Part shown: positions 1 to 64,000 of the stretch, piece by piece
Layout of the letters: the number at the start of each line of letters is the position of its first letter
Numbering within the stretch: the stretch's first letter is position 1
Assembly: GCA_017307375.1 (NCBI GenBank)
Contig: JAFKFH010000016.1
Location: 62,001-126,000 of the forward strand
Source of the DNA: Alphaproteobacteria bacterium
GTDB taxonomy: Bacteria > Pseudomonadota > Alphaproteobacteria > Ferrovibrionales > Ferrovibrionaceae
Reading direction: 5' to 3'
Length of the DNA stretch: 64,000 bases
The notes under the pieces: model-generated
What the model was told of the DNA's origin: nothing
The model's input: only the letters and a program-made list of their open reading frames with translations
Databases searched by the model: none
Translations under genes and position numbers: made by a program

Positions 1-2
1 GG

Positions 3-1859
<1,857 letters not shown>

Positions 1860-1867
1860 AGGTCATG

Positions 1868-1901
1868 GCCGCCGTCCCGCCGAATTCGGCGGGACGGCGG
1901 C
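1868..1901. terminator. Perfect 34-bp palindrome between convergent katG and the M81 gene
   Basis: Two 17-base arms (gccgccgtcccgccgaa and its exact complement) meet with no spacer at a central gaattc. The palindrome begins 8 bp after the katG stop and ends 6 bp before the stop of the convergent peptidase gene. Symmetry and position suggest a bidirectional transcription stop, but there is no clear T-run on either side. Confidence 0.6.
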
Positions 1902-1907
1902 TGTGCC

Positions 1908-3401
1908 TCACAGCGCCATGTCGCGGTCGAGCGGAAAGATCGGCCGCGGCACGTTGACGTAGGGCAGCTGGCTCAGGTCCGGGGTGCACAAGGCGCCGCT
2001 GTCGCAGACGATCACCTCGCCGGCGATCGGCTCGAAGGCGGCGCGGAAATGCTGCATCGATTTCAGCGCGACGACGGTCTTTGCCGCCGGATCGATGCCG
2101 AAGGCGCGGAACTGCTGCAGATCCAGCATCTGCGAGCGCACCGACACCACCATGATCTCGATGTCGCCGACCTGGACCACCGCGGTCGGGCCCCAGCTCT
2201 GCCGCAGCCCGCCGGCCATCGGCCCGTCACCGACATAGGCGCCGTCCGACTTCAGCTTCAGCGTCACGGTCAGGTCGAGCGGGCCCCCGCCGATGCGCGG
2301 GTCGGTCTTGCCGCCGAGCTGGATGCGGACGCTGTCGCCGACCTGATGGCGGTGGAGCAGCACGGCGGTTTCCGGGTCGAAGATCGTGCCGAAACAGGCA
2401 TCCCGCACATCCGCCTCGATCAGATGCCGCAGCAGCGTGGTCGAATCGCCATAGCCGCCGCCGCCGGGATTGTCGGCGTAGTCGGCGATGATCAGCGGCC
2501 CGCCGCGGCGGACATAGGCCTTGGCGATCGCCGGTACCTCGGCCGCCGGCACGAAGCGGGTGATCGGGTCGAGGCGGCGGTTCCAGATATCGTCGGCAAT
2601 GGTGTCGGCGAAGGGGCGGTGGCGCGCCAGGTCGCCGTGCGCGGTCACCAGCACGGTCGGACCGACCTCGGCGATGTCGGCATTGCCGAAGCCGCCGTTG
2701 ACGCTGACGGCGAAGACGCCGGGCTCGTTCTCGTAGGCGCGGGCGGCGGCGAGCCGGTCGACCATCGGCCCGATGTCGGTGCGGCCGCCGTTCACCTCTT
2801 CCAGCATCGGGCGGTGTACCCGCAACGTCCGCGGGCGGATCTCGCCGGTCATCGCCCGGTGCAGGATGCCGGCGGCCTGGGCGCCGATCTCGCGCATGTC
2901 GACATGGGGGTAGGTCTTGTAGCCCAGGACGATCTGGGCCAGATCGCACATCGCCCGGGTCACGTTGGCGTGCGGATCCAGCGTGATCGCGATCGGCAGG
3001 TCGGGGCCGACCGCCGCGCGCAGCCGGGACAACAGCTCGCCTTCCCCATCCTGGCAGAAGTCGGTCACCATGGCGCCGTGCAGGCCGAGCGCGATGCCGT
3101 TCAGCCGATCGAGATTGGCGCGCGCGCCTTCGACGATCTCGCCGGCGATCCGGTCGAAGGCATCGCGGGTCACCGGTCCACCGGGCTGGGCCGAGGCGCT
3201 GATCGTATGGACGATTTCCCAGCCTTCACGCCGGGCGACATCGTTGAAGCCGGCAAGCGGCGTATTGGCCTCGCCGCGCTCGGCCAGGGCCTGGGCGCCG
3301 CGATGCAGGCTGCGTTCCGCAAAGGCCTGATAGCCGGTGGGATTGCGGCTGAACGTGTTGCTCTCGTGCGCGAATTCGGCCGTCAGGACGACGAACGTCA
3401 T
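1908..3401 (-). CDS. M81 family metallopeptidase (MlrC-like)
   Basis: A 497-residue protein of the M81/MlrC family, named after the microcystin-degradation peptidase MlrC of Sphingomonas; most family members act on unknown small peptides or amides. The start MTFVVLTAEFAHESNTFS is diagnostic. Family metal-site segments are present: DPHAN near residue 143 and the YPHVDMRE stretch near residue 166. No signal peptide is seen, so it is probably cytoplasmic. It is the last gene of a minus-strand run with an oligopeptide-type ABC importer; the first ATP-binding gene ends 16 bp upstream. An importer plus an intracellular metallopeptidase suggests uptake and cleavage of one peptide-like compound. The substrate cannot be read from sequence. 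Confidence 0.9.
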   Translation of the reverse strand: MTFVVLTAEFAHESNTFSRNPTGYQAFAERSLHRGAQALAERGEANTPLAGFNDVARREGWEIVHTISASAQPGGPVTRDAFDRIAGEIVEGARANLDRLNGIALGLHGAMVTDFCQDGEGELLSRLRAAVGPDLPIAITLDPHANVTRAMCDLAQIVLGYKTYPHVDMREIGAQAAGILHRAMTGEIRPRTLRVHRPMLEEVNGGRTDIGPMVDRLAAARAYENEPGVFAVSVNGGFGNADIAEVGPTVLVTAHGDLARHRPFADTIADDIWNRRLDPITRFVPAAEVPAIAKAYVRRGGPLIIADYADNPGGGGYGDSTTLLRHLIEADVRDACFGTIFDPETAVLLHRHQVGDSVRIQLGGKTDPRIGGGPLDLTVTLKLKSDGAYVGDGPMAGGLRQSWGPTAVVQVGDIEIMVVSVRSQMLDLQQFRAFGIDPAAKTVVALKSMQHFRAAFEPIAGEVIVCDSGALCTPDLSQLPYVNVPRPIFPLDRDMAL

Positions 3402-3417
3402 GGGCTGTGGCTCCAGG

Positions 3418-4371
3418 CTATAGCGGGTGATGACAGGCGACGGCCTCGGGCCCCAGCTCGGGCCGCGTCGTCCGGCATTCGGCAGACGCGCGGGTACAGC
3501 GCGCGGCGAAGGCGCAGCCGGGGGGCAGGTTGAAGGCCGAGGGGATCTCGCCGCCCAGCCGGGCCACGTCGCGCCGCCTGGCCGGATTCGGCTCGAAGGT
3601 CGACTCGAGTAGGGCGCGGGTATAGGGATGGCGGGGCGCGGCGCGCGCCGTCGGCAGGATCTCGACGACGCGGCCGAGATACATCACCACGACGCGGTCG
3701 CAGAAATAGCGCACCAGGCCGAGATCGTGCGAGATGAACAGGTAGGTCAGGCCCAGCTCGCGGCGCAGGTCCTCCAGCACCGTGATGATCTGGGCCTGGA
3801 TCGACATGTCGAGCGAGGCGGTCGGTTCGTCGAGCACCAGGAAATCGGGATTGAGCGCCAGGGCCCGGGCGATGCCGGCGCGCTGCTTCTGCCCGCCCGA
3901 CAACTGGTGCGGATGATTGCGCGCCATCCCGACCGGCAGGCCGACCAGCGTCAGCAGGCGCTCGATCTCCGCCTCGGCCTCGGCCCGGGTCCGGCGGATC
4001 TGCTGGATGCGGAACGGTTCGCTGACCGCCTCGCCGATCGTCTGGCGGGGATCGATCGCCGAATAGGGGTCCTGGAACACCATCTGCATCCGCCGGCGCA
4101 GGCGCCGCAGGCCGCCGGCATCCAGGCTGCCGATATCGATGCCGTCGAAAATGACCCGGCCCGCCGTCGGCTCGATCAGCCGCAGCACGAGGCGGGCCAG
4201 CGTCGACTTGCCGCAACCGGATTCGCCGACCACGCCGACCACCTCGCCGCGGGCAAGGTCCAGCGTGACGTCGGCGACCGCATGCTGGATGCGCGGCCTG
4301 GCGAACAGCCCCGGCCGGCTGGCGAAGCGGCGGCTGAGATCGCGGATGGCGACGAGGGGATTGTCAGCCAT
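3418..4371 (-). CDS. Oligopeptide/dipeptide ABC transporter ATP-binding protein (DppF/OppF type)
   Basis: One of two ATPases powering the importer encoded upstream. Of 317 residues, Walker A is GESGCGKST, the signature is LSGGQKQRAGIARAL, Walker B is FLVLDEPTASLD, and the C-terminal oligopeptide-ABC extension (HPYTRALLES, then a cysteine-containing tail GCAFAARC) is present. Start ATG 4371 is chosen because MADNPLVAIRDLSRR begins the family match; it overlaps the stop of the preceding ATPase gene by 8 nt, indicating translational coupling. The frame stays open further upstream, but that part encodes Arg/Ala-rich shadow sequence. Confidence 0.95.
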   Translation of the reverse strand: MADNPLVAIRDLSRRFASRPGLFARPRIQHAVADVTLDLARGEVVGVVGESGCGKSTLARLVLRLIEPTAGRVIFDGIDIGSLDAGGLRRLRRRMQMVFQDPYSAIDPRQTIGEAVSEPFRIQQIRRTRAEAEAEIERLLTLVGLPVGMARNHPHQLSGGQKQRAGIARALALNPDFLVLDEPTASLDMSIQAQIITVLEDLRRELGLTYLFISHDLGLVRYFCDRVVVMYLGRVVEILPTARAAPRHPYTRALLESTFEPNPARRRDVARLGGEIPSAFNLPPGCAFAARCTRASAECRTTRPELGPEAVACHHPL

Positions 4372-5326
4372 GGGCCGCACCGTTCGGGAAATGGCAGGCG
4401 ACCGCGCGCGGACCTTCCTGGCGCAGTGGCGGCACCTCGGCCGCGCAAAGGCCTTGCGCCTCGCGGCAGCGCGGATGGAAGCGGCAGCCGGCCGGATAGT
4501 TGAACACGCCGGGCACGCTGCCCGGAATGCCGCGCAGCGTACCCGGCGCCTGGCCCTCGCGCGGGATACAGGCGATGAGGTCGCGGGTATAGGGATGGCG
4601 CGGCTGGCCGAAGATCGGCCCGACCCGGTCGGCTTCGACCAGCCGCCCGGCATAAAGCACCGCGACGCGGTCGGCGGCCTGGGCGACCACGCCCATGTCG
4701 TGGGTGATCAGCATCAGGGCAAGGCCGCGCGCGCGCGCCGCCTCGACCATGATCTGGATGATCTGCGCCTGGATGGTGACGTCGAGCGCGGTGGTCGGCT
4801 CGTCGGCGACGATCAGTTCGGGATCGGCGGCCAGCGCCATGGCGATGACGATCCGCTGCTTCATGCCGCCGGAAAGCTGGTGCGGATACTGGCCGTGCAC
4901 GGCACTTGCCTCGGGGATGCGCAACTGCTCCATCAGTTCGATCGAGCGGGCGCGGGCACGCGGGGCATCGAAGCCGAGATGCAGGATCGACACCTGGTCG
5001 ATCTGGCGGCCGACCGGGATGATCGGGTCGAGCGAGGTCATCGGGTTCTGGGTGATCAGCGCCATGCGCCGCCCGCGCAGCGCGCGCCAATCGCGATCGC
5101 GCAGCGACCGCAGGTCCTGCCCGGCAAACGACAGTTCGGTCGCGCTGGCCTTGCCCCCGATCAAGGGCAACAGGCCCATCACGGCCATCGCAGTCAGCGA
5201 TTTGCCCGAGCCGGATTCGCCGACCACGGCGAGGATCTCGCCCCGGTCGATGGTGAAGGACAGCCGGTCCAGCGGCTGGACCGGGCCGATGGTGACCGAC
5301 AGGTCGCGGACGGCGAGCAGCGGCAC
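4364..5326 (-). CDS. Oligopeptide/dipeptide ABC transporter ATP-binding protein (DppD/OppD type)
   Basis: Second ATPase of the importer, 320 residues. Walker A is GESGSGKS, followed by TQNPMTSLDPI, the signature LSGGMKQRIVIAMAL and Walker B LIVADEPTTALD; the oligopeptide C-terminal region (HPYTRDLIACIP, GCRFHPRC) closes it. GTG 5326 is chosen as start: it lies just after the permease stop (TGACCGTG arrangement) with a gggagg ribosome site a few bases before. A TTG two codons earlier is an alternative. The gene sits between a DppC-type permease and the DppF-type ATPase. Confidence 0.95.
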   Translation of the reverse strand: MPLLAVRDLSVTIGPVQPLDRLSFTIDRGEILAVVGESGSGKSLTAMAVMGLLPLIGGKASATELSFAGQDLRSLRDRDWRALRGRRMALITQNPMTSLDPIIPVGRQIDQVSILHLGFDAPRARARSIELMEQLRIPEASAVHGQYPHQLSGGMKQRIVIAMALAADPELIVADEPTTALDVTIQAQIIQIMVEAARARGLALMLITHDMGVVAQAADRVAVLYAGRLVEADRVGPIFGQPRHPYTRDLIACIPREGQAPGTLRGIPGSVPGVFNYPAGCRFHPRCREAQGLCAAEVPPLRQEGPRAVACHFPNGAAHG

Positions 5327-5328
5327 GG

Positions 5329-6177
5329 TCAACCCTCCCTCAGCCGGCCGCGGATGTCGAGCGCATCGATCAGCGCGTCGCCGAACTGGTTGATGGCGAT
5401 GACGGTGGCGGCGATGGCGAGGCCCGGGAAGATGATGATCCAGGGTGCGATGAAGATCTGCGCGGTGCCCGACGACATCATCGCCCCCCAGGACGGCGTC
5501 GGCGGCTGGGCGCCCAGCCCGAAGAAGCCGAGCGTCGCTTCCAGGATGATGGCATCGCCGGTCGCCAGCATCCCGGCGACGACGACCGGGGTCAGGGCAT
5601 TGGGCAGGATCCGGCGGAACAGGACATATAAGTGGCCGGCACCGAGCGAGATCGTCGCCTCGACATAGGTTTCCGTCTTCAGTGCCATGACCTGGGCACG
5701 GGTCAGCCGGGTGAATTGGGCGAGATAGCCGATGGCGATGGCGATCGCCGTCGAGTTCAGCCCCGGCCCGATGATGGCGACGAAGATCAGCGCGATCAGG
5801 ATTTCCGGAAACGACCAGGTCAGGTCGACGACGGCGGTGACCGCGCGGTCGAAGGCGCCGCCGAAATAGCCGGCGGCAGCTCCGAGGGTCATGCCGCAGA
5901 TCACCGAGGCCGCGATCGAGGTGACGCCGACGGCAAGCGAGGTGCGTGCCCCCCAGATGATGCGCGACAGCAGGTCGCGCCCGAATTCGTCGGTGCCGAG
6001 CCAGTGCAGCGCCGACGGCTCGCGATTGGCCTGGCTCAGGTTCTGCAGGTCGTAGGCATAGGGCGCGATCCACGGGCTGAGCAGCGCGCAGGCTACCGTC
6101 ACCGCGAGGAACCCGGCCGCGATGCCGCCGCGCGGCGTCAGCAGGGTCCGGGCGAGGACCGAACGGTTCGCGGCCAT
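5329..6177 (-). CDS. Oligopeptide-type ABC transporter permease (DppC/OppC type)
   Basis: Inner-membrane permease of 282 residues. An N-terminal membrane segment is followed by the DppC-typical HWLGTDEFGRDLLSR, then five more hydrophobic segments and a permease EAA-type loop (EATISLGAGHLYVLFRRILP). Start ATG 6177 shares its A with the stop of the preceding permease gene (TGATG), so the two subunits are translationally coupled and made in equal amount. It ends 2 bp before the GTG of the next ATPase gene. Confidence 0.95.
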   Translation of the reverse strand: MAANRSVLARTLLTPRGGIAAGFLAVTVACALLSPWIAPYAYDLQNLSQANREPSALHWLGTDEFGRDLLSRIIWGARTSLAVGVTSIAASVICGMTLGAAAGYFGGAFDRAVTAVVDLTWSFPEILIALIFVAIIGPGLNSTAIAIAIGYLAQFTRLTRAQVMALKTETYVEATISLGAGHLYVLFRRILPNALTPVVVAGMLATGDAIILEATLGFFGLGAQPPTPSWGAMMSSGTAQIFIAPWIIIFPGLAIAATVIAINQFGDALIDALDIRGRLREG

Positions 6178-7103
6178 CAGCGTGCCCCTTCGCGGATGCG
6201 CGGATCCATTGCCGCCTGGACGATGTCGCCGAGCAGGGTGCCGAGCATGACGGCGATCGCCAGCATCAGCAGGCAGCCCTGCACGACCGGATAGTCGCGC
6301 TGACCGAGCGACGTGATCAGCAGCGAGCCCAGTCCGGGCCGGGCGAAGACATATTCGATGGTCACCGCACCGCCGAGGATCCAGCCGATGCGCAGGCCCA
6401 GAATGGTGACGACGGGCAGCATCGCATGGCGCAGGACGTGGCGCAGGTGGATGCGCCAGGGCGACAGGCCCTTGGCATGCAGCATCAGGATGAAGTCGCG
6501 GCGGGCGATGTCGAGCATCGCGGCCCGCGTCACCCGCGCGATCAGCGCGACGCCCCCGAGACCGACGGTGAGGACCGGCAGGACCAGCGAGGCGGCCGAG
6601 CGCGCGCCCGACACCGGCAGCCATTCGAGCTGCACGGCGAACAGCAGGATGAGCAGCAGGCCGAGCCAGAAACTCGGCACGGTCGAGCCGAACAGGATGA
6701 CCGTCATGACCGAGCGGTCGGTCCAGCCGTTGCGGTTCAGCGCGGCGATCGCGCCGGCGGCAATGCCGACGAAGGTCGAGAACACGAGGGCGAGGCTGCC
6801 GAGCGTCAGGCTGTGCGGCAGGTTCTGCAGGATCAGGTCGGTCACCGGCTGGCGCAGGATGATCGCCTCGCCCAGGTCGCCGGCGGCCAGCTTGGTCAGC
6901 CAGATGCCGTATTGGGCCAGCAGCGGCTTGTCGAGGCCGTAGCGGGCGGTGAAGGCGGCGCGCTGCTCGGCCGTCGATCCGACCTGGAGGATATGGTCGA
7001 TCGGATCGCCCGGCACGAGATGGATGATCATGAAGATGATGAACGAGACGGCGAAGAAGACCGGTACCAGAAACAACAGCCGCCGCAGGATGTAGTCGAG
7101 CAT
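6177..7103 (-). CDS. Oligopeptide-type ABC transporter permease (DppB/OppB type)
   Basis: Inner-membrane permease of 308 residues with the DppB/OppB start MLDYILRRLLFLVPVFF and the HLVPGDP motif near residue 28. Six hydrophobic segments and a cytoplasmic coupling loop (MLHAKGLSPWRIHLRH) are visible. It lies 24 bp downstream of the binding-protein gene and is coupled to the DppC-type gene by a TGATG overlap. The order binding protein - DppB - DppC - DppD - DppF is the classical importer order. Confidence 0.95.
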   Translation of the reverse strand: MLDYILRRLLFLVPVFFAVSFIIFMIIHLVPGDPIDHILQVGSTAEQRAAFTARYGLDKPLLAQYGIWLTKLAAGDLGEAIILRQPVTDLILQNLPHSLTLGSLALVFSTFVGIAAGAIAALNRNGWTDRSVMTVILFGSTVPSFWLGLLLILLFAVQLEWLPVSGARSAASLVLPVLTVGLGGVALIARVTRAAMLDIARRDFILMLHAKGLSPWRIHLRHVLRHAMLPVVTILGLRIGWILGGAVTIEYVFARPGLGSLLITSLGQRDYPVVQGCLLMLAIAVMLGTLLGDIVQAAMDPRIREGAR

Positions 7104-7127
7104 ACCGGTCTCCGCCGCCTGGCCGGA

Positions 7128-8699
7128 TCAGTTGTTCACGGCCACGTCGATGATCGACTGGCTGGTCAGGCGCGTGCCGCGGATCGCCGTCGGGAAGGTC
7201 AGCTTCTTCGTATTGAACGCGAAGGAGTTGGCCGGCTCGTAGATCGGGGCGAAGGCGAAGCGCGACAGGATGTATTCGTGATAGGCGCGGAAATTCTTGA
7301 CCCGTTCGTCCCAGGTCTTCGACTTGTTCATCGCGATGTCGTTCAGGGCCTCGGCCTGCGGGTCATCCAGCATCGAGACGTTCGGATAGCCGAGCCGCTT
7401 GGCCGAGAAGAACCAGTCGAGAATATCGGCATTGGTCCAAGAATAGCCGCGCACCGCCAGCTGATGCTCGGTCCGTTTCTTGTACTGGGCGTTGATCGTC
7501 GAGGCGTCGAAGACGGTGATGTCGGCCTGGACGCCGATCGCCTTCAGCTGGGCCTGGACCACTTCGGTCACGCGCTTGAACTCGGTGCCGTTCTGGGTCC
7601 ACAGCTTGACCTGGAGCGGGGCGCCATCCTTGGCGCGGATGCCGTTGGGACCGACCTTCCATCCGGCCTCGTCGAGCAGCGCGCGGGCGCGGTCGGGGTT
7701 GTAGCCGATCTGGTATTTCGGATCGACCTTGGCTTCCTCGAGCGAGGAAATCAGGAAGCCATGCGCCTCGGCACCGGCGCCGCCGTAGAGCGTGTTGAGG
7801 ATTTCCTTCTGGTTGACCGCCAGTGCCACCGCCTCGCGCACCTTGATGTCGGTGAACGGCGCGACCGAGGTATTGATCGGCATGTAGACGATCTCGGTGC
7901 CGGGGATCGTCATCACCTTGATGTTCTTCTCGGCCTGCAGGCGCGGCAGGAAGTCGGTCGGCACGGTGTAGACCATGTCGATGCCGCCGGTCTTGAGTTC
8001 GAGGAACGCGGTCGAATCCTCGGCGATCTCGCGTACCGTCAGCCGCTTGATCTTGGCCGGCCCCTTGTTCTGCGACAGGTCAGAGCCCCATTTGTAGTCG
8101 TCGTTGCGAACCAGCACGGTCTGCTGGCCGACGGTGAACTTCTCCATCTTGAACGGGCCGGTGCCGATCGCTTCGGCGACGCCGAACTTGTCGCCAAGCG
8201 CGTCATAGGCCTTGGGCGCCGGGATGCCCATGAAGGACGAGGCGAGGTTGAACAGCAGGTTCGGATCGGGCTGCTTCATGTGGAAGCGGACGGTCAGGTC
8301 GTCGATCACCTCGACGCGCTGGATCGCCTCGACCGTATAGGCATTCTCGGTGCCGGCGAACTTCGGCACCCACCATTCGATGACGCGGGCGTTGAACGGC
8401 TCGCCGTTATGGAACTTGACGCCGGGCTTCAGCTTGAAGGTCCACTGCATGCCGTCGGGTGAGGATTCCCAGGACGTCGCAAGCAGGCCGTGGAAGCTCT
8501 GGTCGGCGTCCTGCAGCAGCAGCCGGTCGAAGATCAGCGAGTTCGCCGAGTTCAGCTTGGTCGCCGTGATCGGATTGTAGCTCGGCGCCCCGACCTCGCG
8601 GGCGGTGACGGCAAAGATCGCGTCCTGCGCCCGCACGGCTGCGGGCAGCGCGACGAGCATGGTGGCGGACAGCAGGGCGGCTTTGATCTGGTGGCGCAT
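7128..8699 (-). CDS. ABC transporter substrate-binding protein, SBP family 5
   Basis: Periplasmic binding protein of 523 residues for the importer. Start ATG 8699 gives a Sec signal peptide (MRHQIKAALLSATMLVALP, cleavage near AVRAQ-DA); a gggagaca ribosome site lies upstream. Family-5 segments follow: LATSWESSPDGMQWTFKLKP, GTGPFKMEKF, VREAVALAVNQKEIL. Family 5 binds di-/oligopeptides, nickel or opines, so the ligand is open. It follows the RpiR regulator gene by 32 bp on the same strand and is likely co-transcribed with it. Confidence 0.95.
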   Translation of the reverse strand: MRHQIKAALLSATMLVALPAAVRAQDAIFAVTAREVGAPSYNPITATKLNSANSLIFDRLLLQDADQSFHGLLATSWESSPDGMQWTFKLKPGVKFHNGEPFNARVIEWWVPKFAGTENAYTVEAIQRVEVIDDLTVRFHMKQPDPNLLFNLASSFMGIPAPKAYDALGDKFGVAEAIGTGPFKMEKFTVGQQTVLVRNDDYKWGSDLSQNKGPAKIKRLTVREIAEDSTAFLELKTGGIDMVYTVPTDFLPRLQAEKNIKVMTIPGTEIVYMPINTSVAPFTDIKVREAVALAVNQKEILNTLYGGAGAEAHGFLISSLEEAKVDPKYQIGYNPDRARALLDEAGWKVGPNGIRAKDGAPLQVKLWTQNGTEFKRVTEVVQAQLKAIGVQADITVFDASTINAQYKKRTEHQLAVRGYSWTNADILDWFFSAKRLGYPNVSMLDDPQAEALNDIAMNKSKTWDERVKNFRAYHEYILSRFAFAPIYEPANSFAFNTKKLTFPTAIRGTRLTSQSIIDVAVNN

Positions 8700-8731
8700 G
8701 TGTGACGTGTCTCCCTTGTTTTGATGGTGCG

Positions 8732-9634
8732 TCAGCGGACCGGACCCGACGGGTCGCCGACATAGCCGGTGAACTTCGAATAAAGCTGCGACAACCGGTT
8801 CATGCGGGCCTCGACGCCGGGGCCGAGCTCGATGAAGACCGAATTCATCATCAGGTTGGTCAGGCTGGCCATCTGGGCGGTGGAGTCCCAGAACATGTTG
8901 AACTCGGTCGAGACGACGAACATCTCGTCGACCAGGTCGCGGCCCCAGTCGCAGAAGGCGTCGGTGATCAGGATCACCGGCACCCCGGCCTCGCGCGCCT
9001 CGCGCGCCAGCAGCGGGGCCATGCGCGAATAGCGCCGCGCCTCGAAGATCACCAGGCAGGAATTGGCGGTGTCGGTCAGCAGCAGTTCGGAGAAATTGCC
9101 GCCCGCGAGGTCGAGCAGATGGACGCGGTCGCGCAGGTACTGCAGCTGGTTGGCGAAGAACTGCGCCATGCCGCGTTCCGTCTGGAAGCCGGCGACATGC
9201 ACGGCGGCGGCCGAGGCGAGGCGGCGCACCGCCCGCCGCCATTCCTCCGATTGCGCCAGTTCGTAGACGGCGACGAGGCCGGCGATTTCGAGCTGCAGTC
9301 CCTGGGCCAGCGCATCACCGCCCGAAAGCATGCGGGCCTGGAAATCCTTCAGGCGGTCGGCGATCAGCCACGGGCGGTCGCCGATGTCGCCGCGCAGCGC
9401 ATCCTTGAAGTCCTTGAAGCTCTTGTAGCCGAGGGTGCGGCAGAAGCGGCCGACGGTCGGTTCGGAGACCGCGACCTTGGCGCCAAGCGAGGCTGCCGTC
9501 TCGAATGGGATAGTATTCAGTTTGGCCAGGATATAGCTGGCCAGTGCCTTGTCGGCCTTGGAGCCCGTGACGAGGCAATCCTTCAGCCGCTCATGCACCG
9601 TTCCCGCCATCCCGCCACCCCCTGGATTGGTCAT
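8732..9634 (-). CDS. MurR/RpiR family transcriptional regulator
   Basis: Predicted DNA-binding regulator of 300 residues. The N-terminal HTH_6 region (about residues 10-85) contains the family recognition segment VSEPTVGRFCRTLGYKSF; a SIS domain occupies about residues 125-270, the part that normally binds a phosphorylated small ligand. It is the first gene of the importer/M81 unit and faces a DauA-like gene, so it probably controls both directions. ATG 9634 has a ggag touching the start; ATG 9610, with a ggggtgg site before it, is an equally plausible start and removes 8 residues. The inverted repeat at 9643-9660 is a candidate operator. Confidence 0.9.
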   Translation of the reverse strand: MTNPGGGGMAGTVHERLKDCLVTGSKADKALASYILAKLNTIPFETAASLGAKVAVSEPTVGRFCRTLGYKSFKDFKDALRGDIGDRPWLIADRLKDFQARMLSGGDALAQGLQLEIAGLVAVYELAQSEEWRRAVRRLASAAAVHVAGFQTERGMAQFFANQLQYLRDRVHLLDLAGGNFSELLLTDTANSCLVIFEARRYSRMAPLLAREAREAGVPVILITDAFCDWGRDLVDEMFVVSTEFNMFWDSTAQMASLTNLMMNSVFIELGPGVEARMNRLSQLYSKFTGYVGDPSGPVR

Positions 9635-9642
9635 CTCCAGGA

Positions 9643-9660
9643 TTGAAATAAAACTTTCAA
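9643..9660. promoter_or_regulatory. Candidate RpiR operator, ttgaaa-N6-tttcaa
   Basis: A perfect inverted repeat (ttgaaa taaaac tttcaa) lies 9 bp upstream of the RpiR start and about 85 bp upstream of the divergent dehydrogenase start. It sits in an AT-rich pocket inside GC-rich surroundings. RpiR-family operators are commonly short palindromes with TTGAAA/TTTCAA-like arms. Assignment to this regulator is inference from position and symmetry. Confidence 0.5.
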
Positions 9661-9745
9661 AGCGTCAATAGTTTTTTGTTTTCTTGCATTTCGACAGGTG
9701 GGCGCGCAGCATGACGGTCTCGCATGCAGGGTGATCGGTAGGGGC

Positions 9746-10858
9746 ATGGCGTACGATTTTCTGGTGATCGGGGCGGGCATCTCGGGGGCGGCCGCGGCCT
9801 ACGAGCTGGCCGCCTGGGGCAGCGTGCTGTTGATCGAGGCCGAGACCATGCCGGGCTATCATTCGACCGGCCGGTCGGCCGCCCTTTATACTCGCAACTA
9901 TGGCGTGCCGGTCGTGCGTGCGGTCAATGCCGCGAGCCACCCGTTCTTCATCGATCCGCCCGACGGTTTTGCCGAGCATCCGCTGCTCACCCCGCGCGGG
10001 GCGCTGACCGTCGCCCGGCCCGGGGACGAAGGCCTGCTCGATCCGATCCTGGCGCTGTCGTCGCCAGGCAACGAAATCCTGCCGGTGCCCGCGGCCGAAG
10101 CGCTGCGGCTGGCGCCGTTGCTGCGGCCCGATCAGGTCGCGCTCGGCCTCTACGAGGCGGGGGTGATGGATATCGACGTCGCCGGGCTGCATCAGGGTTA
10201 TCTGCGCGGCGCGCGCCGCAGGGGCGTCGAAATCCGTTGCGATGCGCGGGTCAGCGGACTGAGCCGGCACGATGGCGGCTGGTCGGCTGCGGCCGGCGGC
10301 GAGATCCTGGTGGCCGGTGTGGTGATCAACGCCGCCGGTGCCTGGGCCGACGAGATCGGCAGGCTTGCCGGCGCGCGCCCGATTGGCCTGATCCCGAAGC
10401 GGCGCACCGCGATCCTCGTCGATCCGCCGGCGGGCGGGGGCGTCGAGTCGCTGCCGCTGGTCGAGTTCGCCGGCGACGAGGCCTATTTCAAGCCCGATGC
10501 CGGCAAGATCATGGCATCACCTGGTGACCAGACGCCGACCGCGCCGCAGGATGCGCAGCCCGAGGAATGGGACACCGCCGTGCTGGTCGACTGGCTGCAG
10601 CGGCATACCACGCTGCCGGTCGCCCGGGTCGGCCACGCCTGGGCCGGGTTGCGGTCGTTCGTCGCCGACGAAGCGCCGGTCGTCGGTTTCGATCCCGAGG
10701 TGGACGGGTTCTTCTGGCTGGCCGGGCAGGGCGGGTTCGGCATCATGATGGCGCCGGCCCTGAGCCGCGCCGCCGCCGGCCTGATCGCCGGCTCAGGCTT
10801 GCCGCCCGACCTGGGTGTGCCGGCGGCCTCGCTTGCGCCCGCGCGGCTTCAGACGTAG
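9746..10858 (+). CDS. FAD-dependent D-amino-acid dehydrogenase, DauA-like
   Basis: A 370-residue DAO-fold flavoprotein. The Rossmann motif is at residues 8-13 (GAGISG). Many segments match D-arginine dehydrogenase DauA of Pseudomonas aeruginosa as I remember it: GYHSTGRSAA (37-46), EHPLL-PR, LHQGYLRG, INAAGAW, GLIPKRR, KPDAG and WAGLRSFVADE. These include the His, Tyr and Arg positions that line the DauA active site. DauA-type enzymes oxidise D-amino acids, chiefly basic ones, to 2-oxo acids and pass electrons to the respiratory chain rather than to oxygen. Start ATG 9746 has a ggtagggg site; an in-frame upstream start at 9698 lacks family similarity. It is divergent from the peptide-import unit, so it may process a D-residue released by that pathway. 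The exact substrate is inferred. Confidence 0.85.
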   Translation: MAYDFLVIGAGISGAAAAYELAAWGSVLLIEAETMPGYHSTGRSAALYTRNYGVPVVRAVNAASHPFFIDPPDGFAEHPLLTPRGALTVARPGDEGLLDPILALSSPGNEILPVPAAEALRLAPLLRPDQVALGLYEAGVMDIDVAGLHQGYLRGARRRGVEIRCDARVSGLSRHDGGWSAAAGGEILVAGVVINAAGAWADEIGRLAGARPIGLIPKRRTAILVDPPAGGGVESLPLVEFAGDEAYFKPDAGKIMASPGDQTPTAPQDAQPEEWDTAVLVDWLQRHTTLPVARVGHAWAGLRSFVADEAPVVGFDPEVDGFFWLAGQGGFGIMMAPALSRAAAGLIAGSGLPPDLGVPAASLAPARLQT

Positions 10859-11346
10859 GCGATCGCCCGTCCGCAGACCAGGACGGCCAGCCAGGCGGCG
10901 AGCGAGACCAGGCCGGCGATCCGGGCAGCCGGCGGCAATGCGGCACCGGCCGGCCATTGGCGCAGCCCGTCGCGGAAACGCCAGTGGAAGAGGGCAAGGT
11001 TGGCGAGGCCCAGCAGGATCAGCCCCTGCTTGGCCAGGAACAGCGGGTTGTGCAGATAGGCCACCGCCTCGGTGACGAACAGCAACGAACCCGCCGCCGC
11101 TGCGATCGCCAGCCCGCCGCCGGCAACCGGCAGGGCAATGGCCGCCAGTGCGGCCGGTGCGATGCCGCGTCCCAGCCCGACCAGCCGCAGGTCGAAGACG
11201 AAGATGCCGCCGATCAGGCAGGCAAAGCCGAGGATGTGCAGCGTCTCGACGGCCGGGTAGAGGCTGACCCCGCCGCGCATCGCCTGGGCCAGCGCGGAAT
11301 GTTCCAGCCAGGCCGCCCAGTCCGGTCCGCCCCGGTAGTCGTGCAT
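10849..11346 (-). CDS. Membrane protein of the DUF6644 type
   Basis: A 165-residue inner-membrane protein with four hydrophobic segments, of the kind annotated DUF6644. No catalytic motif is recognisable. It is coupled to the preceding DUF6152 gene by an ATGA overlap (start ATG 11346, stop of the partner at 11348-11346). Its 3' end overlaps the convergent dehydrogenase gene by 10 bp. The pairing of a secreted DUF6152 protein with this membrane protein suggests one envelope function, which is unknown. Confidence 0.7.
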   Translation of the reverse strand: MHDYRGGPDWAAWLEHSALAQAMRGGVSLYPAVETLHILGFACLIGGIFVFDLRLVGLGRGIAPAALAAIALPVAGGGLAIAAAAGSLLFVTEAVAYLHNPLFLAKQGLILLGLANLALFHWRFRDGLRQWPAGAALPPAARIAGLVSLAAWLAVLVCGRAIAYV

Positions 11347-11696
11347 CAGCGCAGCTCGACCGTCTTGCCGGCGACGACGATGCGCTCGGCCCGCAGTTCC
11401 GTCTGTTCGGTCTTGTGGGGATAGCCGATCACGGTGACGGTATCGCCGATCCTGATCGATCCGTCCGGCAACCCGCGGCTCTGCATCCGGAACGGCGGGG
11501 CCAGGACGATGTCCCAGGTCTTTGCCTCGGTCTTCAGCCCGATCTTCACATGCGGGTTCTGGTAGGCGAGGGTCGTGATCGTGCCCTCGACGGTCAGGGT
11601 CTGATCGGCGTCGTAGCCGCTCCAGCCGTGGTGGGCGAGGGCGGCGGCGGGGACGAAGGCGGCGAGGCCGAACAGAACCAGGTGGCGGCGCGTCAT
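11346..11696 (-). CDS. Secreted DUF6152 family protein
   Basis: A 116-residue protein with a signal peptide (MTRRHLVLFGLAAFVPAAALA) followed at once by the family hallmark HHGWSGYD. The remainder is a small beta-rich domain (TVEGTITTLAYQNPH, GDTVTVIGYP) resembling single-domain OB-like periplasmic proteins. The paired histidines at the mature N-terminus could bind metal; this is inference. Start ATG 11696 is fixed by an upstream ggaggaga site. It is divergent from the flagellar operon, and its upstream region holds the flgF enhancer-like site. Confidence 0.8.
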   Translation of the reverse strand: MTRRHLVLFGLAAFVPAAALAHHGWSGYDADQTLTVEGTITTLAYQNPHVKIGLKTEAKTWDIVLAPPFRMQSRGLPDGSIRIGDTVTVIGYPHKTEQTELRAERIVVAGKTVELR

Positions 11697-11750
11697 GGCG
11701 GTCTCCTCCGGTCGGACGGGGGCGATCTTGACATGGATCGCCCCGGCCTG

Positions 11751-11767
11751 CCCGGCAAATCCTGCCG
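11751..11767 (+). promoter_or_regulatory. Upstream activating site shared with flgI (17-bp identical sequence)
   Basis: The sequence cccggcaaatcctgccg occurs here and again, identical, at 18680-18696 upstream of flgI. It is an imperfect dyad (cggca-aatcc-tgccg). It ends 53 bp before the -24 element of the flgF sigma-54 promoter, a normal enhancer distance. Likely the binding site of a FlbD-type sigma-54 activator; the protein assignment is inference from the neighbouring fliX gene. Confidence 0.7.
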
Positions 11768-11820
11768 CTACGCCTTTGGTGTCCATCAGCTAAGTCATTG
11801 ATTCTATTCGCTACGGCGAC

Positions 11821-11836
11821 TGGCACGCCAGTTGCA
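11821..11836 (+). promoter_or_regulatory. Sigma-54 promoter of the flgF operon
   Basis: TGGCACGCCAGTTGCA matches the sigma-54 consensus TGGCACG-N4-TTGCA completely. The invariant GG (11822-11823) and GC (11834-11835) are exactly 10 bp apart. Transcription would start near 11847, about 47 nt before the flgF ATG. An enhancer-like dyad lies 53 bp upstream. Confidence 0.9.
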
Positions 11837-11893
11837 AATACCGGATCGGCCGCGATGGACATGCGGCCTCGTAGCGGAGAGGACCGGTCAGCG

Positions 11894-12649
11894 ATGGAAA
11901 ATGTTGCCTATATCGGGTTGTCCCGCCTGACCACGATGCGGCGTCAGCTCGACGTGGTGGCCAACAACATTGCCAACATGAATGCCCCCGCCTTCAAGGC
12001 GGAGAAGATGATGTTCCAGGAGTATGTGATGCGCTCGTCCGAGCGCATCGGCATGAAGCAGGACAACATCTCGTTCGTGCGCGACTACGGCACCGCCCGC
12101 AACATGGCCGAGGGCGAGTTCGAGGTCACCGGCAACTCGCTCGACGTCGCCATTGCCGGCCAGGGCTTCCTCGCCGTCGATACCCCGGTCGGGCCGCGCT
12201 ACACCCGCAACGGCCGGCTGCGGCTCGACTCGCAGGGCCAGCTGACCGATGCCAACGGCTATCCGCTGCTCGACGACCAGGGCCGCCGGGTGCAGATCAA
12301 CGGCAATCGCGGCGAGATCACCATCGCGCATGACGGCACGATCTCGATGGTCAACCAGAACGTCACCCAGAATCTCGGCCGCCTGTCGCTCGTCACCTTC
12401 GCCAATCCCCAGCAGCTGACCATGACCGGCCGGGGCCTCTATGCCGCACCCGAGGGCCAGGCACCGGTTCCGGCGGTGGACGTGACGCTGCGCCAGGGGG
12501 TGATCGAGGGCTCGAACGTCCAGCCGGTGGTCGAGCTGACCTCGATGGTCGAACTCAGCCGGGCCTACGACGCCGCCGAGCAGATGCTGCAATCCGACAC
12601 CGACCGCCAGCGCAAGGCGATCGACCGCCTCGCCCGCATTACCGCCTGA
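11894..12649 (+). CDS. flgF: Flagellar basal-body rod protein FlgF
   Basis: Proximal-rod protein of the flagellar basal body, exported by the flagellar type III apparatus. The 251-residue product has the axial-protein N-terminus (VVANNIANMNAPAFK, residues 22-36) and the C-terminal coiled segment (ELSRAYDAAEQML) that assembles into the rod. The start MENVAYIGLSRL is typical of alphaproteobacterial FlgF; an upstream in-frame codon at 11798 would run through the sigma-54 promoter and is rejected. First gene of flgF-flgG-flgA-flgH, 19 bp before flgG. Confidence 0.95.
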   Translation: MENVAYIGLSRLTTMRRQLDVVANNIANMNAPAFKAEKMMFQEYVMRSSERIGMKQDNISFVRDYGTARNMAEGEFEVTGNSLDVAIAGQGFLAVDTPVGPRYTRNGRLRLDSQGQLTDANGYPLLDDQGRRVQINGNRGEITIAHDGTISMVNQNVTQNLGRLSLVTFANPQQLTMTGRGLYAAPEGQAPVPAVDVTLRQGVIEGSNVQPVVELTSMVELSRAYDAAEQMLQSDTDRQRKAIDRLARITA

Positions 12650-12668
12650 AGCCTGAGGAGAAACCGAC

Positions 12669-13457
12669 ATGCGCTCGCTTCAGATCGCCGCCACCGGCAT
12701 GCAGGCCCAGCAGACCAACGTCGAGGTCATTTCCAACAATATCGCCAACATGGCGACGACCGGCCACAAGCGGCAGCGCGTCGAGTTCCAGGATCTGCTC
12801 TACCAGAACCAGCGCCGCGTCGGCGCCTCGACCGCCGATGCGAACACCGTGGTGCCGGCCGGCATCCAGCTCGGCGTCGGTGTCCGTGTCGGCGCGGTCT
12901 ACCGCATCCTCGAGCAGGGGACGCTGACCATGACCAACAATCCCTACGACCTGGCGATTTCGGGCCGCGGCTACTTCCAGGTGCAGATCCCGGGCCAGGA
13001 CCAGCTGTTCTACACCCGGGCCGGCGCCTTCACCCTGAACCCGCAGGGCCAGATGGTCACCCAGGACGGCTATCCGGTGCAGCCGGTGATCACCATCCCG
13101 CAGAACGCCACCGAGGTGTCGATCTCGCAGACCGGCCTGGTCCAGGTGACGATCCCCGGTCAGATCCAGCCCCAGCAGGTCGGCCAGCTGACGATCGGCA
13201 CCTTCATCAATGCCGGCGGCCTCGAATCGGTCGGCGACAACCTGTTCCTGGAAACCCCGGCCTCGGGCCAGGTCACGCTCGGCAATCCCGGCGCCATCGG
13301 CTACGGCATCCTGCGCCAGGGCTATCTCGAGACGTCGAACGTCAATCCGGTCACCGAGATCACCAACCTGATCACCGCCCAGCGCGCCTACGAGATGAAC
13401 TCGAAGGTGATCACCACCTCGGACCAGATGCTGCAGACCACCAACCAGCTGCGCTGA
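12669..13457 (+). CDS. flgG: Flagellar basal-body rod protein FlgG
   Basis: Distal-rod protein, 262 residues, the usual length. The start MRSLQIAATGM and the motif VISNNIANMATTGHKRQR near residue 20 are characteristic, as is the C-terminal AQRAYEMNSKVITTSDQML segment. A strong gaggag ribosome site lies 8 bp before the ATG. Second gene of the sigma-54-driven operon; the product polymerises on the FlgF segment inside the periplasm. Confidence 0.97.
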   Translation: MRSLQIAATGMQAQQTNVEVISNNIANMATTGHKRQRVEFQDLLYQNQRRVGASTADANTVVPAGIQLGVGVRVGAVYRILEQGTLTMTNNPYDLAISGRGYFQVQIPGQDQLFYTRAGAFTLNPQGQMVTQDGYPVQPVITIPQNATEVSISQTGLVQVTIPGQIQPQQVGQLTIGTFINAGGLESVGDNLFLETPASGQVTLGNPGAIGYGILRQGYLETSNVNPVTEITNLITAQRAYEMNSKVITTSDQMLQTTNQLR

Positions 13458-13481
13458 TCCATGTTGCAGGAAGACCGCGTC

Positions 13482-14525
13482 ATGCGCATTGCCATGTTCC
13501 TTCTCGCCGCCAGCCTGCTGCTCTCCGGGCTTGTCGCGATCCTGGCCGCCTCGATCGCCCTGTCGGGCACGGCCCATGCCGCGACGGCGGCCGCGCGCGA
13601 CATGCGCGAGGTCCGCCTCAAATCGAATCCGACGGTGGCAGCGGCGACCGTGACGCTCGGCGACCTGTTCGACAATGCCGGCCCGGCCGAGCGCGTGATC
13701 GTCGCCGACTCGCCGGCACCCGGCGAGCGCATGTTCCTGCGCGCCGGCTACCTCGCCTCGATCGCCCGCGAGAACGGCCTGAACTGGTCGGGCGACCAGT
13801 CGGTGCGCGGCGTCACCGTGACGCGCGGCGGCCGCATGGTGCCGCAGGCCGACCTGCTGGGCGAGATCGGCCGCGTCGCCAAGGAACGTCTGGGCGGGGC
13901 GCGCTACGAGGTTTCGCTCGACAACCGGGCCCAGCAGCTCTTCGTGCCCGACGACGTTCTCCCCTCGCTGCGCGTCGACGATTTCGACATCGATCGCCGC
14001 ACCGGCCGGTTCACCGCGGTCGTCGTCTATCCGGCGGATCCGGCCGTGGCGGGCGAGAAGGTGCGGCTGACCGGCCGGGCCGCCGAAATCGCCGAGATCC
14101 CGGTCCTGCGCGGCCCGGTGGCCATGGGCACGGTCATCGGCTGGAACGACATCGACTACATGGAAATCCGGCCCGAGCAGCTCAGCCGCTACAACATCGT
14201 CAATCCGCAGGAGATCGTCGGCCTGGCGGCGGCCCGCTCACTGACCGCCGGCCAGCCGCTGCGCCTCGGCGACGTGAAGAAGCCCGAGATGGTCGCCCGC
14301 AACGGCATCGTCACGCTCACCTTCCGCCGCCCCGGCATCACGTTGAGCCTGCAGGGCCGCGCGACCGAACCCGGCGCGATGGGCGAGACCGTGCGGGTCA
14401 TGAACCTGTCTTCCAACAAGATCGTCCAGGCCATCGTCATCGGCCCGGGCGAGGTCGAGGTCCTGGCCGCCACCGGCACGCCGGTCGCGCAGGGTCTGGC
14501 CGCCCGTACCGCCGCCGTGAACTGA
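13482..14525 (+). CDS. flgA: Flagellar P-ring assembly chaperone FlgA
   Basis: Periplasmic chaperone for assembly of the FlgI P ring. The product has 347 residues from ATG 13482, chosen because an aggaag site sits about 10 bp before it; ATG 13461, seven codons earlier, overlaps that site. A long signal sequence (MRIAMFLLAASLLLSGLVAIL, then AHAAT) leads to SAF/ChapFlgA domains: EIPVLRGPVAMGTVIGWNDI near residue 212, then GLAAARSLTAGQPL and a C-terminal beta domain ending NLSSNKIVQAIV. It is longer than the E. coli protein, as usual in alphaproteobacteria. It follows flgG by 24 bp. Confidence 0.93.
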   Translation: MRIAMFLLAASLLLSGLVAILAASIALSGTAHAATAAARDMREVRLKSNPTVAAATVTLGDLFDNAGPAERVIVADSPAPGERMFLRAGYLASIARENGLNWSGDQSVRGVTVTRGGRMVPQADLLGEIGRVAKERLGGARYEVSLDNRAQQLFVPDDVLPSLRVDDFDIDRRTGRFTAVVVYPADPAVAGEKVRLTGRAAEIAEIPVLRGPVAMGTVIGWNDIDYMEIRPEQLSRYNIVNPQEIVGLAAARSLTAGQPLRLGDVKKPEMVARNGIVTLTFRRPGITLSLQGRATEPGAMGETVRVMNLSSNKIVQAIVIGPGEVEVLAATGTPVAQGLAARTAAVN

Positions 14526-14538
14526 GGAGATCGCCCCG

Positions 14539-15318
14539 ATGACCGCGTCGCGCCTTCTACGCGTCGGCCTTGCCGTGGCGCTCTGCGCCCTGCTGCCGGC
14601 CTGCAACATCACCCAGCGCCTGGCCGACATGGGCGAGGCGCCGAAGCTGACGCCGATCGAGAATCCGCAGGCGCAGAAGGGCTACCAGCCCGTCGCCCTG
14701 CCGATGCCCTCGCCGGAACCGTCGACCAAACTGGCCAATTCGCTGTGGCGGCCGGGCGCGCGCGCCTTCTTCAAGGACCAGCGGGCCGCGCGCGTGGGCG
14801 ACATCGTCACCGTGGTCGTCAACATCGCCGACAAGGCTACGGCGAACAATGCGTCGAACCGGACCCGCGCGACGACCGAGACGGCCGGCCTGACCAACCT
14901 GCTCGGTACCGAAGTCAATTCGGCCACCGGGACCTCGAGCGGTTCGGCGATCGAAAACATCTTCCGCGGTGCCACTCCGGGCTCGCTGGTCAACGGCACC
15001 TCGACCTCGTCCTATGCCGGCGCCGGCAAGATCCAGCGCGACGAGACCGTGACCAGCCAGATCGCAGCGATCGTCACCCAGGTGCTGCCCAACGGCAATC
15101 TCGTTGTCCAGGGCCGTCAGGAAGTCCGCGTCAACTATGAAGTCCGCGAATTGCTGATTTCCGGCGTCGTCAGGCCCGAAGACATCACGGCGACCAACAC
15201 GGTCGAACACACCAAGATCGCCGAGGCGCGCATCTCCTATGGCGGGCGCGGCCAGCTCATGGATGTCCAGCAGCCGCGCTATGGCACCCAGCTCTTCGAC
15301 ATCATCTTCCCTTTCTGA
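14539..15318 (+). CDS. flgH: Flagellar L-ring lipoprotein FlgH
   Basis: Outer-membrane lipoprotein forming the L ring. The 259-residue product has a lipobox LLPAC (Cys at residue 22), the FlgH segment SLWRPGARAFFKDQRAARVGD, and a conserved C-terminus (QQPRYGTQLFDIIFPF). A gaggag site lies 9 bp upstream of the ATG. Last gene of the operon; a rho-independent terminator follows. Confidence 0.97.
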   Translation: MTASRLLRVGLAVALCALLPACNITQRLADMGEAPKLTPIENPQAQKGYQPVALPMPSPEPSTKLANSLWRPGARAFFKDQRAARVGDIVTVVVNIADKATANNASNRTRATTETAGLTNLLGTEVNSATGTSSGSAIENIFRGATPGSLVNGTSTSSYAGAGKIQRDETVTSQIAAIVTQVLPNGNLVVQGRQEVRVNYEVRELLISGVVRPEDITATNTVEHTKIAEARISYGGRGQLMDVQQPRYGTQLFDIIFPF

Positions 15319-15338
15319 TATTCGCGTCGATCCACTTC

Positions 15339-15376
15339 GGCGGGAGGCGGGCGACCGCTTCCCGCCTTTTTCTTTG
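15339..15376 (+). terminator. Rho-independent terminator after flgH
   Basis: A GC-rich stem (ggcgggaggcg against cgcttcccgcc, one mispair) with a short loop is followed directly by tttttcttt. It begins 20 bp after the flgH stop and separates the flgFGAH operon from the GGDEF-EAL gene. Confidence 0.85.
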
Positions 15377-15438
15377 CCGTCGGCTTTGCTTGAGATCGGC
15401 CTGTCTATTCTGTAAGACACCAATTAGTAGTCGAGACG

Positions 15439-15468
15439 AACCGTTACAATTATGCGTAACGGTTGTAA
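15439..15468. promoter_or_regulatory. Nested inverted repeats upstream of the GGDEF-EAL gene
   Basis: Perfect 9-bp arms aaccgttac (15439-15447) and gtaacggtt (15456-15464) flank 8 bp, and a second pair ttacaa/ttgtaa (15444-15449, 15463-15468) overlaps them. The site lies about 85 bp before the GGDEF-EAL start in an AT-richer stretch. It reads as a protein-binding operator rather than a terminator because no T-run follows. The binding protein is unknown. Confidence 0.5.
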
Positions 15469-15552
15469 GGGTCCAAATAACGAGAAATACCAAGGACTCG
15501 CGCTACAATGCCGATTGCATGACGCTCGTCCAGCGAGCATCATCTTTTTCGC

Positions 15553-17511
15553 ATGCGAATCCTGCCGCATTTCTCGGCCCCTCTCCCGCGTGAGTTGGAG
15601 GTCCGCTACCGCGCCAGGCGCCTGCGCGAAACCTTGCCCTTGCTGGCTGGCCTTTCGATCCTGGCGCTGATCGCGCTGCTGCTGTCGATCACCTGGGATC
15701 TGATTACCGCGACCGATTTCCTGCTGCGCTCCCTGCCGTTTCGCCTGGTCGGCCTGTCCTGGGCCGGCCTGTGCCTGATCGGCTGCACGCTGTGGCGTGA
15801 TCCGCGGCTGGTGCCGGCGGCAGCGATCGCCACCGCGGTCGTCGGCGGCATCACGCTCGCCGGCATCGGCGGCGCTGCCGCGCCCGAGCAGTCCTACGGC
15901 ATGATTGCGCCCGGGGTCGCCCTGTTCATCGTCGCCTCGGCGATGATCGCGCCGACCCTCGGCCTGATCCTGCGTTGCGGCGTCCTCGTCACCTGCATCT
16001 ACGCGATCGGCGGCGTCCTCGCCGACGAGCCGCTGGCGACCCTGGTCCAGCAGGAACTGTTCGTCGCCACCGCCGTGGTCGTCGCCCTGTTCGTCGCCGG
16101 CACCAACGATTATTTCCGCCGGACCCACTACGCCATCGCCGCCGCCAGGGCCCAGACCGAGGCGGCGCGTGCCGCCGAGGATCGCGAACGGGCGCGTTAC
16201 CTCGTCCGCCACGATCCGCTGACCGAACTGCTGAACCGCGACGCGCTGGTCGCCGATCTCGACGGCGAGATCGGCGCCAGGCCCGACCACGCCTTCGACC
16301 TTGTCGTCGTCAATCTCGATCGCTTCGGCGCGTTGTCCGGCCGGCACGGCCCGGCCATGGCAGACGACCTTCTGATCGCGCTGGCCCGCCGCATGCGTCA
16401 GCGGTTGCCCGGGGCGGAATTCGCCGCCCGCATCGGCGGCGACGAATTCGCCTTGGTCGAACGCCCGTCTGAAAGCGCCGGATCGGGCGGCTTCGTCGCG
16501 GCGGTGCGCAGCCTGCTCGCCGATCCGTTTGCTCTGGCGGGCAAGACGGTCGCGGTTACCGCGACCTTTGGTGTCGCCCGCTATCCGGCCGACGGCCGCG
16601 ACGGCGCGGCGCTGGTTGCCCAGGCCCGGATCGCACTGGACGAGGCGCGCCGGGGCCATCGCGCGGTCGGCTTCTTCTCGGCCCGGCTCGACAACGTCGC
16701 CCGCCGTCGTGCCCGTACGGTCGAGGCGCTGAATCGCGCGGTCGAGCAGGGTGGGTTCGAACTCCACTACCAGCCCCAGCACAGGCTGCGCGACGGGGCG
16801 CTGGTCGGGGCCGAGGCGCTGTTGCGCTGGCGCGATGTCGACGGTGTCATGATCCCGCCGGCCGAATTCATCCCCCTGGCCGAAGAGGCCGGGCTGATCC
16901 AGTCGATCGGCCAGTGGGTGATCGAGGAGGCCTGTGCCCAGGCCCGGCGCTGGGCGGCCGAGGGCCTGCCGCCGCTGCGGCTGGCCGTCAACGTTTCGCC
17001 GCTGCAGTTGCGTCAGCCCGATTTTCCCGAGCGTGTGGCGCTGGCGCTGGCCGAAAGCGGCGTCGCGCCGGAATGGCTGTCGATGGAGATCACCGAAAGC
17101 GCGGCGATGTCCGACATCGAGGGATCGGTCGAACTGCTGGCGCGGGTCAAGGCGACCGGCGTCACCGTCGCGCTGGACGATTTCGGTACGGGCCATGCCT
17201 CGCTCGCCTGGCTCAACCGGCTGCCGGTCGACTACCTCAAGATCGATCGCAGCTTCGTTTCCGAATTGCCCTGGAATGCCAATGCGCTGACCATCAGCCG
17301 GGGGTTGATCGGCATGGCGCGGGGCCTGGGGCTCGGGATCATCGCCGAGGGGATCGAGACCTCCGGGCAGGAGGCGCTGCTGCGTGCCGCCGGCTGCGAC
17401 ATGGGCCAGGGCTACCACTACTCGCGGCCACTGCCGGCGGATCATTTCGCCGCCTACGTCATCCGCCATCTGGCCGAACGTGCGCCGCCCCGCGTCGTCG
17501 CCATGGAATGA
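15553..17511 (+). CDS. Membrane-anchored GGDEF-EAL cyclic-di-GMP protein
   Basis: A 652-residue protein with five to six hydrophobic segments in residues 28-183, a short linker helix, a GGDEF domain (about 205-380) and an EAL domain (about 385-640). GGDEF is intact (residues 295-299, metal Asp256), but the RxxD inhibitory site is absent (RLPG at the expected place). All phosphodiesterase residues read intact: E421 of EAL, N480, E512, DD 542-543, K563 and E599. It could therefore both make and degrade c-di-GMP, or use the GGDEF domain as a GTP-sensing switch. It lies between flgH and dksA, inside the flagellar block, which suggests a role in the motility/attachment switch. No strong ribosome site is seen before ATG 15553. 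Confidence 0.93.
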   Translation: MRILPHFSAPLPRELEVRYRARRLRETLPLLAGLSILALIALLLSITWDLITATDFLLRSLPFRLVGLSWAGLCLIGCTLWRDPRLVPAAAIATAVVGGITLAGIGGAAAPEQSYGMIAPGVALFIVASAMIAPTLGLILRCGVLVTCIYAIGGVLADEPLATLVQQELFVATAVVVALFVAGTNDYFRRTHYAIAAARAQTEAARAAEDRERARYLVRHDPLTELLNRDALVADLDGEIGARPDHAFDLVVVNLDRFGALSGRHGPAMADDLLIALARRMRQRLPGAEFAARIGGDEFALVERPSESAGSGGFVAAVRSLLADPFALAGKTVAVTATFGVARYPADGRDGAALVAQARIALDEARRGHRAVGFFSARLDNVARRRARTVEALNRAVEQGGFELHYQPQHRLRDGALVGAEALLRWRDVDGVMIPPAEFIPLAEEAGLIQSIGQWVIEEACAQARRWAAEGLPPLRLAVNVSPLQLRQPDFPERVALALAESGVAPEWLSMEITESAAMSDIEGSVELLARVKATGVTVALDDFGTGHASLAWLNRLPVDYLKIDRSFVSELPWNANALTISRGLIGMARGLGLGIIAEGIETSGQEALLRAAGCDMGQGYHYSRPLPADHFAAYVIRHLAERAPPRVVAME

Positions 17512-17512
17512 C

Positions 17513-17545
17513 GCCGAAAAACAAGGAGGCCGGCTTGCGCCGGCC
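17513..17545 (-). terminator. Terminator of dksA
   Basis: On the minus strand a perfect 7-bp stem (ggccggc-gcaa-gccggcc) is followed by tccttgttttt. It starts 27 bp after the dksA stop and ends just beyond the stop of the convergent GGDEF-EAL gene, so it may serve both. Confidence 0.8.
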
Positions 17546-17571
17546 CCGCGAGGTCAAGTCTGCAATCGCCG

Positions 17572-17988
17572 TCAGGCGTCGCGATACGCCTTCTCGCGCC
17601 GTTCGTGGCGTTCCTGGGCCTCGATCGACAAGGTGGCGATCGGCCGCGCCTCCAGCCGCTTGATCGAGATCGGTTCACCGGTCTCTTCGCAATAGCCGTA
17701 GGTGTTGTCGTCGATCCGCTTCATCGCGGCGTCGATCTTGGAAATCAGCTTGCGCTGGCGGTCGCGGGTGCGCAACTCCAGCGCCCGCTCGGATTCGGTG
17801 GAGGCGCGGTCGGCAATATCCGGCTCCTGAACCGTGTCTTCCTGGAGATGCTGCAGCGTCTGATTGGACTCCCGTAGAATTTCATCCCGCCATTCCAGCA
17901 GCTTGCGGCGGAAATACTCCTTCATACGGGGATTCATGAACGGCTCGTCTTCTGACGGCCGGTAGTTGGGTTTCAACTGTATTCCCAT
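17572..17988 (-). CDS. dksA: RNA polymerase-binding transcription factor DksA
   Basis: Binds the RNA polymerase secondary channel and, with ppGpp, adjusts promoter output. The 138-residue product has the coiled-coil tip signature D57-IA-D60-R-A62 and the helix ALELRTRDRQRKLI. The globular end reads YGYCEETGEPISIKRL: only one of the four zinc-ligand cysteines of E. coli DksA remains (Cys100), a pattern known in alphaproteobacterial DksA such as that of Rhodobacter sphaeroides. It lies in the flagellar block, as in other alphaproteobacteria, but has its own sigma-70 promoter. Confidence 0.96.
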   Translation of the reverse strand: MGIQLKPNYRPSEDEPFMNPRMKEYFRRKLLEWRDEILRESNQTLQHLQEDTVQEPDIADRASTESERALELRTRDRQRKLISKIDAAMKRIDDNTYGYCEETGEPISIKRLEARPIATLSIEAQERHERREKAYRDA

Positions 17989-18055
17989 CCGTTTACTCCA
18001 CCAACCCGAGGCAAGCGCCGTTGCCCCTGGACAGCCCCGATACCGGGCGGCGCGG

Positions 18056-18084
18056 AGTATATGAATCGGGACCTATCCCTGCAA
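18056..18084 (-). promoter_or_regulatory. Sigma-70 promoter of dksA
   Basis: Read on the minus strand: TTGCAG (18084-18079), a 17-bp spacer, then TATACT (18061-18056). This gives an untranslated leader of about 60 nt before the dksA ATG. It lies downstream of the fliX stop, so dksA can be transcribed independently of fliX. Confidence 0.75.
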
Positions 18085-18152
18085 GCGCGCGACGCGAGCA
18101 GGGACGACATGAATTGTGAAGATGTGAATGATTGCTGAAAACTTGCGCAGAA

Positions 18153-18581
18153 TCAGCCGGGTACCGCCGCAATTCCACGCTTTGCCAGCTCCACCGCGCA
18201 GCGCAACTCGATGTCGGCCAGCACTTCGGCAAGCCTTGGATCGTCGATTGCCTGGCGGTCGCGGGTCAGGGCGTCGGCCAGGGCCTGGAGGCGCGCGGCG
18301 GGCATGTTGCCGGTCAGCAGCGCATGGCGGATCTCGTCCAGCCGGTCGAGCAGGTCGGTGCCGCGCTGCACCGCACGGCGCCGCCGGCGCGACGTTGCGT
18401 CGCCCTCGTCCTGAACCGCAAGCAGTGCCGCCACCGACGTCATCGGGGCCGCCGCCGCCATTGGTGCCGACTCGGCGGGCGCGTCGTCGAGATGGGTCGA
18501 GAAACGGTCGCCGGCACCGCCCGCACGCGCACGCTGCGTGGGTCGATTGCCACGAACCTGGCCTGTGCCCTCGATCTTCAT
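18153..18581 (-). CDS. fliX: Flagellar assembly regulator FliX
   Basis: Small regulator of 142 residues, known from Caulobacter, where FliX links flagellar assembly state to the sigma-54 activator FlbD. Family features are the start MKIEG, a low-complexity Ala/Arg-rich N-terminal third, and the conserved C-terminal half with GTDLLDRLDEIRHALLTG and the ending LADIELRCAVELAKRG. The gene points away from flgI and towards dksA. Its place between two operons with sigma-54 promoters and a shared upstream element fits a FlbD/FliX circuit; flbD itself is not in the window. Confidence 0.9.
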   Translation of the reverse strand: MKIEGTGQVRGNRPTQRARAGGAGDRFSTHLDDAPAESAPMAAAAPMTSVAALLAVQDEGDATSRRRRRAVQRGTDLLDRLDEIRHALLTGNMPAARLQALADALTRDRQAIDDPRLAEVLADIELRCAVELAKRGIAAVPG

Positions 18582-18679
18582 CGTCCGACTGACCCTGTCC
18601 TCGCATCTCCGGCAGGAGGGTTTGAGCTTTACGCTAGTCCGCCCGACTTAACAACCGATTAGCCCCGCGGCGAAAACGC

Positions 18680-18698
18680 CCCGGCAAATCCTGCCGGG
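18680..18698 (+). promoter_or_regulatory. Upstream activating site of flgI, identical to the flgF site
   Basis: cccggcaaatcctgccggg is a perfect dyad (cccggca-aatcc-tgccggg); its first 17 bases are identical to 11751-11767 upstream of flgF. It ends 86 bp (counting the shared 17 bases) before the flgI -24 element, 33 bp further than at flgF, about three helical turns. This keeps the site on nearly the same DNA face relative to both promoters. Confidence 0.7.
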
Positions 18699-18782
18699 TG
18701 CCGGTCGGGAATGCCGGGCTTCGCTTTGTTTCGACCGAATAGGAATTCAATAATTTCAATGCCTTGTAGCCTCAAGGCTGGC

Positions 18783-18798
18783 TGGCACGGGGGCTGCA
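18783..18798 (+). promoter_or_regulatory. Sigma-54 promoter of the flgI operon
   Basis: TGGCACGGGGGCTGCA agrees with the sigma-54 consensus except C for T at the first base of the -12 block. GG (18784-18785) and GC (18796-18797) are 10 bp apart. Transcription from about 18809 would give a leader of about 110 nt that includes the poly-G run. Confidence 0.85.
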
Positions 18799-18881
18799 TT
18801 AGGGAAGGCGGCGCCGCTTTCGCCACTGACCGTAACCGCAGCTTTACCATGCAGATGGCAGGCTTGGTTTCGGCGGATGTC

Positions 18882-18891
18882 GGGGGGGGGG
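18882..18891 (+). repeat. Homopolymer of ten G in the flgI leader
   Basis: Ten consecutive G bases lie 31 bp before the chosen flgI start, between its sigma-54 promoter and the ribosome site. Such runs are prone to slippage and to sequencing error. Because the run is outside the chosen coding region, a length change would not shift the FlgI frame but could alter leader folding. Confidence 0.85.
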
Positions 18892-18921
18892 CGCCAGGCG
18901 ACCAGAAGGAAGGTTTTGCCG

Positions 18922-20154
18922 ATGCCATCGGTGTTCAACGACCGTCAGATCATGTCCCGCCTCGTCCTGGCCATCGCCGCCACGGGCCTTGCCCTGCTGG
19001 TCATGGCCCAGGCAGCGCTAGCGCAGTCGCGGATCAAGGATATCGCCGACTTCGAGGGCGTGCGCGAGAACATGCTGATCGGTTACGGCCTGATCGTCGG
19101 TCTCGACGGCACCGGCGATTCGCTGAACAACGCCCCGTTCACCAAGCAGAGCCTGGAAGCCATGCTGGAACGGCTGGGCGTCAATGTCCGCGCCGCCGGC
19201 AACTACAATACGAAGAACATCGCCGCGGTCATGGTGACCGCGACCCTGCCGCCGTTTGCCCGGCACGGCCAGCGGATCGACGTCACCGTCGGTACCATGG
19301 GCGACGCCAAGAGCGTGGTCGGCGGCCAGTTGCTGGTCACCCCCCTCTACGGTGCCGACGGCGAGGTCTATGCCGTGGCGCAGGGCGCGATCGCCGCCGG
19401 CGGTTTCAAGTTCCAGGGCCAGGCCGCGCTGGTCCAGCGCGGCGTCGTCACCGCCGGCCGCATCTCGAATGGCGCGATCGTCGAACGCGAGGTCGGCTTC
19501 GATCTGGCCTCGATGCCCCTGCTGCGCCTGGCGCTGCGCAACCCCGACCTGACCACCGCCCGCCGGATGGCGCAGGCGATCTCGACCTTTCTCGGCCAGC
19601 CGGCGTCGCGCGCGCTCGACCCCTCGACCGTCCAGGTCGACATCCCCGACGGCATGAAGAGCGACGTCATCGGCCTGATGACGCAGATCGAACAGCTGGT
19701 CGTGCAGACCGACCAGACCGCCCGGGTGGTCATCGACGAGAAGACCGGCGTGATCGTCATGGGCGCCAATGTCCGGGTCGATACCGTGGCGATTGCCCAG
19801 GGCAACCTGACGGTCCGCATCACCGAGACGCCGCAGGTCTCGCAGCCGGCGCCTTTCTCCTCGGGCACCGGCCGAACCCCCCGGTTGAACGCCGACGGCA
19901 CGGTGGCACGCGATGCCCAGGGCAACATCATCTTCGACGGTGCCGGGGGGGCGCAGACGGTGGTGGTGCCGCGCACCGACATCCAGGTCGACGACCAGGC
20001 CGACCGGCGCCTGTCGGTACTGCGCGGCGGCGTGTCGCTGCAGGAACTGGTCGACGGGCTCAACGCGCTGGGCGTCGGCCCGCGCGACATGATCTCGATC
20101 CTGCAGGCGATCAAGGCGGCCGGTGCGCTGCGCGCCGACCTGCAGATGATGTGA
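18922..20154 (+). CDS. flgI: Flagellar P-ring protein FlgI
   Basis: Periplasmic P-ring subunit around the rod, 410 residues from ATG 18922. That start is favoured by an aaggaagg site 9 bp before it; ATG 18952 would give a shorter signal peptide. The signal sequence (LAIAATGLALLVMAQAALAQS) precedes SRIKDIADFEGVRENMLIGY and GLIVGLDGTGDSLNNAPFT, both diagnostic. The C-terminus LNALGVGPRDMISILQAIKAAGAL is also typical. First gene of flgI - rod-binding - FlgN-like - flgK - flgL. Confidence 0.96.
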   Translation: MPSVFNDRQIMSRLVLAIAATGLALLVMAQAALAQSRIKDIADFEGVRENMLIGYGLIVGLDGTGDSLNNAPFTKQSLEAMLERLGVNVRAAGNYNTKNIAAVMVTATLPPFARHGQRIDVTVGTMGDAKSVVGGQLLVTPLYGADGEVYAVAQGAIAAGGFKFQGQAALVQRGVVTAGRISNGAIVEREVGFDLASMPLLRLALRNPDLTTARRMAQAISTFLGQPASRALDPSTVQVDIPDGMKSDVIGLMTQIEQLVVQTDQTARVVIDEKTGVIVMGANVRVDTVAIAQGNLTVRITETPQVSQPAPFSSGTGRTPRLNADGTVARDAQGNIIFDGAGGAQTVVVPRTDIQVDDQADRRLSVLRGGVSLQELVDGLNALGVGPRDMISILQAIKAAGALRADLQMM

Positions 20155-20168
20155 CGGAGGGCCAGACG

Positions 20169-20489
20169 GTGAGCACGACGATGAACGCCCCCGATCCGAT
20201 GCTGGCCCGGCCTTTCGCCGGCCTGGCAACCGGGCCGAAGGCCAAGGCCAGCGAGGCTCAGTTGCGCGCTACCGCCGAGAAATTCGAGGCGAGCTTCCTG
20301 TCCGAGATGATCCGGCACATGTCCGAGGGGGTGAAGTCCGATCCCCTGACCGGTGGCGGCCATGGCGAAGACAACTTCAAGTCGTTCCTGAACGAACAGT
20401 ATTCCAAGGCGATCGTCGCCCGCGGCGGCATCGGCGTCGCCGACATGGTATATAAGCAGATGCTGCGGATGCAGGAGGGTGCCCAATGA
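20169..20489 (+). CDS. flgJ: Rod-binding protein (FlgJ N-terminal domain type)
   Basis: A 106-residue protein equal to the rod-binding half of FlgJ without the muramidase domain, as is common in alphaproteobacteria. Key segments are ATAEKFEASFLSEMIRHM and GIGVADMVYKQML. GTG 20169 is chosen for its ggagg site 8 bp upstream; an ATG four codons later is possible. It lies 14 bp after flgI and overlaps the next gene by ATGA. A separate peptidoglycan hydrolase must open the wall for the rod; none is evident in the window. Confidence 0.88.
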   Translation: MSTTMNAPDPMLARPFAGLATGPKAKASEAQLRATAEKFEASFLSEMIRHMSEGVKSDPLTGGGHGEDNFKSFLNEQYSKAIVARGGIGVADMVYKQMLRMQEGAQ

Positions 20490-21040
20490 TCGACCCCCGG
20501 ATGAACGCCACGATGAACCAGCTGATCCAGAGCCAGCAGGCCGAAGACCTGCCGGTCGAGCCAGCGGTAGCACCGGCTGCCGACTTCGCCGGCGAGCCCG
20601 ATCCGGAGCTCGGGGCGCTCAACGAGTTGGCCGAGGTTGCGCTCGACCTGATCGATGCGCTCGATGCCGAGACCGCCATTCTGCAGACACTGAAGCTCGA
20701 CGAGGCGGAACCCAGGATGACGCGCAAGCGGCAGCTGGCCGATCTCTATGCGCTGAAATCGGACGCGCTGAAGAACCGCCTGAACGAACGCCGGATCGTC
20801 CTGTCGGACGATCTGCGAGAAGGCCTGGTCCATCTGAACGACCGCCTGCGCGAGGCGGCCCAGGAAAATGCCGTGGCGCTCAAGGCCGCGATGGATGGAA
20901 CCAGGGTGGTGATCGAGGTGATCAGCCAGGCCGTCAAGAAGCAGCAATCGATGACGTCCTACGGGCGCAGCGGGCGCGCGACCGAGACCCTGACGGGCGG
21001 CACCCCCGGTCTTGCCATGTTCTCGGATCGCCGGTTGTAG
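20486..21040 (+). CDS. Putative FlgN-like flagellar export chaperone
   Basis: A 184-residue, largely helical protein without signal peptide. Residues 40-160 form heptad-rich helices (ALDAETAILQTLKLDEAEPR, LREGLVHLNDRLREAAQEN, VIEVISQAVKKQQ) in the style of FlgN, the chaperone that holds FlgK and FlgL before export. It ends in a short Gly/Ser-rich tail. It overlaps the rod-binding gene (ATGA) and ends 13 bp before flgK, exactly where a FlgK/FlgL chaperone would be expected. Sequence similarity is modest, so the assignment leans on context. Confidence 0.65.
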   Translation: MIDPRMNATMNQLIQSQQAEDLPVEPAVAPAADFAGEPDPELGALNELAEVALDLIDALDAETAILQTLKLDEAEPRMTRKRQLADLYALKSDALKNRLNERRIVLSDDLREGLVHLNDRLREAAQENAVALKAAMDGTRVVIEVISQAVKKQQSMTSYGRSGRATETLTGGTPGLAMFSDRRL

Positions 21041-21053
21041 GCGGGAGGCTGCC

Positions 21054-22592
21054 ATGGTCAGCGTCATTCTCGATGCCGCACTGTCGGGTCTGAAGACCAG
21101 CCAGCGCCAGCTCGACATCACCTCCCACAACATCGCCAACGTCAACACGCCGGGCTACCACAAGCGATCGCTGACCCAGTTTTCGCAGTCGGTCGGCGGT
21201 ATCGGCCAGGGTGCCGTGACCGGCAGCGTGATCCGCTCGGCCAATGCTGCCTTGGAGAGCCAGCAGCTGCAGACGACCACGGTGGTCGGCAAGTACGAGG
21301 TCCAGGACCAGTATCGCGCCTCGGTCGAGCAGCTCTACGGCAAGCCGGGTTCGGGGAATTCGCTGTCGGACGCGATGCTCGCCTTCAAGAAGGACCTCGA
21401 TGGTTTTACCGTCGCGGTCGACAGCATCCCGCCGTCGACCGTGATCGCCGGTGCCCAGGTGCTGACCGGCCAGCTCAACACCATGTCGCAGCAGATCCAG
21501 GCGCTTCGACTGCAGGCCGACCAGGCGGTCGCCGACGGCCTGCAGGAAGCCAACACCTATATCGACCAGCTCGGGGATCTGAACAACAAGATCTCGACCG
21601 GCCAGGCCGTCGGGCTCGACACCGGCGACTTGCAGGACCAGCGCCAGGAAATCGTCCGGCAGCTGGGATCGCTGATGGGTGTCCAGACCTATATGCGACC
21701 CGACGGCAACATGGTCGTGTCGACGACGACCGGCCGGGTGATGGTCGACGGCACGAAGCTGCAAAAATTCGGTCAGCTCGGCGTCGCCCCCGGCAATACG
21801 CTTGCAACCTACGTCCCGGTCACGGCGATGACGGCGGTGACGCCGACACAACGCATCGGCCTGGGTACGATGGGCAATCCCGGCTTGCCGGACCTGACCG
21901 ACGAGCTGATTTCAGGCGGCGGCAAGATCGGTGCGCTGCTCGGCCAGCGCGGCCAGTATTCGGCGACCGCCAGTCTGCCCCAAGGCGAATTGCAGCAGCG
22001 AACGGCCGAACTGAATCAGTTTGCCCTGCAGCTCTACAACACCGTCCAGGCGACGAACTTGAACACGACCGACGTTGCCGCCAATCCCACCTATGATCCG
22101 ACCAATGCGGTCAACCAGGCGAACCATTTCTTCGCCGGCGTCTATCCCAATCCACCGGCCAATCCGGGCAATATCGACAATGCCGGGACGATCTCGGTCC
22201 ATCCCGATATCGTCGCCAATGCGTCGCTGCTGAACACGACGACCGGCGCGATCGATATCTCGATTGCTCGCAACCTCGATACCGCGCTGAACACGACGAA
22301 CATTTCCTTCGCCGCCGCCGGTTCCCTCGGGGCGATCCAGACCACCTTTCTCGGCTATTCGTCGACGATCCTGAACAATGTCGCGGATTTGCGCCTGACG
22401 TCGAAGACCGCGGCCCAGTACAACAACAGTCTGTTGAGCAATATCAACACGCGGCTCGGCGACGTGACCGGCGTCAATCTTGACGAGGAACTGTCGAATC
22501 TGATCGTCTACCAGAAGTCCTATCAGGCTTCCGCCAAGTCGATCCAGACGGCGAATCAGATGCTCGATACCGTCTTGAGTCTGAAGCAGTAA
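21054..22592 (+). CDS. flgK: Hook-filament junction protein FlgK, copy 1
   Basis: First junction protein between hook and filament (HAP1), 512 residues. The axial N-terminal motif SHNIANVNTPGYHK is at about residues 25-38 and the C-terminal coiled segment YQASAKSIQTANQMLDTV ends the protein. ATG 21054 has a gggaggc site. It resembles copy 2 (56553-58094) along its whole length, including NHFF-GVYPNPPA and TGVNLDEEL. Its operon includes flgI and a chaperone-like gene. Confidence 0.95.
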   Translation: MVSVILDAALSGLKTSQRQLDITSHNIANVNTPGYHKRSLTQFSQSVGGIGQGAVTGSVIRSANAALESQQLQTTTVVGKYEVQDQYRASVEQLYGKPGSGNSLSDAMLAFKKDLDGFTVAVDSIPPSTVIAGAQVLTGQLNTMSQQIQALRLQADQAVADGLQEANTYIDQLGDLNNKISTGQAVGLDTGDLQDQRQEIVRQLGSLMGVQTYMRPDGNMVVSTTTGRVMVDGTKLQKFGQLGVAPGNTLATYVPVTAMTAVTPTQRIGLGTMGNPGLPDLTDELISGGGKIGALLGQRGQYSATASLPQGELQQRTAELNQFALQLYNTVQATNLNTTDVAANPTYDPTNAVNQANHFFAGVYPNPPANPGNIDNAGTISVHPDIVANASLLNTTTGAIDISIARNLDTALNTTNISFAAAGSLGAIQTTFLGYSSTILNNVADLRLTSKTAAQYNNSLLSNINTRLGDVTGVNLDEELSNLIVYQKSYQASAKSIQTANQMLDTVLSLKQ

Positions 22593-22619
22593 GTCAGCGA
22601 ACCAGAAGGGTAACGCGCG

Positions 22620-23801
22620 ATGGTCACCTCGATTTCCCGCATCGGCACCTATGCCCAGACCAACAATCTGGTCTATCTGATGCTGCAGAACCAGAAGCAG
22701 CTCGACAACACGGCGACACAGCTGACGACGGGCCTGAAAAGCCAGGTCTGGTCGGGTTATGCCCAGGATATCCCCCGCCTGACCAGCCTGAGCGAGCAAC
22801 AGCAGAGTGCGACGCTTTATCTCGAGAACATCAAGACGGTCGAGACCCGGGCCAAGCTTTCGACGACCTCGCTGCAGTCGGTCGTCACCCAGGCGCAGAA
22901 CTTCCAGCGCCTGATTGCCACGCCGGTGCCGACCCCGGGCGGCAACCCGACCGAGGATGCCAAGAAACTCAACGAATACGCCTCGAACATGTCGCAGCAG
23001 GCGGTGGCGATGCTGGCATCGATCGCCGACCTGCTGAACAGCCAGGATTCCAGCCGCTATCTGATGTCCGGCTCGAACGTCACCTCGCCGGCCGTCACGC
23101 TGATCAACCCGAATACCAATCCACCGGTCGACAATGCGGCGCTGAACGCGGCCTATGTCTTCGGCTCGACGGTTGCGACGGCGGCCGGCTCCAACGCCGG
23201 TTACCATTTCCAGATCAACTCGACCGGGCAGACCAGCCAGACCCAGGTCCAGATCGATACCAACACCTTCACCAACCCGCAGATTCAGCTGTCGACCAAC
23301 CCGAACCGGACGCCGTGGACCCTCACGACCCAGGCGCCGTTCAATAACGGCGGCGCCAATGCCAACAATCCGTTCAAGCGTCTGCTGGACGGCCTGGTCG
23401 AGGTGGCCGATCTCGGCACCACGCTGCTGCCTTCCATCACCGGGACCGCGGCGTCGACCGCCACCGGCTATACCAACATCTCGACGGCCATGACCAATGC
23501 GCGCCAGGCCCTGACCGACGCGATCGACGGCAACGCTTCGCCCCCCGCGGCGATCAGCGCCACCGGTTTTCTCAGCATGCAGTCGATGACGACCTCGATC
23601 ACGGTCGCGACCCAGTCGGCCGGCTACGCCAAGACCACGCATCAGGCCTTCGTGACCTATTCGACCAACGCGATCGCCGACATCCTGCAGGTCGATACCG
23701 CCGAAACCGCTGCCAAGCTGAATGCCCAGCAGACGCAGTTGCAGGCGTCCTACTCCGCCCTGTCGAAGGTAACCAGCCTGTCGCTGCTCAACTACATGTA
23801 A
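22620..23801 (+). CDS. flgL: Hook-filament junction protein FlgL, copy 1
   Basis: Second junction protein (HAP3), 393 residues, flagellin-like ends: SRIGTYAQTNNLVYLMLQNQ at the start and LNAQQTQLQASYSALSKV at the end. The motif SIADLLNSQDSSRYL-SGSNV is shared with copy 2 (58109-59308). It starts 27 bp after flgK with an agaaggg site. Its 3' end overlaps the convergent hydrolase gene by 10 bp; no terminator is seen. Confidence 0.94.
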   Translation: MVTSISRIGTYAQTNNLVYLMLQNQKQLDNTATQLTTGLKSQVWSGYAQDIPRLTSLSEQQQSATLYLENIKTVETRAKLSTTSLQSVVTQAQNFQRLIATPVPTPGGNPTEDAKKLNEYASNMSQQAVAMLASIADLLNSQDSSRYLMSGSNVTSPAVTLINPNTNPPVDNAALNAAYVFGSTVATAAGSNAGYHFQINSTGQTSQTQVQIDTNTFTNPQIQLSTNPNRTPWTLTTQAPFNNGGANANNPFKRLLDGLVEVADLGTTLLPSITGTAASTATGYTNISTAMTNARQALTDAIDGNASPPAAISATGFLSMQSMTTSITVATQSAGYAKTTHQAFVTYSTNAIADILQVDTAETAAKLNAQQTQLQASYSALSKVTSLSLLNYM

Positions 23802-24652
23802 GGCGGCAGCGCCTGCCGCAGCCATCCGGCGATGCGCTCGGCGACGATGGCGGGCCGGCGCACCCAGGTGAAATGGTCGAATCCGGGGTCGCCCAGGTCG
23901 GCAGCCCGCCAGTGCGCCCGCTCGACCCGGGCACCGGACAGTTTCCCCGCCAGACGATCGACCGCTGCCCGCGGTGCCAGCCGGTCGGTATCGAGCGAGA
24001 TCGCCAGGACGGGCAGGTCGATCCCGGCCAGCAGGGCGTCGTCGTCATGCGGGCTGCCCGCCAGGCGATAGCGGCCGGTCAGCACCTCTTCGCCCCAATC
24101 CCTGATCATGCCATGCGCCTCGCGCCCAGCGAAACCGAGCCAGTATCCGGGAAAATGTCCGACGATGCGTGCCAGCGGCGGTCCGAACCGCGCATAGCCG
24201 CGGATCGCCAGCCCGGCGATACCTGGGTAGGATCGATAGTGGACCGAGCAGGCGGCGGCCAGCACGATGGCCGAGAACGCCCGCGGCCGCCGCCCGGCAT
24301 GGAGCAAGCCGAGCTGCCCGCCCAGCGAATGGCCGAGCAATACCGGCCTGGCGCCGGGAAAGCGGCCGGCCGTGGCCTCGACTATCGCCGGCCAATCCTC
24401 GGTGAGCAGGTCGTGATAGCCGAAGTCGACGCGACGGCCCGGCCGCACACCGCTGCGGCCGTGGCCGCGCTGTTCGCCGACGACGATGGGAAAGCCCTGG
24501 GCCGCCAACGCTTCGGCCAACGGACGATAATAGCCGCCCGGCACGCCCATCGCCGGCATGATAAGGATCGGCGGGCTTTTGGCCGCTGCCGCGGGCCAGA
24601 CATGCAGTTCCATCCGGCTGCCGTCGCGCCGCTCGATGACGATCGTGTCCAT
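23792..24652 (-). CDS. Alpha/beta-hydrolase
   Basis: A 286-residue alpha/beta-hydrolase of the serine-lipase/acyltransferase type. The nucleophile elbow is GHSLGG (Ser109), a likely acid is in SLDTDRLAP, and DHFTWV near residue 256 supplies the His. An oxyanion-hole segment IMPAMGVPGGYY lies at residues 31-42. No signal peptide. It follows the glycosyltransferase-like gene by 19 bp on the minus strand and is probably co-transcribed. Substrate unknown. Confidence 0.85.
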   Translation of the reverse strand: MDTIVIERRDGSRMELHVWPAAAAKSPPILIMPAMGVPGGYYRPLAEALAAQGFPIVVGEQRGHGRSGVRPGRRVDFGYHDLLTEDWPAIVEATAGRFPGARPVLLGHSLGGQLGLLHAGRRPRAFSAIVLAAACSVHYRSYPGIAGLAIRGYARFGPPLARIVGHFPGYWLGFAGREAHGMIRDWGEEVLTGRYRLAGSPHDDDALLAGIDLPVLAISLDTDRLAPRAAVDRLAGKLSGARVERAHWRAADLGDPGFDHFTWVRRPAIVAERIAGWLRQALPPYM

Positions 24653-24671
24653 CGCGCCAGGATAACGTGGC

Positions 24672-25436
24672 CTACGTACCGTTGTCGCGATGATCGAATA
24701 TCGACATCAGGCGGCCACGGAACGGAACCGGCCCGACATGGGTGAGTTCCGAATGCAGATTCGCCCAGATCTCACCGCCGACGTCCAGCCAGCGTTTGCA
24801 GAATGCATAATCCTCGCTCAGATACACCTGGGTGTTGGGATCGATGCTGGTGTCGAAGAAGGCATAGCGGCAGTCCTGGGCCAGCCCGGCATCACCGGCG
24901 ACGTTGAGCGCACGGTACTGCAGTGCCGGGTAATGGCGTGCCAGCACGTCAAAGACGCAGCGCCGCACCAGCATGAAACCGGTACCGATATAGCGGACGC
25001 GGGCGAAGCCGCGTTCCGGCATGACGGCAGTCTCGTCAAGGAATTCGACGACGTAGCTGAGCGCGCTGGAGTCGAGATCAGCCCGGCCGGACCGGGCATG
25101 TGATTCGATCAGCGACCAGTCGTATCCCTTGGCCGGATAGACCGCCCCGGAGACATCCTTTCCGGCATCGAGCAGGGCAAATACCTGGTCGGGATCGAAC
25201 CCGATATCGGCATCGATGAAAAGGAGATGCGTGGAGGAGGGTTCGGCCATGAACTCCGAAACGATGGTGTTTCGCGCCCGGGTGATCAGCGCGTCACCGC
25301 CGAGCAGGCGATATGAGAGGCCGATATTCCGTTCGCGGCATGCGTCCTGCAAGCGGAGTAGCGAGCGCGTGTAGTAATGCGACGTGGCGCCGCCAAAACA
25401 TGGTGTGCCGATGACGAGATGAGTGCGATCGACCAA
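24672..25436 (-). CDS. GT-A-type glycosyltransferase-like protein
   Basis: A 254-residue soluble protein with a GT-A nucleotide-sugar fold pattern. It has ITRARNTIVSEFM (51-63), a DxD-type metal motif FIDADIGF (73-80), a later YIGTGFMLVRR and an acidic EDYAF near the C-terminus. It resembles bacterial proteins loosely assigned to Anp1/GT62-like families. The acceptor is unknown. It sits between a PAS-GGDEF gene (80 bp upstream) and a hydrolase gene (19 bp downstream), beside the flgK-flgL operon; a role in surface or flagellar glycosylation is possible but unproven. Confidence 0.7.
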   Translation of the reverse strand: MVDRTHLVIGTPCFGGATSHYYTRSLLRLQDACRERNIGLSYRLLGGDALITRARNTIVSEFMAEPSSTHLLFIDADIGFDPDQVFALLDAGKDVSGAVYPAKGYDWSLIESHARSGRADLDSSALSYVVEFLDETAVMPERGFARVRYIGTGFMLVRRCVFDVLARHYPALQYRALNVAGDAGLAQDCRYAFFDTSIDPNTQVYLSEDYAFCKRWLDVGGEIWANLHSELTHVGPVPFRGRLMSIFDHRDNGT

Positions 25437-25516
25437 GCCTGCCCCCAGAAATGTCGCGGGTCCGGCTCCGCCGCCCGCCTCCCGGGATAAACGTGCCGAT
25501 CGGACGAACCCGACGC

Positions 25517-27640
25517 TCAGTCGACCACGGCGCGGTTGCGGCCGCCGGTCTTGGCCTGGTAGAGCCGGCTGTCGGAGAGCTTGATCAGCGCGTCGAGCGC
25601 ACCGTCGGTGCCGGCCAGGTCGATCTCGCCCAGGCTTGCCGCCCCCAGCGAGATGGTGATGCCGAGCTGTGTGCCGTCGGCCAGCCGAATGCCGAGGTCG
25701 CCGATGCGCTGCCGCAGCCGTTCGCAGAATCCCCTGGCGCCCGCGCGGTCGGTATCGGGCAGGGTGAAGGCAAATTCTTCACCGCCCAGCCGGCCGAAGA
25801 TGTCGAATACCCGCTTTTCGCGCTGGCATATGCCGGCGAGTGCGCGCAGGACCTCGTCCCCGGCATCGTGGCCATGGGTGTCGTTGACCCGCTTGAAATG
25901 GTCGACGTCGAACATCACGACGCTGAGGGCGCGGCCGTAGCGCCGGGCCCGCCCGACCTCGTTATGCGACAATTCCAGGAAATGGCGGCGGTTCGAGGCA
26001 CCGGTCAACGAATCGGTGGTGGCGAGCAGCTTGAGCTCACGCTCGTCCAGCTTGCGCTGGGTGATGTCGGTGACGACGATGACCGCACCCTGCCAATTGC
26101 CGCTTTCGACGATCGGCGCGACGGTGGCCTCGACGACGATCCGGTCGCTGCCACGGCGCAGGAAAGCCAGTTCGCTGCGCACCGGCGCCAGCGCGGTGCG
26201 TGCGGCGGCGAACAGGTCGCGGACGTCGCCACCCTCGCCGCCCTCCAGCGGCTGGAAATCGGCTGCCAGCTTGGCCCAGGCCTTGCCGAGCAACTGGTCG
26301 GTCTTCCAGCCGAGGATCGAATCGACGGCGGGATTGATGAAGGAAATGCGGCCCTCGCCATCGACGCCCAGGATCGCTTCGGACGTGGCGTTCAGGATCT
26401 GCAGGGTCTGGCGGGTGAGATCGGCCAGTTCGCGGGTCCGCTCGGCGACGCGGATTTCGAGCTGGTCGCGGGCGCGGAGGATCGCCTGCTCGTGTTCCTG
26501 TCGTTCGGTCACGTCGCGCATGACGATGATGAACACGCGTTCCTCGCCGAAACGCACTTCGGAGACCGTCAGCTCGGCCGGGAAGCGGCTGCCGTCCTTG
26601 CGGCAGGCCTCGACCACCCGGGCATTGGCATCGACCCGGGCAAGCCCCAGGTCGCGATAGCGGCGGATGGTGTCGCGCCGGCTTTCGCCCGGCCGCGACA
26701 GCATCCATTTCATGACGTCGTGGCCGGTGAGCTCGCCGGCACTCCAGCCGAGCAGCCCTTCCGCCGCGGGATTTGCCGTCAGGATCTCGCCACCTTCGGC
26801 GACGGTCAGAATGCCGTCGGCGACCGCGTTCATCACCCCGCGCAGGCGTTGTTCGCGTTCGACCACCGACTGGGCAGCGCGCTTGCGCTCGCTCATGTCG
26901 CGGGCCTCAATCATGAAGTCTTCCTGGCCGTCGCCCAGCGAGACGACGGCGACCTCGACGTCGATCGAGCGGCCGTCCAGCGCCCGGAACTTGACCGGAA
27001 TCGGCTCCTTCTCGGCGGCAAGCATGGCCAGGCCGTCGGCCGTCAGCGCGGCATACTCGCCGTGCAGCAAGGTCTCGAAGCGCCGCCCAACGACCTCGTT
27101 CGGATGCAACGCCGCCAGAAGCTTGAGGCCGGCGGCGTTCATGTAGGTGATGGCATCGCCACGGCAGATGCAGGTGAAGTCCAGCGCCAGGTCGATCACG
27201 CGGCGGAAGCGCGCCTCGCTCCGGACCATCGCTTCGGCCGCGCGCAGGCGCGTCGTGACGTCGCGGGCCGTCAAGATCACGGCCGGGCCGGCAAAGCTGA
27301 ACGGGCGGACCGTCAATTCGACTTCGATCGACTGTCCTTCGATGCCGCGCAGGCAGACCGGCACGCTGGCGCATTCGTCCAGCACGGCCGAGAAGCCGTC
27401 GGCCGCAAGGTCGGTGTAAGGTGTGGCAAGGAAATCCGTGACCGCGCGGCCGACCAGATGGGTCTGCGGCGCACCGAGCAAGCGGGCGCCGCCACGGTTG
27501 ATGAAGACGACCCGCCCGTCCCGCACCACGCAGACCAGGTCGCCAAACAAGTCCAGAAATGCGGTCAATTCGCTTTGGTTTTCCACCAATCCGCGAAATA
27601 CGTCCGACGATAAGGCAACGGCCTGCTGCTTGGGCGCCAT
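25517..27640 (-). CDS. Multi-PAS diguanylate cyclase
   Basis: A cytoplasmic sensor of 707 residues without membrane segments. Four PAS-type domains are visible at about 25-130, 140-255, 262-385 and 410-530; three end in a TxRDxTxR- or DxTxRK-like turn and the second in ARDMSERKR. A coiled coil lies near 385-412 and a GGDEF domain at about 535-700. The active site is GGEEF (619-623), with metal Asp in FDVDHF, and an RxxD inhibitory site (RVFD, 610-613) at the canonical distance, so an active, product-inhibited cyclase is expected. It starts at ATG 27640, divergent from the TMEM43-family gene. Confidence 0.93.
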   Translation of the reverse strand: MAPKQQAVALSSDVFRGLVENQSELTAFLDLFGDLVCVVRDGRVVFINRGGARLLGAPQTHLVGRAVTDFLATPYTDLAADGFSAVLDECASVPVCLRGIEGQSIEVELTVRPFSFAGPAVILTARDVTTRLRAAEAMVRSEARFRRVIDLALDFTCICRGDAITYMNAAGLKLLAALHPNEVVGRRFETLLHGEYAALTADGLAMLAAEKEPIPVKFRALDGRSIDVEVAVVSLGDGQEDFMIEARDMSERKRAAQSVVEREQRLRGVMNAVADGILTVAEGGEILTANPAAEGLLGWSAGELTGHDVMKWMLSRPGESRRDTIRRYRDLGLARVDANARVVEACRKDGSRFPAELTVSEVRFGEERVFIIVMRDVTERQEHEQAILRARDQLEIRVAERTRELADLTRQTLQILNATSEAILGVDGEGRISFINPAVDSILGWKTDQLLGKAWAKLAADFQPLEGGEGGDVRDLFAAARTALAPVRSELAFLRRGSDRIVVEATVAPIVESGNWQGAVIVVTDITQRKLDERELKLLATTDSLTGASNRRHFLELSHNEVGRARRYGRALSVVMFDVDHFKRVNDTHGHDAGDEVLRALAGICQREKRVFDIFGRLGGEEFAFTLPDTDRAGARGFCERLRQRIGDLGIRLADGTQLGITISLGAASLGEIDLAGTDGALDALIKLSDSRLYQAKTGGRNRAVVD

Positions 27641-27784
27641 TTACGCCAGCCTGTCTCCCTGGTCTTCTTTCGACCTGTCCGCCGGCGCCGGTGCCGAGGT
27701 TGGACGATGATACCGTCAGGCCGGCCGCGCGTCACCTTACGAAATTACTGACGCGGAAGCCTTCATAGCACTGGTGTGCCGCCG

Positions 27785-27813
27785 TTGACACCTACGCCTT
27801 TTGGCGATTGTAT
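27785..27813 (+). promoter_or_regulatory. Candidate sigma-70 promoter of the TMEM43-family gene
   Basis: A perfect -35 TTGACA (27785-27790) is followed after 17 bp by a poor -10 (TTGTAT, 27808-27813). The leader would be about 25 nt. The rest of the 202-bp divergent region 27641-27842 shows no other clear signal. Confidence 0.45.
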
Positions 27814-27842
27814 CTTCCGCGGGGTGTTGAGGGCAGCTGCCT

Positions 27843-28985
27843 ATGAGTGACCAGTCCAACGGCGGGGGGGCCGGCATGCCGGATTCCGGCGGCGGCAATG
27901 ATATCGTCAACCTCGGCTGGGGCGAGCGTATCCGCGACAGTCTGGTCGCGCCGCTGATCGGTCTGGTGCTGTTCCTCGGTTCGATCGGCCTGCTGTTCTG
28001 GAACGAGGGGCGCGCGGTGGCGGCGTTTGCCGCGCTTGATCGAGGAGCCCGCATCGTCGTCGACGTCGCCGCCGATCGGGTCGATTCCGCCAACGAGGGC
28101 CGGCTGGTCCATCTGAGCGGGCGCGCGACTGCGCCGAACCCGCTGATCGACGACGCCACCGGGATCGGCGGCCCCGGCCTGTTGCGGCTCGAGCGCCGGG
28201 TCGAGATGTATCAGTGGCACGAGCACAAAAGCGACAAGCAGATCGAATACCGCAAGGAATGGTCGTCCTCGCCGCAGAATTCCGACTCGTTTCGCAATCG
28301 GCAGGGCCATGAAAACCCGCGCATGCCGTTGCGCGATGCCGCGCTGGTCAATGCCGGCGTCGCGCTCGGCGGCTTTGCCATCGACCCGCGCGTCACCGGC
28401 GAGGCCGAGCCGCTGGAGGACCTCCCCGTCGCGACGATGAAGCCCGCCAATGGTTTCAGGCCCGCCGGCGACGGCCTCTATCAGGGGCAGGATCCGGCCA
28501 ATCCCCGGGTCGGCGATCTGCGCGTAACCTATCGCGCGGTCAAGGCCGGCGACCTCTCGGTGGTCGCCGCCCAGCGCAATGGCCGGCTGCTGCCCTATCC
28601 GACGCCGGACGGACCCGCGATCGCCCTGGCTCAGACCGGGTTCTGGACCGCGCCCGAGATGTTCAAGACGGCGCGCGACCACGAGGTTGCCCTGACCTGG
28701 ATCCTCCGCCTGGTCGGCTGCGCGGTGATGTTCTTCGGCATTGTCCTCGTGTTCAAGCCGTTCTCCGCGCTGCTCGGCGGCATTCCGTTGCTCGGCGACC
28801 TGTTCGACGTCGGCGTCGGGCTGGTTGCCTTCGTCATCGCGCTGCCGTTGTCGCTGGCGGTGATCGGCTTTGCCTGGCTGTTCCACCGGCCGCTGCTGGC
28901 CGTCGGCATCTTCGCGGCGGGGGCGGGCATCGCCGCCGCCATCGTCTGGTGGCGGCGTCGGCGCGTCCTCGCGCCGGCCGCCTGA
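27843..28985 (+). CDS. TMEM43 family membrane protein
   Basis: A 380-residue protein of the TMEM43 family (human LUMA). It has one membrane segment near residues 35-55 (VAPLIGLVLFLGSIGLLFWNEG), a large non-membrane domain (about 56-285) and three to four C-terminal membrane segments (285-375). The family hallmark WNEGRAV follows the first segment. Bacterial members have no established function; envelope or stress roles have been suggested for the family. It stands alone with its own promoter and is followed by GC-rich hairpins. Confidence 0.85.
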   Translation: MSDQSNGGGAGMPDSGGGNDIVNLGWGERIRDSLVAPLIGLVLFLGSIGLLFWNEGRAVAAFAALDRGARIVVDVAADRVDSANEGRLVHLSGRATAPNPLIDDATGIGGPGLLRLERRVEMYQWHEHKSDKQIEYRKEWSSSPQNSDSFRNRQGHENPRMPLRDAALVNAGVALGGFAIDPRVTGEAEPLEDLPVATMKPANGFRPAGDGLYQGQDPANPRVGDLRVTYRAVKAGDLSVVAAQRNGRLLPYPTPDGPAIALAQTGFWTAPEMFKTARDHEVALTWILRLVGCAVMFFGIVLVFKPFSALLGGIPLLGDLFDVGVGLVAFVIALPLSLAVIGFAWLFHRPLLAVGIFAAGAGIAAAIVWWRRRRVLAPAA

Positions 28986-28990
28986 ACCGG

Positions 28991-29038
28991 CCGGACCCGC
29001 CCGGTGGCCGGCCGGCGGGTCCGGTTCCCCTGAACCGG
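28991..29038 (+). terminator. GC-rich hairpins after the TMEM43-family gene
   Basis: An 11-bp perfect stem (ccggacccgcc / ggcgggtccgg, 28991-29024) overlaps a second stem (ccggtt / aaccgg, 29021-29038). The two share ccgg and would be mutually exclusive. An A-run, not a T-run, follows, so termination is uncertain. An attenuator-like choice before the next gene is possible. Confidence 0.45.
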
Positions 29039-29054
29039 CCAGATAAAAAAACGG

Positions 29055-29417
29055 ATGCTGGATATGCTGAAGAAGTTGCTGCCTCTCGCTGTTGCCGCCG
29101 CCCTGTTCGTGCCCGCCCTGGCGCAGGCCTTCGAAGGCGCATACGGCCTGGCCGGCAAGGATGCGGACGGCTCGTCCTACACCGGCACGGTCGAGGTGCT
29201 GAAGAGCGGCGCGGGTTACCAGATCAAGTGGACCATCGACGGGTCGAACAACTTCGGCGCCGGCATGGTCGAAGGCGACGCGCTTTGGGTCGGCTATGTC
29301 GACGACGGCAAGTCGGGCGTCACCAAGATGACCAAGGATGCCTCGGGCAACCTGAAGGGGCCCTGGTATCGCCGTGGCGGCAACGGCCTGGGCGAGGAGA
29401 CCTGGACCAAGAAGTAA
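29055..29417 (+). CDS. Small secreted protein of unknown function
   Basis: A 120-residue precursor with a clear signal peptide (MLKKLLPLAVAAALFVPALAQA), giving a mature protein of about 95 residues. The mature part is Gly-rich and beta-like: GAYGLAGKDADGSSYTGTVE, YQIKWTIDGSNNFGAGM, GYVDDGKSGV, and a basic end (ETWTKK). There are no cysteines. I do not recognise the family. ATG 29055 or 29064 could be the start; neither has a strong ribosome site. A strong hairpin follows the stop. Confidence 0.75.
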   Translation: MLDMLKKLLPLAVAAALFVPALAQAFEGAYGLAGKDADGSSYTGTVEVLKSGAGYQIKWTIDGSNNFGAGMVEGDALWVGYVDDGKSGVTKMTKDASGNLKGPWYRRGGNGLGEETWTKK

Positions 29418-29426
29418 CGCTGGTTA

Positions 29427-29460
29427 CCGCTACCCGGGGAGCCGAGGCCCCGGGTAGCGG
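29427..29460 (+). terminator. Strong hairpin after the small secreted-protein gene
   Basis: A perfect 13-bp stem (ccgctacccgggg / ccccgggtagcgg) with an 8-nt loop starts 9 bp after the stop codon. No T-run follows, so it may act mainly as an mRNA 3'-end stabiliser or a weak terminator ahead of gap. Confidence 0.55.
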
Positions 29461-29513
29461 CCGATCACTGGATTTCCGGCGGTTTCGCCCCCGAATGGCC
29501 ACATTCCCGCCGC

Positions 29514-29542
29514 TTGCGTTCGCGGCCCCTTGCCATTAGAAC
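29514..29542 (+). promoter_or_regulatory. Candidate sigma-70 promoter of gap-pgk
   Basis: TTGCGT (29514-29519), a 17-bp spacer and TAGAAC (29537-29542) give a moderate match and a leader of about 67 nt before the gap start. Confidence 0.5.
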
Positions 29543-29615
29543 CCAGGCCGATCCTGCAATATCACTGACGCTCCGGCGCACCAGACGGCCGGGCGCACGC
29601 CTCGGAGGAAGTTCA

Positions 29616-30623
29616 ATGGCAGTTCGCGTCGCCATCAACGGTTTCGGCCGCATCGGCCGCAATGTCCTGCGTGCCATCATCGAAGCCAAGCGCACCGATA
29701 TCGACGTCGTCGGCATCAACGACCTTGGCCCGGTCGAGACCAACGCCCATCTGTTCCGCTACGATTCGGTCCACGGCACCTTCGCCGGCGACGTCCAGGT
29801 CGACGGCGACAAGATCAATGTCGGCACCGGCTGGATCAAGGTGACGGCCGAGCGTGATCCGGCCAAGCTGCCGTGGAAGGACCTCGGCGTCGACATCGCG
29901 ATGGAATGCACCGGCATCTTCACCGACCGCGACAAGGCCGCCCTGCATCTCGAGGCCGGTGCCAAGCGCGTGCTGGTCTCGGCGCCTGCCAACAATGCCG
30001 ACCTGACCGTCGTCTACGGCGTCAACCACGACAAGCTGGCGCCCGAGCACAAGGTCGTCTCGAACGCCTCCTGCACCACCAACTGCCTCGCCCCCGTCGC
30101 CGCTGTGCTCCACAAGGCGATCGGCATCGAGCACGGTTTCATGACCACCGTGCACTCCTACACCGGCGACCAGCCGGTGCTCGACACCATGCACAAGGAT
30201 TTGTACCGCGCCCGTGCCGCGGCGCTGTCGATGATCCCGACCACCACCGGCGCGGCCAAGGCCGTCGGTCTCGTGCTGCCCGAACTCAAGGGCAAGCTCG
30301 ACGGCACCGCCATCCGCGTGCCGACCCCGAACGTCTCGCTGATCGACCTGACCTTCGTCGCCAGCCGTGCGACGTCGGCCGAGGAAATCAACAACGCGAT
30401 CATCGCCGCCGCCAATGGCCCGCTGAAGGGCGTGCTGGCCACCAATGCAGTGCCGCTGGTCTCGACCGACTTCAACCACAACCCGGCATCGTCGACCTTC
30501 GACCTGAAGCAGACCCAGGTCATCGGCGGCACCTTCGTGCGCGTGCTGTCGTGGTACGACAACGAGTGGGGCTTCTCCAACCGCATGGGCGACACCGCCG
30601 TCGCCATGGCGAAGCTCGGCTGA
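29616..30623 (+). CDS. gap: Glyceraldehyde-3-phosphate dehydrogenase, type I
   Basis: Converts glyceraldehyde 3-phosphate, NAD(P)+ and phosphate to 1,3-bisphosphoglycerate. The 335-residue product has the Rossmann start [10 protein letters not shown] (7-16), catalytic Cys153 in [12 protein letters not shown], and the C-terminal [15 protein letters not shown] 29616 follows a ggaggaa site; the frame is open further upstream, but that part is not family-like. pgk starts 9 bp downstream, so the two consecutive glycolytic/Calvin-type steps share one transcript. Confidence 0.98.
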
Positions 30624-30632
30624 GGCCAGAAA

Positions 30633-31826
30633 ATGACCGGCTTCAGGACGCTCGACGATCTCGTCGTCAAGGACCAGCGCGTGCTGGTCCGGGTCGACCT
30701 CAACGTGCCGATGCGCGACGGTCGGGTGACCGACGACCTGCGCATCAGCCGCATCCTGCCGACCCTGCACGAACTGTCGCGCAAGGGGGCCAGGGTCGTG
30801 GTGCTGTCGCACTTCGACCGGCCGGGCGGCAAGGTCGTCCCCGAGATGTCGCTGAAGCCGGTCGCCTCGGTCCTGTCGACCGCGCTGGGCCTGCCCGTCG
30901 CCTTCGCCGACGACTGCATCGGCGAGGCGGCGCAGGCAGTGATCGGCCGGCTGAAGCCGGGCGGCATCGCGCTGCTCGAGAATACCCGCTTCCACAAGGG
31001 CGAGGAGAAGAACGACGCCGAACTGGCCCGGGAAATGGCCAAGCTCGGCGATCTCTACGTCAACGACGCCTTCTCCTGCGCCCATCGTGCCCATGTCTCG
31101 ACCGAGGCGCTCGCCCGCCTGTTGCCGCATGCGGCCGGCCGCAACATGGAGACCGAGCTGACCCACCTCGCCGCCGCGCTGGAAAACCCGGAGCGGCCGG
31201 TGGCGGCCCTGGTCGGCGGCGCCAAGGTTTCGACCAAGATCGAATTGCTGGGCAACCTGCTCAACCGCGTCGACAAGCTGATCATCGGCGGCGGCATGGC
31301 CAACACCTTCCTTTACGCCAAGGGCCATGAGATCGGCTCGAGCCTGGTCGAGAAGGACCTGGTCGACATCGCCCGCGACATCCTGGTCAAGTCGGCGACC
31401 GGCCGCTGCCAGGTGGTGCTGCCTGACGACGTGGTGGTCGCGCGCGAGTTCCGCGCCGGCGCCGCCTCCAAGGTCGTGCCTTGTGACCGGGTGCAGCCTG
31501 ACCAGATGATCCTCGATGTCGGTCCGGTGGCGGCCGCCAAGCTCGGCACGCTGCTTTCCGAATGCCGCACGCTGGTCTGGAACGGCCCGCTCGGCGCCTT
31601 CGAAACGCCGCCCTTCGATGCCGGCACCGTTACGGTGGCCCGCACCGCCGCGGCGCTGACCGCTGCCGGCCGCCTGCTCTCGGTCGCCGGTGGCGGCGAC
31701 ACGGTGGCGGCGCTGCGTCATGCCGGCGTGGCCGAGGAATTCTCCTACGTCTCGACCGCCGGCGGCGCCTTCCTCGAATGGCTCGAGGGCAAGGCCCTGC
31801 CCGGGGTCGAGGCGCTCAAGCAGTAA
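30633..31826 (+). CDS. pgk: Phosphoglycerate kinase
   Basis: Transfers phosphate between 1,3-bisphosphoglycerate and ADP. At 397 residues it has normal length. Diagnostic segments are [14 protein letters not shown] near residue 18, [13 protein letters not shown], and the nucleotide-binding [13 protein letters not shown] near the C-terminus. It forms a two-gene operon with gap and is closed by a textbook terminator. Confidence 0.98.
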
Positions 31827-31832
31827 CGTCGG

Positions 31833-31862
31833 AATGGCCTCCCCCCGGGAGGCCATTTTTTT
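31833..31862 (+). terminator. Rho-independent terminator after pgk
   Basis: An 11-bp perfect stem (aatggcctccc / gggaggccatt) with a 3-nt loop ends in a run of seven T. It starts 6 bp after the pgk stop. The convergent EamA gene ends inside the T-run. Confidence 0.95.
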
Positions 31863-32748
31863 AGTGCGGGTTCAGGATCATGGCGATGCCGATCGCCAGC
31901 AGCGCGATGCCCAGGATTTCGCGCCCCTTCGGTTTCTCGCCGAACCAGAAGAACGAGAAGGCGAAGGTGAAGATCAGCTCGACCAGGCCCAATGTCCGGA
32001 CATAGGCCACGGCCTGCAGGGTCATCGCGGTGAACCAGCCGATCGAGCCGGCGGCCGAGGCGAAGCCAGCCAGCAGCGCCGGCCGCCACACGCCGCCGAT
32101 CAGCCTGAACTGCCGGCGCTCGCGCCAGGCCAGATAAGCGCCCATCAGCAGGGTTTGCAGCACCGTCGCCCAGCCCAGCGTCCAGGCCGCCGCCACCCAG
32201 GCATCGTCCAGGCCGAGCGACAATGCGGCGACACGGAAGCCCACCGCCGACAGCGCGAAGCAGGCGCCCGATGCCAGGCCGGTAACGGCGGTGCGGCCAT
32301 CGATGCCGGCGCCCCCGCCCTTCAGCACGATCGCGACGACGCCTGCGGTGGCGATGACGATCGCCCCCATCGCCCACAGGCTTGGCCGGTCCCCGAGAAA
32401 CAGCAGGCCGAACAGGGCGGCCTGGACGATCTCGGTCTTCGACAAGGCGACGCCGACGGGAAAGTTGCGCCGGCCCAGCGCCGCCAGCAGCAGCGCCGTT
32501 GCCAGAATCTGCGCGATGGCGGCGATGACGACCCAGAGCATGTAGCCCGGCGTCATTGCCGGGATGTCGGCACCCTTGACCGCGATCAGCGCGGCCGCCC
32601 AGGCCAGCGCGAAGGGCATGCCGAACAGGAAACGGACGAAGGCCGAGGCATTGACGCTGAGCTTGCCCGCCAGCCGCTTCTGCAGGGCGGTGCGCAGGGC
32701 CTGGGCAAAGGCGGCGGCGAGGGTCAGGGGGATCCAGGCATCGATCAT
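31861..32748 (-). CDS. EamA/DMT family transporter
   Basis: A 295-residue inner-membrane protein with about ten hydrophobic segments arranged as two EamA halves (repeat boundary near residue 145). Such carriers export metabolites or amino acids; the substrate is unknown here. It is divergent from a LysR-type gene with a LysR-box between them, the usual arrangement for a regulator and its target exporter. Confidence 0.88.
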   Translation of the reverse strand: MIDAWIPLTLAAAFAQALRTALQKRLAGKLSVNASAFVRFLFGMPFALAWAAALIAVKGADIPAMTPGYMLWVVIAAIAQILATALLLAALGRRNFPVGVALSKTEIVQAALFGLLFLGDRPSLWAMGAIVIATAGVVAIVLKGGGAGIDGRTAVTGLASGACFALSAVGFRVAALSLGLDDAWVAAAWTLGWATVLQTLLMGAYLAWRERRQFRLIGGVWRPALLAGFASAAGSIGWFTAMTLQAVAYVRTLGLVELIFTFAFSFFWFGEKPKGREILGIALLAIGIAMILNPH

Positions 32749-32809
32749 GGTGCCGCGACCCTAGTCCATCACGGCCCAGGCCGGCCAATCGGTAGTCGTG
32801 AACCCGCCT

Positions 32810-32824
32810 ATAACGCGGACTTAT
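32810..32824. promoter_or_regulatory. LysR-type operator between the EamA and LysR genes
   Basis: ATAA-cgcggac-TTAT is a perfect 4-bp-arm dyad and contains the T-N11-A spacing typical of LysR-type recognition. It lies 61 bp before the EamA start and 67 bp before the LysR start. Confidence 0.55.
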
Positions 32825-32891
32825 GCGCGACTTATCCCCGTCTGCGATTTCCCCGTCGCGTCGTGGCCCTGGCCGGGGCTAAAGTCTGCCC

Positions 32892-33791
32892 ATGCTGCCG
32901 CCGCTTGCCTCGCTCCGCGCCTTTGCCGCTGTCGCCCGCAGCGGCAGCGTCACCCGCGCCGCCGCCGATCTCGGGTTGAGCCAACCGGCGATCAGCCAGC
33001 ACCTGCGCCAGCTCGAAGCCTTTCTCGACCTGCCGCTGGTCAGCCGCAATGGCGGCCGGCTGGCGCTGACCGAGGCGGGCCGCGATTACGGCCAATCGCT
33101 GGCGCGGGCCTTCGCCGAGATGGAAAGCGCCACGGCGCGCTGCCTTGCCGCCCGCGAGTTCGGGGTGATCACCCTGTCGCTGGTGCCGACGCTCGCCACC
33201 CGCTGGCTGATCCCGCGCCTGGCGACGTTCCACGAACAGTTTCCGGATATCGAGGTGCGCCTGGCCACCGCAACGCGCGACGCGGTGCTGGACCAGCCCG
33301 GCATCGACCTTGCCATCCAGACCGGCGCCTCGGCCGATGACTGGCCGGGCTGCGACGCGACCTTCCTGATGGCCGATGCCTGCTTTCCGGTGATGAGTGC
33401 CGGGCTCGTCGCGGCGCGGCCCGTGGTCAAGGCCGCCGATCTCGCCGGCCATGTCTGGCTCGAGGTCAAGGCATCGTCGCGGGCCGGCGACTGGTCGCGC
33501 TGGCTCGATGCCGCCGGCGTCACCGGCCTGCGGCCGAAACGCCGGCTGGGCTTCGACAATTCGACCCAGGCGCTGGCGGCGGCAAGGGCGGGCCTGGGGG
33601 TCGCGCTGGCCCATCGCCCGTTCGTGCTGGATGACCTGAAGGAAGGCGGCCTGGTCGCGCCGCTCGAGCTCAGCGTGCCGGAGCCCCATGCCTATTGGCT
33701 GGTGCGGCGGGCCGAGGTGCGGCCGAGCGCGAAGCTCGCCCGCTTCTGCAACTGGCTGACCGCGCTGGCGGCAACCGAAGCGGTACGCTGA
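32892..33791 (+). CDS. LysR family transcriptional regulator (GcvA-like)
   Basis: A 299-residue regulator. The winged helix-turn-helix is in residues 1-60 (SLRAFAAVARSGSVTRAAAD, LSQPAISQHLRQLE), and the PBP2-type effector domain runs from about 90 to 290. The N-terminal wording resembles the GcvA/AmpR group. It is divergent from the EamA transporter gene, its likely target. Effector unknown. Confidence 0.92.
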   Translation: MLPPLASLRAFAAVARSGSVTRAAADLGLSQPAISQHLRQLEAFLDLPLVSRNGGRLALTEAGRDYGQSLARAFAEMESATARCLAAREFGVITLSLVPTLATRWLIPRLATFHEQFPDIEVRLATATRDAVLDQPGIDLAIQTGASADDWPGCDATFLMADACFPVMSAGLVAARPVVKAADLAGHVWLEVKASSRAGDWSRWLDAAGVTGLRPKRRLGFDNSTQALAAARAGLGVALAHRPFVLDDLKEGGLVAPLELSVPEPHAYWLVRRAEVRPSAKLARFCNWLTALAATEAVR

Positions 33792-33795
33792 CGCG

Positions 33796-33823
33796 TAAAA
33801 ACAAACCCCGCCGAGGGGCGGGG
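33796..33823 (-). terminator. Rho-independent terminator for rpmJ
   Basis: On the minus strand a perfect 7-bp stem (ccccgcc-cctc-ggcgggg) is followed by tttgttttta. It lies between the convergent LysR and rpmJ genes, about 70 nt beyond the rpmJ stop. Confidence 0.85.
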
Positions 33824-33841
33824 CCAACAATCACCAAACAT

Positions 33842-33889
33842 TCCGGTCCTGGTTGCCGGGGTTCGCGATCGAACCCCGGAACGACCGGA
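33842..33889 (-). other. Long stem-loop in the rpmJ 3' region
   Basis: A perfect 10-bp dyad (ccggggttcg-cgat-cgaaccccgg, 33856-33879) is enclosed by a second pair tccggtc/gaccgga (33842-33848, 33883-33889). It begins 6 nt after the rpmJ stop and precedes the terminator at 33796-33823. It could be a stability element or a small RNA; the sequence alone does not decide. Confidence 0.5.
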
Positions 33890-33894
33890 CGGCT

Positions 33895-34020
33895 TCAGCC
33901 CTGGCGGGCCTTGAAGCGCGGGTTGGTCTTGTTGATCACGTAGATCCGGCCCTTGCGGCGGATCACGCGGCAATCGCGATGGCGGGTCTTCGCCGACTTG
34001 AGCGAGTTGATGACCTTCAT
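33895..34020 (-). CDS. rpmJ: 50S ribosomal protein L36
   Basis: A 41-residue protein beginning [19 protein letters not shown] and ending NPRFKARQG, the standard alphaproteobacterial L36 of the cysteine-poor (non-zinc) type with one Cys. It binds 23S rRNA in the large subunit. It is transcribed alone on the minus strand and has its own terminator. Confidence 0.96.
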
Positions 34021-34118
34021 GACCTAGATTCCTTCAGCTGCCGCCACAAGCGGCGTAAATCGGCGCGGAACCTAGTCGGACCGGCCCGCGGAGTCAACCC
34101 CGGAAGGGCTTGGCCGCC

Positions 34119-35096
34119 TTATTTCATGAAGTCCGCGAGGCGCACTTCCGACGAGCGGTGGCACTGATAGCGCTTCACCGACAGGCTGCCCTCGCTGAGC
34201 GCATCGAGCCGGGCGCGCCAATGATGCCCCTCGGACAGCGCCCACTGCTTCCATTTGGAGTGGATGTCGCCGCTTTCCATCCGGTCGGTATAACGCTCGA
34301 ACGACTCCTGCAGGGCGTTGCGGTAGTCCTCGGTGATATCCTCGCCCTTGTCGATCTCGATGCCGACCTTGTGCAGCAGGATTTCGAGATCGGCCGCGCG
34401 CACGAGTCGCGGGGTGCGCGGCTCCTTCTCGATCCATTGCTTCAGCGCGTTGCCGGTTTCGTTCTGGCCGAGGAAGAGGTCGGTGAAGGAGAGCTGCCCG
34501 CCAGGCTTGAGCGCCCGGGCCAGCTGGGAGAACAGGGTGGCCTTCTGCGGCTGGGTGTAGAAGCTTTCCTTGGCCACCACCGCATCGATCGACGAGGCCT
34601 TGAACTGGGCAAAACCGTCGCCCAGCCGGCGGATCGAGGCGCGGTTGTCGAGATTGCGGCGGAAGGCCAGCGTGTTTGCCGACTTGATCAGCGCGTCGTC
34701 GCCTTCCAGGCCCAGCACCTTGGCGCCGGTCTTGTTGGCCACCAGCAGGCCGAGGCCGCCCAGGCCCGCGCCATATTCGACGACGAGCTTGTTGGAGTCG
34801 AGCGGCAGTCGGGCGACCATCTTGACCAGGGCGGCTTGGCCGCCCGGGGTGACCATGCCTTCGCCGAACAGTTCCTGGATCAGGGTCTGGCGGTTGACGG
34901 GCCAGCCGCGTGTCGTCGGCTTGCCGAGTTCGCCCCATTCGTCGGCCTCTTCGGCCTGGACGATCTGGCGTACGGGCGCATCGGCGACTTCCACGCCATG
35001 CCACCAGGCGAGGAACCTGCCACGCAACCCCAGGGACTCGATCTGCGCCGTCGACAACGGTGCCTCCCCAGTCTCGGCCTCCGGCGCATCGATCAT
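34119..35096 (-). CDS. Class I SAM-dependent methyltransferase
   Basis: A 325-residue protein with a Rossmann methyltransferase core: motif I VVEYGAGLGGLGLL (105-118), the acidic strand-2 end LGLEGDD (129-134) and a motif IV region IDAVVAKESFYT. A long N-terminal region (1-100) and a C-terminal extension flank it. Substrate unknown. ATG 35096 is chosen because family-like sequence starts there; the frame is open about 37 codons upstream but through leader dyads. It has a well-formed promoter and a structured leader. Confidence 0.8.
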   Translation of the reverse strand: MIDAPEAETGEAPLSTAQIESLGLRGRFLAWWHGVEVADAPVRQIVQAEEADEWGELGKPTTRGWPVNRQTLIQELFGEGMVTPGGQAALVKMVARLPLDSNKLVVEYGAGLGGLGLLVANKTGAKVLGLEGDDALIKSANTLAFRRNLDNRASIRRLGDGFAQFKASSIDAVVAKESFYTQPQKATLFSQLARALKPGGQLSFTDLFLGQNETGNALKQWIEKEPRTPRLVRAADLEILLHKVGIEIDKGEDITEDYRNALQESFERYTDRMESGDIHSKWKQWALSEGHHWRARLDALSEGSLSVKRYQCHRSSEVRLADFMK

Positions 35097-35161
35097 GGCG
35101 ACGGCACCGGAAGTGTTCTCATGCCCATTACCTGCACGCCCCGGCGCTCCCGTTCTGGATG

Positions 35162-35212
35162 GCCGTGTGACCCGCTGTCTTCTCAAGCAACGGTTCGCCC
35201 CGGTCACACGGC
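35162..35212 (-). promoter_or_regulatory. Long inverted repeat in the methyltransferase leader
   Basis: Perfect 11-bp arms gccgtgtgacc (35162-35172) and ggtcacacggc (35202-35212) flank 29 bp. The repeat lies between the predicted transcription start (about 35219) and the start codon (35096). It could fold in the mRNA or bind a dimeric protein. The second arm overlaps a shorter palindrome cacggcgccgtg. Confidence 0.5.
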
Positions 35213-35225
35213 GCCGTGCCTAAAG

Positions 35226-35254
35226 GCTATAGCATTGGAGCCGGTTCCTGTCCA
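35226..35254 (-). promoter_or_regulatory. Sigma-70 promoter of the methyltransferase gene
   Basis: On the minus strand TGGACA (35254-35249), a 17-bp spacer and TATAGC (35231-35226), the latter preceded by TGC (extended -10). Leader length is about 123 nt. The remainder of the 299-bp gap 35097-35395 holds an AT-rich patch (35280-35340) and a small hairpin (cgtccgc / gcggacg, 35351-35374) that may end TerB transcription. Confidence 0.65.
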
Positions 35255-35395
35255 CCGAGCCGGCGAGGCAAGCGAAAGGTAAAATTGTATTTAATTGTCT
35301 TCGATTGTTTCTGTCTTAAATAAATAGAAGGTATTCCATGATCAAAGCGACGTCCGCGGTAGCCGGAGCGGACGCCTATCCTTCGGCAAGACTCG

Positions 35396-35806
35396 TCACA
35401 CCCGGGTATAGCGCGCGCGGCTGCCCCGTTCGATCGCGGCGGCGTGCAGTCGTTCGATGTCGAGTTCGTGCCGCATCATCTCCAGCCAGCGTAGTTCCTC
35501 CTGGGTTGCGCTGCCGTCGACGGCGACCATGTCGCAGGCCAGCGCATAGGCGGTTTCGCGCAGCCGTTCGGGCAGCGCGTCCTTGGCCAGGCCGATCACC
35601 ACGTCGAGGCCGTCGTCCTGGTCGAGCAGGGCGGCGCAATCGCCGCAGGCGGTCCGCACCATCTCGTAGTCGTAACCTTTGAAGACCGGCAGCATCACCG
35701 CCATTTCGCCGATGGTCGCCAGCTCCGAATCCTTGAGCTTGCCGTCGGCGACGGCGGCGATGACCATGCAGTAGATCAGTGCGGTCTGCGGGCTGATGGT
35801 AGACAA
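35396..35806 (-). CDS. TerB family protein
   Basis: A 136-residue helical protein of the TerB/tellurite-resistance fold, with the two short acidic repeats typical of the family (AAVADGKLKDSELATIGEM and MVAVDGSATQEELRWLEMM). The repeats often bind divalent metal through Asp/Glu. Family members act near membranes or in stress-response complexes, and the exact role is unknown. The start overlaps the end of the upstream helicase gene by 31 nt, so the pair is probably co-expressed. Confidence 0.88.
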   Translation of the reverse strand: MSTISPQTALIYCMVIAAVADGKLKDSELATIGEMAVMLPVFKGYDYEMVRTACGDCAALLDQDDGLDVVIGLAKDALPERLRETAYALACDMVAVDGSATQEELRWLEMMRHELDIERLHAAAIERGSRARYTRV

Positions 35807-38538
35807 GAAGCACTCTCCTCGGACAGGAATTCACGGGTCTCGGCGATGGCTTCCGCCAACCCGACGCGGCGTACGGTGACGTCGGGGGGAAAGGCGGTCA
35901 AGAGGCGGGTCGGCATCTGGGCGTCGAGCATGACGAAGACGCCGCGGTCATCCGCCCGCCGCAGCAGGCGACCGAAGGCCTGCTTCAGCTTGAGCCGGGT
36001 CAGCATATCGTCATAGCGGGTGAGGCCGAAACGCTCGCGCCGTGCCTTGTGCAGGATGTCGGGCCGCGGCCAGGGCACGCGGTCGAACACGATCAGGCGC
36101 AGCGAGCGGCCGGGCACGTCGACGCCGTCGCGTACCGCATCGGTGCCGAGCAGGCAGGAATCGATCTCGGTGCGGAAGATGTCGATCAGCGTCGATATCC
36201 CGATCGGGTCGACATGCTGGGCATAGAGCGGCAGTCCGGCCTGGTCGAGCGGGGCGGCGATCCGCTGCTGGACCGCGCGCAGTCGCCAGATGGCGGTGAA
36301 CAGGCCCAGCGCCCCGCCGCCGGAGGCCAGGAACAGTTCGCGATAGGCGGCCGCGATCTGGTCCGGCGCATCGCGGCGGACGTCGGTGACGATCAATACC
36401 TTGGTCCGCGTCGCGTAGTCGAAGGGCGATGACAGGCTGGCCCGCCGCGCTTCCTGCGCGATATGGATGGCGCCCGACCGCGCCTCGGCGGCGGGCCAGC
36501 CGTCGTCGGTGGTGCTGGCCTGGTCGCGCAGCGTCGCCGAGGTGACGAGCACGCCATGCGCCTGGTCGAGCAGGCTGCGCGCGAACGGCAGCATCGGATC
36601 GATCCAGTGGCGGTGGAAGGCGATATCGGTCTCCTGGCCGTTTTCGCGGTCGAGGGCAAACCAGTCGGCGAAGGCCGGCGGTGTTCCCTCGGCCAGCGAT
36701 GCCAGCATGCCGATCCAGGCGGTGACCAGTTCGTGCCGGCGCTTCAGGCTGCGGGCGGCGGCATCGATGCGCAGCCGGGTCTGGGAATCGAGCGTCTCGG
36801 CCTGCTGGTCGAGCAAGCGTTCGAGTGCCTTGATCATCTGCGATATCGGCTGGCCCAGCCGGTCCAGTGCCGCGGCGAGGCGCGCGGCCGCGTCGAGCAG
36901 GCCCGGCACCGGCTCGGCGGTGCCGCACTGGATGCCATAGGGGCTGTCGACGTCGCGGGCGCGCGCCAGCACCTGGGTGCGCAGCAGCTGCAGGAATTCC
37001 TCCATCGGCCCATGCGGCTGGTTGTCGCGCAGCCGCTCGGCGAACCCTTCAGCCGGCAGGATCATGGCGGCCGTCAGCACCTCGGCGAGCAGGCGCGCGC
37101 CTTCCTCGTCGTCGGCGACCAGGTCGCCCGAGCGTTTCTCCAGGCCGCGGCCGCGGCTGCGCCGGCCACCTTCCGGCCCGCGCAGCCAGCGCCGCAGTTC
37201 CAGCCCCTCGGCACCGGACAGCACGGCCGAGAACGCGCCGTCGGCCGCTTCGAACAGGTGATGGCCTTCGTCGAAGACATAGCGGCCGGGCAGGTCGGCC
37301 GGGTCCTCGGCATGGGCGGCCTGCTGCATCACCAGCGCATGGTTGGCGATGACGATGTCGGCGCGCCGCGCCTTGCGGACCGCCCGTTCGATGAAGCATT
37401 TGCGATAGTGGGCACAGCCCGCATAGATGCATTCGCCGCGCCGGTCGGTCAGGCTCAGCGTGCGGCCGCGCCCGGCGAGCTCGGCCAGCCAGGCAGGGAA
37501 ATCGCCGCCGACCATGTCGCCGTCGCGCGTCGCCCCGATCCAGCGCGCCAGCAGGCCCAGCGCGGTCAGCTCGCTCTGCCGCGCCGCGCCGCCCTGCGTC
37601 GCTTCCTCGAAATTGAGCAGGCAGAGATAATTCTCGCGCCCCTTGCGGATGACGACCTTGTTGGCCTTGACCGCGGGATCGGCATAGAGGCGATCGAGTT
37701 CCTGGTCGATCTGGCGCTGCAGGTTCTTGGTGTAGGTCGAGAGCCAGACGGCGCCGCCGTTCTTGGCCGCCCAGACGCTGGCCGGCGCGACATAACCGAG
37801 CGTCTTGCCGATGCCGGTGCCGGCCTCGGCCAGCACCATGTTGGGCAGGCCGTACTGGTCGCGCGGGCGGAAGGCGTGGGCCGCGAGCTCCGCGTAGTCG
37901 CCCTGGGTCGGCCTCGCCTCGGCTTCCGCGCCGAGCAGGTTGCGCAGCCGTTCGCGCGCCTCGGGACCGGTCACCGGTTCCTGCGACGGCGCGGGCATGT
38001 CGGCGTGTTCGGCCCATTCGGGGAGGATTTCCCAGACGTCGAGGCCGCCGCGCCGTCCGCCGGCGGCGCCCGGGTCCCCCAGAGCTGCCAGCACCGGTGG
38101 CCCCCAACCCCAGCCGCCGCGCGCCATGGTGGCGGCAAGCGTCGCCGCCCGCCGTGCCTCGCGCGGGTCCTGCCGCCCCAGCTCACCCAGCAGTGTCGTG
38201 GCCGCGGCAAGCAACGTCATGGCCTCGTCGACATGGCCCGCCGGCTCCGGCAGGTCCAGTGCCAGCGCAAGGCCGCGCGGCGTCGGCAGGCAGAATTTCG
38301 CCGGCCGGACGAAGGCAAAGAGCTCGAGCAGGTCGTAGCCGTCGACATGAGCGAGTTCGAGCCGGGCGGCGGTCGCCGGCGCGTGGCAGACCAGCGGCCG
38401 GACCTGCCGCAAGGCCTGTGCCGCCGCATTCCGGCTGAGTTCCTCGACCTCGCCGTCGGCGGTCAGGATCAGCGCGCCGCGCGGATGGGCGATCAGGGCC
38501 GGCGGCAGATTGGGTTGACTGGTGGCGGAGTTCGACAT
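35776..38538 (-). CDS. DinG/XPD-type ATP-dependent DNA helicase
   Basis: A 920-residue superfamily 2 helicase. A non-catalytic N-terminal region (about 1-200) precedes the core. Walker A is AGTGIGKT (about residue 250), motif II is DEGHH, and motif VI is QAFGRLLRR. Four cysteines between them (one in YLCLLN, then CIYAGCAHYRKC) match the XPD/DinG iron-sulfur cluster. It is predicted to unwind 5'-tailed or R-loop DNA in repair. The last about ten codons overlap terB. It is divergent from the phospholipase D gene, with starts 155 bp apart. Confidence 0.93.
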   Translation of the reverse strand: MSNSATSQPNLPPALIAHPRGALILTADGEVEELSRNAAAQALRQVRPLVCHAPATAARLELAHVDGYDLLELFAFVRPAKFCLPTPRGLALALDLPEPAGHVDEAMTLLAAATTLLGELGRQDPREARRAATLAATMARGGWGWGPPVLAALGDPGAAGGRRGGLDVWEILPEWAEHADMPAPSQEPVTGPEARERLRNLLGAEAEARPTQGDYAELAAHAFRPRDQYGLPNMVLAEAGTGIGKTLGYVAPASVWAAKNGGAVWLSTYTKNLQRQIDQELDRLYADPAVKANKVVIRKGRENYLCLLNFEEATQGGAARQSELTALGLLARWIGATRDGDMVGGDFPAWLAELAGRGRTLSLTDRRGECIYAGCAHYRKCFIERAVRKARRADIVIANHALVMQQAAHAEDPADLPGRYVFDEGHHLFEAADGAFSAVLSGAEGLELRRWLRGPEGGRRSRGRGLEKRSGDLVADDEEGARLLAEVLTAAMILPAEGFAERLRDNQPHGPMEEFLQLLRTQVLARARDVDSPYGIQCGTAEPVPGLLDAAARLAAALDRLGQPISQMIKALERLLDQQAETLDSQTRLRIDAAARSLKRRHELVTAWIGMLASLAEGTPPAFADWFALDRENGQETDIAFHRHWIDPMLPFARSLLDQAHGVLVTSATLRDQASTTDDGWPAAEARSGAIHIAQEARRASLSSPFDYATRTKVLIVTDVRRDAPDQIAAAYRELFLASGGGALGLFTAIWRLRAVQQRIAAPLDQAGLPLYAQHVDPIGISTLIDIFRTEIDSCLLGTDAVRDGVDVPGRSLRLIVFDRVPWPRPDILHKARRERFGLTRYDDMLTRLKLKQAFGRLLRRADDRGVFVMLDAQMPTRLLTAFPPDVTVRRVGLAEAIAETREFLSEESASCLPSARRPH

Positions 38539-38693
38539 GACGGATGGAGTATAGTGAAACTCGTGGCGCCGCGCCCCTTTTGTTCACGGGACGTTGCCAA
38601 CACCGGATGCGGTGTCGGCGATCGCCGGCCGCGGAACCGTCCGCTGCGGTCGCCAGTTACCGGGGCGTTACCATCTGTCCGGGGACGACCAGC

Positions 38694-40208
38694 ATGGCCA
38701 TCGACGTCGACGAACCGATCCGCGCCGCGGCAGTGCAGCCGGGCAGCGAGGCGGTGGAGACGCCGCCGCCGATCCTGCAGCCTGGCCGCAACTGCTGGCA
38801 GATGCCCCCTGCGGCGCGCGCGCGCGTCCTGATCGATTCCCAGACCTATTTCGCGGCGCTGGAAAAGTCGCTCAACTGCGCCCGCCGTTCGATCATGATC
38901 CTCGGCTGGGACTTCGACGGCGACATCCGGCTTTGCCCCGACGGCAGCGAAAACTGCGACCGGCGGCTGGGCGAGTTCCTGCGCCAGCTGGCCGACCGGG
39001 AACCCGACCTCGAAATCCGCATCCTGGTCTGGAGCCTTGCGGTATTGCACGGTCCCTCGGCACCCCTCCCGGTGCTGATGGGCGCACCCTGGCAGAATCA
39101 TCCGCGCATCCAGCTCCGGCTCGACCGCCAGCACCCGATCTATGCCGCCCATCACCAGAAGATCGTCTGCATCGACGACGCGGTCGCCTATGTCGGCGGC
39201 ATCGACCTGACGGTTCGGCGCTGGGACAGCTGCGCGCACAGCGAGACCGATGATCGCCGCCGCTATCTCGGCAACCAGCCCTACGGACCAGTCCATGATA
39301 TCCAGATGGTCGTCGACGGCGATGCGGCGGCGGCGGTCGCCGATCTGGCGCGCGCCCGCTGGCATGCCGCGACGCGCGAGACGCTGGCGGCCCATGTCGT
39401 CGATCACGATGCCTGGCCCGACGGTCTGGCGCCCGACTTCACCGACGTCCCGGTCGCGATATCGCGCACCATGCCGGCGCTGGGCGAGCAGGTGGGGGTG
39501 ATGGAAAGCGCCAGGCTGACCCGCGATGCCCTGATGGCGGCGCGCCGCACCGTCTATATCGAGGCGCAGTATCTGTCCTCGTTCGTCATTGGCCGGGTGC
39601 TGGTCCAGCGCCTGCAGGACCCCGACGGACCGGAAATCGTCGTGGTGATGACCCACAAGGCGCGTGGCTGGTTCGAGAAGCTGATCATGGGCTTCAACCG
39701 CGACCGGCTGGTCCGCCGGCTGAAGAAGGCCGACCGCTACGATCGCCTGCGCATTTTCTACCCGGTGGTTCCCGGCGCCAGGCAATGCTGCGACGTTCAT
39801 GTCCATGCCAAGCTGCTGATCGTCGACGATCGGTTGATCCGCGTCGGCTCGTCCAACCTCAACAACCGTTCGATCGGCCTCGATACCGAATGCGAGCTGA
39901 CCGTGGAGGCCACGCGCGGACGGGACCGGACCCGCATCCGGCGGCTGCGGCATGTGCTGCTGGCCGAGCATCTCGGGACGACCGTGGAGGCCATCGCCGA
40001 GGCCGAGGCGCGCGAGGGGTCCACCCGCGGTGCCATCCGGGCGCTTGCGGGCGGGGAACGCACCTTGCTGCCGCTCGAGGCGCTGACCAGCCGTGGCGCG
40101 ATGCGTCAGGTGTTCTGGACCAGGCTGCTCGATCCCGCCCGGCCGCTGGAACCGCTGTGGCTGCGCCGTCGCCGCCGGCCGCGGCTGTCGCGCCGGATCA
40201 CTTCCTGA
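38694..40208 (+). CDS. Phospholipase D / cardiolipin synthase-like protein
   Basis: A 504-residue protein with two HKD active sites: H154-x-K156-x4-D161 and H371-x-K373-x4-D378, the second followed by VGSSNLNNRS. Spacing and size fit a bacterial phospholipase D or cardiolipin-synthase-like phosphatidyltransferase. No signal peptide or early membrane segment is seen. ATG 38694 is chosen; the frame is open upstream without family similarity. Its 3' end overlaps a convergent UPF0104 membrane-protein gene by 11 bp, and that gene is coupled to an EEP phosphatase gene. Confidence 0.9.
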   Translation: MAIDVDEPIRAAAVQPGSEAVETPPPILQPGRNCWQMPPAARARVLIDSQTYFAALEKSLNCARRSIMILGWDFDGDIRLCPDGSENCDRRLGEFLRQLADREPDLEIRILVWSLAVLHGPSAPLPVLMGAPWQNHPRIQLRLDRQHPIYAAHHQKIVCIDDAVAYVGGIDLTVRRWDSCAHSETDDRRRYLGNQPYGPVHDIQMVVDGDAAAAVADLARARWHAATRETLAAHVVDHDAWPDGLAPDFTDVPVAISRTMPALGEQVGVMESARLTRDALMAARRTVYIEAQYLSSFVIGRVLVQRLQDPDGPEIVVVMTHKARGWFEKLIMGFNRDRLVRRLKKADRYDRLRIFYPVVPGARQCCDVHVHAKLLIVDDRLIRVGSSNLNNRSIGLDTECELTVEATRGRDRTRIRRLRHVLLAEHLGTTVEAIAEAEAREGSTRGAIRALAGGERTLLPLEALTSRGAMRQVFWTRLLDPARPLEPLWLRRRRRPRLSRRITS

Positions 40209-41103
40209 AGCCGACGGACGTTGCGGCGAACAGGATCAGGCCGAGTGCCAGCGGCATCAGGAAATAGATCGCCCGGAAGACCAGCAGCGCGCCGATCAGC
40301 GTAGCCCCCGGCAGGCTCATCGTCACGATCGTCTCGATCACGCCGAGCCCCCCGGGCGCATGGGTGATCAGCGTACCGACATTGGCCAGCACATAGGCTG
40401 CCGCGACCGTCGGGTAGTCGGTCCGGGCGACCGCGACGACGGTTTCGTAGAGGCAGGCGGCGACGAGGAGGAAGTTGACGACGCCGAGCAGGATCTGCAA
40501 CGCGGCCGTCTTTGCGCCGGGCAGCGAGAGTTGCCATCCCCGGATGCTCAACGGGCGCCGCACGCGCCAGCAGGCCACGAGGTAGAGCGCCAGCAGGGCC
40601 AGGGCGCCGGATCCGGTGCCCATGATCACGGCCTCGTCGACGCCGATCAACCGGGCGGCGAGGCCGGGGCGCGCCAGGGCCGTGAGGCCGACCAGCCCGG
40701 TCAGCCCGAGGGCGACGGTGAGGCCGCAGAAGATGATCAGGCCGGCAATCTCGCCGGTACCCAGCCCCCAGGCCGAATAGAAGCGATAGCGTACGGCCCC
40801 GCTCGAGAGCGCGGCAAAGCCGATCGAATGGCCCAGCGACAGGCTGACGAACGACGCCAGCGCAGCCTTGCCGTAGGGAAGCGGCCTGCCGACATGCCGG
40901 GCCGCGAGAAAGTCGAAGCCGGTGAGGCAAAGATAGCTGGCGGCGGCGAAGCCGACGGCGGCCGCGAGATTGGGCCAGGGCATCGCGGCCATGCCCTGCA
41001 CGATCTCGGCGGCGCTGTAGTCGCGCAGGTTGCGATAAAGCAGGAAGCCGGCAATGCAGACGCCCGCGACAAAGACCGCGATGGCGATGGCCTTCTTGTT
41101 CAT
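40198..41103 (-). CDS. UPF0104 / lysylphosphatidylglycerol synthase-like membrane protein
   Basis: A 301-residue protein with about eight hydrophobic segments, matching the flippase-like membrane domain of MprF (UPF0104) without the aminoacyl-transferase domain. Family-like segments are SLGHSIGFAALSSGAVRYRFY near residue 90 and THAPGGLGVIETIV near residue 240. It may move lipids across the inner membrane. The start overlaps the stop of the EEP gene (ATGA). Confidence 0.87.
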   Translation of the reverse strand: MNKKAIAIAVFVAGVCIAGFLLYRNLRDYSAAEIVQGMAAMPWPNLAAAVGFAAASYLCLTGFDFLAARHVGRPLPYGKAALASFVSLSLGHSIGFAALSSGAVRYRFYSAWGLGTGEIAGLIIFCGLTVALGLTGLVGLTALARPGLAARLIGVDEAVIMGTGSGALALLALYLVACWRVRRPLSIRGWQLSLPGAKTAALQILLGVVNFLLVAACLYETVVAVARTDYPTVAAAYVLANVGTLITHAPGGLGVIETIVTMSLPGATLIGALLVFRAIYFLMPLALGLILFAATSVGFRK

Positions 41104-41825
41104 GATGTGCCCGAAAAGTCGATGACCAGCGGCAGGTGGTCGGAAGCGATGCGGGTCAGCGCATCGCGGGGTGCCCGTACCGCCTCGACCCTGACCGACG
41201 GGCTGACGAAGACGTGGTCGATCCGCAGGAACGGCAGGCGCGAGGGAAATGTCGCCCGCGGCTTGTGGCCGCGCACCAGCGTCTGGGCGTCGCGCAGCAC
41301 GTCCGCCAGCCGGCGATAGAGGCGCGAGGACGGCGTCGCGTTGAGATCGCCCATCAGCACCAGCGGGTCGCGCGCCGCCGGATGGCCGAGCCAGTCCGGG
41401 CCGAGCAGCGCGTCGAGCTGGGCATGCCGCTCGCCCGGCAGCAGGCCGAGATGGGTGTTGATGAACTGCCATTCCTGCCCCCCCAGCATGACCGAGGCCC
41501 AGAGGGCGCCCCGCGGTTCGAGGCGGGGTGGCCCGGGCAGCGCACCGGCCCGGATCAGCCGGGAGCGGTGGGGGGTGAGAATCGCATCGCCATACAACTC
41601 CTCCATCACCCGCAACGCCGGGTGAAAATGCATCTGCATGCGCAACTCGTCAGCGATTGCCTTGGCCTGGTCGACGCCAAAACTGCGTTTCCGGCCGACA
41701 TCGAGTTCCTGCAGCGCGACGATGTCGGGTTCCAGCCCGGCGAGGATGCCGGCAATGCGCCGGGGAGAGATTTTCCCGTCGCGACCAAGACATCGCCGGA
41801 CGTTGTAGGTCACCAGTCGGGGCAT
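41100..41825 (-). CDS. Endonuclease/exonuclease/phosphatase (EEP) family protein
   Basis: A 241-residue metal-dependent hydrolase of the DNase I-like fold. Landmarks are TYNVRR near the start, LQELDVG (catalytic Glu), NTHLG, GDLNATP (metal/nucleophile-activating Asp) and the C-terminal SDHLPL (His). Members cleave DNA, inositol phosphates or sphingomyelin. Paired with a phospholipase D and a lipid-flippase-like gene, a phosphodiester of a lipid head group is a reasonable guess. ATG 41825 begins the family match. Confidence 0.88.
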   Translation of the reverse strand: MPRLVTYNVRRCLGRDGKISPRRIAGILAGLEPDIVALQELDVGRKRSFGVDQAKAIADELRMQMHFHPALRVMEELYGDAILTPHRSRLIRAGALPGPPRLEPRGALWASVMLGGQEWQFINTHLGLLPGERHAQLDALLGPDWLGHPAARDPLVLMGDLNATPSSRLYRRLADVLRDAQTLVRGHKPRATFPSRLPFLRIDHVFVSPSVRVEAVRAPRDALTRIASDHLPLVIDFSGTS

Positions 41826-41964
41826 GGGGTGAAGTCGTGATGCATGTCGCCAAGGGAACCAGGGGGTCTGCCCTTCGGTTCCGGCTTGCATTCGCATTGA
41901 CGGGGCGCAGGCCAGGGGGTAGCGTCTGGCCCCCGTAATTCACCCTTTACCTTGCATTGTGATC

Positions 41965-43548
41965 ATGTCTCAGGCTGACCTTGCCCTGGCCAGCAACGCT
42001 TGGCCGTTCCAGGAGGCGCAGCGCCTCGTCGAGCGGTTCGGCAAGGCCACGCCCGCGAAGGGCTATGTGCTGTTCGAAACCGGCTATGGCCCGTCGGGCC
42101 TGCCGCATATCGGCACGTTCGGCGAAGTCGCGCGCACCTCGATGGTACGCCGCGCGCTGAAGGAGTTGTGGGACGTGCCGTCGCGGCTGTTCGCCTTCTC
42201 CGACGACATGGACGGCCTGCGCAAGGTGCCGGACAACGTGCCGAACCAGGACATGTTGCGCGCCCATCTGGGCAAGCCGCTGACCGAGGTGCCCGACCCC
42301 TTCGGCAAGTTCGAAAGCTTCGGCCACCACAACAACGCGATGCTGCGCGATTTCCTCGATCGCTTCGGCTTCGAGTACGAATTCCAGTCGTCGACCGAGT
42401 GGTACAAGTCCGGCCGGTTCGACCAGACGCTGCTGCAGATCCTGCGGCATTACGACGCGATCCAGGCGATCATGTTGCCGACGCTGGGGCCGGAGCGGCG
42501 CGCCACCTACAGCCCGTTCCTTCCCGTCAGCCGGCGCAACGGGCAGGTGCTGCAGGTCCCCGTCGTGGAACGCAATGTCGATGCCGGCACGATCATCTAT
42601 CGCGACGAGGACGGCACTCTCGTCGAAACCCCGGTGACCGGCGGGCACTGCAAGATGCAGTGGAAGGTCGACTGGGCGATGCGCTGGGTGGCACTGGGCG
42701 TCGACTACGAGATGTCGGGCAAGGACCTGATCGATTCGGTCAAGCTGTCCAGCCGGATCGCCAAGGAACTCGGGGCCGAGCCCCCGATCAACCTGACCTA
42801 CGAGCTTTTCCTCGACGAAAAGGGCGAGAAGATCTCGAAGTCGAAGGGCAACGGCCTGACGATCGAGGACTGGCTGACCTATGGCAGTCCGGAAAGCCTC
42901 GCCCTCTACATGTACCAGAAGCCGCGCCAGGCCAAGCGGCTGCATTTCGACGTCATCCCGCGCGCGGTCGACGAGTATTTCCAGTTCCTCGAGGGTTACC
43001 ACGAGGCCAACGACCTGCAGAAGCGCTACGCCAATCCGGTCTGGCACATCCATGCCGGAAATCCGCCGGCGGGCAGCCTGCCGCTGACGTTCAACATCCT
43101 GCTGAACCTCGCCAGCGTCATCAACGCCCAGACGCCCGAGATGCTCTGGGGTTTCGTCTCGGCCTATCGCCCGGGCGCCAGCCCGGCGACCGAGCCGGCG
43201 CTGGACCGGCTGATCGGCTATGCGCTGGCCTATTACCGCGACGTGGTCAAGCCGACGAAGAAGTATCGCCCGGCAACCGACATCGAGAAGGCGGCCTTTG
43301 CCGAACTCAACGAAGCCCTGGCCCCGCTGGTGGGGGTGCGGGACAGCGAAACGCTGCAGAACGAGGTCTACGAAGTCGGCAAGCGCCATCCCTTCCCCTC
43401 GCTGCGCGACTGGTTCAGGTCGATGTACGAGGTACTGCTGGGTTCCGAGCAGGGGCCGCGCATGGGATCCTTCATCGCCCTGTATGGCGTGGCCGAGACC
43501 CGGGCCTTGATCGGGCGGGCGCTGGCCGGTGAAGATCTCAGCCTCTGA
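41965..43548 (+). CDS. lysK: Lysine--tRNA ligase, class I
   Basis: Charges tRNA-Lys. The 527-residue product is the class I enzyme found in archaea, spirochaetes and many alphaproteobacteria, unrelated to the class II LysS. The HIGH-type motif is PHIGT (47-51) and the KMSKS-type motif is KISKS (289-293). ATG 41965 is chosen; a GTG two codons earlier is possible. The 3' end overlaps the next gene by 20 nt. Confidence 0.97.
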
Positions 43549-44731
43549 TCGCACCAGCGGCGTCGATCCGCTCGACGAGATCGTCGAGGCACTGGCCGAC
43601 CGCGTCGTCATGCTCGATGCCGACGACCGGGTCATCGCCTTCAACCGGCTGCCCGACTTCGCCGACCCGAGCGAGCCGGCGCTTTATCGCGGTGCACCGT
43701 TTGCCGAGCTGATCGCGGCCCAGGCGGCGGCGGACGGCTTTGCCGGGTTCGACCGGGAACTGGTCCTCTATCGCGACGGCGGGTTCGAGCGCATGATCCT
43801 CGAGCCGCCCGAGCCCGGGTCCGGCTGGACCGCCGAGGCGGTCGCCGCCCACCGCCTGGCGATCCACGCGCTGGCGCCGTGCGACCACGTCCAGTATTCG
43901 GCCCTGACCGGGAAATGGTGGCTGGTCCGTGAACGGGCGACGCGATCGGGCGGCATCATAATCACCTATGTCGACATCACCGCGCTGAAGCAGTCGGAAT
44001 ACGAGGTTCAGATCGCCCGCACCGAGGCCGAGATCGCCGATCGGGCCAAGACGGAATTCCTGTCGCATCTGAGCCATGAATTGCGCACGCCGCTGAATGC
44101 CGTGGTCGGCTTCGCCGAACTGCTCGGCAACGGCATTGCCGGCCCGCTGAACGACCGGCAGCGCGGCTATGCCTGCGACATCGCCCAGGCCGGGCGTACG
44201 ATGCTGTCGCTGGTCGGCGATATCCTCAACCTGTCGCTGCTCGCCGGCGATTCCTATGTGCTGAAGGACGAGGACGTCGACCTCGCGGCGTTGCTGGCCG
44301 AACTCGCCACCCGCCACGCTGACCGGGCGGTCGCCGGCGAGGTCCTGGTGACGTCGATCCCGCCGCTGCCATGCGTTCGTGGCGATGGCCTGGCGCTCAA
44401 ATTCGTGCTCGACAACCTCCTGTCCAATGCCATCAAGTTTTCGCCGCCCGGCGGTATCGTGGCGATCGACATGGCGATCGGCGCGGATGGCCTCGCCCTG
44501 ACCATCGCCGACAAGGGGCCGGGGATCGAGGGCGCGCTGCTGCGGCATGTCTTCGAACCCTTCCAGCGCCGCGCCGCCGCGACGGCGCGCGAAGTCAAGG
44601 GCTTCGGTCTCGGCCTCGCCGTCGGCCAGGGGTTCCTGCACCTGCACGGCGGCAGCCTGGAGATCGAATCGCGCCCCGGCCGCGGCACGGTCGCGACGGT
44701 GCGCCTGCCGGCGGAACGCCTGGCGCCATGA
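43529..44731 (+). CDS. Cytoplasmic PAS-type sensor histidine kinase
   Basis: A 400-residue kinase with no membrane segment. Residues 15-155 form a PAS-like sensor; the phosphoacceptor is H183 in [12 protein letters not shown], followed by N-box [13 protein letters not shown]1 DKGPGIEG and G2 [11 protein letters not shown]. No response regulator lies nearby. GTG 43529 lies within the end of lysK (20-nt overlap) and is the only start that keeps the whole PAS region. It is coupled to the EcsC gene by ATGA. The PAS ligand is unknown. Confidence 0.9.
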
Positions 44732-45579
44732 CCGCCGATGACGCGCTGCCGATCGGTCACGCCTTGCCCGATGCGGCGCAGGCCGAATTGCGCCGCGCCG
44801 TGCTGCTGCTGGAAAACTCGGGCCTGGCCAGCCGCATCACCGGGCTGATCGGCAAGCCGGTCGACCTGATGATGAAGTCGCTGCCGGCGGGGGCCGAGCG
44901 GGTGATCCACCAAGCCATCGACAAGGCGCTGCGCCATGCGCTCGACGCCGCCTTGCTGTCGGTCGATCGCACGGGCAACGGCCTGTCGCGCTGGCGCTGG
45001 CTGAACAAGACATTGTCGTCGGACTGGTTTGCCAAGGCGTCGGTTGCGGTCTCGGGCGGTGCCGGCGGCGCGCTCGGCCTGCCCGGTACGCTGGTCGAGC
45101 TGCCGCTGACGACGACCCTGGTGCTGCGCTCGATCGCCCAGATCGGCCAGTTGGAGGGCGAGGATGTCGCCCAGGACGATTTTAAGCTCGCCTGTCTCGC
45201 CGTCTTCGCCCTGGGCGGACCCAACAAGGCCGACGACTCGGCGGAAAGCGGCTATTTCGCCGTCCGGCTCGTCCTGGCCAACACGATCGCCGATGCGGCG
45301 GGCAAGCCGCTCGCGGCCATGCTGCCGGGCTTTCTGACGGCCATCGCCGAACGCTTCGCCATTCCGGTGACGCTCAAGTTCTCGGCGCAGCTGGCGCCGG
45401 CCGTCGGCGGCGTCGCCGGTTCGACGATCAACTATCTGTTCATCGACCATTTCCAGGACAAGGCGCGCGGCCACTTCATCGTCCGCCGCCTGGAGCGCGA
45501 GCACGGCCCGGCGGCGGTGCGACAGGCCTATGATGCGACCAGGACCGAACTGGCCGCCGCCAAGCTGCTCAGCCTCTGA
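44728..45579 (+). CDS. EcsC family protein
   Basis: A 283-residue protein of the EcsC family, named after a Bacillus gene next to an ABC transporter. Two amphipathic or weakly hydrophobic segments lie near residues 110-135 (SVAVSGGAGGALGLPGTLVE, LPLTTTLVLRSIAQIG) and 225-245. No catalytic motif is known. ATG 44728 overlaps the histidine-kinase stop. The 3' end overlaps the convergent acyl-CoA dehydrogenase gene by 11 bp. Confidence 0.87.
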   Translation: MTADDALPIGHALPDAAQAELRRAVLLLENSGLASRITGLIGKPVDLMMKSLPAGAERVIHQAIDKALRHALDAALLSVDRTGNGLSRWRWLNKTLSSDWFAKASVAVSGGAGGALGLPGTLVELPLTTTLVLRSIAQIGQLEGEDVAQDDFKLACLAVFALGGPNKADDSAESGYFAVRLVLANTIADAAGKPLAAMLPGFLTAIAERFAIPVTLKFSAQLAPAVGGVAGSTINYLFIDHFQDKARGHFIVRRLEREHGPAAVRQAYDATRTELAAAKLLSL

Positions 45580-46756
45580 GACCGAAATCCCAACCCGGCC
45601 CGTCCGCGACGTAGCTGCCCAGCAGGCGCTTGGCGGTCGACTGGACATGCACCTCGTCCGGCCCGTCGTAGATCCGGGCGAAGCGGGCATGGCGGTACAT
45701 GCGGTCGAGCGGCGTGTCGGGCGTCAGGCCCAGCGCGCCGTGGACCTGCAGGGCACGGTCGATCACATTGTGCAGCATGCGGGCGCCGACCACCTTGATC
45801 AGCCCGATCTCGACCCGCGCCTCGTCGCCGCGGTCGAGGGCGCGGGCGGCGTCGAGGGTCAGCAGGCGGCAGGCCTGGATCTCGGCGGCGCTGTCGAAGA
45901 CCATCTGCTGGACCAGTTGCTTGTCGGCGAGGCGCGAGCCGAAGGCGACGCGGGCATCGGCGCGGCGGCACATCAGGTCGAAGGCGCGCTGGGCCTGGCC
46001 CAGCCAGCGCATGCAATGGAAAATGCGTCCCGGCCCCAGCCGCTTCTGGGCGATGAGGAAACCTTCGCCGCGCCCGCCGAGCAGGTTGCCGGCCGGGACG
46101 CGCACGTCGTCATAGGCCACCTCGCAATGGCCGCCGCGAATGCCGAGCACGGGCGTCTCCCGCACGATGCGGTAGCCCGGCGCATCGGTCGGCACGACGA
46201 TCATCGAAAACGCGCGATGCGCCTTGGCTTCCGGCTCGGTCCGCGCGAATACCGTGGTGTAGGCGGCGCGTCCGGCCCAGGTGGTGAACCATTTCCGGCC
46301 GCGGATCACCCAGTGGTCGCCGTCGAGCCGGGCGGTGGTCTGCAATTGCGTCGGATCCGACGAGGCGACGTCGGGTTCGGTTATGCCGACCGACGGGAAG
46401 ACCTCGCCGGCGACCAGCGGTGCCAGGTATCGCGCCTTCCATTCGGGCGGCGCATACAGGTGCAACATGATCGAATCCTGCAGCGAATGGGTCCCCAGCG
46501 CCACCATCGCATGCTCGGAACGCCCGACCACCTCGTTGACGTGGACATAGTCCATGAACGGCATGCCCTGGCCGCCGATCTCGCGCGGATGACCCAGCGC
46601 CCACAGCCCGGCGGCTTTGGCCTTGGCCATCAGGGGCCGCATGATCGCGAGATAGTCCTCGAGGCTTGCATCGTCGAGCGTGGCCTCATGCGGGTAGACC
46701 TCGTCCTCGACGAAGCGCAGCACGCGGGCGCGGATTTCCTGCCATGGTTCAGCCAT
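45569..46756 (-). CDS. Acyl-CoA dehydrogenase, LvaC/ACAD10-11 type
   Basis: A 395-residue flavoenzyme of the acyl-CoA dehydrogenase fold. ITEPDVASSDPTQL is the flavin-binding loop, and the C-terminus has GPDEVHVQSTAKRLL. As in the ACAD10/ACAD11/LvaC group, the usual catalytic Glu of the YEGT motif is replaced by an Asp in YDGPDEVH. In the Pseudomonas levulinate pathway LvaC turns a phosphorylated 4-hydroxyacyl-CoA into an enoyl-CoA. It overlaps the DUF6285 gene by 8 nt and is last in the order kinase - DUF6285 - dehydrogenase. Confidence 0.88.
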   Translation of the reverse strand: MAEPWQEIRARVLRFVEDEVYPHEATLDDASLEDYLAIMRPLMAKAKAAGLWALGHPREIGGQGMPFMDYVHVNEVVGRSEHAMVALGTHSLQDSIMLHLYAPPEWKARYLAPLVAGEVFPSVGITEPDVASSDPTQLQTTARLDGDHWVIRGRKWFTTWAGRAAYTTVFARTEPEAKAHRAFSMIVVPTDAPGYRIVRETPVLGIRGGHCEVAYDDVRVPAGNLLGGRGEGFLIAQKRLGPGRIFHCMRWLGQAQRAFDLMCRRADARVAFGSRLADKQLVQQMVFDSAAEIQACRLLTLDAARALDRGDEARVEIGLIKVVGARMLHNVIDRALQVHGALGLTPDTPLDRMYRHARFARIYDGPDEVHVQSTAKRLLGSYVADGPGWDFGLRG

Positions 46757-47114
46757 TCGTGTTCCCCCCTTTGCCCGCGATCCATTTCGGATTGTTGATG
46801 GCCAGCTCGGCGGCCAAGGTCGCATCGAGATGGTCGAGCAGCCCGGCCGACGTCCAGTCGATCTCGCCGGTGCGGATCCGGCGGACCAGGTCGCGGTTCA
46901 ACGTGTCGAGATCGCCGTCGCGGCCCAGCAGCACGGCAAGCCTGGTCCGTTCCGCGTCAGCCGCTTCGGCGCCCTGCGCCCATTCGCGGCGGAGGATGGC
47001 GACGACATTGCCGGCGACGCGCCGCTGGAAGCGTTCGAAGTCGCCGGGCGGCAACGGGGTGGCGAGGAACTCCTGCAGTGCCGCGAGCAAACCGTCGGCG
47101 TCGGGGTACATCAT
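46749..47114 (-). CDS. DUF6285 protein, LvaB-like
   Basis: A 121-residue soluble helical protein beginning MMYPDADGLLAALQEFLATP. It corresponds in size and position to LvaB, the small partner that activates the kinase LvaA in Pseudomonas putida. It overlaps the kinase gene end (ATGATG start against TGA) and the dehydrogenase start by 8 nt, so the three genes are translationally linked. No catalytic motif is visible. Confidence 0.8.
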   Translation of the reverse strand: MMYPDADGLLAALQEFLATPLPPGDFERFQRRVAGNVVAILRREWAQGAEAADAERTRLAVLLGRDGDLDTLNRDLVRRIRTGEIDWTSAGLLDHLDATLAAELAINNPKWIAGKGGNTNG

Positions 47115-48139
47115 CGGCGCAGCAGTCCGACGAGATCGGAGGCCGGCTCCTGCATCCTCCGGCCGATCGCGGCGAGTTCGATCGATCGGGTCTGGCCGCC
47201 GACATGGCGATTGGCCTGAATCAGGCAGATCGCGCCCCATTTGACGTTGCCGAAGACTTCCCAGAAATTCACGGCCGACCGGTCGACCGCCATGCCTGCC
47301 TCATCCTCATAGGCGGCGAACAGCGTCTCGCGCATGCCAATTCCCGCCACCGCCAGATCCGGCCGGCCGAAGCGCCAGGACCGGATGCACAACCAGCCCA
47401 GGTCTTCCATCGGGTCGCCGCTATGGGACAGTTCCCAGTCGAGCACGGCGGCCAGGCCCTGGCCGTCGACCATCAGGTTGCCCAGGCGGAAGTCGCCGTG
47501 TACCAGCGTGTGGCGTGGTGCGGTCGGGCGATGGGCGGCAGCCCAGGCCAGCCCCAGCTCCAGCGCCGGGGCGGCCACGCCGATGCGGTCGAGTACGGCC
47601 CTGTAATGGGCGATCTGCCAGTCGATCGCCTGTTCGGGCAGGCCGGCGACATCGTCGATCCGGGCCCGGTGGATGCGGGCCAGAGCGCGGCCGAGCTGGG
47701 CGGGCAGGGCTGCCCGGGCAGTGGCGAAGGCGTCGTCTCGCTGGATCCTCGGCGCCAGCGTCTCGCCGTCGACCTTGTGCATCACGAAGCCGGGACCAAG
47801 GCCGTCCTCGGCATCCAGGACGAAGGCGACTTCGGGCACGGCGGCGCCGGCCTCTGCGGCCGCCCGCAACAATGCCGCCTCGACATCCGGCGCCAGGCCG
47901 AAGCCGTCGTCATGGCCGGCGGCGGCACGGCGCAGGACATAGCTGCGCTCGTTCGTGCCGCCGCGCAGCGTCAGGAGGATGCTCTCCTTGGAAGCGCCGC
48001 CCGAAAGGCGGCGCAAACCCGACAGAACGCCATGATCGCCGCGCCTGGCGAAGGCGCGGGCGATGCGCTGGCCGATATCGTCGTCAGAAGACGTTGGCGG
48101 TCTCGGCGAACTGCCAGTAGAGGGCGCGGGCCTTGGCAT
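47111..48139 (-). CDS. Aminoglycoside-phosphotransferase-like kinase, LvaA-like
   Basis: An APH-fold kinase of about 342 residues. The catalytic loop is VHGDFRLGNLMVD and the metal-binding Asp is in LDWELSHSGDPMEDLGW; the N-lobe has GLRRLSGGASKES. This is the ACAD10/11-associated subgroup, whose member LvaA phosphorylates 4-hydroxyacyl-CoA; antibiotic resistance is unlikely. The start is uncertain: family similarity begins near 48085, where no ATG/GTG/TTG exists, so ATG 48139 (56-nt overlap with the aminotransferase gene) is used. Confidence 0.83.
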   Translation of the reverse strand: MPRPAPSTGSSPRPPTSSDDDIGQRIARAFARRGDHGVLSGLRRLSGGASKESILLTLRGGTNERSYVLRRAAAGHDDGFGLAPDVEAALLRAAAEAGAAVPEVAFVLDAEDGLGPGFVMHKVDGETLAPRIQRDDAFATARAALPAQLGRALARIHRARIDDVAGLPEQAIDWQIAHYRAVLDRIGVAAPALELGLAWAAAHRPTAPRHTLVHGDFRLGNLMVDGQGLAAVLDWELSHSGDPMEDLGWLCIRSWRFGRPDLAVAGIGMRETLFAAYEDEAGMAVDRSAVNFWEVFGNVKWGAICLIQANRHVGGQTRSIELAAIGRRMQEPASDLVGLLRR

Positions 48140-48929
48140 AGATCGGTCCGGGCTGCAGGTCGCGGTCCTCGATCCGGGTGATCGGCTGAACCTTGCCGAA
48201 ATTGCCGGTAGTGAAGATCTCGTCGGCCGCAAGCAACTCGGCGTAGGTCACGCTACGCTCCTCGACCGCGACACCGGCCTCGCGCAGCAGGGTGGCGACG
48301 CGCTGGCGGGTGATGCCGTTGAGGAACGTGCCGTTGGCGGCCGGGGTCACGGCAACGCCGTCCTTGGCGAACCAGATGTTGGAGGTGCAGAGCTCGGCCA
48401 CGTTGCCGGCCGGGTCGAGCATCACCGCGTTGTCGAAACCCTTGGCTACCGCTTCGTTCAGCGCGCGGCCGCTGTTCGGATAAAGGCCGGAGGCCTTGGC
48501 GTCGGTGGTCGCCATGTCGCGTGCCGGCCGGCGGAACGACGACAGGCAGATCTTCATGCTGCCCGGCGGCGGCATCGGGCTTTCATAGACGGCCAGCACA
48601 AAATCGGTGGAATCGGGATTGGGCCCGATCCAGCCGTCGGTGGCGAAGAACATCGGGCGGATGTACAGCTCGGCCTCGCGCGGGAAACGGCGGATGCCCT
48701 CGCGGCACAACGCCTCGACCTCGTCGGCGGTCTGCTTGGGCGCCAGGCCCAGCTTGCGCGCCGAGACGATCGAACGCTGGCAGTGGCGGTCGAGATCGGG
48801 GGCAAGCCCCCCGAACGACCGCGCGCCGTCGAAGATGATCGAGGACAGCCAGAATGCGTGATCGGCGGGGCCGAGCAGCTTGGGGTTCTGATCGGACCAC
48901 TTGCCGTCGTGGTAGTACCAGCCAGCCAT
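48084..48929 (-). CDS. Class IV PLP aminotransferase (IlvE-like)
   Basis: A 281-residue pyridoxal-phosphate enzyme of fold type IV. The PLP lysine is in TTDAKASGLYPNS and the cofactor-binding segment is LDPAGNVAELCTSNI; the start is MAGWYYHDGKWSD. It resembles branched-chain amino acid aminotransferases of the IlvE-like type, although D-amino-acid or 4-amino-4-deoxychorismate-type relatives share these motifs. It is first in the run with the LvaABC-like genes, so it may feed or drain a branched oxo acid. Confidence 0.85.
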   Translation of the reverse strand: MAGWYYHDGKWSDQNPKLLGPADHAFWLSSIIFDGARSFGGLAPDLDRHCQRSIVSARKLGLAPKQTADEVEALCREGIRRFPREAELYIRPMFFATDGWIGPNPDSTDFVLAVYESPMPPPGSMKICLSSFRRPARDMATTDAKASGLYPNSGRALNEAVAKGFDNAVMLDPAGNVAELCTSNIWFAKDGVAVTPAANGTFLNGITRQRVATLLREAGVAVEERSVTYAELLAADEIFTTGNFGKVQPITRIEDRDLQPGPIYAKARALYWQFAETANVF

Positions 48930-48986
48930 GGTGATGTACTCGCGCGCTTGACGTTGAGACGAGGTAGCAGGTGCCGGTCGCCGGCG

Positions 48987-49610
48987 TCAGCCGGCGATGA
49001 CGGCCCCGACCCGGGCGATCCAGGCGAGCTCGCCCTTCTCGTAGGTCTTCTCGCCCTTGCGGCCGCCCAGCGTGGTCAGCTTGACCGATTTCGCCTGGGC
49101 CTTGGACACCTCGCGCAGCAGCAATTCGCCGGCGGCGGTCATCGCCAGGACGCGGTCGCCGGCCTTCACCGCGCCGCCCGGGGCCACGATGATCTGGTCG
49201 CCGTCGCGGAACAGCGGCGCAAAGGCATCGCCGCCGATCTCGATCGCAAAGGCATCCTCGTCGTCGCCATGGCCGAGCGCGGCAGTTTTCCAGCCCTTGC
49301 CCTGAGGGCGGCCCTTGGCGTCAAACGCGCCGGGCTTCTGCGCCTTGGCCAGCGTGGTCACCGGGATCGGCCGGCCGCTGGGCGAGCCGGTCAGCGCGGT
49401 GAACTCGCCGAAGCCGGCGCCGGTCGCCTTCAGGATGGCGGCGATGCTTTCGGTCGAGGGCCAGCGGGGCCGGCCGGTCGGACCGAACCGCTTGCTCTTG
49501 TTGAAGGCGGTGGGATCGAGGCCGGCCTGCCGGGCAAGGCCCGAGGGCGTATAGCCGTAGCGGGTGGCGAGGCCGTCGATGGCTTTCCAGATGGCACGAT
49601 GAGTAAGCAT
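48987..49610 (-). CDS. S24-like transcriptional regulator lacking the peptidase dyad
   Basis: A 207-residue protein. The N-terminal DNA-binding part has YTPSGLARQAGLDPTAFNKS (20-39) as helix-turn-helix; the C-terminal S24/LexA-like fold starts near residue 115. Where active members have Ser in the GDSM-P motif, this one reads GDAFAP (Ala129), and the catalytic Lys position reads Arg166 in LLLREVSK. Self-cleavage is therefore not expected. ATG 49610 is preferred for family fit; ATG 49619 is possible. It is divergent from the DUF952 gene. Confidence 0.82.
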   Translation of the reverse strand: MLTHRAIWKAIDGLATRYGYTPSGLARQAGLDPTAFNKSKRFGPTGRPRWPSTESIAAILKATGAGFGEFTALTGSPSGRPIPVTTLAKAQKPGAFDAKGRPQGKGWKTAALGHGDDEDAFAIEIGGDAFAPLFRDGDQIIVAPGGAVKAGDRVLAMTAAGELLLREVSKAQAKSVKLTTLGGRKGEKTYEKGELAWIARVGAVIAG

Positions 49611-49737
49611 GAGAGGCATGATTACCCAAGTTGCGGCGTATTTCCAGTGGGCTTGACGAAATTCCCACAAGTTTGTCAACGCCGAAAGTCGTTTTGCGAC
49701 TGCGAAAGGCCGGATATCGGGGTATAAGGCCCGGTTC

Positions 49738-50091
49738 ATGAGCACCGCGCAGCACATCTATCACCTCGCCGCCGCCGCCGACTGGCAGGCGGCGCAGGCA
49801 ACCGGCCTCTATCGCGGGTCGCCCGACGACCTCCGCGACGGCTTCATGCATTTCTCGACCGCCGCACAGGTCGCGGAATCGGCGGCACGGCATCGCGCAG
49901 GCCGCACCGACCAGATTCTCCTGTGCCTGTCCGCTGCCTCGCTGGGCCAGGATCTGCGCTGGGAAACTTCGCGGGGTGGGCAATTATTCCCACATCTCTA
50001 CGCAGCCCTCGACATCGCCAAGGTAGTCTCGGCCGTGGCGCTGCCGCTCGGCGCCGACGGCAGGCACGACTTCCCCCCGCTGCTGCCATGA
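49738..50091 (+). CDS. DUF952 family protein
   Basis: A 117-residue protein of the DUF952 family (glutathione-S-transferase-neighbour type), with the family segments IYHLAAAADWQAAQATGLY, GFMHFSTAAQV and LFPHLYAALD. Function unproven; the fold resembles ADP-ribosyl-handling enzymes, so NAD-linked chemistry is possible. It is coupled to pyrD by an ATGA overlap. Confidence 0.88.
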   Translation: MSTAQHIYHLAAAADWQAAQATGLYRGSPDDLRDGFMHFSTAAQVAESAARHRAGRTDQILLCLSAASLGQDLRWETSRGGQLFPHLYAALDIAKVVSAVALPLGADGRHDFPPLLP

Positions 50092-51137
50092 GCGCGCTGC
50101 ATGATCTTGCCACCCGGGCGTTGCACCTCATCGATCCGGAGACGGCCCATCGCCTGACGATACGGGCGCTGGCGCTGGGCTGCGGCCCGCGCGCCGCCGG
50201 CGGCGACGATCCGGTTTTGGCGACCGAACTGTTCGGCCACAAGGTGCCCAATCCCATAGGACTGGCCGCCGGTTTCGACAAGAATGCCGAGGTGCCCGAC
50301 GAAATGCTCGCCGCCGGTTTCGGACTGGTCGAGGTCGGTTCGGTCACCCCGCTGCCGCAGGCCGGCAATCCGCGGCCCCGGCTGTTCCGCCTGGCCGAGG
50401 ACGCCGCGGTCATCAACCGCATGGGCTTCAACAACGAGGGGCTCGATCGTGCCGCCGCACGGCTGATCCGGCGCCGGGCCCGGCCCGGGCTGGTCGGCGT
50501 CAACATCGGCGCCAACAAGGATGCACCGGACCGGGTGGCCGATTACGTGACCGGTTTCCGTCGGGTGGCGTCCCTTGCCGGCTACGTCGTCGTCAACGTT
50601 TCCTCGCCCAACACGCCCGGCCTGCGCCTTTTGCAGCAGAAGGATGAACTGGCGCGTCTGCTTGCCGCGCTGGAGGCGGCGCGGCGCGAGATCGCCGCGG
50701 TGCCGCTGGTGCTGAAGATCGCGCCTGACCTGGCGCCCGAGGATTGCGCCGACATCGCCGGTCTGGCGATCGCGCACGGGCTGGACGGACTGATCGTTTC
50801 CAACACCACGCTGGCGCGGCCGGAGAGCCTGCGGTCGGTCCACAGCCGCGAGACCGGCGGGCTTTCCGGCCGCCCGCTGATGACGCCGTCCACCGCGCTG
50901 CTGGCCGAGATGCGGCGGCTGACCGCCGGCCGGCTGATCCTGATCGGCGCGGGCGGCATCTCCTCGGGGGCCGACGCCTACGCCAAGATTCGTGCCGGCG
51001 CCGCCGCCGTCCAGCTCTACTCGGCCCTCGTCTACCAGGGTCCTGGCCTGGTCGGCCGGATCAAGGCCGAACTGGCGGCGTTGCTGAAGGCCGATGGCTG
51101 GCGATCGGTCGCGGAAGCCGTGGGTGCGGGGGCCTGA
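50088..51137 (+). CDS. pyrD: Dihydroorotate dehydrogenase (quinone), class 2
   Basis: Oxidises dihydroorotate to orotate at the inner membrane with quinone. The 349-residue product has the class 2 N-terminal membrane-associating helices, NPIGLAAGFDKNAEVPDEM, the flavin segment EVGSVTPLPQAGNPRPR, the catalytic Ser in NVSSPNTPGLR, and a C-terminal FMN phosphate site (IGAGGISSGADAYAKI). ATG 50088 lies in the ATGA overlap with the DUF952 gene. Pyrimidine synthesis. Confidence 0.97.
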   Translation: MSALHDLATRALHLIDPETAHRLTIRALALGCGPRAAGGDDPVLATELFGHKVPNPIGLAAGFDKNAEVPDEMLAAGFGLVEVGSVTPLPQAGNPRPRLFRLAEDAAVINRMGFNNEGLDRAAARLIRRRARPGLVGVNIGANKDAPDRVADYVTGFRRVASLAGYVVVNVSSPNTPGLRLLQQKDELARLLAALEAARREIAAVPLVLKIAPDLAPEDCADIAGLAIAHGLDGLIVSNTTLARPESLRSVHSRETGGLSGRPLMTPSTALLAEMRRLTAGRLILIGAGGISSGADAYAKIRAGAAAVQLYSALVYQGPGLVGRIKAELAALLKADGWRSVAEAVGAGA

Positions 51138-51193
51138 CCCTGCCGCGGCCCCCGGCGCCGGTCGGCGGGGTGGCAGCCATGCGCCCGATGGCA

Positions 51194-51221
51194 TTGACTC
51201 CCGCCTCAGCCCTGCTATAGG
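51194..51221 (+). promoter_or_regulatory. Sigma-70 promoter of purH
   Basis: TTGACT (51194-51199), a 16-bp spacer and TATAGG (51216-51221), about 35 bp before the purH ATG. No purine-repressor-like palindrome is obvious. Confidence 0.65.
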
Positions 51222-51256
51222 GCGGGCGAAATTTCCCCTGCTCTCGGAAAAATCCC

Positions 51257-52837
51257 ATGACCGCCGTCAAGATCACCCGCGCGCTGCTCTCGGTTTCGGA
51301 CAAGACCGGCGTTGTCGACTTTGCCCGCTTCCTGGCCCAACATGGGGTGGAATTGCTTTCGACCGGGGGCACGTACAAGGCGATCAGCGATGCCGGCATC
51401 GCGGTGACCGAGGTCGCCGCCCATACCGGCTTTCCCGAGATGATGGACGGCCGGGTCAAGACCCTGCATCCGAAGATCCACGGCGGCCTGCTGGCGCTGC
51501 GCGACGAGGCCAGCCATGTCAAGGCCCTGACCGATCATGCGATCGCGCCGATCGACCTGCTGGTCGTGAATCTCTATCCGTTCGAGGCGACCGTCGCCAA
51601 GGGGGCGGCATTCGCGGACTGCATCGAGAACATCGACATCGGCGGCCCGGCGATGATCCGGTCGGCGGCCAAGAATCACGGCCATGTCGTCGTCGTCGTC
51701 GATCCGTCGGACTATGCGGCCGTCGAGAAGGCGATGACGGAGAATGACGGGGCCACCGGCCTCGATCTGCGCCGCCATCTCGCCGCCAAGGCCTATGGCC
51801 GGACCGCCGCCTACGACGCGGCGATCTCGACCTGGTTCGCCGGCCAGCTGGGCGAGCGCTTCCCCCAGCGGATCACCTTTGGCGGCGAACTGGCCGAAGT
51901 CCTGCGCTACGGCGAGAACCCGCATCAGGAGGCGGCCTTCTACCGCTCCGGCGATCGCCGCCCCGGCGTCGCCACTGCGACCCAGGTGCAGGGCAAGGCG
52001 TTGTCCTTCAACAATCTGAACGACACCGATGCGGCCTTCGAACTGGCGGCCGAATTCACCGAGACGCCGGCGATCGCCATCATCAAGCATGCCAATCCCT
52101 GCGGCGTCGCCACCGGTGCCACCCTGGCCGAAGCCTACCGGCGCGCGCTGGCCTGCGACCCGGTCTCGGCCTTCGGGGGCATCATCGCGGCCAACCGTCC
52201 GCTGGACGCGGCGACCGCGCGGGCCATTTCCGACATCTTCACCGAGGTGATCGTCGCCCCCGATGCCGACGAAGAGGCGCGCCAGATCATCAGCGCCAAG
52301 AAGAACCTGCGCCTGCTGCTGACCGGCGCGATGCCCGATCCGCGCGCCGGCGGCATGACGGTGCGCAGCCTGTCGGGCGGCTATCTGCTGCAGACGCGCG
52401 ACGCCGGCCATGTCGCGCGCGGCGACCTCAAGGTCGTCACCAGGCGCCAGCCGACCGAGGCCGAGATCGCCGATCTGCTGCTTGCCTTCACCGTCTGCAA
52501 GCATGTCAAGTCGAACGCCATCATCTACGTCAAGGACGGTGCCACCGTCGGCATCGGCGCCGGCCAGATGAGCCGCGTCGATTCCGCGCGGATCGCGCTG
52601 CGCAAGGCCGAGGATGCGGCGGCGGCGGCGGGCCTGGCCGAACCGGCGACCCGCGGCTCGGTCGCAGCCTCGGATGCCTTCTTCCCCTTTGCCGACGGGC
52701 TCGAGACGGTGATCGCGGCCGGTGCCACCGCCGTCATCCAGCCGGGTGGGTCGATGCGCGACGACGAGGTGATCGCGGCAGCCGACAAGGCCGGCATCGC
52801 CATGGTCTTCACCGGTATCCGGCACTTCCGCCATTGA
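51257..52837 (+). CDS. purH: Bifunctional AICAR formyltransferase / IMP cyclohydrolase
   Basis: Catalyses the last two steps of IMP synthesis. The 526-residue product has the N-terminal MGS-like cyclohydrolase domain ([40 protein letters not shown]) and the formyltransferase domain ([23 protein letters not shown]-terminal FTGIRHFRH). It has a clear promoter and is monocistronic or followed by the TetR gene 75 bp downstream. Confidence 0.98.
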
Positions 52838-52912
52838 GCCGATCGCCGTCGCGCGCTTCCGGACGGGTGGAGTGGCTGTCGGTGCGTCCTGCCTCGGTGT
52901 TGAGGATTTTTC

Positions 52913-53521
52913 ATGGATAATGCAACCCGCTCGGAACGATCGCGCAACGCGGTGATACAGGCCGCACTTGCCATCATCGCCCGCGACGGGCCTGCCCGGC
53001 TGACTCTCGACGCCATTGCGCGCGAGAGCGGTATCAGCAAGGGCGGGCTGATGCATCAGTTCCGCTCGAAGGAGGCGGTGCTGAAGGCAGTGCTCGAGCA
53101 GCAGATCGAGCACTTCGAAGCCATTTCCCGTGATTACGAAGCCAAGTTCGCTGGCAATCACCCCGCCCCGCACCTGGCGGCGCAGATCGCGACTTCGCGC
53201 GAGGCGGCTGTCGGCTCGCATGTCGCCGCGTTGGCTGCCTACGGCGCCCTCGCCGATCAGCCCGATCTTCTGTCCGCATCGCGCAAGCTGGATGTCGATA
53301 AGGTGCAGGCGATCAAGGCCGAGGCCGATGATCCCGACCTGGCCCTGCTGCGCTGGACCGCGGCGCGTGGACTCGCGATTACTGCTGTTCTCGGGTTGTG
53401 CCCGTTTTCCGATGCCGAGCGGGCACGTCTCTTCGACCGTCTTCTTGACAATCACGCGTGGACGCGGCCGGCCACGGCCGCCAAGCCAGTTGCCGCAGGC
53501 AAGGCACCCAAGAGCCGCTGA
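52913..53521 (+). CDS. TetR/AcrR family regulator
   Basis: A 202-residue regulator with a TetR helix-turn-helix at about residues 12-58 ([19 protein letters not shown]) and a TetR_C-type helical ligand domain. The target is unknown; no exporter lies next to it. A ttgagga site precedes the ATG. A small hairpin follows the gene. Confidence 0.9.
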
Positions 53522-53557
53522 CTTACGGGCACGACCGGCATCGGGCCGGCATCAAAA

Positions 53558-53580
53558 AAACCGACCAGGCGGTTTGCATT
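53558..53580 (+). terminator. Hairpin after the TetR gene
   Basis: A perfect 6-bp stem (aaaccg-accagg-cggttt, 53558-53575) followed by gcattttg. It is preceded by a stem ccggc-atcgg-gccgg. Weak rho-independent terminator. Confidence 0.5.
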
Positions 53581-53634
53581 TTGAGGATTCAGGTGTTAGC
53601 GTGCCTTCGTCAAGCGTAACGCCGAGGGCCCCGA

Positions 53635-54294
53635 ATGACCACGCGAACGATCTCCTTCCAAATCCTGACCGCAGCTGCCTTGCTCCTCGCAGCTTGCGGC
53701 AGCGCCGAGCCCGTCGCCTATACCGACATCGCTTCGTCGCCCCAACTTCTGCCCAACATGGACGATAGTTCGGGCCGGATGCCGTACCGCTACACGACCA
53801 CGGTCGACTGGCGGACATATTCCAGGGTGATCGTCGATCCGGTCGCGATCTATCGCGGTCGGGATAATCAGTTCGGCGACATGTCGGAGAGCGATCGAGC
53901 GGTGCTTGCCGGCTACATGCAGGCACAGTTCACCGAGAAACTGCGGCGACGTTTCCAATTGGCCGTCGATCCTGTGCCGAATACGCTGCGCGTCCGACTG
54001 ACCCTGACCGGCGCAGCGACGACCACGCCTGTCCTGGGGCCGCTATCCCGGTTCGATCTTGCCGGCGGCGTCTACAATGGCGTCCAATCCGTCCGCGGCG
54101 GCGAAGGGACGTTCACCGGATCCGTGGTCTACGCCGTCGAGCTCTACGATGCTTCGACCAACCGGTTGCTCGGTGCCTATGTCAGCAAACAATACCCGAA
54201 TTCGCTGAACATCGGCGCCAGCTTCGGCGCGCTCGCGGCAGCCAAGACCGGGCTGGAGAAAGGTGCGGACGCACTTGTTGCGCAGCTCCGCTGA
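53635..54294 (+). CDS. DUF3313 family lipoprotein
   Basis: A 219-residue lipoprotein: signal ending LLLAACGS (lipobox Cys at residue 21) followed by the DUF3313 domain. Its central segment (DWRTYSRVIVDPVAIYRG) and its ending (LEKGADALVAQLR) are family-like. It is predicted to reside at the outer membrane, periplasmic face. Function unknown. It stands alone, convergent with the 2-hydroxyacid dehydrogenase gene. Confidence 0.85.
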   Translation: MTTRTISFQILTAAALLLAACGSAEPVAYTDIASSPQLLPNMDDSSGRMPYRYTTTVDWRTYSRVIVDPVAIYRGRDNQFGDMSESDRAVLAGYMQAQFTEKLRRRFQLAVDPVPNTLRVRLTLTGAATTTPVLGPLSRFDLAGGVYNGVQSVRGGEGTFTGSVVYAVELYDASTNRLLGAYVSKQYPNSLNIGASFGALAAAKTGLEKGADALVAQLR

Positions 54295-54311
54295 TCCGGC
54301 GCTGCGTGACG

Positions 54312-55268
54312 CTATCGCCGCGGCACCGGTGTCTCGGGCACCGGTGTCAGCGGTCCGCGGCCGTCGAACCACGACATCAGATTGTCGACGACGAGTTGCG
54401 CCATGGCGTTGCGGGTGTGGACCGATGCCGAGCCGACATGGGGCAGCAGCACGACGTTGTCGCGCGCGATCAGCCGTTCCGGCACGCGCGGCTCGTCGGC
54501 GAAGACATCCAGGCCCGCGGCGCGGATCGTGCCCGCCTCCAGGGCGGTGATCAATGCCGTCTCGTCGACCAGCGAGCCGCGCGCCACGTTGATCAGCACG
54601 CCGTCGGGCCCCAGGGCCTCCAGCACCTCGGCATTGACGATGTGCCGGGTGCCGGCGCCGCCGGGCGCGACCACCATCAGGATGTCGACCGCGCGGGCGA
54701 GATCCGCCGGCGTCTCGTGATAGTCATAGGGCACATCCGGTTGCCGGCTGCGGCCATGATAGGCGATGGCGAGGCCGAACGCCGCGGCGCGGCCGGCGAT
54801 CGCCCGGCCGATCCGGCCAAGACCGAGAATGCCGAGCCGCCGCCCGCGCAGCGTCGCGGTGAGCGGGTAGGGGCGCTCCAGCCAGCGCCCGGCGCGCACG
54901 TATCGGTCGGCTTGTGGCAGTTCCCGCACGGTGGCAAGCAGGAGGCCCAGGGCGAGGTCGGCGACCTCGTCGGTCAGCTCGTCCGGCGTATTGGTGACGA
55001 CCACGCCCGCCGCCGCGCAGGCGGCCGTATCGACGCCGTCGTAGCCGACCCCGAAGTTCGACACGATCTCCAGGGCCGGCAGCCGCGCAATCAAGTCGGC
55101 ATCGACGGGGCCGCCGGCGACCACGCCGCGAATCCTCGGTCCGATACGGTCCAGAAAGGCATCCCTGTCGCTCTCCTCCCACAGCCGCGACAGCGGAAAG
55201 CGGCGGGCCAGCTGGTCGGTCACGGTCTGCATGACCGGACGCAGAATCAGGATGTCGGGTTTAGCCAC
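54312..55268 (-). CDS. D-2-hydroxyacid dehydrogenase (GhrB-like)
   Basis: NAD(P)-dependent enzyme of 318 residues. The Rossmann motif is GLGRIG near residue 148; the catalytic triad is Arg in NVARGSLVDE, Glu in ADEPRVPE and His in LLPHVGSAS. Substrate groups in the family include hydroxypyruvate and glyoxylate; VSNFGVGYDGVD is typical of glyoxylate/hydroxypyruvate reductases. It is divergent from the yceI-like gene. Confidence 0.9.
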   Translation of the reverse strand: MAKPDILILRPVMQTVTDQLARRFPLSRLWEESDRDAFLDRIGPRIRGVVAGGPVDADLIARLPALEIVSNFGVGYDGVDTAACAAAGVVVTNTPDELTDEVADLALGLLLATVRELPQADRYVRAGRWLERPYPLTATLRGRRLGILGLGRIGRAIAGRAAAFGLAIAYHGRSRQPDVPYDYHETPADLARAVDILMVVAPGGAGTRHIVNAEVLEALGPDGVLINVARGSLVDETALITALEAGTIRAAGLDVFADEPRVPERLIARDNVVLLPHVGSASVHTRNAMAQLVVDNLMSWFDGRGPLTPVPETPVPRR

Positions 55269-55359
55269 TGGGGTTTTCCTCGTTGCACGGGAACGTGATG
55301 GGCCGCCATCGATGGTCGGGAGTATGAACGAAACCGGGGGGAAGTCGCGAGGTCAAGCA

Positions 55360-55929
55360 ATGCGTCGATCGATACTCTTCCTGTGCCTGTCCCTCTTCTC
55401 CGCTCCCGGCTACGCCGCTGCCGCCGGCCTCACCTATCCGGTCGAACCGGCCAGCACCCATATCCGCTTTGTCGTCGACCATTTCGGCCTGTTCACGACC
55501 AAGGGTGAATTCACGACCTTCTCCGGCCAGCTCTTTCTCGATCCCGACCACCCCGAGACCGCCCATGTCGCCGTCACGGTCCAGACGGCATCGGTCGACA
55601 CGTTCTGGGGCGATCGCAACGATCTGCTGCGTTCGCCCGACTATTTCGACGTCGGCCGCTTTCCGACGATGGCCTTCACCAGCAACGTGGTCGAGCGCAC
55701 CGGACCAGACACGGCGCGGGTTCATGGCGTGCTGACCCTGCTCGGCCGCAGCCATGACGAAACCTTCGACGCCGTCTTGACCGACCGCAAGCCCGACATG
55801 GCCGGCGAAGTCGCGAACTTCCGCGTCACCGGCCGGCTGCTGCGCAGCGATTTCGGGATGACGGCCGGCCAGCCGATGGTCGCCGACGCCGTCGACATCG
55901 CGATCGACGCCCATATCCGGCTGAAATGA
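55360..55929 (+). CDS. YceI family periplasmic protein
   Basis: A 189-residue protein with a signal peptide (LFLCLSLFSAPGYAAAA) and the lipocalin-like YceI domain: STHIRFVVDHFGLFTTKGEF, FWGDRNDLLRSPDYFDVGRFP, and a C-terminal SDFGMTAGQP. Family members bind isoprenoid lipids such as polyprenyl chains. ATG 55360 is preferred (signal peptide start); 55324 is possible. It is coupled to a cytochrome b561 gene by ATGA, a frequent pairing. Confidence 0.9.
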   Translation: MRRSILFLCLSLFSAPGYAAAAGLTYPVEPASTHIRFVVDHFGLFTTKGEFTTFSGQLFLDPDHPETAHVAVTVQTASVDTFWGDRNDLLRSPDYFDVGRFPTMAFTSNVVERTGPDTARVHGVLTLLGRSHDETFDAVLTDRKPDMAGEVANFRVTGRLLRSDFGMTAGQPMVADAVDIAIDAHIRLK

Positions 55930-56414
55930 CCGGACGCCGCAAGCTGCATTGGTGGACGGCCGCCCTGGTGGCCGTAATGCTCGCCCTGGGCTGGATCATG
56001 GTGGCGGTACCGCTGGCCCTGTTGCTGCTCAAGTTCGTGCTCTACCAGGCGCACAAGACGATCGGCATCGTCATCTTCGCGCTGACCTGCTGGCGCCTCC
56101 TGTGGCGTCGGCGGGGCGGTGGGACAGGCTTGCCACCGGGCTGGCATGGACGGGCGGCCGCTGCCGTTCATGCCGTGCTGCTGGTTCTGCTGCTGGCCAT
56201 GCCGGCGACCGGATTCCTGATGTCGGCCGCCTCACCCTCGGGGGTGCCGACCTTGTTCCTCGGGGTGATCGCCATTCCCCATCCGATCGGCCCGGATCCG
56301 GCCTTGTTCGAGCGGTTGCAGGTTGCGCACCGGGTCGAGGCCTGGACGATGCTGGTCGTTGGCCTTGCGCATGGCGCGGCCGGGCTGCTCGCTCGCCGGC
56401 GCATGGCGCATTGA
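55926..56414 (+). CDS. Cytochrome b561 (CybB-like)
   Basis: A 162-residue inner-membrane di-haem b-type cytochrome with four membrane segments. Candidate haem His residues are in KLHWWTA (His8), YQAHKTIG (His43), AAVHAVLL and LAHGAAG, the usual pattern. It probably moves electrons between quinol and periplasmic partners; the YceI partner may bind the quinone-like lipid. The start overlaps the yceI-like stop. Confidence 0.88.
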   Translation: MTGRRKLHWWTAALVAVMLALGWIMVAVPLALLLLKFVLYQAHKTIGIVIFALTCWRLLWRRRGGGTGLPPGWHGRAAAAVHAVLLVLLLAMPATGFLMSAASPSGVPTLFLGVIAIPHPIGPDPALFERLQVAHRVEAWTMLVVGLAHGAAGLLARRRMAH

Positions 56415-56552
56415 CGGCGGTTTCTCCGCCTTAAGAGTCGTCTCGCCGATTTTTTCGATTCCTGCGCGCAGGGATTCTCGCGGACACCCGTTTACCCCGG
56501 TGGGGACGCTCGGAACCGGCTTCACGGTTACCAGCGCAAAGAGGTGTTCGCC

Positions 56553-58094
56553 ATGGTCACGGCGATATTGCAGAACGGTCTGTCGGCGCTGACCGCCGCG
56601 CAGAAGGCAATGAACACGACGGCGAACAACATCGCCAACGTGAACACGCCAGGCTATCACAAGCAGACCACCACACTGGTCAGCCAGGTGGCTGGCGGCG
56701 TGGGGGCAGGCGTCGGGGTCAGCGGCGTTTCGCGTGCGGTCGACCGGGCGTTGCAGGCCCAGCAGCTGAAGACGACGACGGCGCTCGGCGCGGCGACGAT
56801 CAACAAGTCCTACACCGCCAGCCTGTCGCAACTGTTCGGCAAGCCGTCCAGCGGTTCGACCATCGGCACCGCGATCAGCGATCTCCAGTCCAAGATGGCA
56901 TCGTTTGCGGCGGCGACCGACAGCGTGCCGGCCTCGACCGTGATCGCCTCGGCGCAGAATCTCGCCACGCAGCTCAACACCCTTTCCCAGGGCATCCAGG
57001 ACCAGCGGCTGCAGGCCGACAAGGATGTCGCCAGCGATCTCGACCAGGCCAATACCCTGATGAGCCAGATCGCCGACTACAACAAGGATATCGGCTCGGG
57101 CCAGGCCACCGGACTGAACGTCTCCGACCTGCAGGACAAGCGCGACGAAGCGTTGCGGCAATTGTCGGTGCTGGTCGGTACGTCGAGCTATGTGCGCTCG
57201 GACGGGCAGATGGTCGTGATGACGACGGATGGCCAGACCCTGGTCGATGGCGGCAACGCCAACCAGTTCGGCATGATCGGCCCTGCGCCCGCCAATACGC
57301 TGATGAAATACACAGAGGTCACGACGATGACGGCGACGACGCCGACGAATCGTATCGGCCTCGGCACCATCGGCAGCCCGTCGAAAACCGGTGACCTGAC
57401 CAACCAGCTCATCGCCAACGGCGGTTCGGTCGGTGCCGAGTTGAACCAGCGCGGCCAATATTCGTCGACGGCCAGCCTGCCCCAGGGCGAATTGCAGAAG
57501 GCGACGGCCGAACTGAACCAGCTGGCGCTCGCCCTGTACAACACCGTTCAGGCGACCAATCTCGCGACCACCAACACTGCGGGATCGAGCGTCTACGACC
57601 CGACCAATGCGGTCGATGAATCGAACCACTTCTTTTCGGGTGTCTATCCCAATCCGCCGGCCACGCCCGGCAGCATCGACAATGCGGCCACGATCCAGAT
57701 TCACCCCGATCTCCTTGCCGACGCCTCGCTGCTCAATACCACCAGCGGCGCGACCGACATCTCGATCTCCAAGAACCTCTCGACGGCGCTGAGTTCGACG
57801 TCGATTTCGTTCGGTGCCGCCGGCAACCTCCCGGCGCAGACCGGCAGCCTGTCGGGCTATGCCTCGGCCATCCTGAACGACGTGGCGACCAGGGCCGATA
57901 CCGCCAACGAGGCCGAGAGTTACCAGTCCTCGCTGCTTTCCACGATCGAGACGCGGCTGGGCGAAACCACCGGCGTCAACCTGGACGAGGAACTGGCCGC
58001 GCTGATCCAGCAGCAGAAAGCCTATCAGGCCGCCTCGAAGGTGATCCAGACGGCGGACGAGATGCTCGACACGCTGATCAACCTGAAACGCTGA
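56553..58094 (+). CDS. flgK: Hook-filament junction protein FlgK, copy 2
   Basis: A second FlgK of 513 residues, similar to copy 1 from end to end (NNIANVNTPGYHK, NHFFSGVYPNPPATPG, TGVNLDEELAALI, KAYQAASKVIQTADEML). ATG 56553 has a gaggtg site; an upstream ATG at 56544 is possible. It heads flgK-flgL-flgE-unknown. No sigma-54 promoter or shared upstream element was found in the 138 bp before it, unlike the first flagellar operons. Confidence 0.94.
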   Translation: MVTAILQNGLSALTAAQKAMNTTANNIANVNTPGYHKQTTTLVSQVAGGVGAGVGVSGVSRAVDRALQAQQLKTTTALGAATINKSYTASLSQLFGKPSSGSTIGTAISDLQSKMASFAAATDSVPASTVIASAQNLATQLNTLSQGIQDQRLQADKDVASDLDQANTLMSQIADYNKDIGSGQATGLNVSDLQDKRDEALRQLSVLVGTSSYVRSDGQMVVMTTDGQTLVDGGNANQFGMIGPAPANTLMKYTEVTTMTATTPTNRIGLGTIGSPSKTGDLTNQLIANGGSVGAELNQRGQYSSTASLPQGELQKATAELNQLALALYNTVQATNLATTNTAGSSVYDPTNAVDESNHFFSGVYPNPPATPGSIDNAATIQIHPDLLADASLLNTTSGATDISISKNLSTALSSTSISFGAAGNLPAQTGSLSGYASAILNDVATRADTANEAESYQSSLLSTIETRLGETTGVNLDEELAALIQQQKAYQAASKVIQTADEMLDTLINLKR

Positions 58095-58108
58095 GGAGGG
58101 CCCCGACG

Positions 58109-59308
58109 ATGACCAGCATCAGCCGTGTCGGCACCTATGCCCAGAGCCAGGGCCTCGTCTATCTGCTGCTGCAGAACCAGAAGCAGCTCGACAATGCCTC
58201 GCTGCAGCTGACCACCGGCTACAAGAGCCAGGACTGGTCGGGTTATGCCGGCCAGATTTCGCGCCTGACCGGCCTGCAGCAGCAGAATGCGACGGCGACG
58301 CAGTTCCTGGCCAATATCGACCTGGTCAGCACGCGATCGTCGCTGACCACGACGGCGACCACCGCGATGACCACGCAGGCGAAGTCCTTCCAGGGCATGC
58401 TGAACGAGGCGGTGCCGGTCCCGACCGGCGATACCGCGGCCGACGCCAAGGCCCTGACCGACTACGTCGCCAAGATGTCGGAACAGGCGGCGACGATGCT
58501 GACCTCGATTGCCGATCTGATGAATTCGCAGGACTCGTCGCGCTATCTGTTCGGCGGCTCCAATGTCTCGTCGCCGGCCGTGACGGTTTATGCGCCAGGA
58601 ACCGGCCCCACCGCCGATCAGACCACGCTCGAGAACGCCTATACGTTCGGATCGGACTTGGCACAGCAGCCGAATTCGGCGGCACCGACCAATGCCGGCT
58701 ATCGCTTCGTCGTGAACTCGGCCGGCACCGCGTCGCAGACCGCGATCCAGATCGGCACGAACTCGACTGCCAATCCGCAGCTGCAACTCTCGACCAATCC
58801 CAACCGCACGCCCTGGACGTTGACCACCGAGCCGCCGTACAGCGACGGCGGAACGCCCGCCGCAGCGGCGACCAATGCCTTCAAGCGCCTGCTCGACGGA
58901 CTTACCAACGTCGCCGATCTCGGCACCAGCCTGCTGACCCCGATCGGCAACAGCACGGCCTCGATCCAGGCGGCCTATGCGACGATTTCATCGGTCGTGT
59001 CGAACGCGAAGTCGGCCGTCAACGATGCGCTGAACGGCAACGCCAATCCCGGCACCGCGCTCAGCGCCACGCCGATCAAGAGCCTCGCCAGTCTCACCAC
59101 CGGCGTGGCCGTCGCCCAGCAGACCGCGGGTTATGCCAAGACCACCTATACCCAGCTGGTCCAGAGCACGACCGACGGCATGGCCGACATCCTGATGGCG
59201 GATACGACCGAGTCGGCGGCAAAAGTCTCGGCCCTGCAGACGCAGCTGCAGGCGTCCTATTCCGCCCTGGCCAAGGTGCAGAGCCTCTCTCTGCTCAACT
59301 ATCTCTGA
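58109..59308 (+). CDS. flgL: Hook-filament junction protein FlgL, copy 2
   Basis: A second FlgL, 399 residues, parallel to copy 1 (SRVGTYAQSQGLVYLLLQNQ, SSRYLFGGSNVSSPAV, LQTQLQASYSALAKVQSLS). It has a gaggaggg ribosome site and starts 14 bp after flgK copy 2. The pair reads as a duplication of the whole flgK-flgL cassette. Confidence 0.94.
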   Translation: MTSISRVGTYAQSQGLVYLLLQNQKQLDNASLQLTTGYKSQDWSGYAGQISRLTGLQQQNATATQFLANIDLVSTRSSLTTTATTAMTTQAKSFQGMLNEAVPVPTGDTAADAKALTDYVAKMSEQAATMLTSIADLMNSQDSSRYLFGGSNVSSPAVTVYAPGTGPTADQTTLENAYTFGSDLAQQPNSAAPTNAGYRFVVNSAGTASQTAIQIGTNSTANPQLQLSTNPNRTPWTLTTEPPYSDGGTPAAAATNAFKRLLDGLTNVADLGTSLLTPIGNSTASIQAAYATISSVVSNAKSAVNDALNGNANPGTALSATPIKSLASLTTGVAVAQQTAGYAKTTYTQLVQSTTDGMADILMADTTESAAKVSALQTQLQASYSALAKVQSLSLLNYL

Positions 59309-59324
59309 ACGAGGAGAGTTCGAG

Positions 59325-60716
59325 ATGAGCCTCTATGGTTCGATGGTTTCCGGCATCCTTGGCCTGCAGGCGCAGACCCAGGCGATGAGCATGATTTCCG
59401 ACAACATCGCGAACGTGAACACGGTCGGCTACAAGCGGACGGGACCGGCGTTTTCGACGCTGGTGACGTCGTCCGCGACCAAGACCAGCTATACGCCCGG
59501 CGGCGTGCAGGTGCGGCCGCAGCAATACATCGCCAACCAGGGTGTACTCGGCACCTCGACCACGTCGACCAATATCGCGGTGTCGGGCCAGGGCTTCTTT
59601 GTCGTCTCGACCCAGCCGGTGGCCGGCGCCGCCAATGGCGGGGCGGCGACGCTGCCCTCGGGCGCAACGATCGGCTATACGCGCGCCGGCGATTTCGGCG
59701 TCGACGACAACGGCAATCTGGTCAATTCGGCCGGCTACTACCTGCAGGGCTGGCCGGCGATTCCGCCGAACTACACCTCGTTCAACACCTCGCTGACCAC
59801 CACCCAGCTGTCGACCATCAATGTCGGCGGCCTGTCGGGCAATGCGGTCGCGTCGTCAGAGATCACGGCCCGGATCAACCTGCAGGCATCGACCACCGCC
59901 GACACGACCTACAATTTCGGCGACATGGGTACCTACATCAATTCCGGCGGCACCAGCGGCACCGCCCCGGATTTCCAGCGCACCTTCCAGGTCTACGACA
60001 GCCAGGGAACGGCGCGGGCAGTGACCTATGCCTTCCAGAAGACCGCGACCAACCAGTGGACGGTCGAGGTCTATGCCGACCTCGACGGCAACGGCACGCA
60101 GGACCTGGTCAATTCGGCCGGATCGCAATCCAATGCCAATTCGCTGATGACCTTCAACAGCGACGGCACGCTCGACACCACCAACTCGACGTTCCTGACC
60201 AACAATACGCCACTGGCCATCAACTGGAATGCCGCGCTCGGCATCGACACGCCGCAGAACATCACCCAGAAGTTCGGCACCAACGGCCTCGCCGACGGTT
60301 TCACGCAGAATGACCAGGCATCGTCGCTGGTGTCGTCGAACGTCAACGGCTCGGTGGCCGGTACCTTCACCGGCGTTTCGATCGGCGATGACGGCGTCGT
60401 CAAGGCCATGTTCGACAACGGTACGTCGCGTGCGATCGCCCAGATCCCGCTGGTGACCTTCCCGAATCCGAACGGCCTGCGCTCGGGGTCGGGCAACGTC
60501 TATTTCGAGACGCAGGAATCGGGCAGCGGCAACATCAATGTCTCGGGCACCGGGGGCTCGGGCGATATTTCGGGCAATTCGCTCGAGCAGTCGACGGTCG
60601 ACCTGGCGACCGAATTCACCAACATGATCGTGGTGCAGCGCGCCTATTCGGCCAATTCGAAGACGATCCAGACCGTCGACGACATGCTGTCCGAGATCAT
60701 CAACCTTAAACGCTAG
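59325..60716 (+). CDS. flgE: Flagellar hook protein FlgE
   Basis: Subunit of the hook, 463 residues. The axial motif SDNIANVNTVGYKR is at residues 25-38, domain parts SGQGFFVVS and YTRAGDFGVDDNGNL follow, and the C-terminus VQRAYSANSKTIQTVDDML is typical. It is the only flgE in the window. A ggagag site precedes the ATG, and it lies 16 bp after flgL copy 2. Confidence 0.95.
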   Translation: MSLYGSMVSGILGLQAQTQAMSMISDNIANVNTVGYKRTGPAFSTLVTSSATKTSYTPGGVQVRPQQYIANQGVLGTSTTSTNIAVSGQGFFVVSTQPVAGAANGGAATLPSGATIGYTRAGDFGVDDNGNLVNSAGYYLQGWPAIPPNYTSFNTSLTTTQLSTINVGGLSGNAVASSEITARINLQASTTADTTYNFGDMGTYINSGGTSGTAPDFQRTFQVYDSQGTARAVTYAFQKTATNQWTVEVYADLDGNGTQDLVNSAGSQSNANSLMTFNSDGTLDTTNSTFLTNNTPLAINWNAALGIDTPQNITQKFGTNGLADGFTQNDQASSLVSSNVNGSVAGTFTGVSIGDDGVVKAMFDNGTSRAIAQIPLVTFPNPNGLRSGSGNVYFETQESGSGNINVSGTGGSGDISGNSLEQSTVDLATEFTNMIVVQRAYSANSKTIQTVDDMLSEIINLKR

Positions 60717-60727
60717 AGGATGGTGTC

Positions 60728-61780
60728 ATGACGACATCGGCGGTTACCTCGACCGCGATCGGCACCGGCGTCGCCAACATGATCGCGAAAAGCCTGTCCA
60801 GCGATTCCACCTCGACCGGCCTGACCAAGGAGGTGACCAAGGAAAGCCTCGACGCGATCATCAACCAGGGCAAGATCGAGGCCAGCAAGACCAGCATCTA
60901 CACCAATGCCGCGACCCGGATTGCCGCGATGACCGCGGGAACCTATACCGGCACGGCGGACTGGGAGGTTTCGGCCTCCTATCTCGCCAAGACCGGACAG
61001 CCGTTTTTCGTCTCGATCGACTCATCGACCGGCGGCGTCACGGTAACGCGGGAGCGCGACAGCGATCTGGAAAACTACAACCAGGCACAGAAGGATCGAC
61101 TTACCGCGGCCATGGACCAGCTGGACCAGCTCGTGGTCAAGCAGAACGCCAATCTGACCAACGAGGCCCTGAAGACCAAGCTGCAGACCGCGGCCGACGA
61201 TTACCAGCAGATCGAGAATTATGGTGGTGCGGCGACCGAAAGCTGGCAGTACGCGGCAAACGTCATGCGGTCCAACATGGTGCCGTTCAAACTGGCGCTC
61301 GACGCCGACGGCAACGTCACGACCCTCGATCAGACCAAAGGCCAGTACGGTGACGACGTCGACGCGGTCAAGAAGCTGAAGCTGCAGAATATCGTGTCGC
61401 AATGGCAGGACGCGGTATCGACCGGCATCTATACCGAGCTGTGGCAGGTCGAGGCCAAGTCGGCCGCCGATCTCGGCGACAGCTTCTACTTCGATCTCGA
61501 CAATGCCGGCAACATCAAGGTCCAGAGCAATACCGCCGACAACGTGACGCCGGATTTCCTGAACGAGGATCCCTACCCCAAGCTTGGCGCCGACGCGCAA
61601 TGGCAGAAGGATGCGCTGGCCTTCGCCAAGGCGGGCACGGCCTTCTACCTCGACATCGATCCCCAGACCCAGGGCATCGTCGCCAAGGAGCTGACGGCGC
61701 AGAACATCATCACCTGGAACAAGGGGCCGGCCTGGCAGCAGACCGACCAGGTCGGCGCCATCGTCTCGATGTTCGCCTAG
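60728..61780 (+). CDS. Unrecognised four-repeat protein in the flgE operon
   Basis: A 350-residue soluble protein with no signal peptide and no cysteine. I do not recognise the family. Four related repeats of about 30 residues start at Trp79, Trp173, Trp239 and Trp292. Their consensus is W-[EQ]-x2-A, about eight residues, then F-[FKY]-x-[LVI]-D-rich turn-G-x-[VI]. The N-terminal 70 residues are Ser/Thr/Ala-rich with Ile/Leu helices, like an export or axial region. It starts 11 bp after flgE with an agaggatgg site and overlaps the convergent gamma-glutamyltransferase gene by 4 bp. Position suggests a hook-associated or hook-exported role; the DxxxG turns recall calcium-binding loops, which is inference. 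Confidence 0.85.
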   Translation: MTTSAVTSTAIGTGVANMIAKSLSSDSTSTGLTKEVTKESLDAIINQGKIEASKTSIYTNAATRIAAMTAGTYTGTADWEVSASYLAKTGQPFFVSIDSSTGGVTVTRERDSDLENYNQAQKDRLTAAMDQLDQLVVKQNANLTNEALKTKLQTAADDYQQIENYGGAATESWQYAANVMRSNMVPFKLALDADGNVTTLDQTKGQYGDDVDAVKKLKLQNIVSQWQDAVSTGIYTELWQVEAKSAADLGDSFYFDLDNAGNIKVQSNTADNVTPDFLNEDPYPKLGADAQWQKDALAFAKAGTAFYLDIDPQTQGIVAKELTAQNIITWNKGPAWQQTDQVGAIVSMFA

Positions 61781-63351
61781 GCTTGGGCGACCGCCGCCGA
61801 CCAGGGTGACGCCGCGTCGCTGATGCCGTGGCGCGTTCCGTCGTTGCCCTGGTGGATCAGGTTGGGGCAGGCGAAGTTCAGCGGCATCACGTCATGATCG
61901 ACCACGACGGTCGGGCCGTCCGCCTCCAGTGCGCCGATGATCTCGGCACCCAGCCGCCGGTCGGCCGTGACGGTCTCGGCATCTGAAACATCGATGCGCG
62001 GATGGTGCGCCGCCTCGGCCGTGCTCATGCCGAACTCGGCGACGAATGCCGTGGTCTGCAGCACCGCCGCCATGATGCGCCGCCCGCCCGAGGCGCCGGC
62101 GGCCAGCACCGGCCGTGCGCCGTCACGCAGGATCACCGGGCACATGTTGGTCAACGGCCGCTTGCCCGGGGCGATCGAGTTGGGCTTGCCCGGGACGGGG
62201 TCGAACCACATGACCCCGTTGTTCATCAGGATGCCGGTGCTTGGCAGCACGACGCGGCTGCCCATCGACGACAGCAAGGTCGAGGTCAGGGCCACCATCG
62301 TGCCGTCGGCGTCGCAGGCAGTCAGGTGGGTGGTGCAGCTTTCGGCCGATTTCGGTTCGCCGTCGCCAAGGCCGGCCAGCCGCCGGGCGTAGGCCTGCTT
62401 CAGCCCGCGGGCCAGCGCGACATACCATCGCGCATCGGGCCGGCTGCCGGCTCGGCCCTGCGGCAGATGGTCCAGCACGTCGATCAGCGTCGGCGCAGCG
62501 GTCAGGCCGCCCGCGAGTTGCAGCACGTGATTGCCGCGCGCATAGTCCTGGGCCGGCCGTATCGTGGCGGTACAGCCGCGCAAGTCCTCGGCATCGAGCA
62601 CGCCGCCGAGTTCGGCGGTATCGGCGACGATGCCGGCGGCAATTTCGCCCTCGTAGAAATCGCGCCAGCCGGCCCGGGCCAACCGTTCCAGCGTCGCGCC
62701 GAGATTGCCCAGGCGGAAGAAGCCCGGCACGCCCTGGTAGGGCGGCACCGGCGGCAGCCCGTCGGGCAGATAGATCCGCGCGCTTTCGGCGTAGCGTCGC
62801 AGGATCGGGGCCGAGGTCGCGATCTTCAGCGTGGTGAACCAGTCCTGCGCCAGGCCGCGGCGGGCCAGCGCGATCGCCGGCTCGATGATTGCCGCCAGCG
62901 GCAGCCGGCCCCAGCGCCGGTGCATCTCGGCATAGCCCGCGACGGCCGAAGGAATGGCAAACGACAACGGGCCATGCACGTTGGCATCGCCCTCGACCTC
63001 GGGCCAGCCGAACAGGTCCTTGGCGACGCGGCCGGTCAGCTTGAAGCGCGTGGCATCGAGGCCGCGCGGGGCCACCGGGCCGAAATCGACCAGATCGGCG
63101 CGGGCTTCGCCGGCGCGGTGGACGACGGCGAAGCCGATGCCGCCCAGCCCGGTGTTCCACGGTTCGACCGCGGCCAGCGCCAGGGCGGTGGCAACGGCGG
63201 CGTCGATGGCGTTGCCGCCCTGGTCGAGGATGGCGACCCCGGCCTCGGCCGCGCTGCGTGCCTGGGAGACGACGATGCCGCGCCGGCCGCTCGCCCCCGG
63301 TTTGCTCTGGACCCAGTTCTGCGTCAGATGCGGGGGCGGGGTGTAGGTCAT
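61777..63351 (-). CDS. Gamma-glutamyltransferase family protein
   Basis: A 524-residue Ntn-hydrolase of the gamma-glutamyltranspeptidase family. The precursor cleavage/nucleophile Thr is in ESCTTHLTACDADG, followed by ALTSTLLSSMGS and the glycine-rich GASGGRRIM. No signal peptide is visible, in contrast to the periplasmic glutathione enzymes, so a cytoplasmic amidohydrolase-type member is likely. ATG 63351 is chosen for family fit. It is divergent from a LysR-type gene with a LysR-box between. Confidence 0.88.
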   Translation of the reverse strand: MTYTPPPHLTQNWVQSKPGASGRRGIVVSQARSAAEAGVAILDQGGNAIDAAVATALALAAVEPWNTGLGGIGFAVVHRAGEARADLVDFGPVAPRGLDATRFKLTGRVAKDLFGWPEVEGDANVHGPLSFAIPSAVAGYAEMHRRWGRLPLAAIIEPAIALARRGLAQDWFTTLKIATSAPILRRYAESARIYLPDGLPPVPPYQGVPGFFRLGNLGATLERLARAGWRDFYEGEIAAGIVADTAELGGVLDAEDLRGCTATIRPAQDYARGNHVLQLAGGLTAAPTLIDVLDHLPQGRAGSRPDARWYVALARGLKQAYARRLAGLGDGEPKSAESCTTHLTACDADGTMVALTSTLLSSMGSRVVLPSTGILMNNGVMWFDPVPGKPNSIAPGKRPLTNMCPVILRDGARPVLAAGASGGRRIMAAVLQTTAFVAEFGMSTAEAAHHPRIDVSDAETVTADRRLGAEIIGALEADGPTVVVDHDVMPLNFACPNLIHQGNDGTRHGISDAASPWSAAVAQA

Positions 63352-63435
63352 GGCTACTGGCTCGCGGATGCGGACGATTCGCCGGAATGCTAGTGGACCG
63401 GCCCGGCCCTGGCCAGCTATGGAATGAAAAAAACC

Positions 63436-63452
63436 CATAGTTTCATGTTATG
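63436..63452. promoter_or_regulatory. LysR-type operator between the GGT and LysR genes
   Basis: CATAGTTTCATGTTATG has T-N11-A spacing (T63438, A63450) with ATA/TAT arms. It ends 8 bp before the LysR start and is about 85 bp from the GGT start, an autoregulatory position. An A-run (gaatgaaaaaaa) flanks it. Confidence 0.55.
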
Positions 63453-63460
63453 AGTTCGCC

Positions 63461-64000
63461 ATGGACCTGCGCAGCCTCAGCTATTTCATCGCGGTGTACG
63501 AGGAAGGCAATCTCAGCCTCGCCGCCCGGCGGTGCCATGTGTCGCAGCCCTCGATCTCGGTGGCGATGCAGGCGCTGGAGGCGGCATTGGGCGGCCAGTT
63601 GCTGATCCGCCATTCCAAGGGGGTCAGCCCGACGCCGGCAGGCGAGCAGCTCTACGGCCGGGCGATCAAGCTGCTGGCCGATGTCGAGGCGATCCGCCAT
63701 CTGTTCCGGCAGGATCGCGAACGGACGCCGCTGACGGTCGCGGCTACGCGCTTCCTGCCGTTCGACCGGGTCGGCGTGCTGCTGAAGGCACTCGGCCATG
63801 CCGCCGGCGGGCACGACGTGCGTGTCGTGGCGCTCGACCAGCCGGCCGACCTGCGCCTCGTGACACGCCAGTCGTTGCGCGACGACGAGATCTTCTACCC
63901 GCTGTGGGAGGATCGCTTCCTGCTGGCCCTGCCGCGTGCCCATCCGCTGACGTTGCGGGCCACCGTCCGCCTGGTCGACCTGGCGGGGCTTGCCTGGATC
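63461..64000 (+). CDS. LysR family transcriptional regulator, 3' end cut by the window edge
   Basis: The frame runs from ATG 63461 to the last base without a stop (180 codons visible of about 300). The start MDLRSLSYFIAVYEEGN and the helix-turn-helix LAARRCHVSQPSISVAMQ (21-38) are clear LysR features; about half of the effector domain is present (TPLTVAATRFLPF onward). The divergent gamma-glutamyltransferase gene is the likely target. Confidence 0.9.
   Translation, partial: MDLRSLSYFIAVYEEGNLSLAARRCHVSQPSISVAMQALEAALGGQLLIRHSKGVSPTPAGEQLYGRAIKLLADVEAIRHLFRQDRERTPLTVAATRFLPFDRVGVLLKALGHAAGGHDVRVVALDQPADLRLVTRQSLRDDEIFYPLWEDRFLLALPRAHPLTLRATVRLVDLAGLAWI

Follow-up and report, generated by a model that had tools for sequence, protein, structure and literature searches.

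The inverted repeat upstream of the sigma-54 promoters of flgF and flgI in this alphaproteobacterial genome is very probably the binding site (ftr element) of an FlbD orthologue, a sigma-54 activator predicted to answer to FliX. Its putative recognition unit is a 15-bp dyad, CGGCA-N5-TGCCG (in fuller form CGGCA-RWWYY-TGCCG), which lies within a 17-mer found twice in the window, the whole stretch of 64,000 nucleotides analysed here (C33:62001-126000 of a genome of 7,539,962 bases, assembled as 41 contigs). Judged from sequence, the system appears to be FlbD/ftr control of the kind known from Caulobacter, operating in another lineage, with binding and activation as predicted steps. New are the breadth of the site set, the helical phasing of the sites, and an uncharacterised protein family whose gene has both the dyad and a sigma-54 element in 22 of 29 relatives. 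The system would extend the experimentally known FlbD/FliX checkpoint of Caulobacter to a little-studied family, and it defines the site by dyad, helical phase, IHF and sigma-54 in a way that can be put to the test and applied across the class.

Dyad and sigma-54 promoters in the genome

The first-pass annotation of this DNA had reported two identical 17-mers, each upstream of a -24/-12 promoter in front of flgF or flgI, with distances to the promoter differing by 33 bp and with fliX lying between the two sites. Analysis of the assembled genome confirmed these observations (Table 1). The sequence CCCGGCAAATCCTGCCG has no further exact copy in the 7.54 Mb scanned, and both copies (2/2) lie at flagellar sigma-54 promoters, so that the refuting condition named in the first pass, many copies away from such promoters, turned out in favour of the proposal. 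The distance from the end of the site to the T of the -24 box is 53 bp for flgF and 86 bp for flgI, the genes were identified by family models, and fliX was assigned by PF10768. A longer open reading frame at 18073-18606, considered as fliX, overlaps the true gene in the wrong frame and has no family match.

Table 1. Flagellar genes and putative control elements in the window (positions counted from its first nucleotide)
Feature	Position	Strand	Remarks
Enhancer-like 17-mer	11751..11767	+	core dyad CGGCAAATCCTGCCG at 11753-11767; putative FlbD site of flgF
IHF-like word AATCAATGACTTA	11791..11803	-	matches WATCAANNNNTTR exactly; centred 24 bp before the flgF -24 box
Sigma-54 (-24/-12) promoter, flgF	11821..11836	+	TGGCACGCCAGTTGCA
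flgF	11894..12649	+	family model
flgG	12669..13457	+	family model
flgA	13461..14525	+	family model
flgH	14539..15318	+	family model
fliX	18153..18581	-	PF10768, E 1.6e-39; divergent from flgI; putative FlbD partner
Enhancer-like 17-mer	18680..18696	+	extended CCCGGCAAATCCTGCCGGG at 18680-18698; putative FlbD site of flgI
IHF-like word TTTCAATGCCTTG	18754..18766	+	one mismatch; centred 23 bp before the flgI -24 box
Sigma-54 (-24/-12) promoter, flgI	18783..18798	+	TGGCACGGGGGCTGCA
flgI	18877..20154	+	family model; start codon uncertain
FlgN-like protein	20486..21040	+	weak match, E 0.044, below cut-off; behind flgI; putative operon member
flgK	21012..22592	+	family match; putative operon member

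The identity over 17 bp is in itself unremarkable, because 17 different pairs of exact repeats with a length of 17 bp or more occur in the window (50 repeated 17-mers, compared with 2 to 7 in eight first-order Markov simulations). The identity was therefore dropped as evidence standing alone, and the case rests on position and conservation. The first-pass reading of the 17-mer dyad as the recognition sequence is supported for the dyad, which we take to resemble the Caulobacter ftr element, and gives way to a unit of 15 bp as regards length.

At up to two mismatches to the 17-mer, a sigma-54 element is present at five of 14 places genome-wide; at up to three mismatches, 125 matches against 41 for the reversed control mean that the loosened word is non-specific by itself. 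The dyad behaves similarly: CGGCARNNNYTGCCG has 35 copies in the genome and its reversed pattern 29, and two mismatches give 408 matches against 121 for the control. We therefore rejected the genome-wide dyad count as evidence; since five of the 14 near matches to the 17-mer bear a sigma-54 element, the word needs its promoter for meaning. Inspection of all 35 copies revealed that six face a sigma-54-like element (GG-N10-GC, agreeing with the consensus in 10 or more of 12 letters and lying 35-130 bp downstream of the dyad), at gaps of 52, 53, 53, 54, 86 and 86 bp, and that the other 29 have none. The six sites precede flgF, flgI, fliK-flgD-flgE and three uncharacterised genes for proteins of 377, 101 and 191 aa, and the two copies noted in the first pass are therefore two of six. 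A -24/-12 promoter is found before each of the class III genes flgF, flgI and fliK. The fliK-flgD-flgE genes lie on another contig (C9) and their families were confirmed, fliK by PF02120; the lack of FliK matches elsewhere is uninformative, as the query sequence began at the wrong position and contained three stops.

Conservation and helical phasing of the sites

At flgI, 15 of 29 relatives, own loci excluded, have the dyad (one mismatch allowed) at a distance of 35-130 bp before a sigma-54-like element (29 being those with a retrieved locus among 42 with FlgI, and 13 being left out). The 29 control dyads with permuted arms gave a mean of 0.03 loci and at most 1, and the antisense strand gave 0. 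Among the 14 relatives in which the rule failed, eight show a sigma-54-like element and no dyad that could be recognised. At flgF, the combination was detected in 18 of 21 named loci, a count inflated by relatedness since 15 of the 18 are named Azospirillum, and permuted dyads gave 0 on the 20 loci tested. One of the 21 loci (L061) has the promoter and lacks the dyad.

For the analysis of spacing, 111 dyad-promoter pairs were reduced to 79 by removing those with similar spacers; pairs with a promoter score below 11 and an imperfect dyad were left out. The gaps of the 79 promoters, read by eye, cluster near 42, 51, 62, 74, 85, 94, 106 and 116 bp, and the best period is 11.0 bp (R 0.62). To allow for the dependence between gaps in related promoters, each distinct gap was also counted once (n = 36), which gave a period of 10.8 bp with none of 10,000 random draws as periodic, although runs of neighbouring gaps may still favour periodicity in this test. 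With perfect dyads only (n = 21), the P-value was 0.0007. Furthermore, in L043 and in a Ferrovibrio locus (L076) the gaps are 85 bp for flgF and 52 bp for flgI, the reverse of the 53 and 86 bp in the window, and the spacing thus seems to shift by whole turns. With no more than about 40-120 bp between site and promoter, the dyad must keep to one face of the helix. Such a fixed face, kept while lineages gain or lose whole turns, amounts to a natural experiment on the geometry of short-range enhancers.

The three free positions of the dyad are A or T in 67-87% of the 79 sites, in a window with a GC content of 67%. The spacers are also enriched in words like WATCAANNNNTTR, which we take to be the IHF consensus: exact words are present in 7 of 79 spacers (0.14 expected from shuffles) and words with at most one mismatch in 25 of 79 (2.53 expected), 17 of the 25 being centred 22-25 bp before the -24 box. 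In the own genome such a word, with no or one mismatch, is found at five of the six promoters and is absent at the gene of the 101-aa protein.

FlbD as the candidate activator

An FlbD-like activator using the dyad had been proposed in the first-pass annotation, and the points accessible from sequence agree with it, namely FlbD, FliX, conservation, phasing, the IHF-like words and the arrangement at fliF. The flbD gene was found at L080:5444-6814 on the minus strand. Its product of 456 aa carries GAFTGA and matches NF050807.1 (TransRegFlbDCaul) with 779.7 bits, above the curated cut-off of 750, and the gene lies between fliN and flhA in a cluster that also holds fliF, fliG and a flhF-like gene. 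The literature describes FlbD as controlled by FliX, not by phosphorylation, and both sigma-54 and IHF as required for class III/IV transcription (PMC3096577); FlbD is also stated to act at ftr sites, with repression of fliF at ftr4 (PMC3930126). However, another paper attributes phosphorylation of FlbD to an unknown kinase (PMC6180460).

Like the class III/IV control by FlbD and FliX in Caulobacter crescentus, the present system has orthologues of both proteins and sigma-54 promoters with upstream dyads at rod, ring and hook operons. It further shares IHF-like words between dyad and promoter and a fliF site without a sigma-54 element beside a CtrA-like word (PMC3096577, PMC3930126). It differs from Caulobacter in belonging to another alphaproteobacterial family, in including three uncharacterised genes in the site set, and in its two spacings of 52-54 and 86 bp, which are swapped between flgF and flgI relative to a Ferrovibrio locus. 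The arrangement also resembles an enhancer of the NifA/NtrC type, with an upstream dyad, an IHF-like word, a -24/-12 promoter and an AAA+ activator with GAFTGA. In contrast to that type, the receiver-like domain of FlbD is weak (Response_reg, 21.4 bits, under the cut-off of 30.2), and the input is expected to come from FliX and not from a kinase.

By this model, once the MS ring and export gate have been built, FliX would let FlbD oligomerise on the dyad, as reported for Caulobacter. IHF would bend the DNA between dyad and promoter, and FlbD would contact the sigma-54 polymerase at -24/-12, a contact expected to open the flgFGAH, flgI and fliK-flgD-flgE operons, whose extents are putative.

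It is improbable that these promoters are driven from the dyad by a sigma-54 activator other than FlbD. Binding specificity is not readable from sequence, and the genome has ten strong matches to Sigma54_activat (FlbD and nine others) as well as two weak ones. About 4 kb away from one of the nine (C12:330138-330623, 348 aa) there is a 139-aa gene encoding a flagellar rod-type C-terminal domain (PF06429), a proximity that slightly lowered our confidence in the FlbD reading. However, no other flagellar query matched within about 39 kb around this activator, and that stretch holds no dyad with at most one mismatch facing a sigma-54 element, on which ground it was rejected as the user of the dyad. 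When flagellar queries were searched by tblastn against the stretches around all ten strong activators, a flagellar cluster was revealed only at FlbD, and the genes concerned (fliF, flgF, flgI and fliK) are those that FlbD would be expected to control.

Less likely still is that the dyad acts as an RNA hairpin, terminating the upstream gene instead of binding a protein. The arms of the flgI copy are perfect over 7 bp, in front of all three uncharacterised genes the dyad directly follows the stop codon of the gene before, and a weak terminator-like stem of five pairs lies right behind the flgI dyad (18701-18717), the scan giving 7 such stems in the region against 3.7 expected. However, the terminator scan lists neither dyad and no T run follows them; the genes flanking the flgI site diverge, so that there is no upstream transcript to end, and a hairpin would leave the 11-bp period relative to the sigma-54 element unexplained. 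A chance repeat in GC-rich DNA, for which the 17 repeat pairs of the window and the similar counts of dyad and reversed pattern could speak, is hardly credible for a dyad that is helically phased and kept at orthologous promoters where control dyads are near zero.

fliF and three uncharacterised gene families

The predicted FlbD sites extend to fliF in another arrangement. In the own genome, AGGCAATTTTTGCCG lies 5 bp from TTAACCAACTGTTCA upstream of this gene. Scanning of up to 720 bp revealed the dyad upstream of fliF in 20 of 30 loci, own included, while controls gave a mean of 0.48 loci and at most 3. In 16 of the 30 loci (9 of the 16 from a single genus, g4, so that relatedness inflates this count as well) the dyad stands 4-5 bp before a CtrA-like word, TTAA-N7-TT(C/T)A. 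A sigma-54-like element was detected in none of the 30 loci on the strand and stretch scanned, three loci being short. The position of the dyad by a CtrA-like word without such an element suggests that FlbD is probably a repressor of the early class at this site, as it is at ftr4 of Caulobacter; the arrangement would suit an early promoter that is driven by CtrA and repressed or modulated by FlbD.

The 377-aa protein (own copy C16:336759-337889) belongs to a family with the signature INPLQHIPIVSTIYR-x2-TGD that is present in 34 of 61 genomes, own included. In 22 of 29 relatives the dyad and a sigma-54 element precede its gene, whereas control dyads average 0.07 loci and reach 1 at most; a sigma-54-like element is present in 27 of the 29. 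Four of 33 relatives were left out because no locus was retrieved. The family and FliX occur together in 32 genomes, the family only in 2, FliX only in 10 and neither in 17 (P-value = 2.3e-6, Fisher test, inflated by small genomes that lack everything). The two genomes with the family and without FliX (L165 and L172) have a sigma-54-like element and no dyad at this gene. Additionally, the family was matched in seven plasmid records, all from Azospirillum. In each of the four plasmids viewed, the gene is annotated as hypothetical and sits in a flagellar cluster, where it overlaps the end of fliI. The two of these plasmids that were scanned (L313 and L314) have neither the dyad nor a sigma-54-like element at the gene, and control therefore differs there. 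In eight regions of other relatives, no flagellar query matched near the gene, which counts against a flagellar role; ribA is beside it in five of the eight, and likewise in the own genome.

On balance, we lean slightly towards the view that the dyad marks an FlbD regulon across the Alphaproteobacteria which contains an unrecognised flagellar assembly protein, the 377-aa family. The protein may take part in the hook-basal body checkpoint or work alongside the export ATPase. The words NPLQHIP and NPLQHLP do not occur in the papers searched, though papers rarely print such words, and the scanned members of the 377-, 101- and 191-aa families gave matches to Pfam and NCBIfam far below the curated cut-offs.

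The three conserved uncharacterised genes with the site may all be part of the flagellum, and they should switch on together with the rod, ring and hook genes. The dyad and a sigma-54 element were found in 6 of 15 loci of the 101-aa family, with no flagellar query match in the two regions viewed (2/2). For the 191-aa family the combination was present in 4 of 10 loci, after one match (L192) with two stops had been left out, and the gene lies 6-7 kb from flgD in three of the six regions viewed.

Dyad sites at fliF and at three uncharacterised genes

The dyad (CGGCA-N5-TGCCG, the putative FlbD site) and a CtrA-like word form a rigid composite in 16 of the 30 fliF loci. In the genome that carries the window, the dyad together with a sigma-54 element also precedes three uncharacterised genes, each belonging to a conserved family, and the scanned members of these families gave no match above any Pfam or NCBIfam cut-off.

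Features in the window and in other loci (L) of the same genome
Feature	Location	Strand	Remarks
Dyad upstream of fliF	L080:10704-10718 (contig C9)	minus	CtrA-like word 5 bp further on
Uncharacterised gene	L110:1619-2752	plus
Uncharacterised gene	L111:1083-1388	minus
Uncharacterised gene	L118:1624-2199	plus
Flagellar rod-type C-terminal domain gene	L084:292-711 (contig C12)	minus	139 aa
Sigma-54 activator gene	L084:4635-5681 (contig C12)	minus	no receiver match
Second flgK-, flgL-, flgE-like set	window 56544-60716		516, 399, 463 aa, respectively
dksA	window 17572-17988		directly behind fliX

Other flagellar genes

On contig C12, the rod-type gene lies about 4 kb from the sigma-54 activator gene, and no other flagellar matches were found in the approximately 39 kb searched around the activator. 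For the second flgK-, flgL- and flgE-like set, the scan of the window detected no dyad with a sigma-54 element; its flgL-like gene shares identical stretches of 18 and 28 bp with the flgL-like gene at 22620.

Neighbourhood of fliX and the FlgI match

Among 36 loci scanned, dksA accompanied fliX in all 28 that carry fliX. In the majority of relatives from the same family, and in a few others, the FlgI match falls into two parts around profile position 283, which suggests that FlgI of these relatives contains an insertion of about 50 residues.
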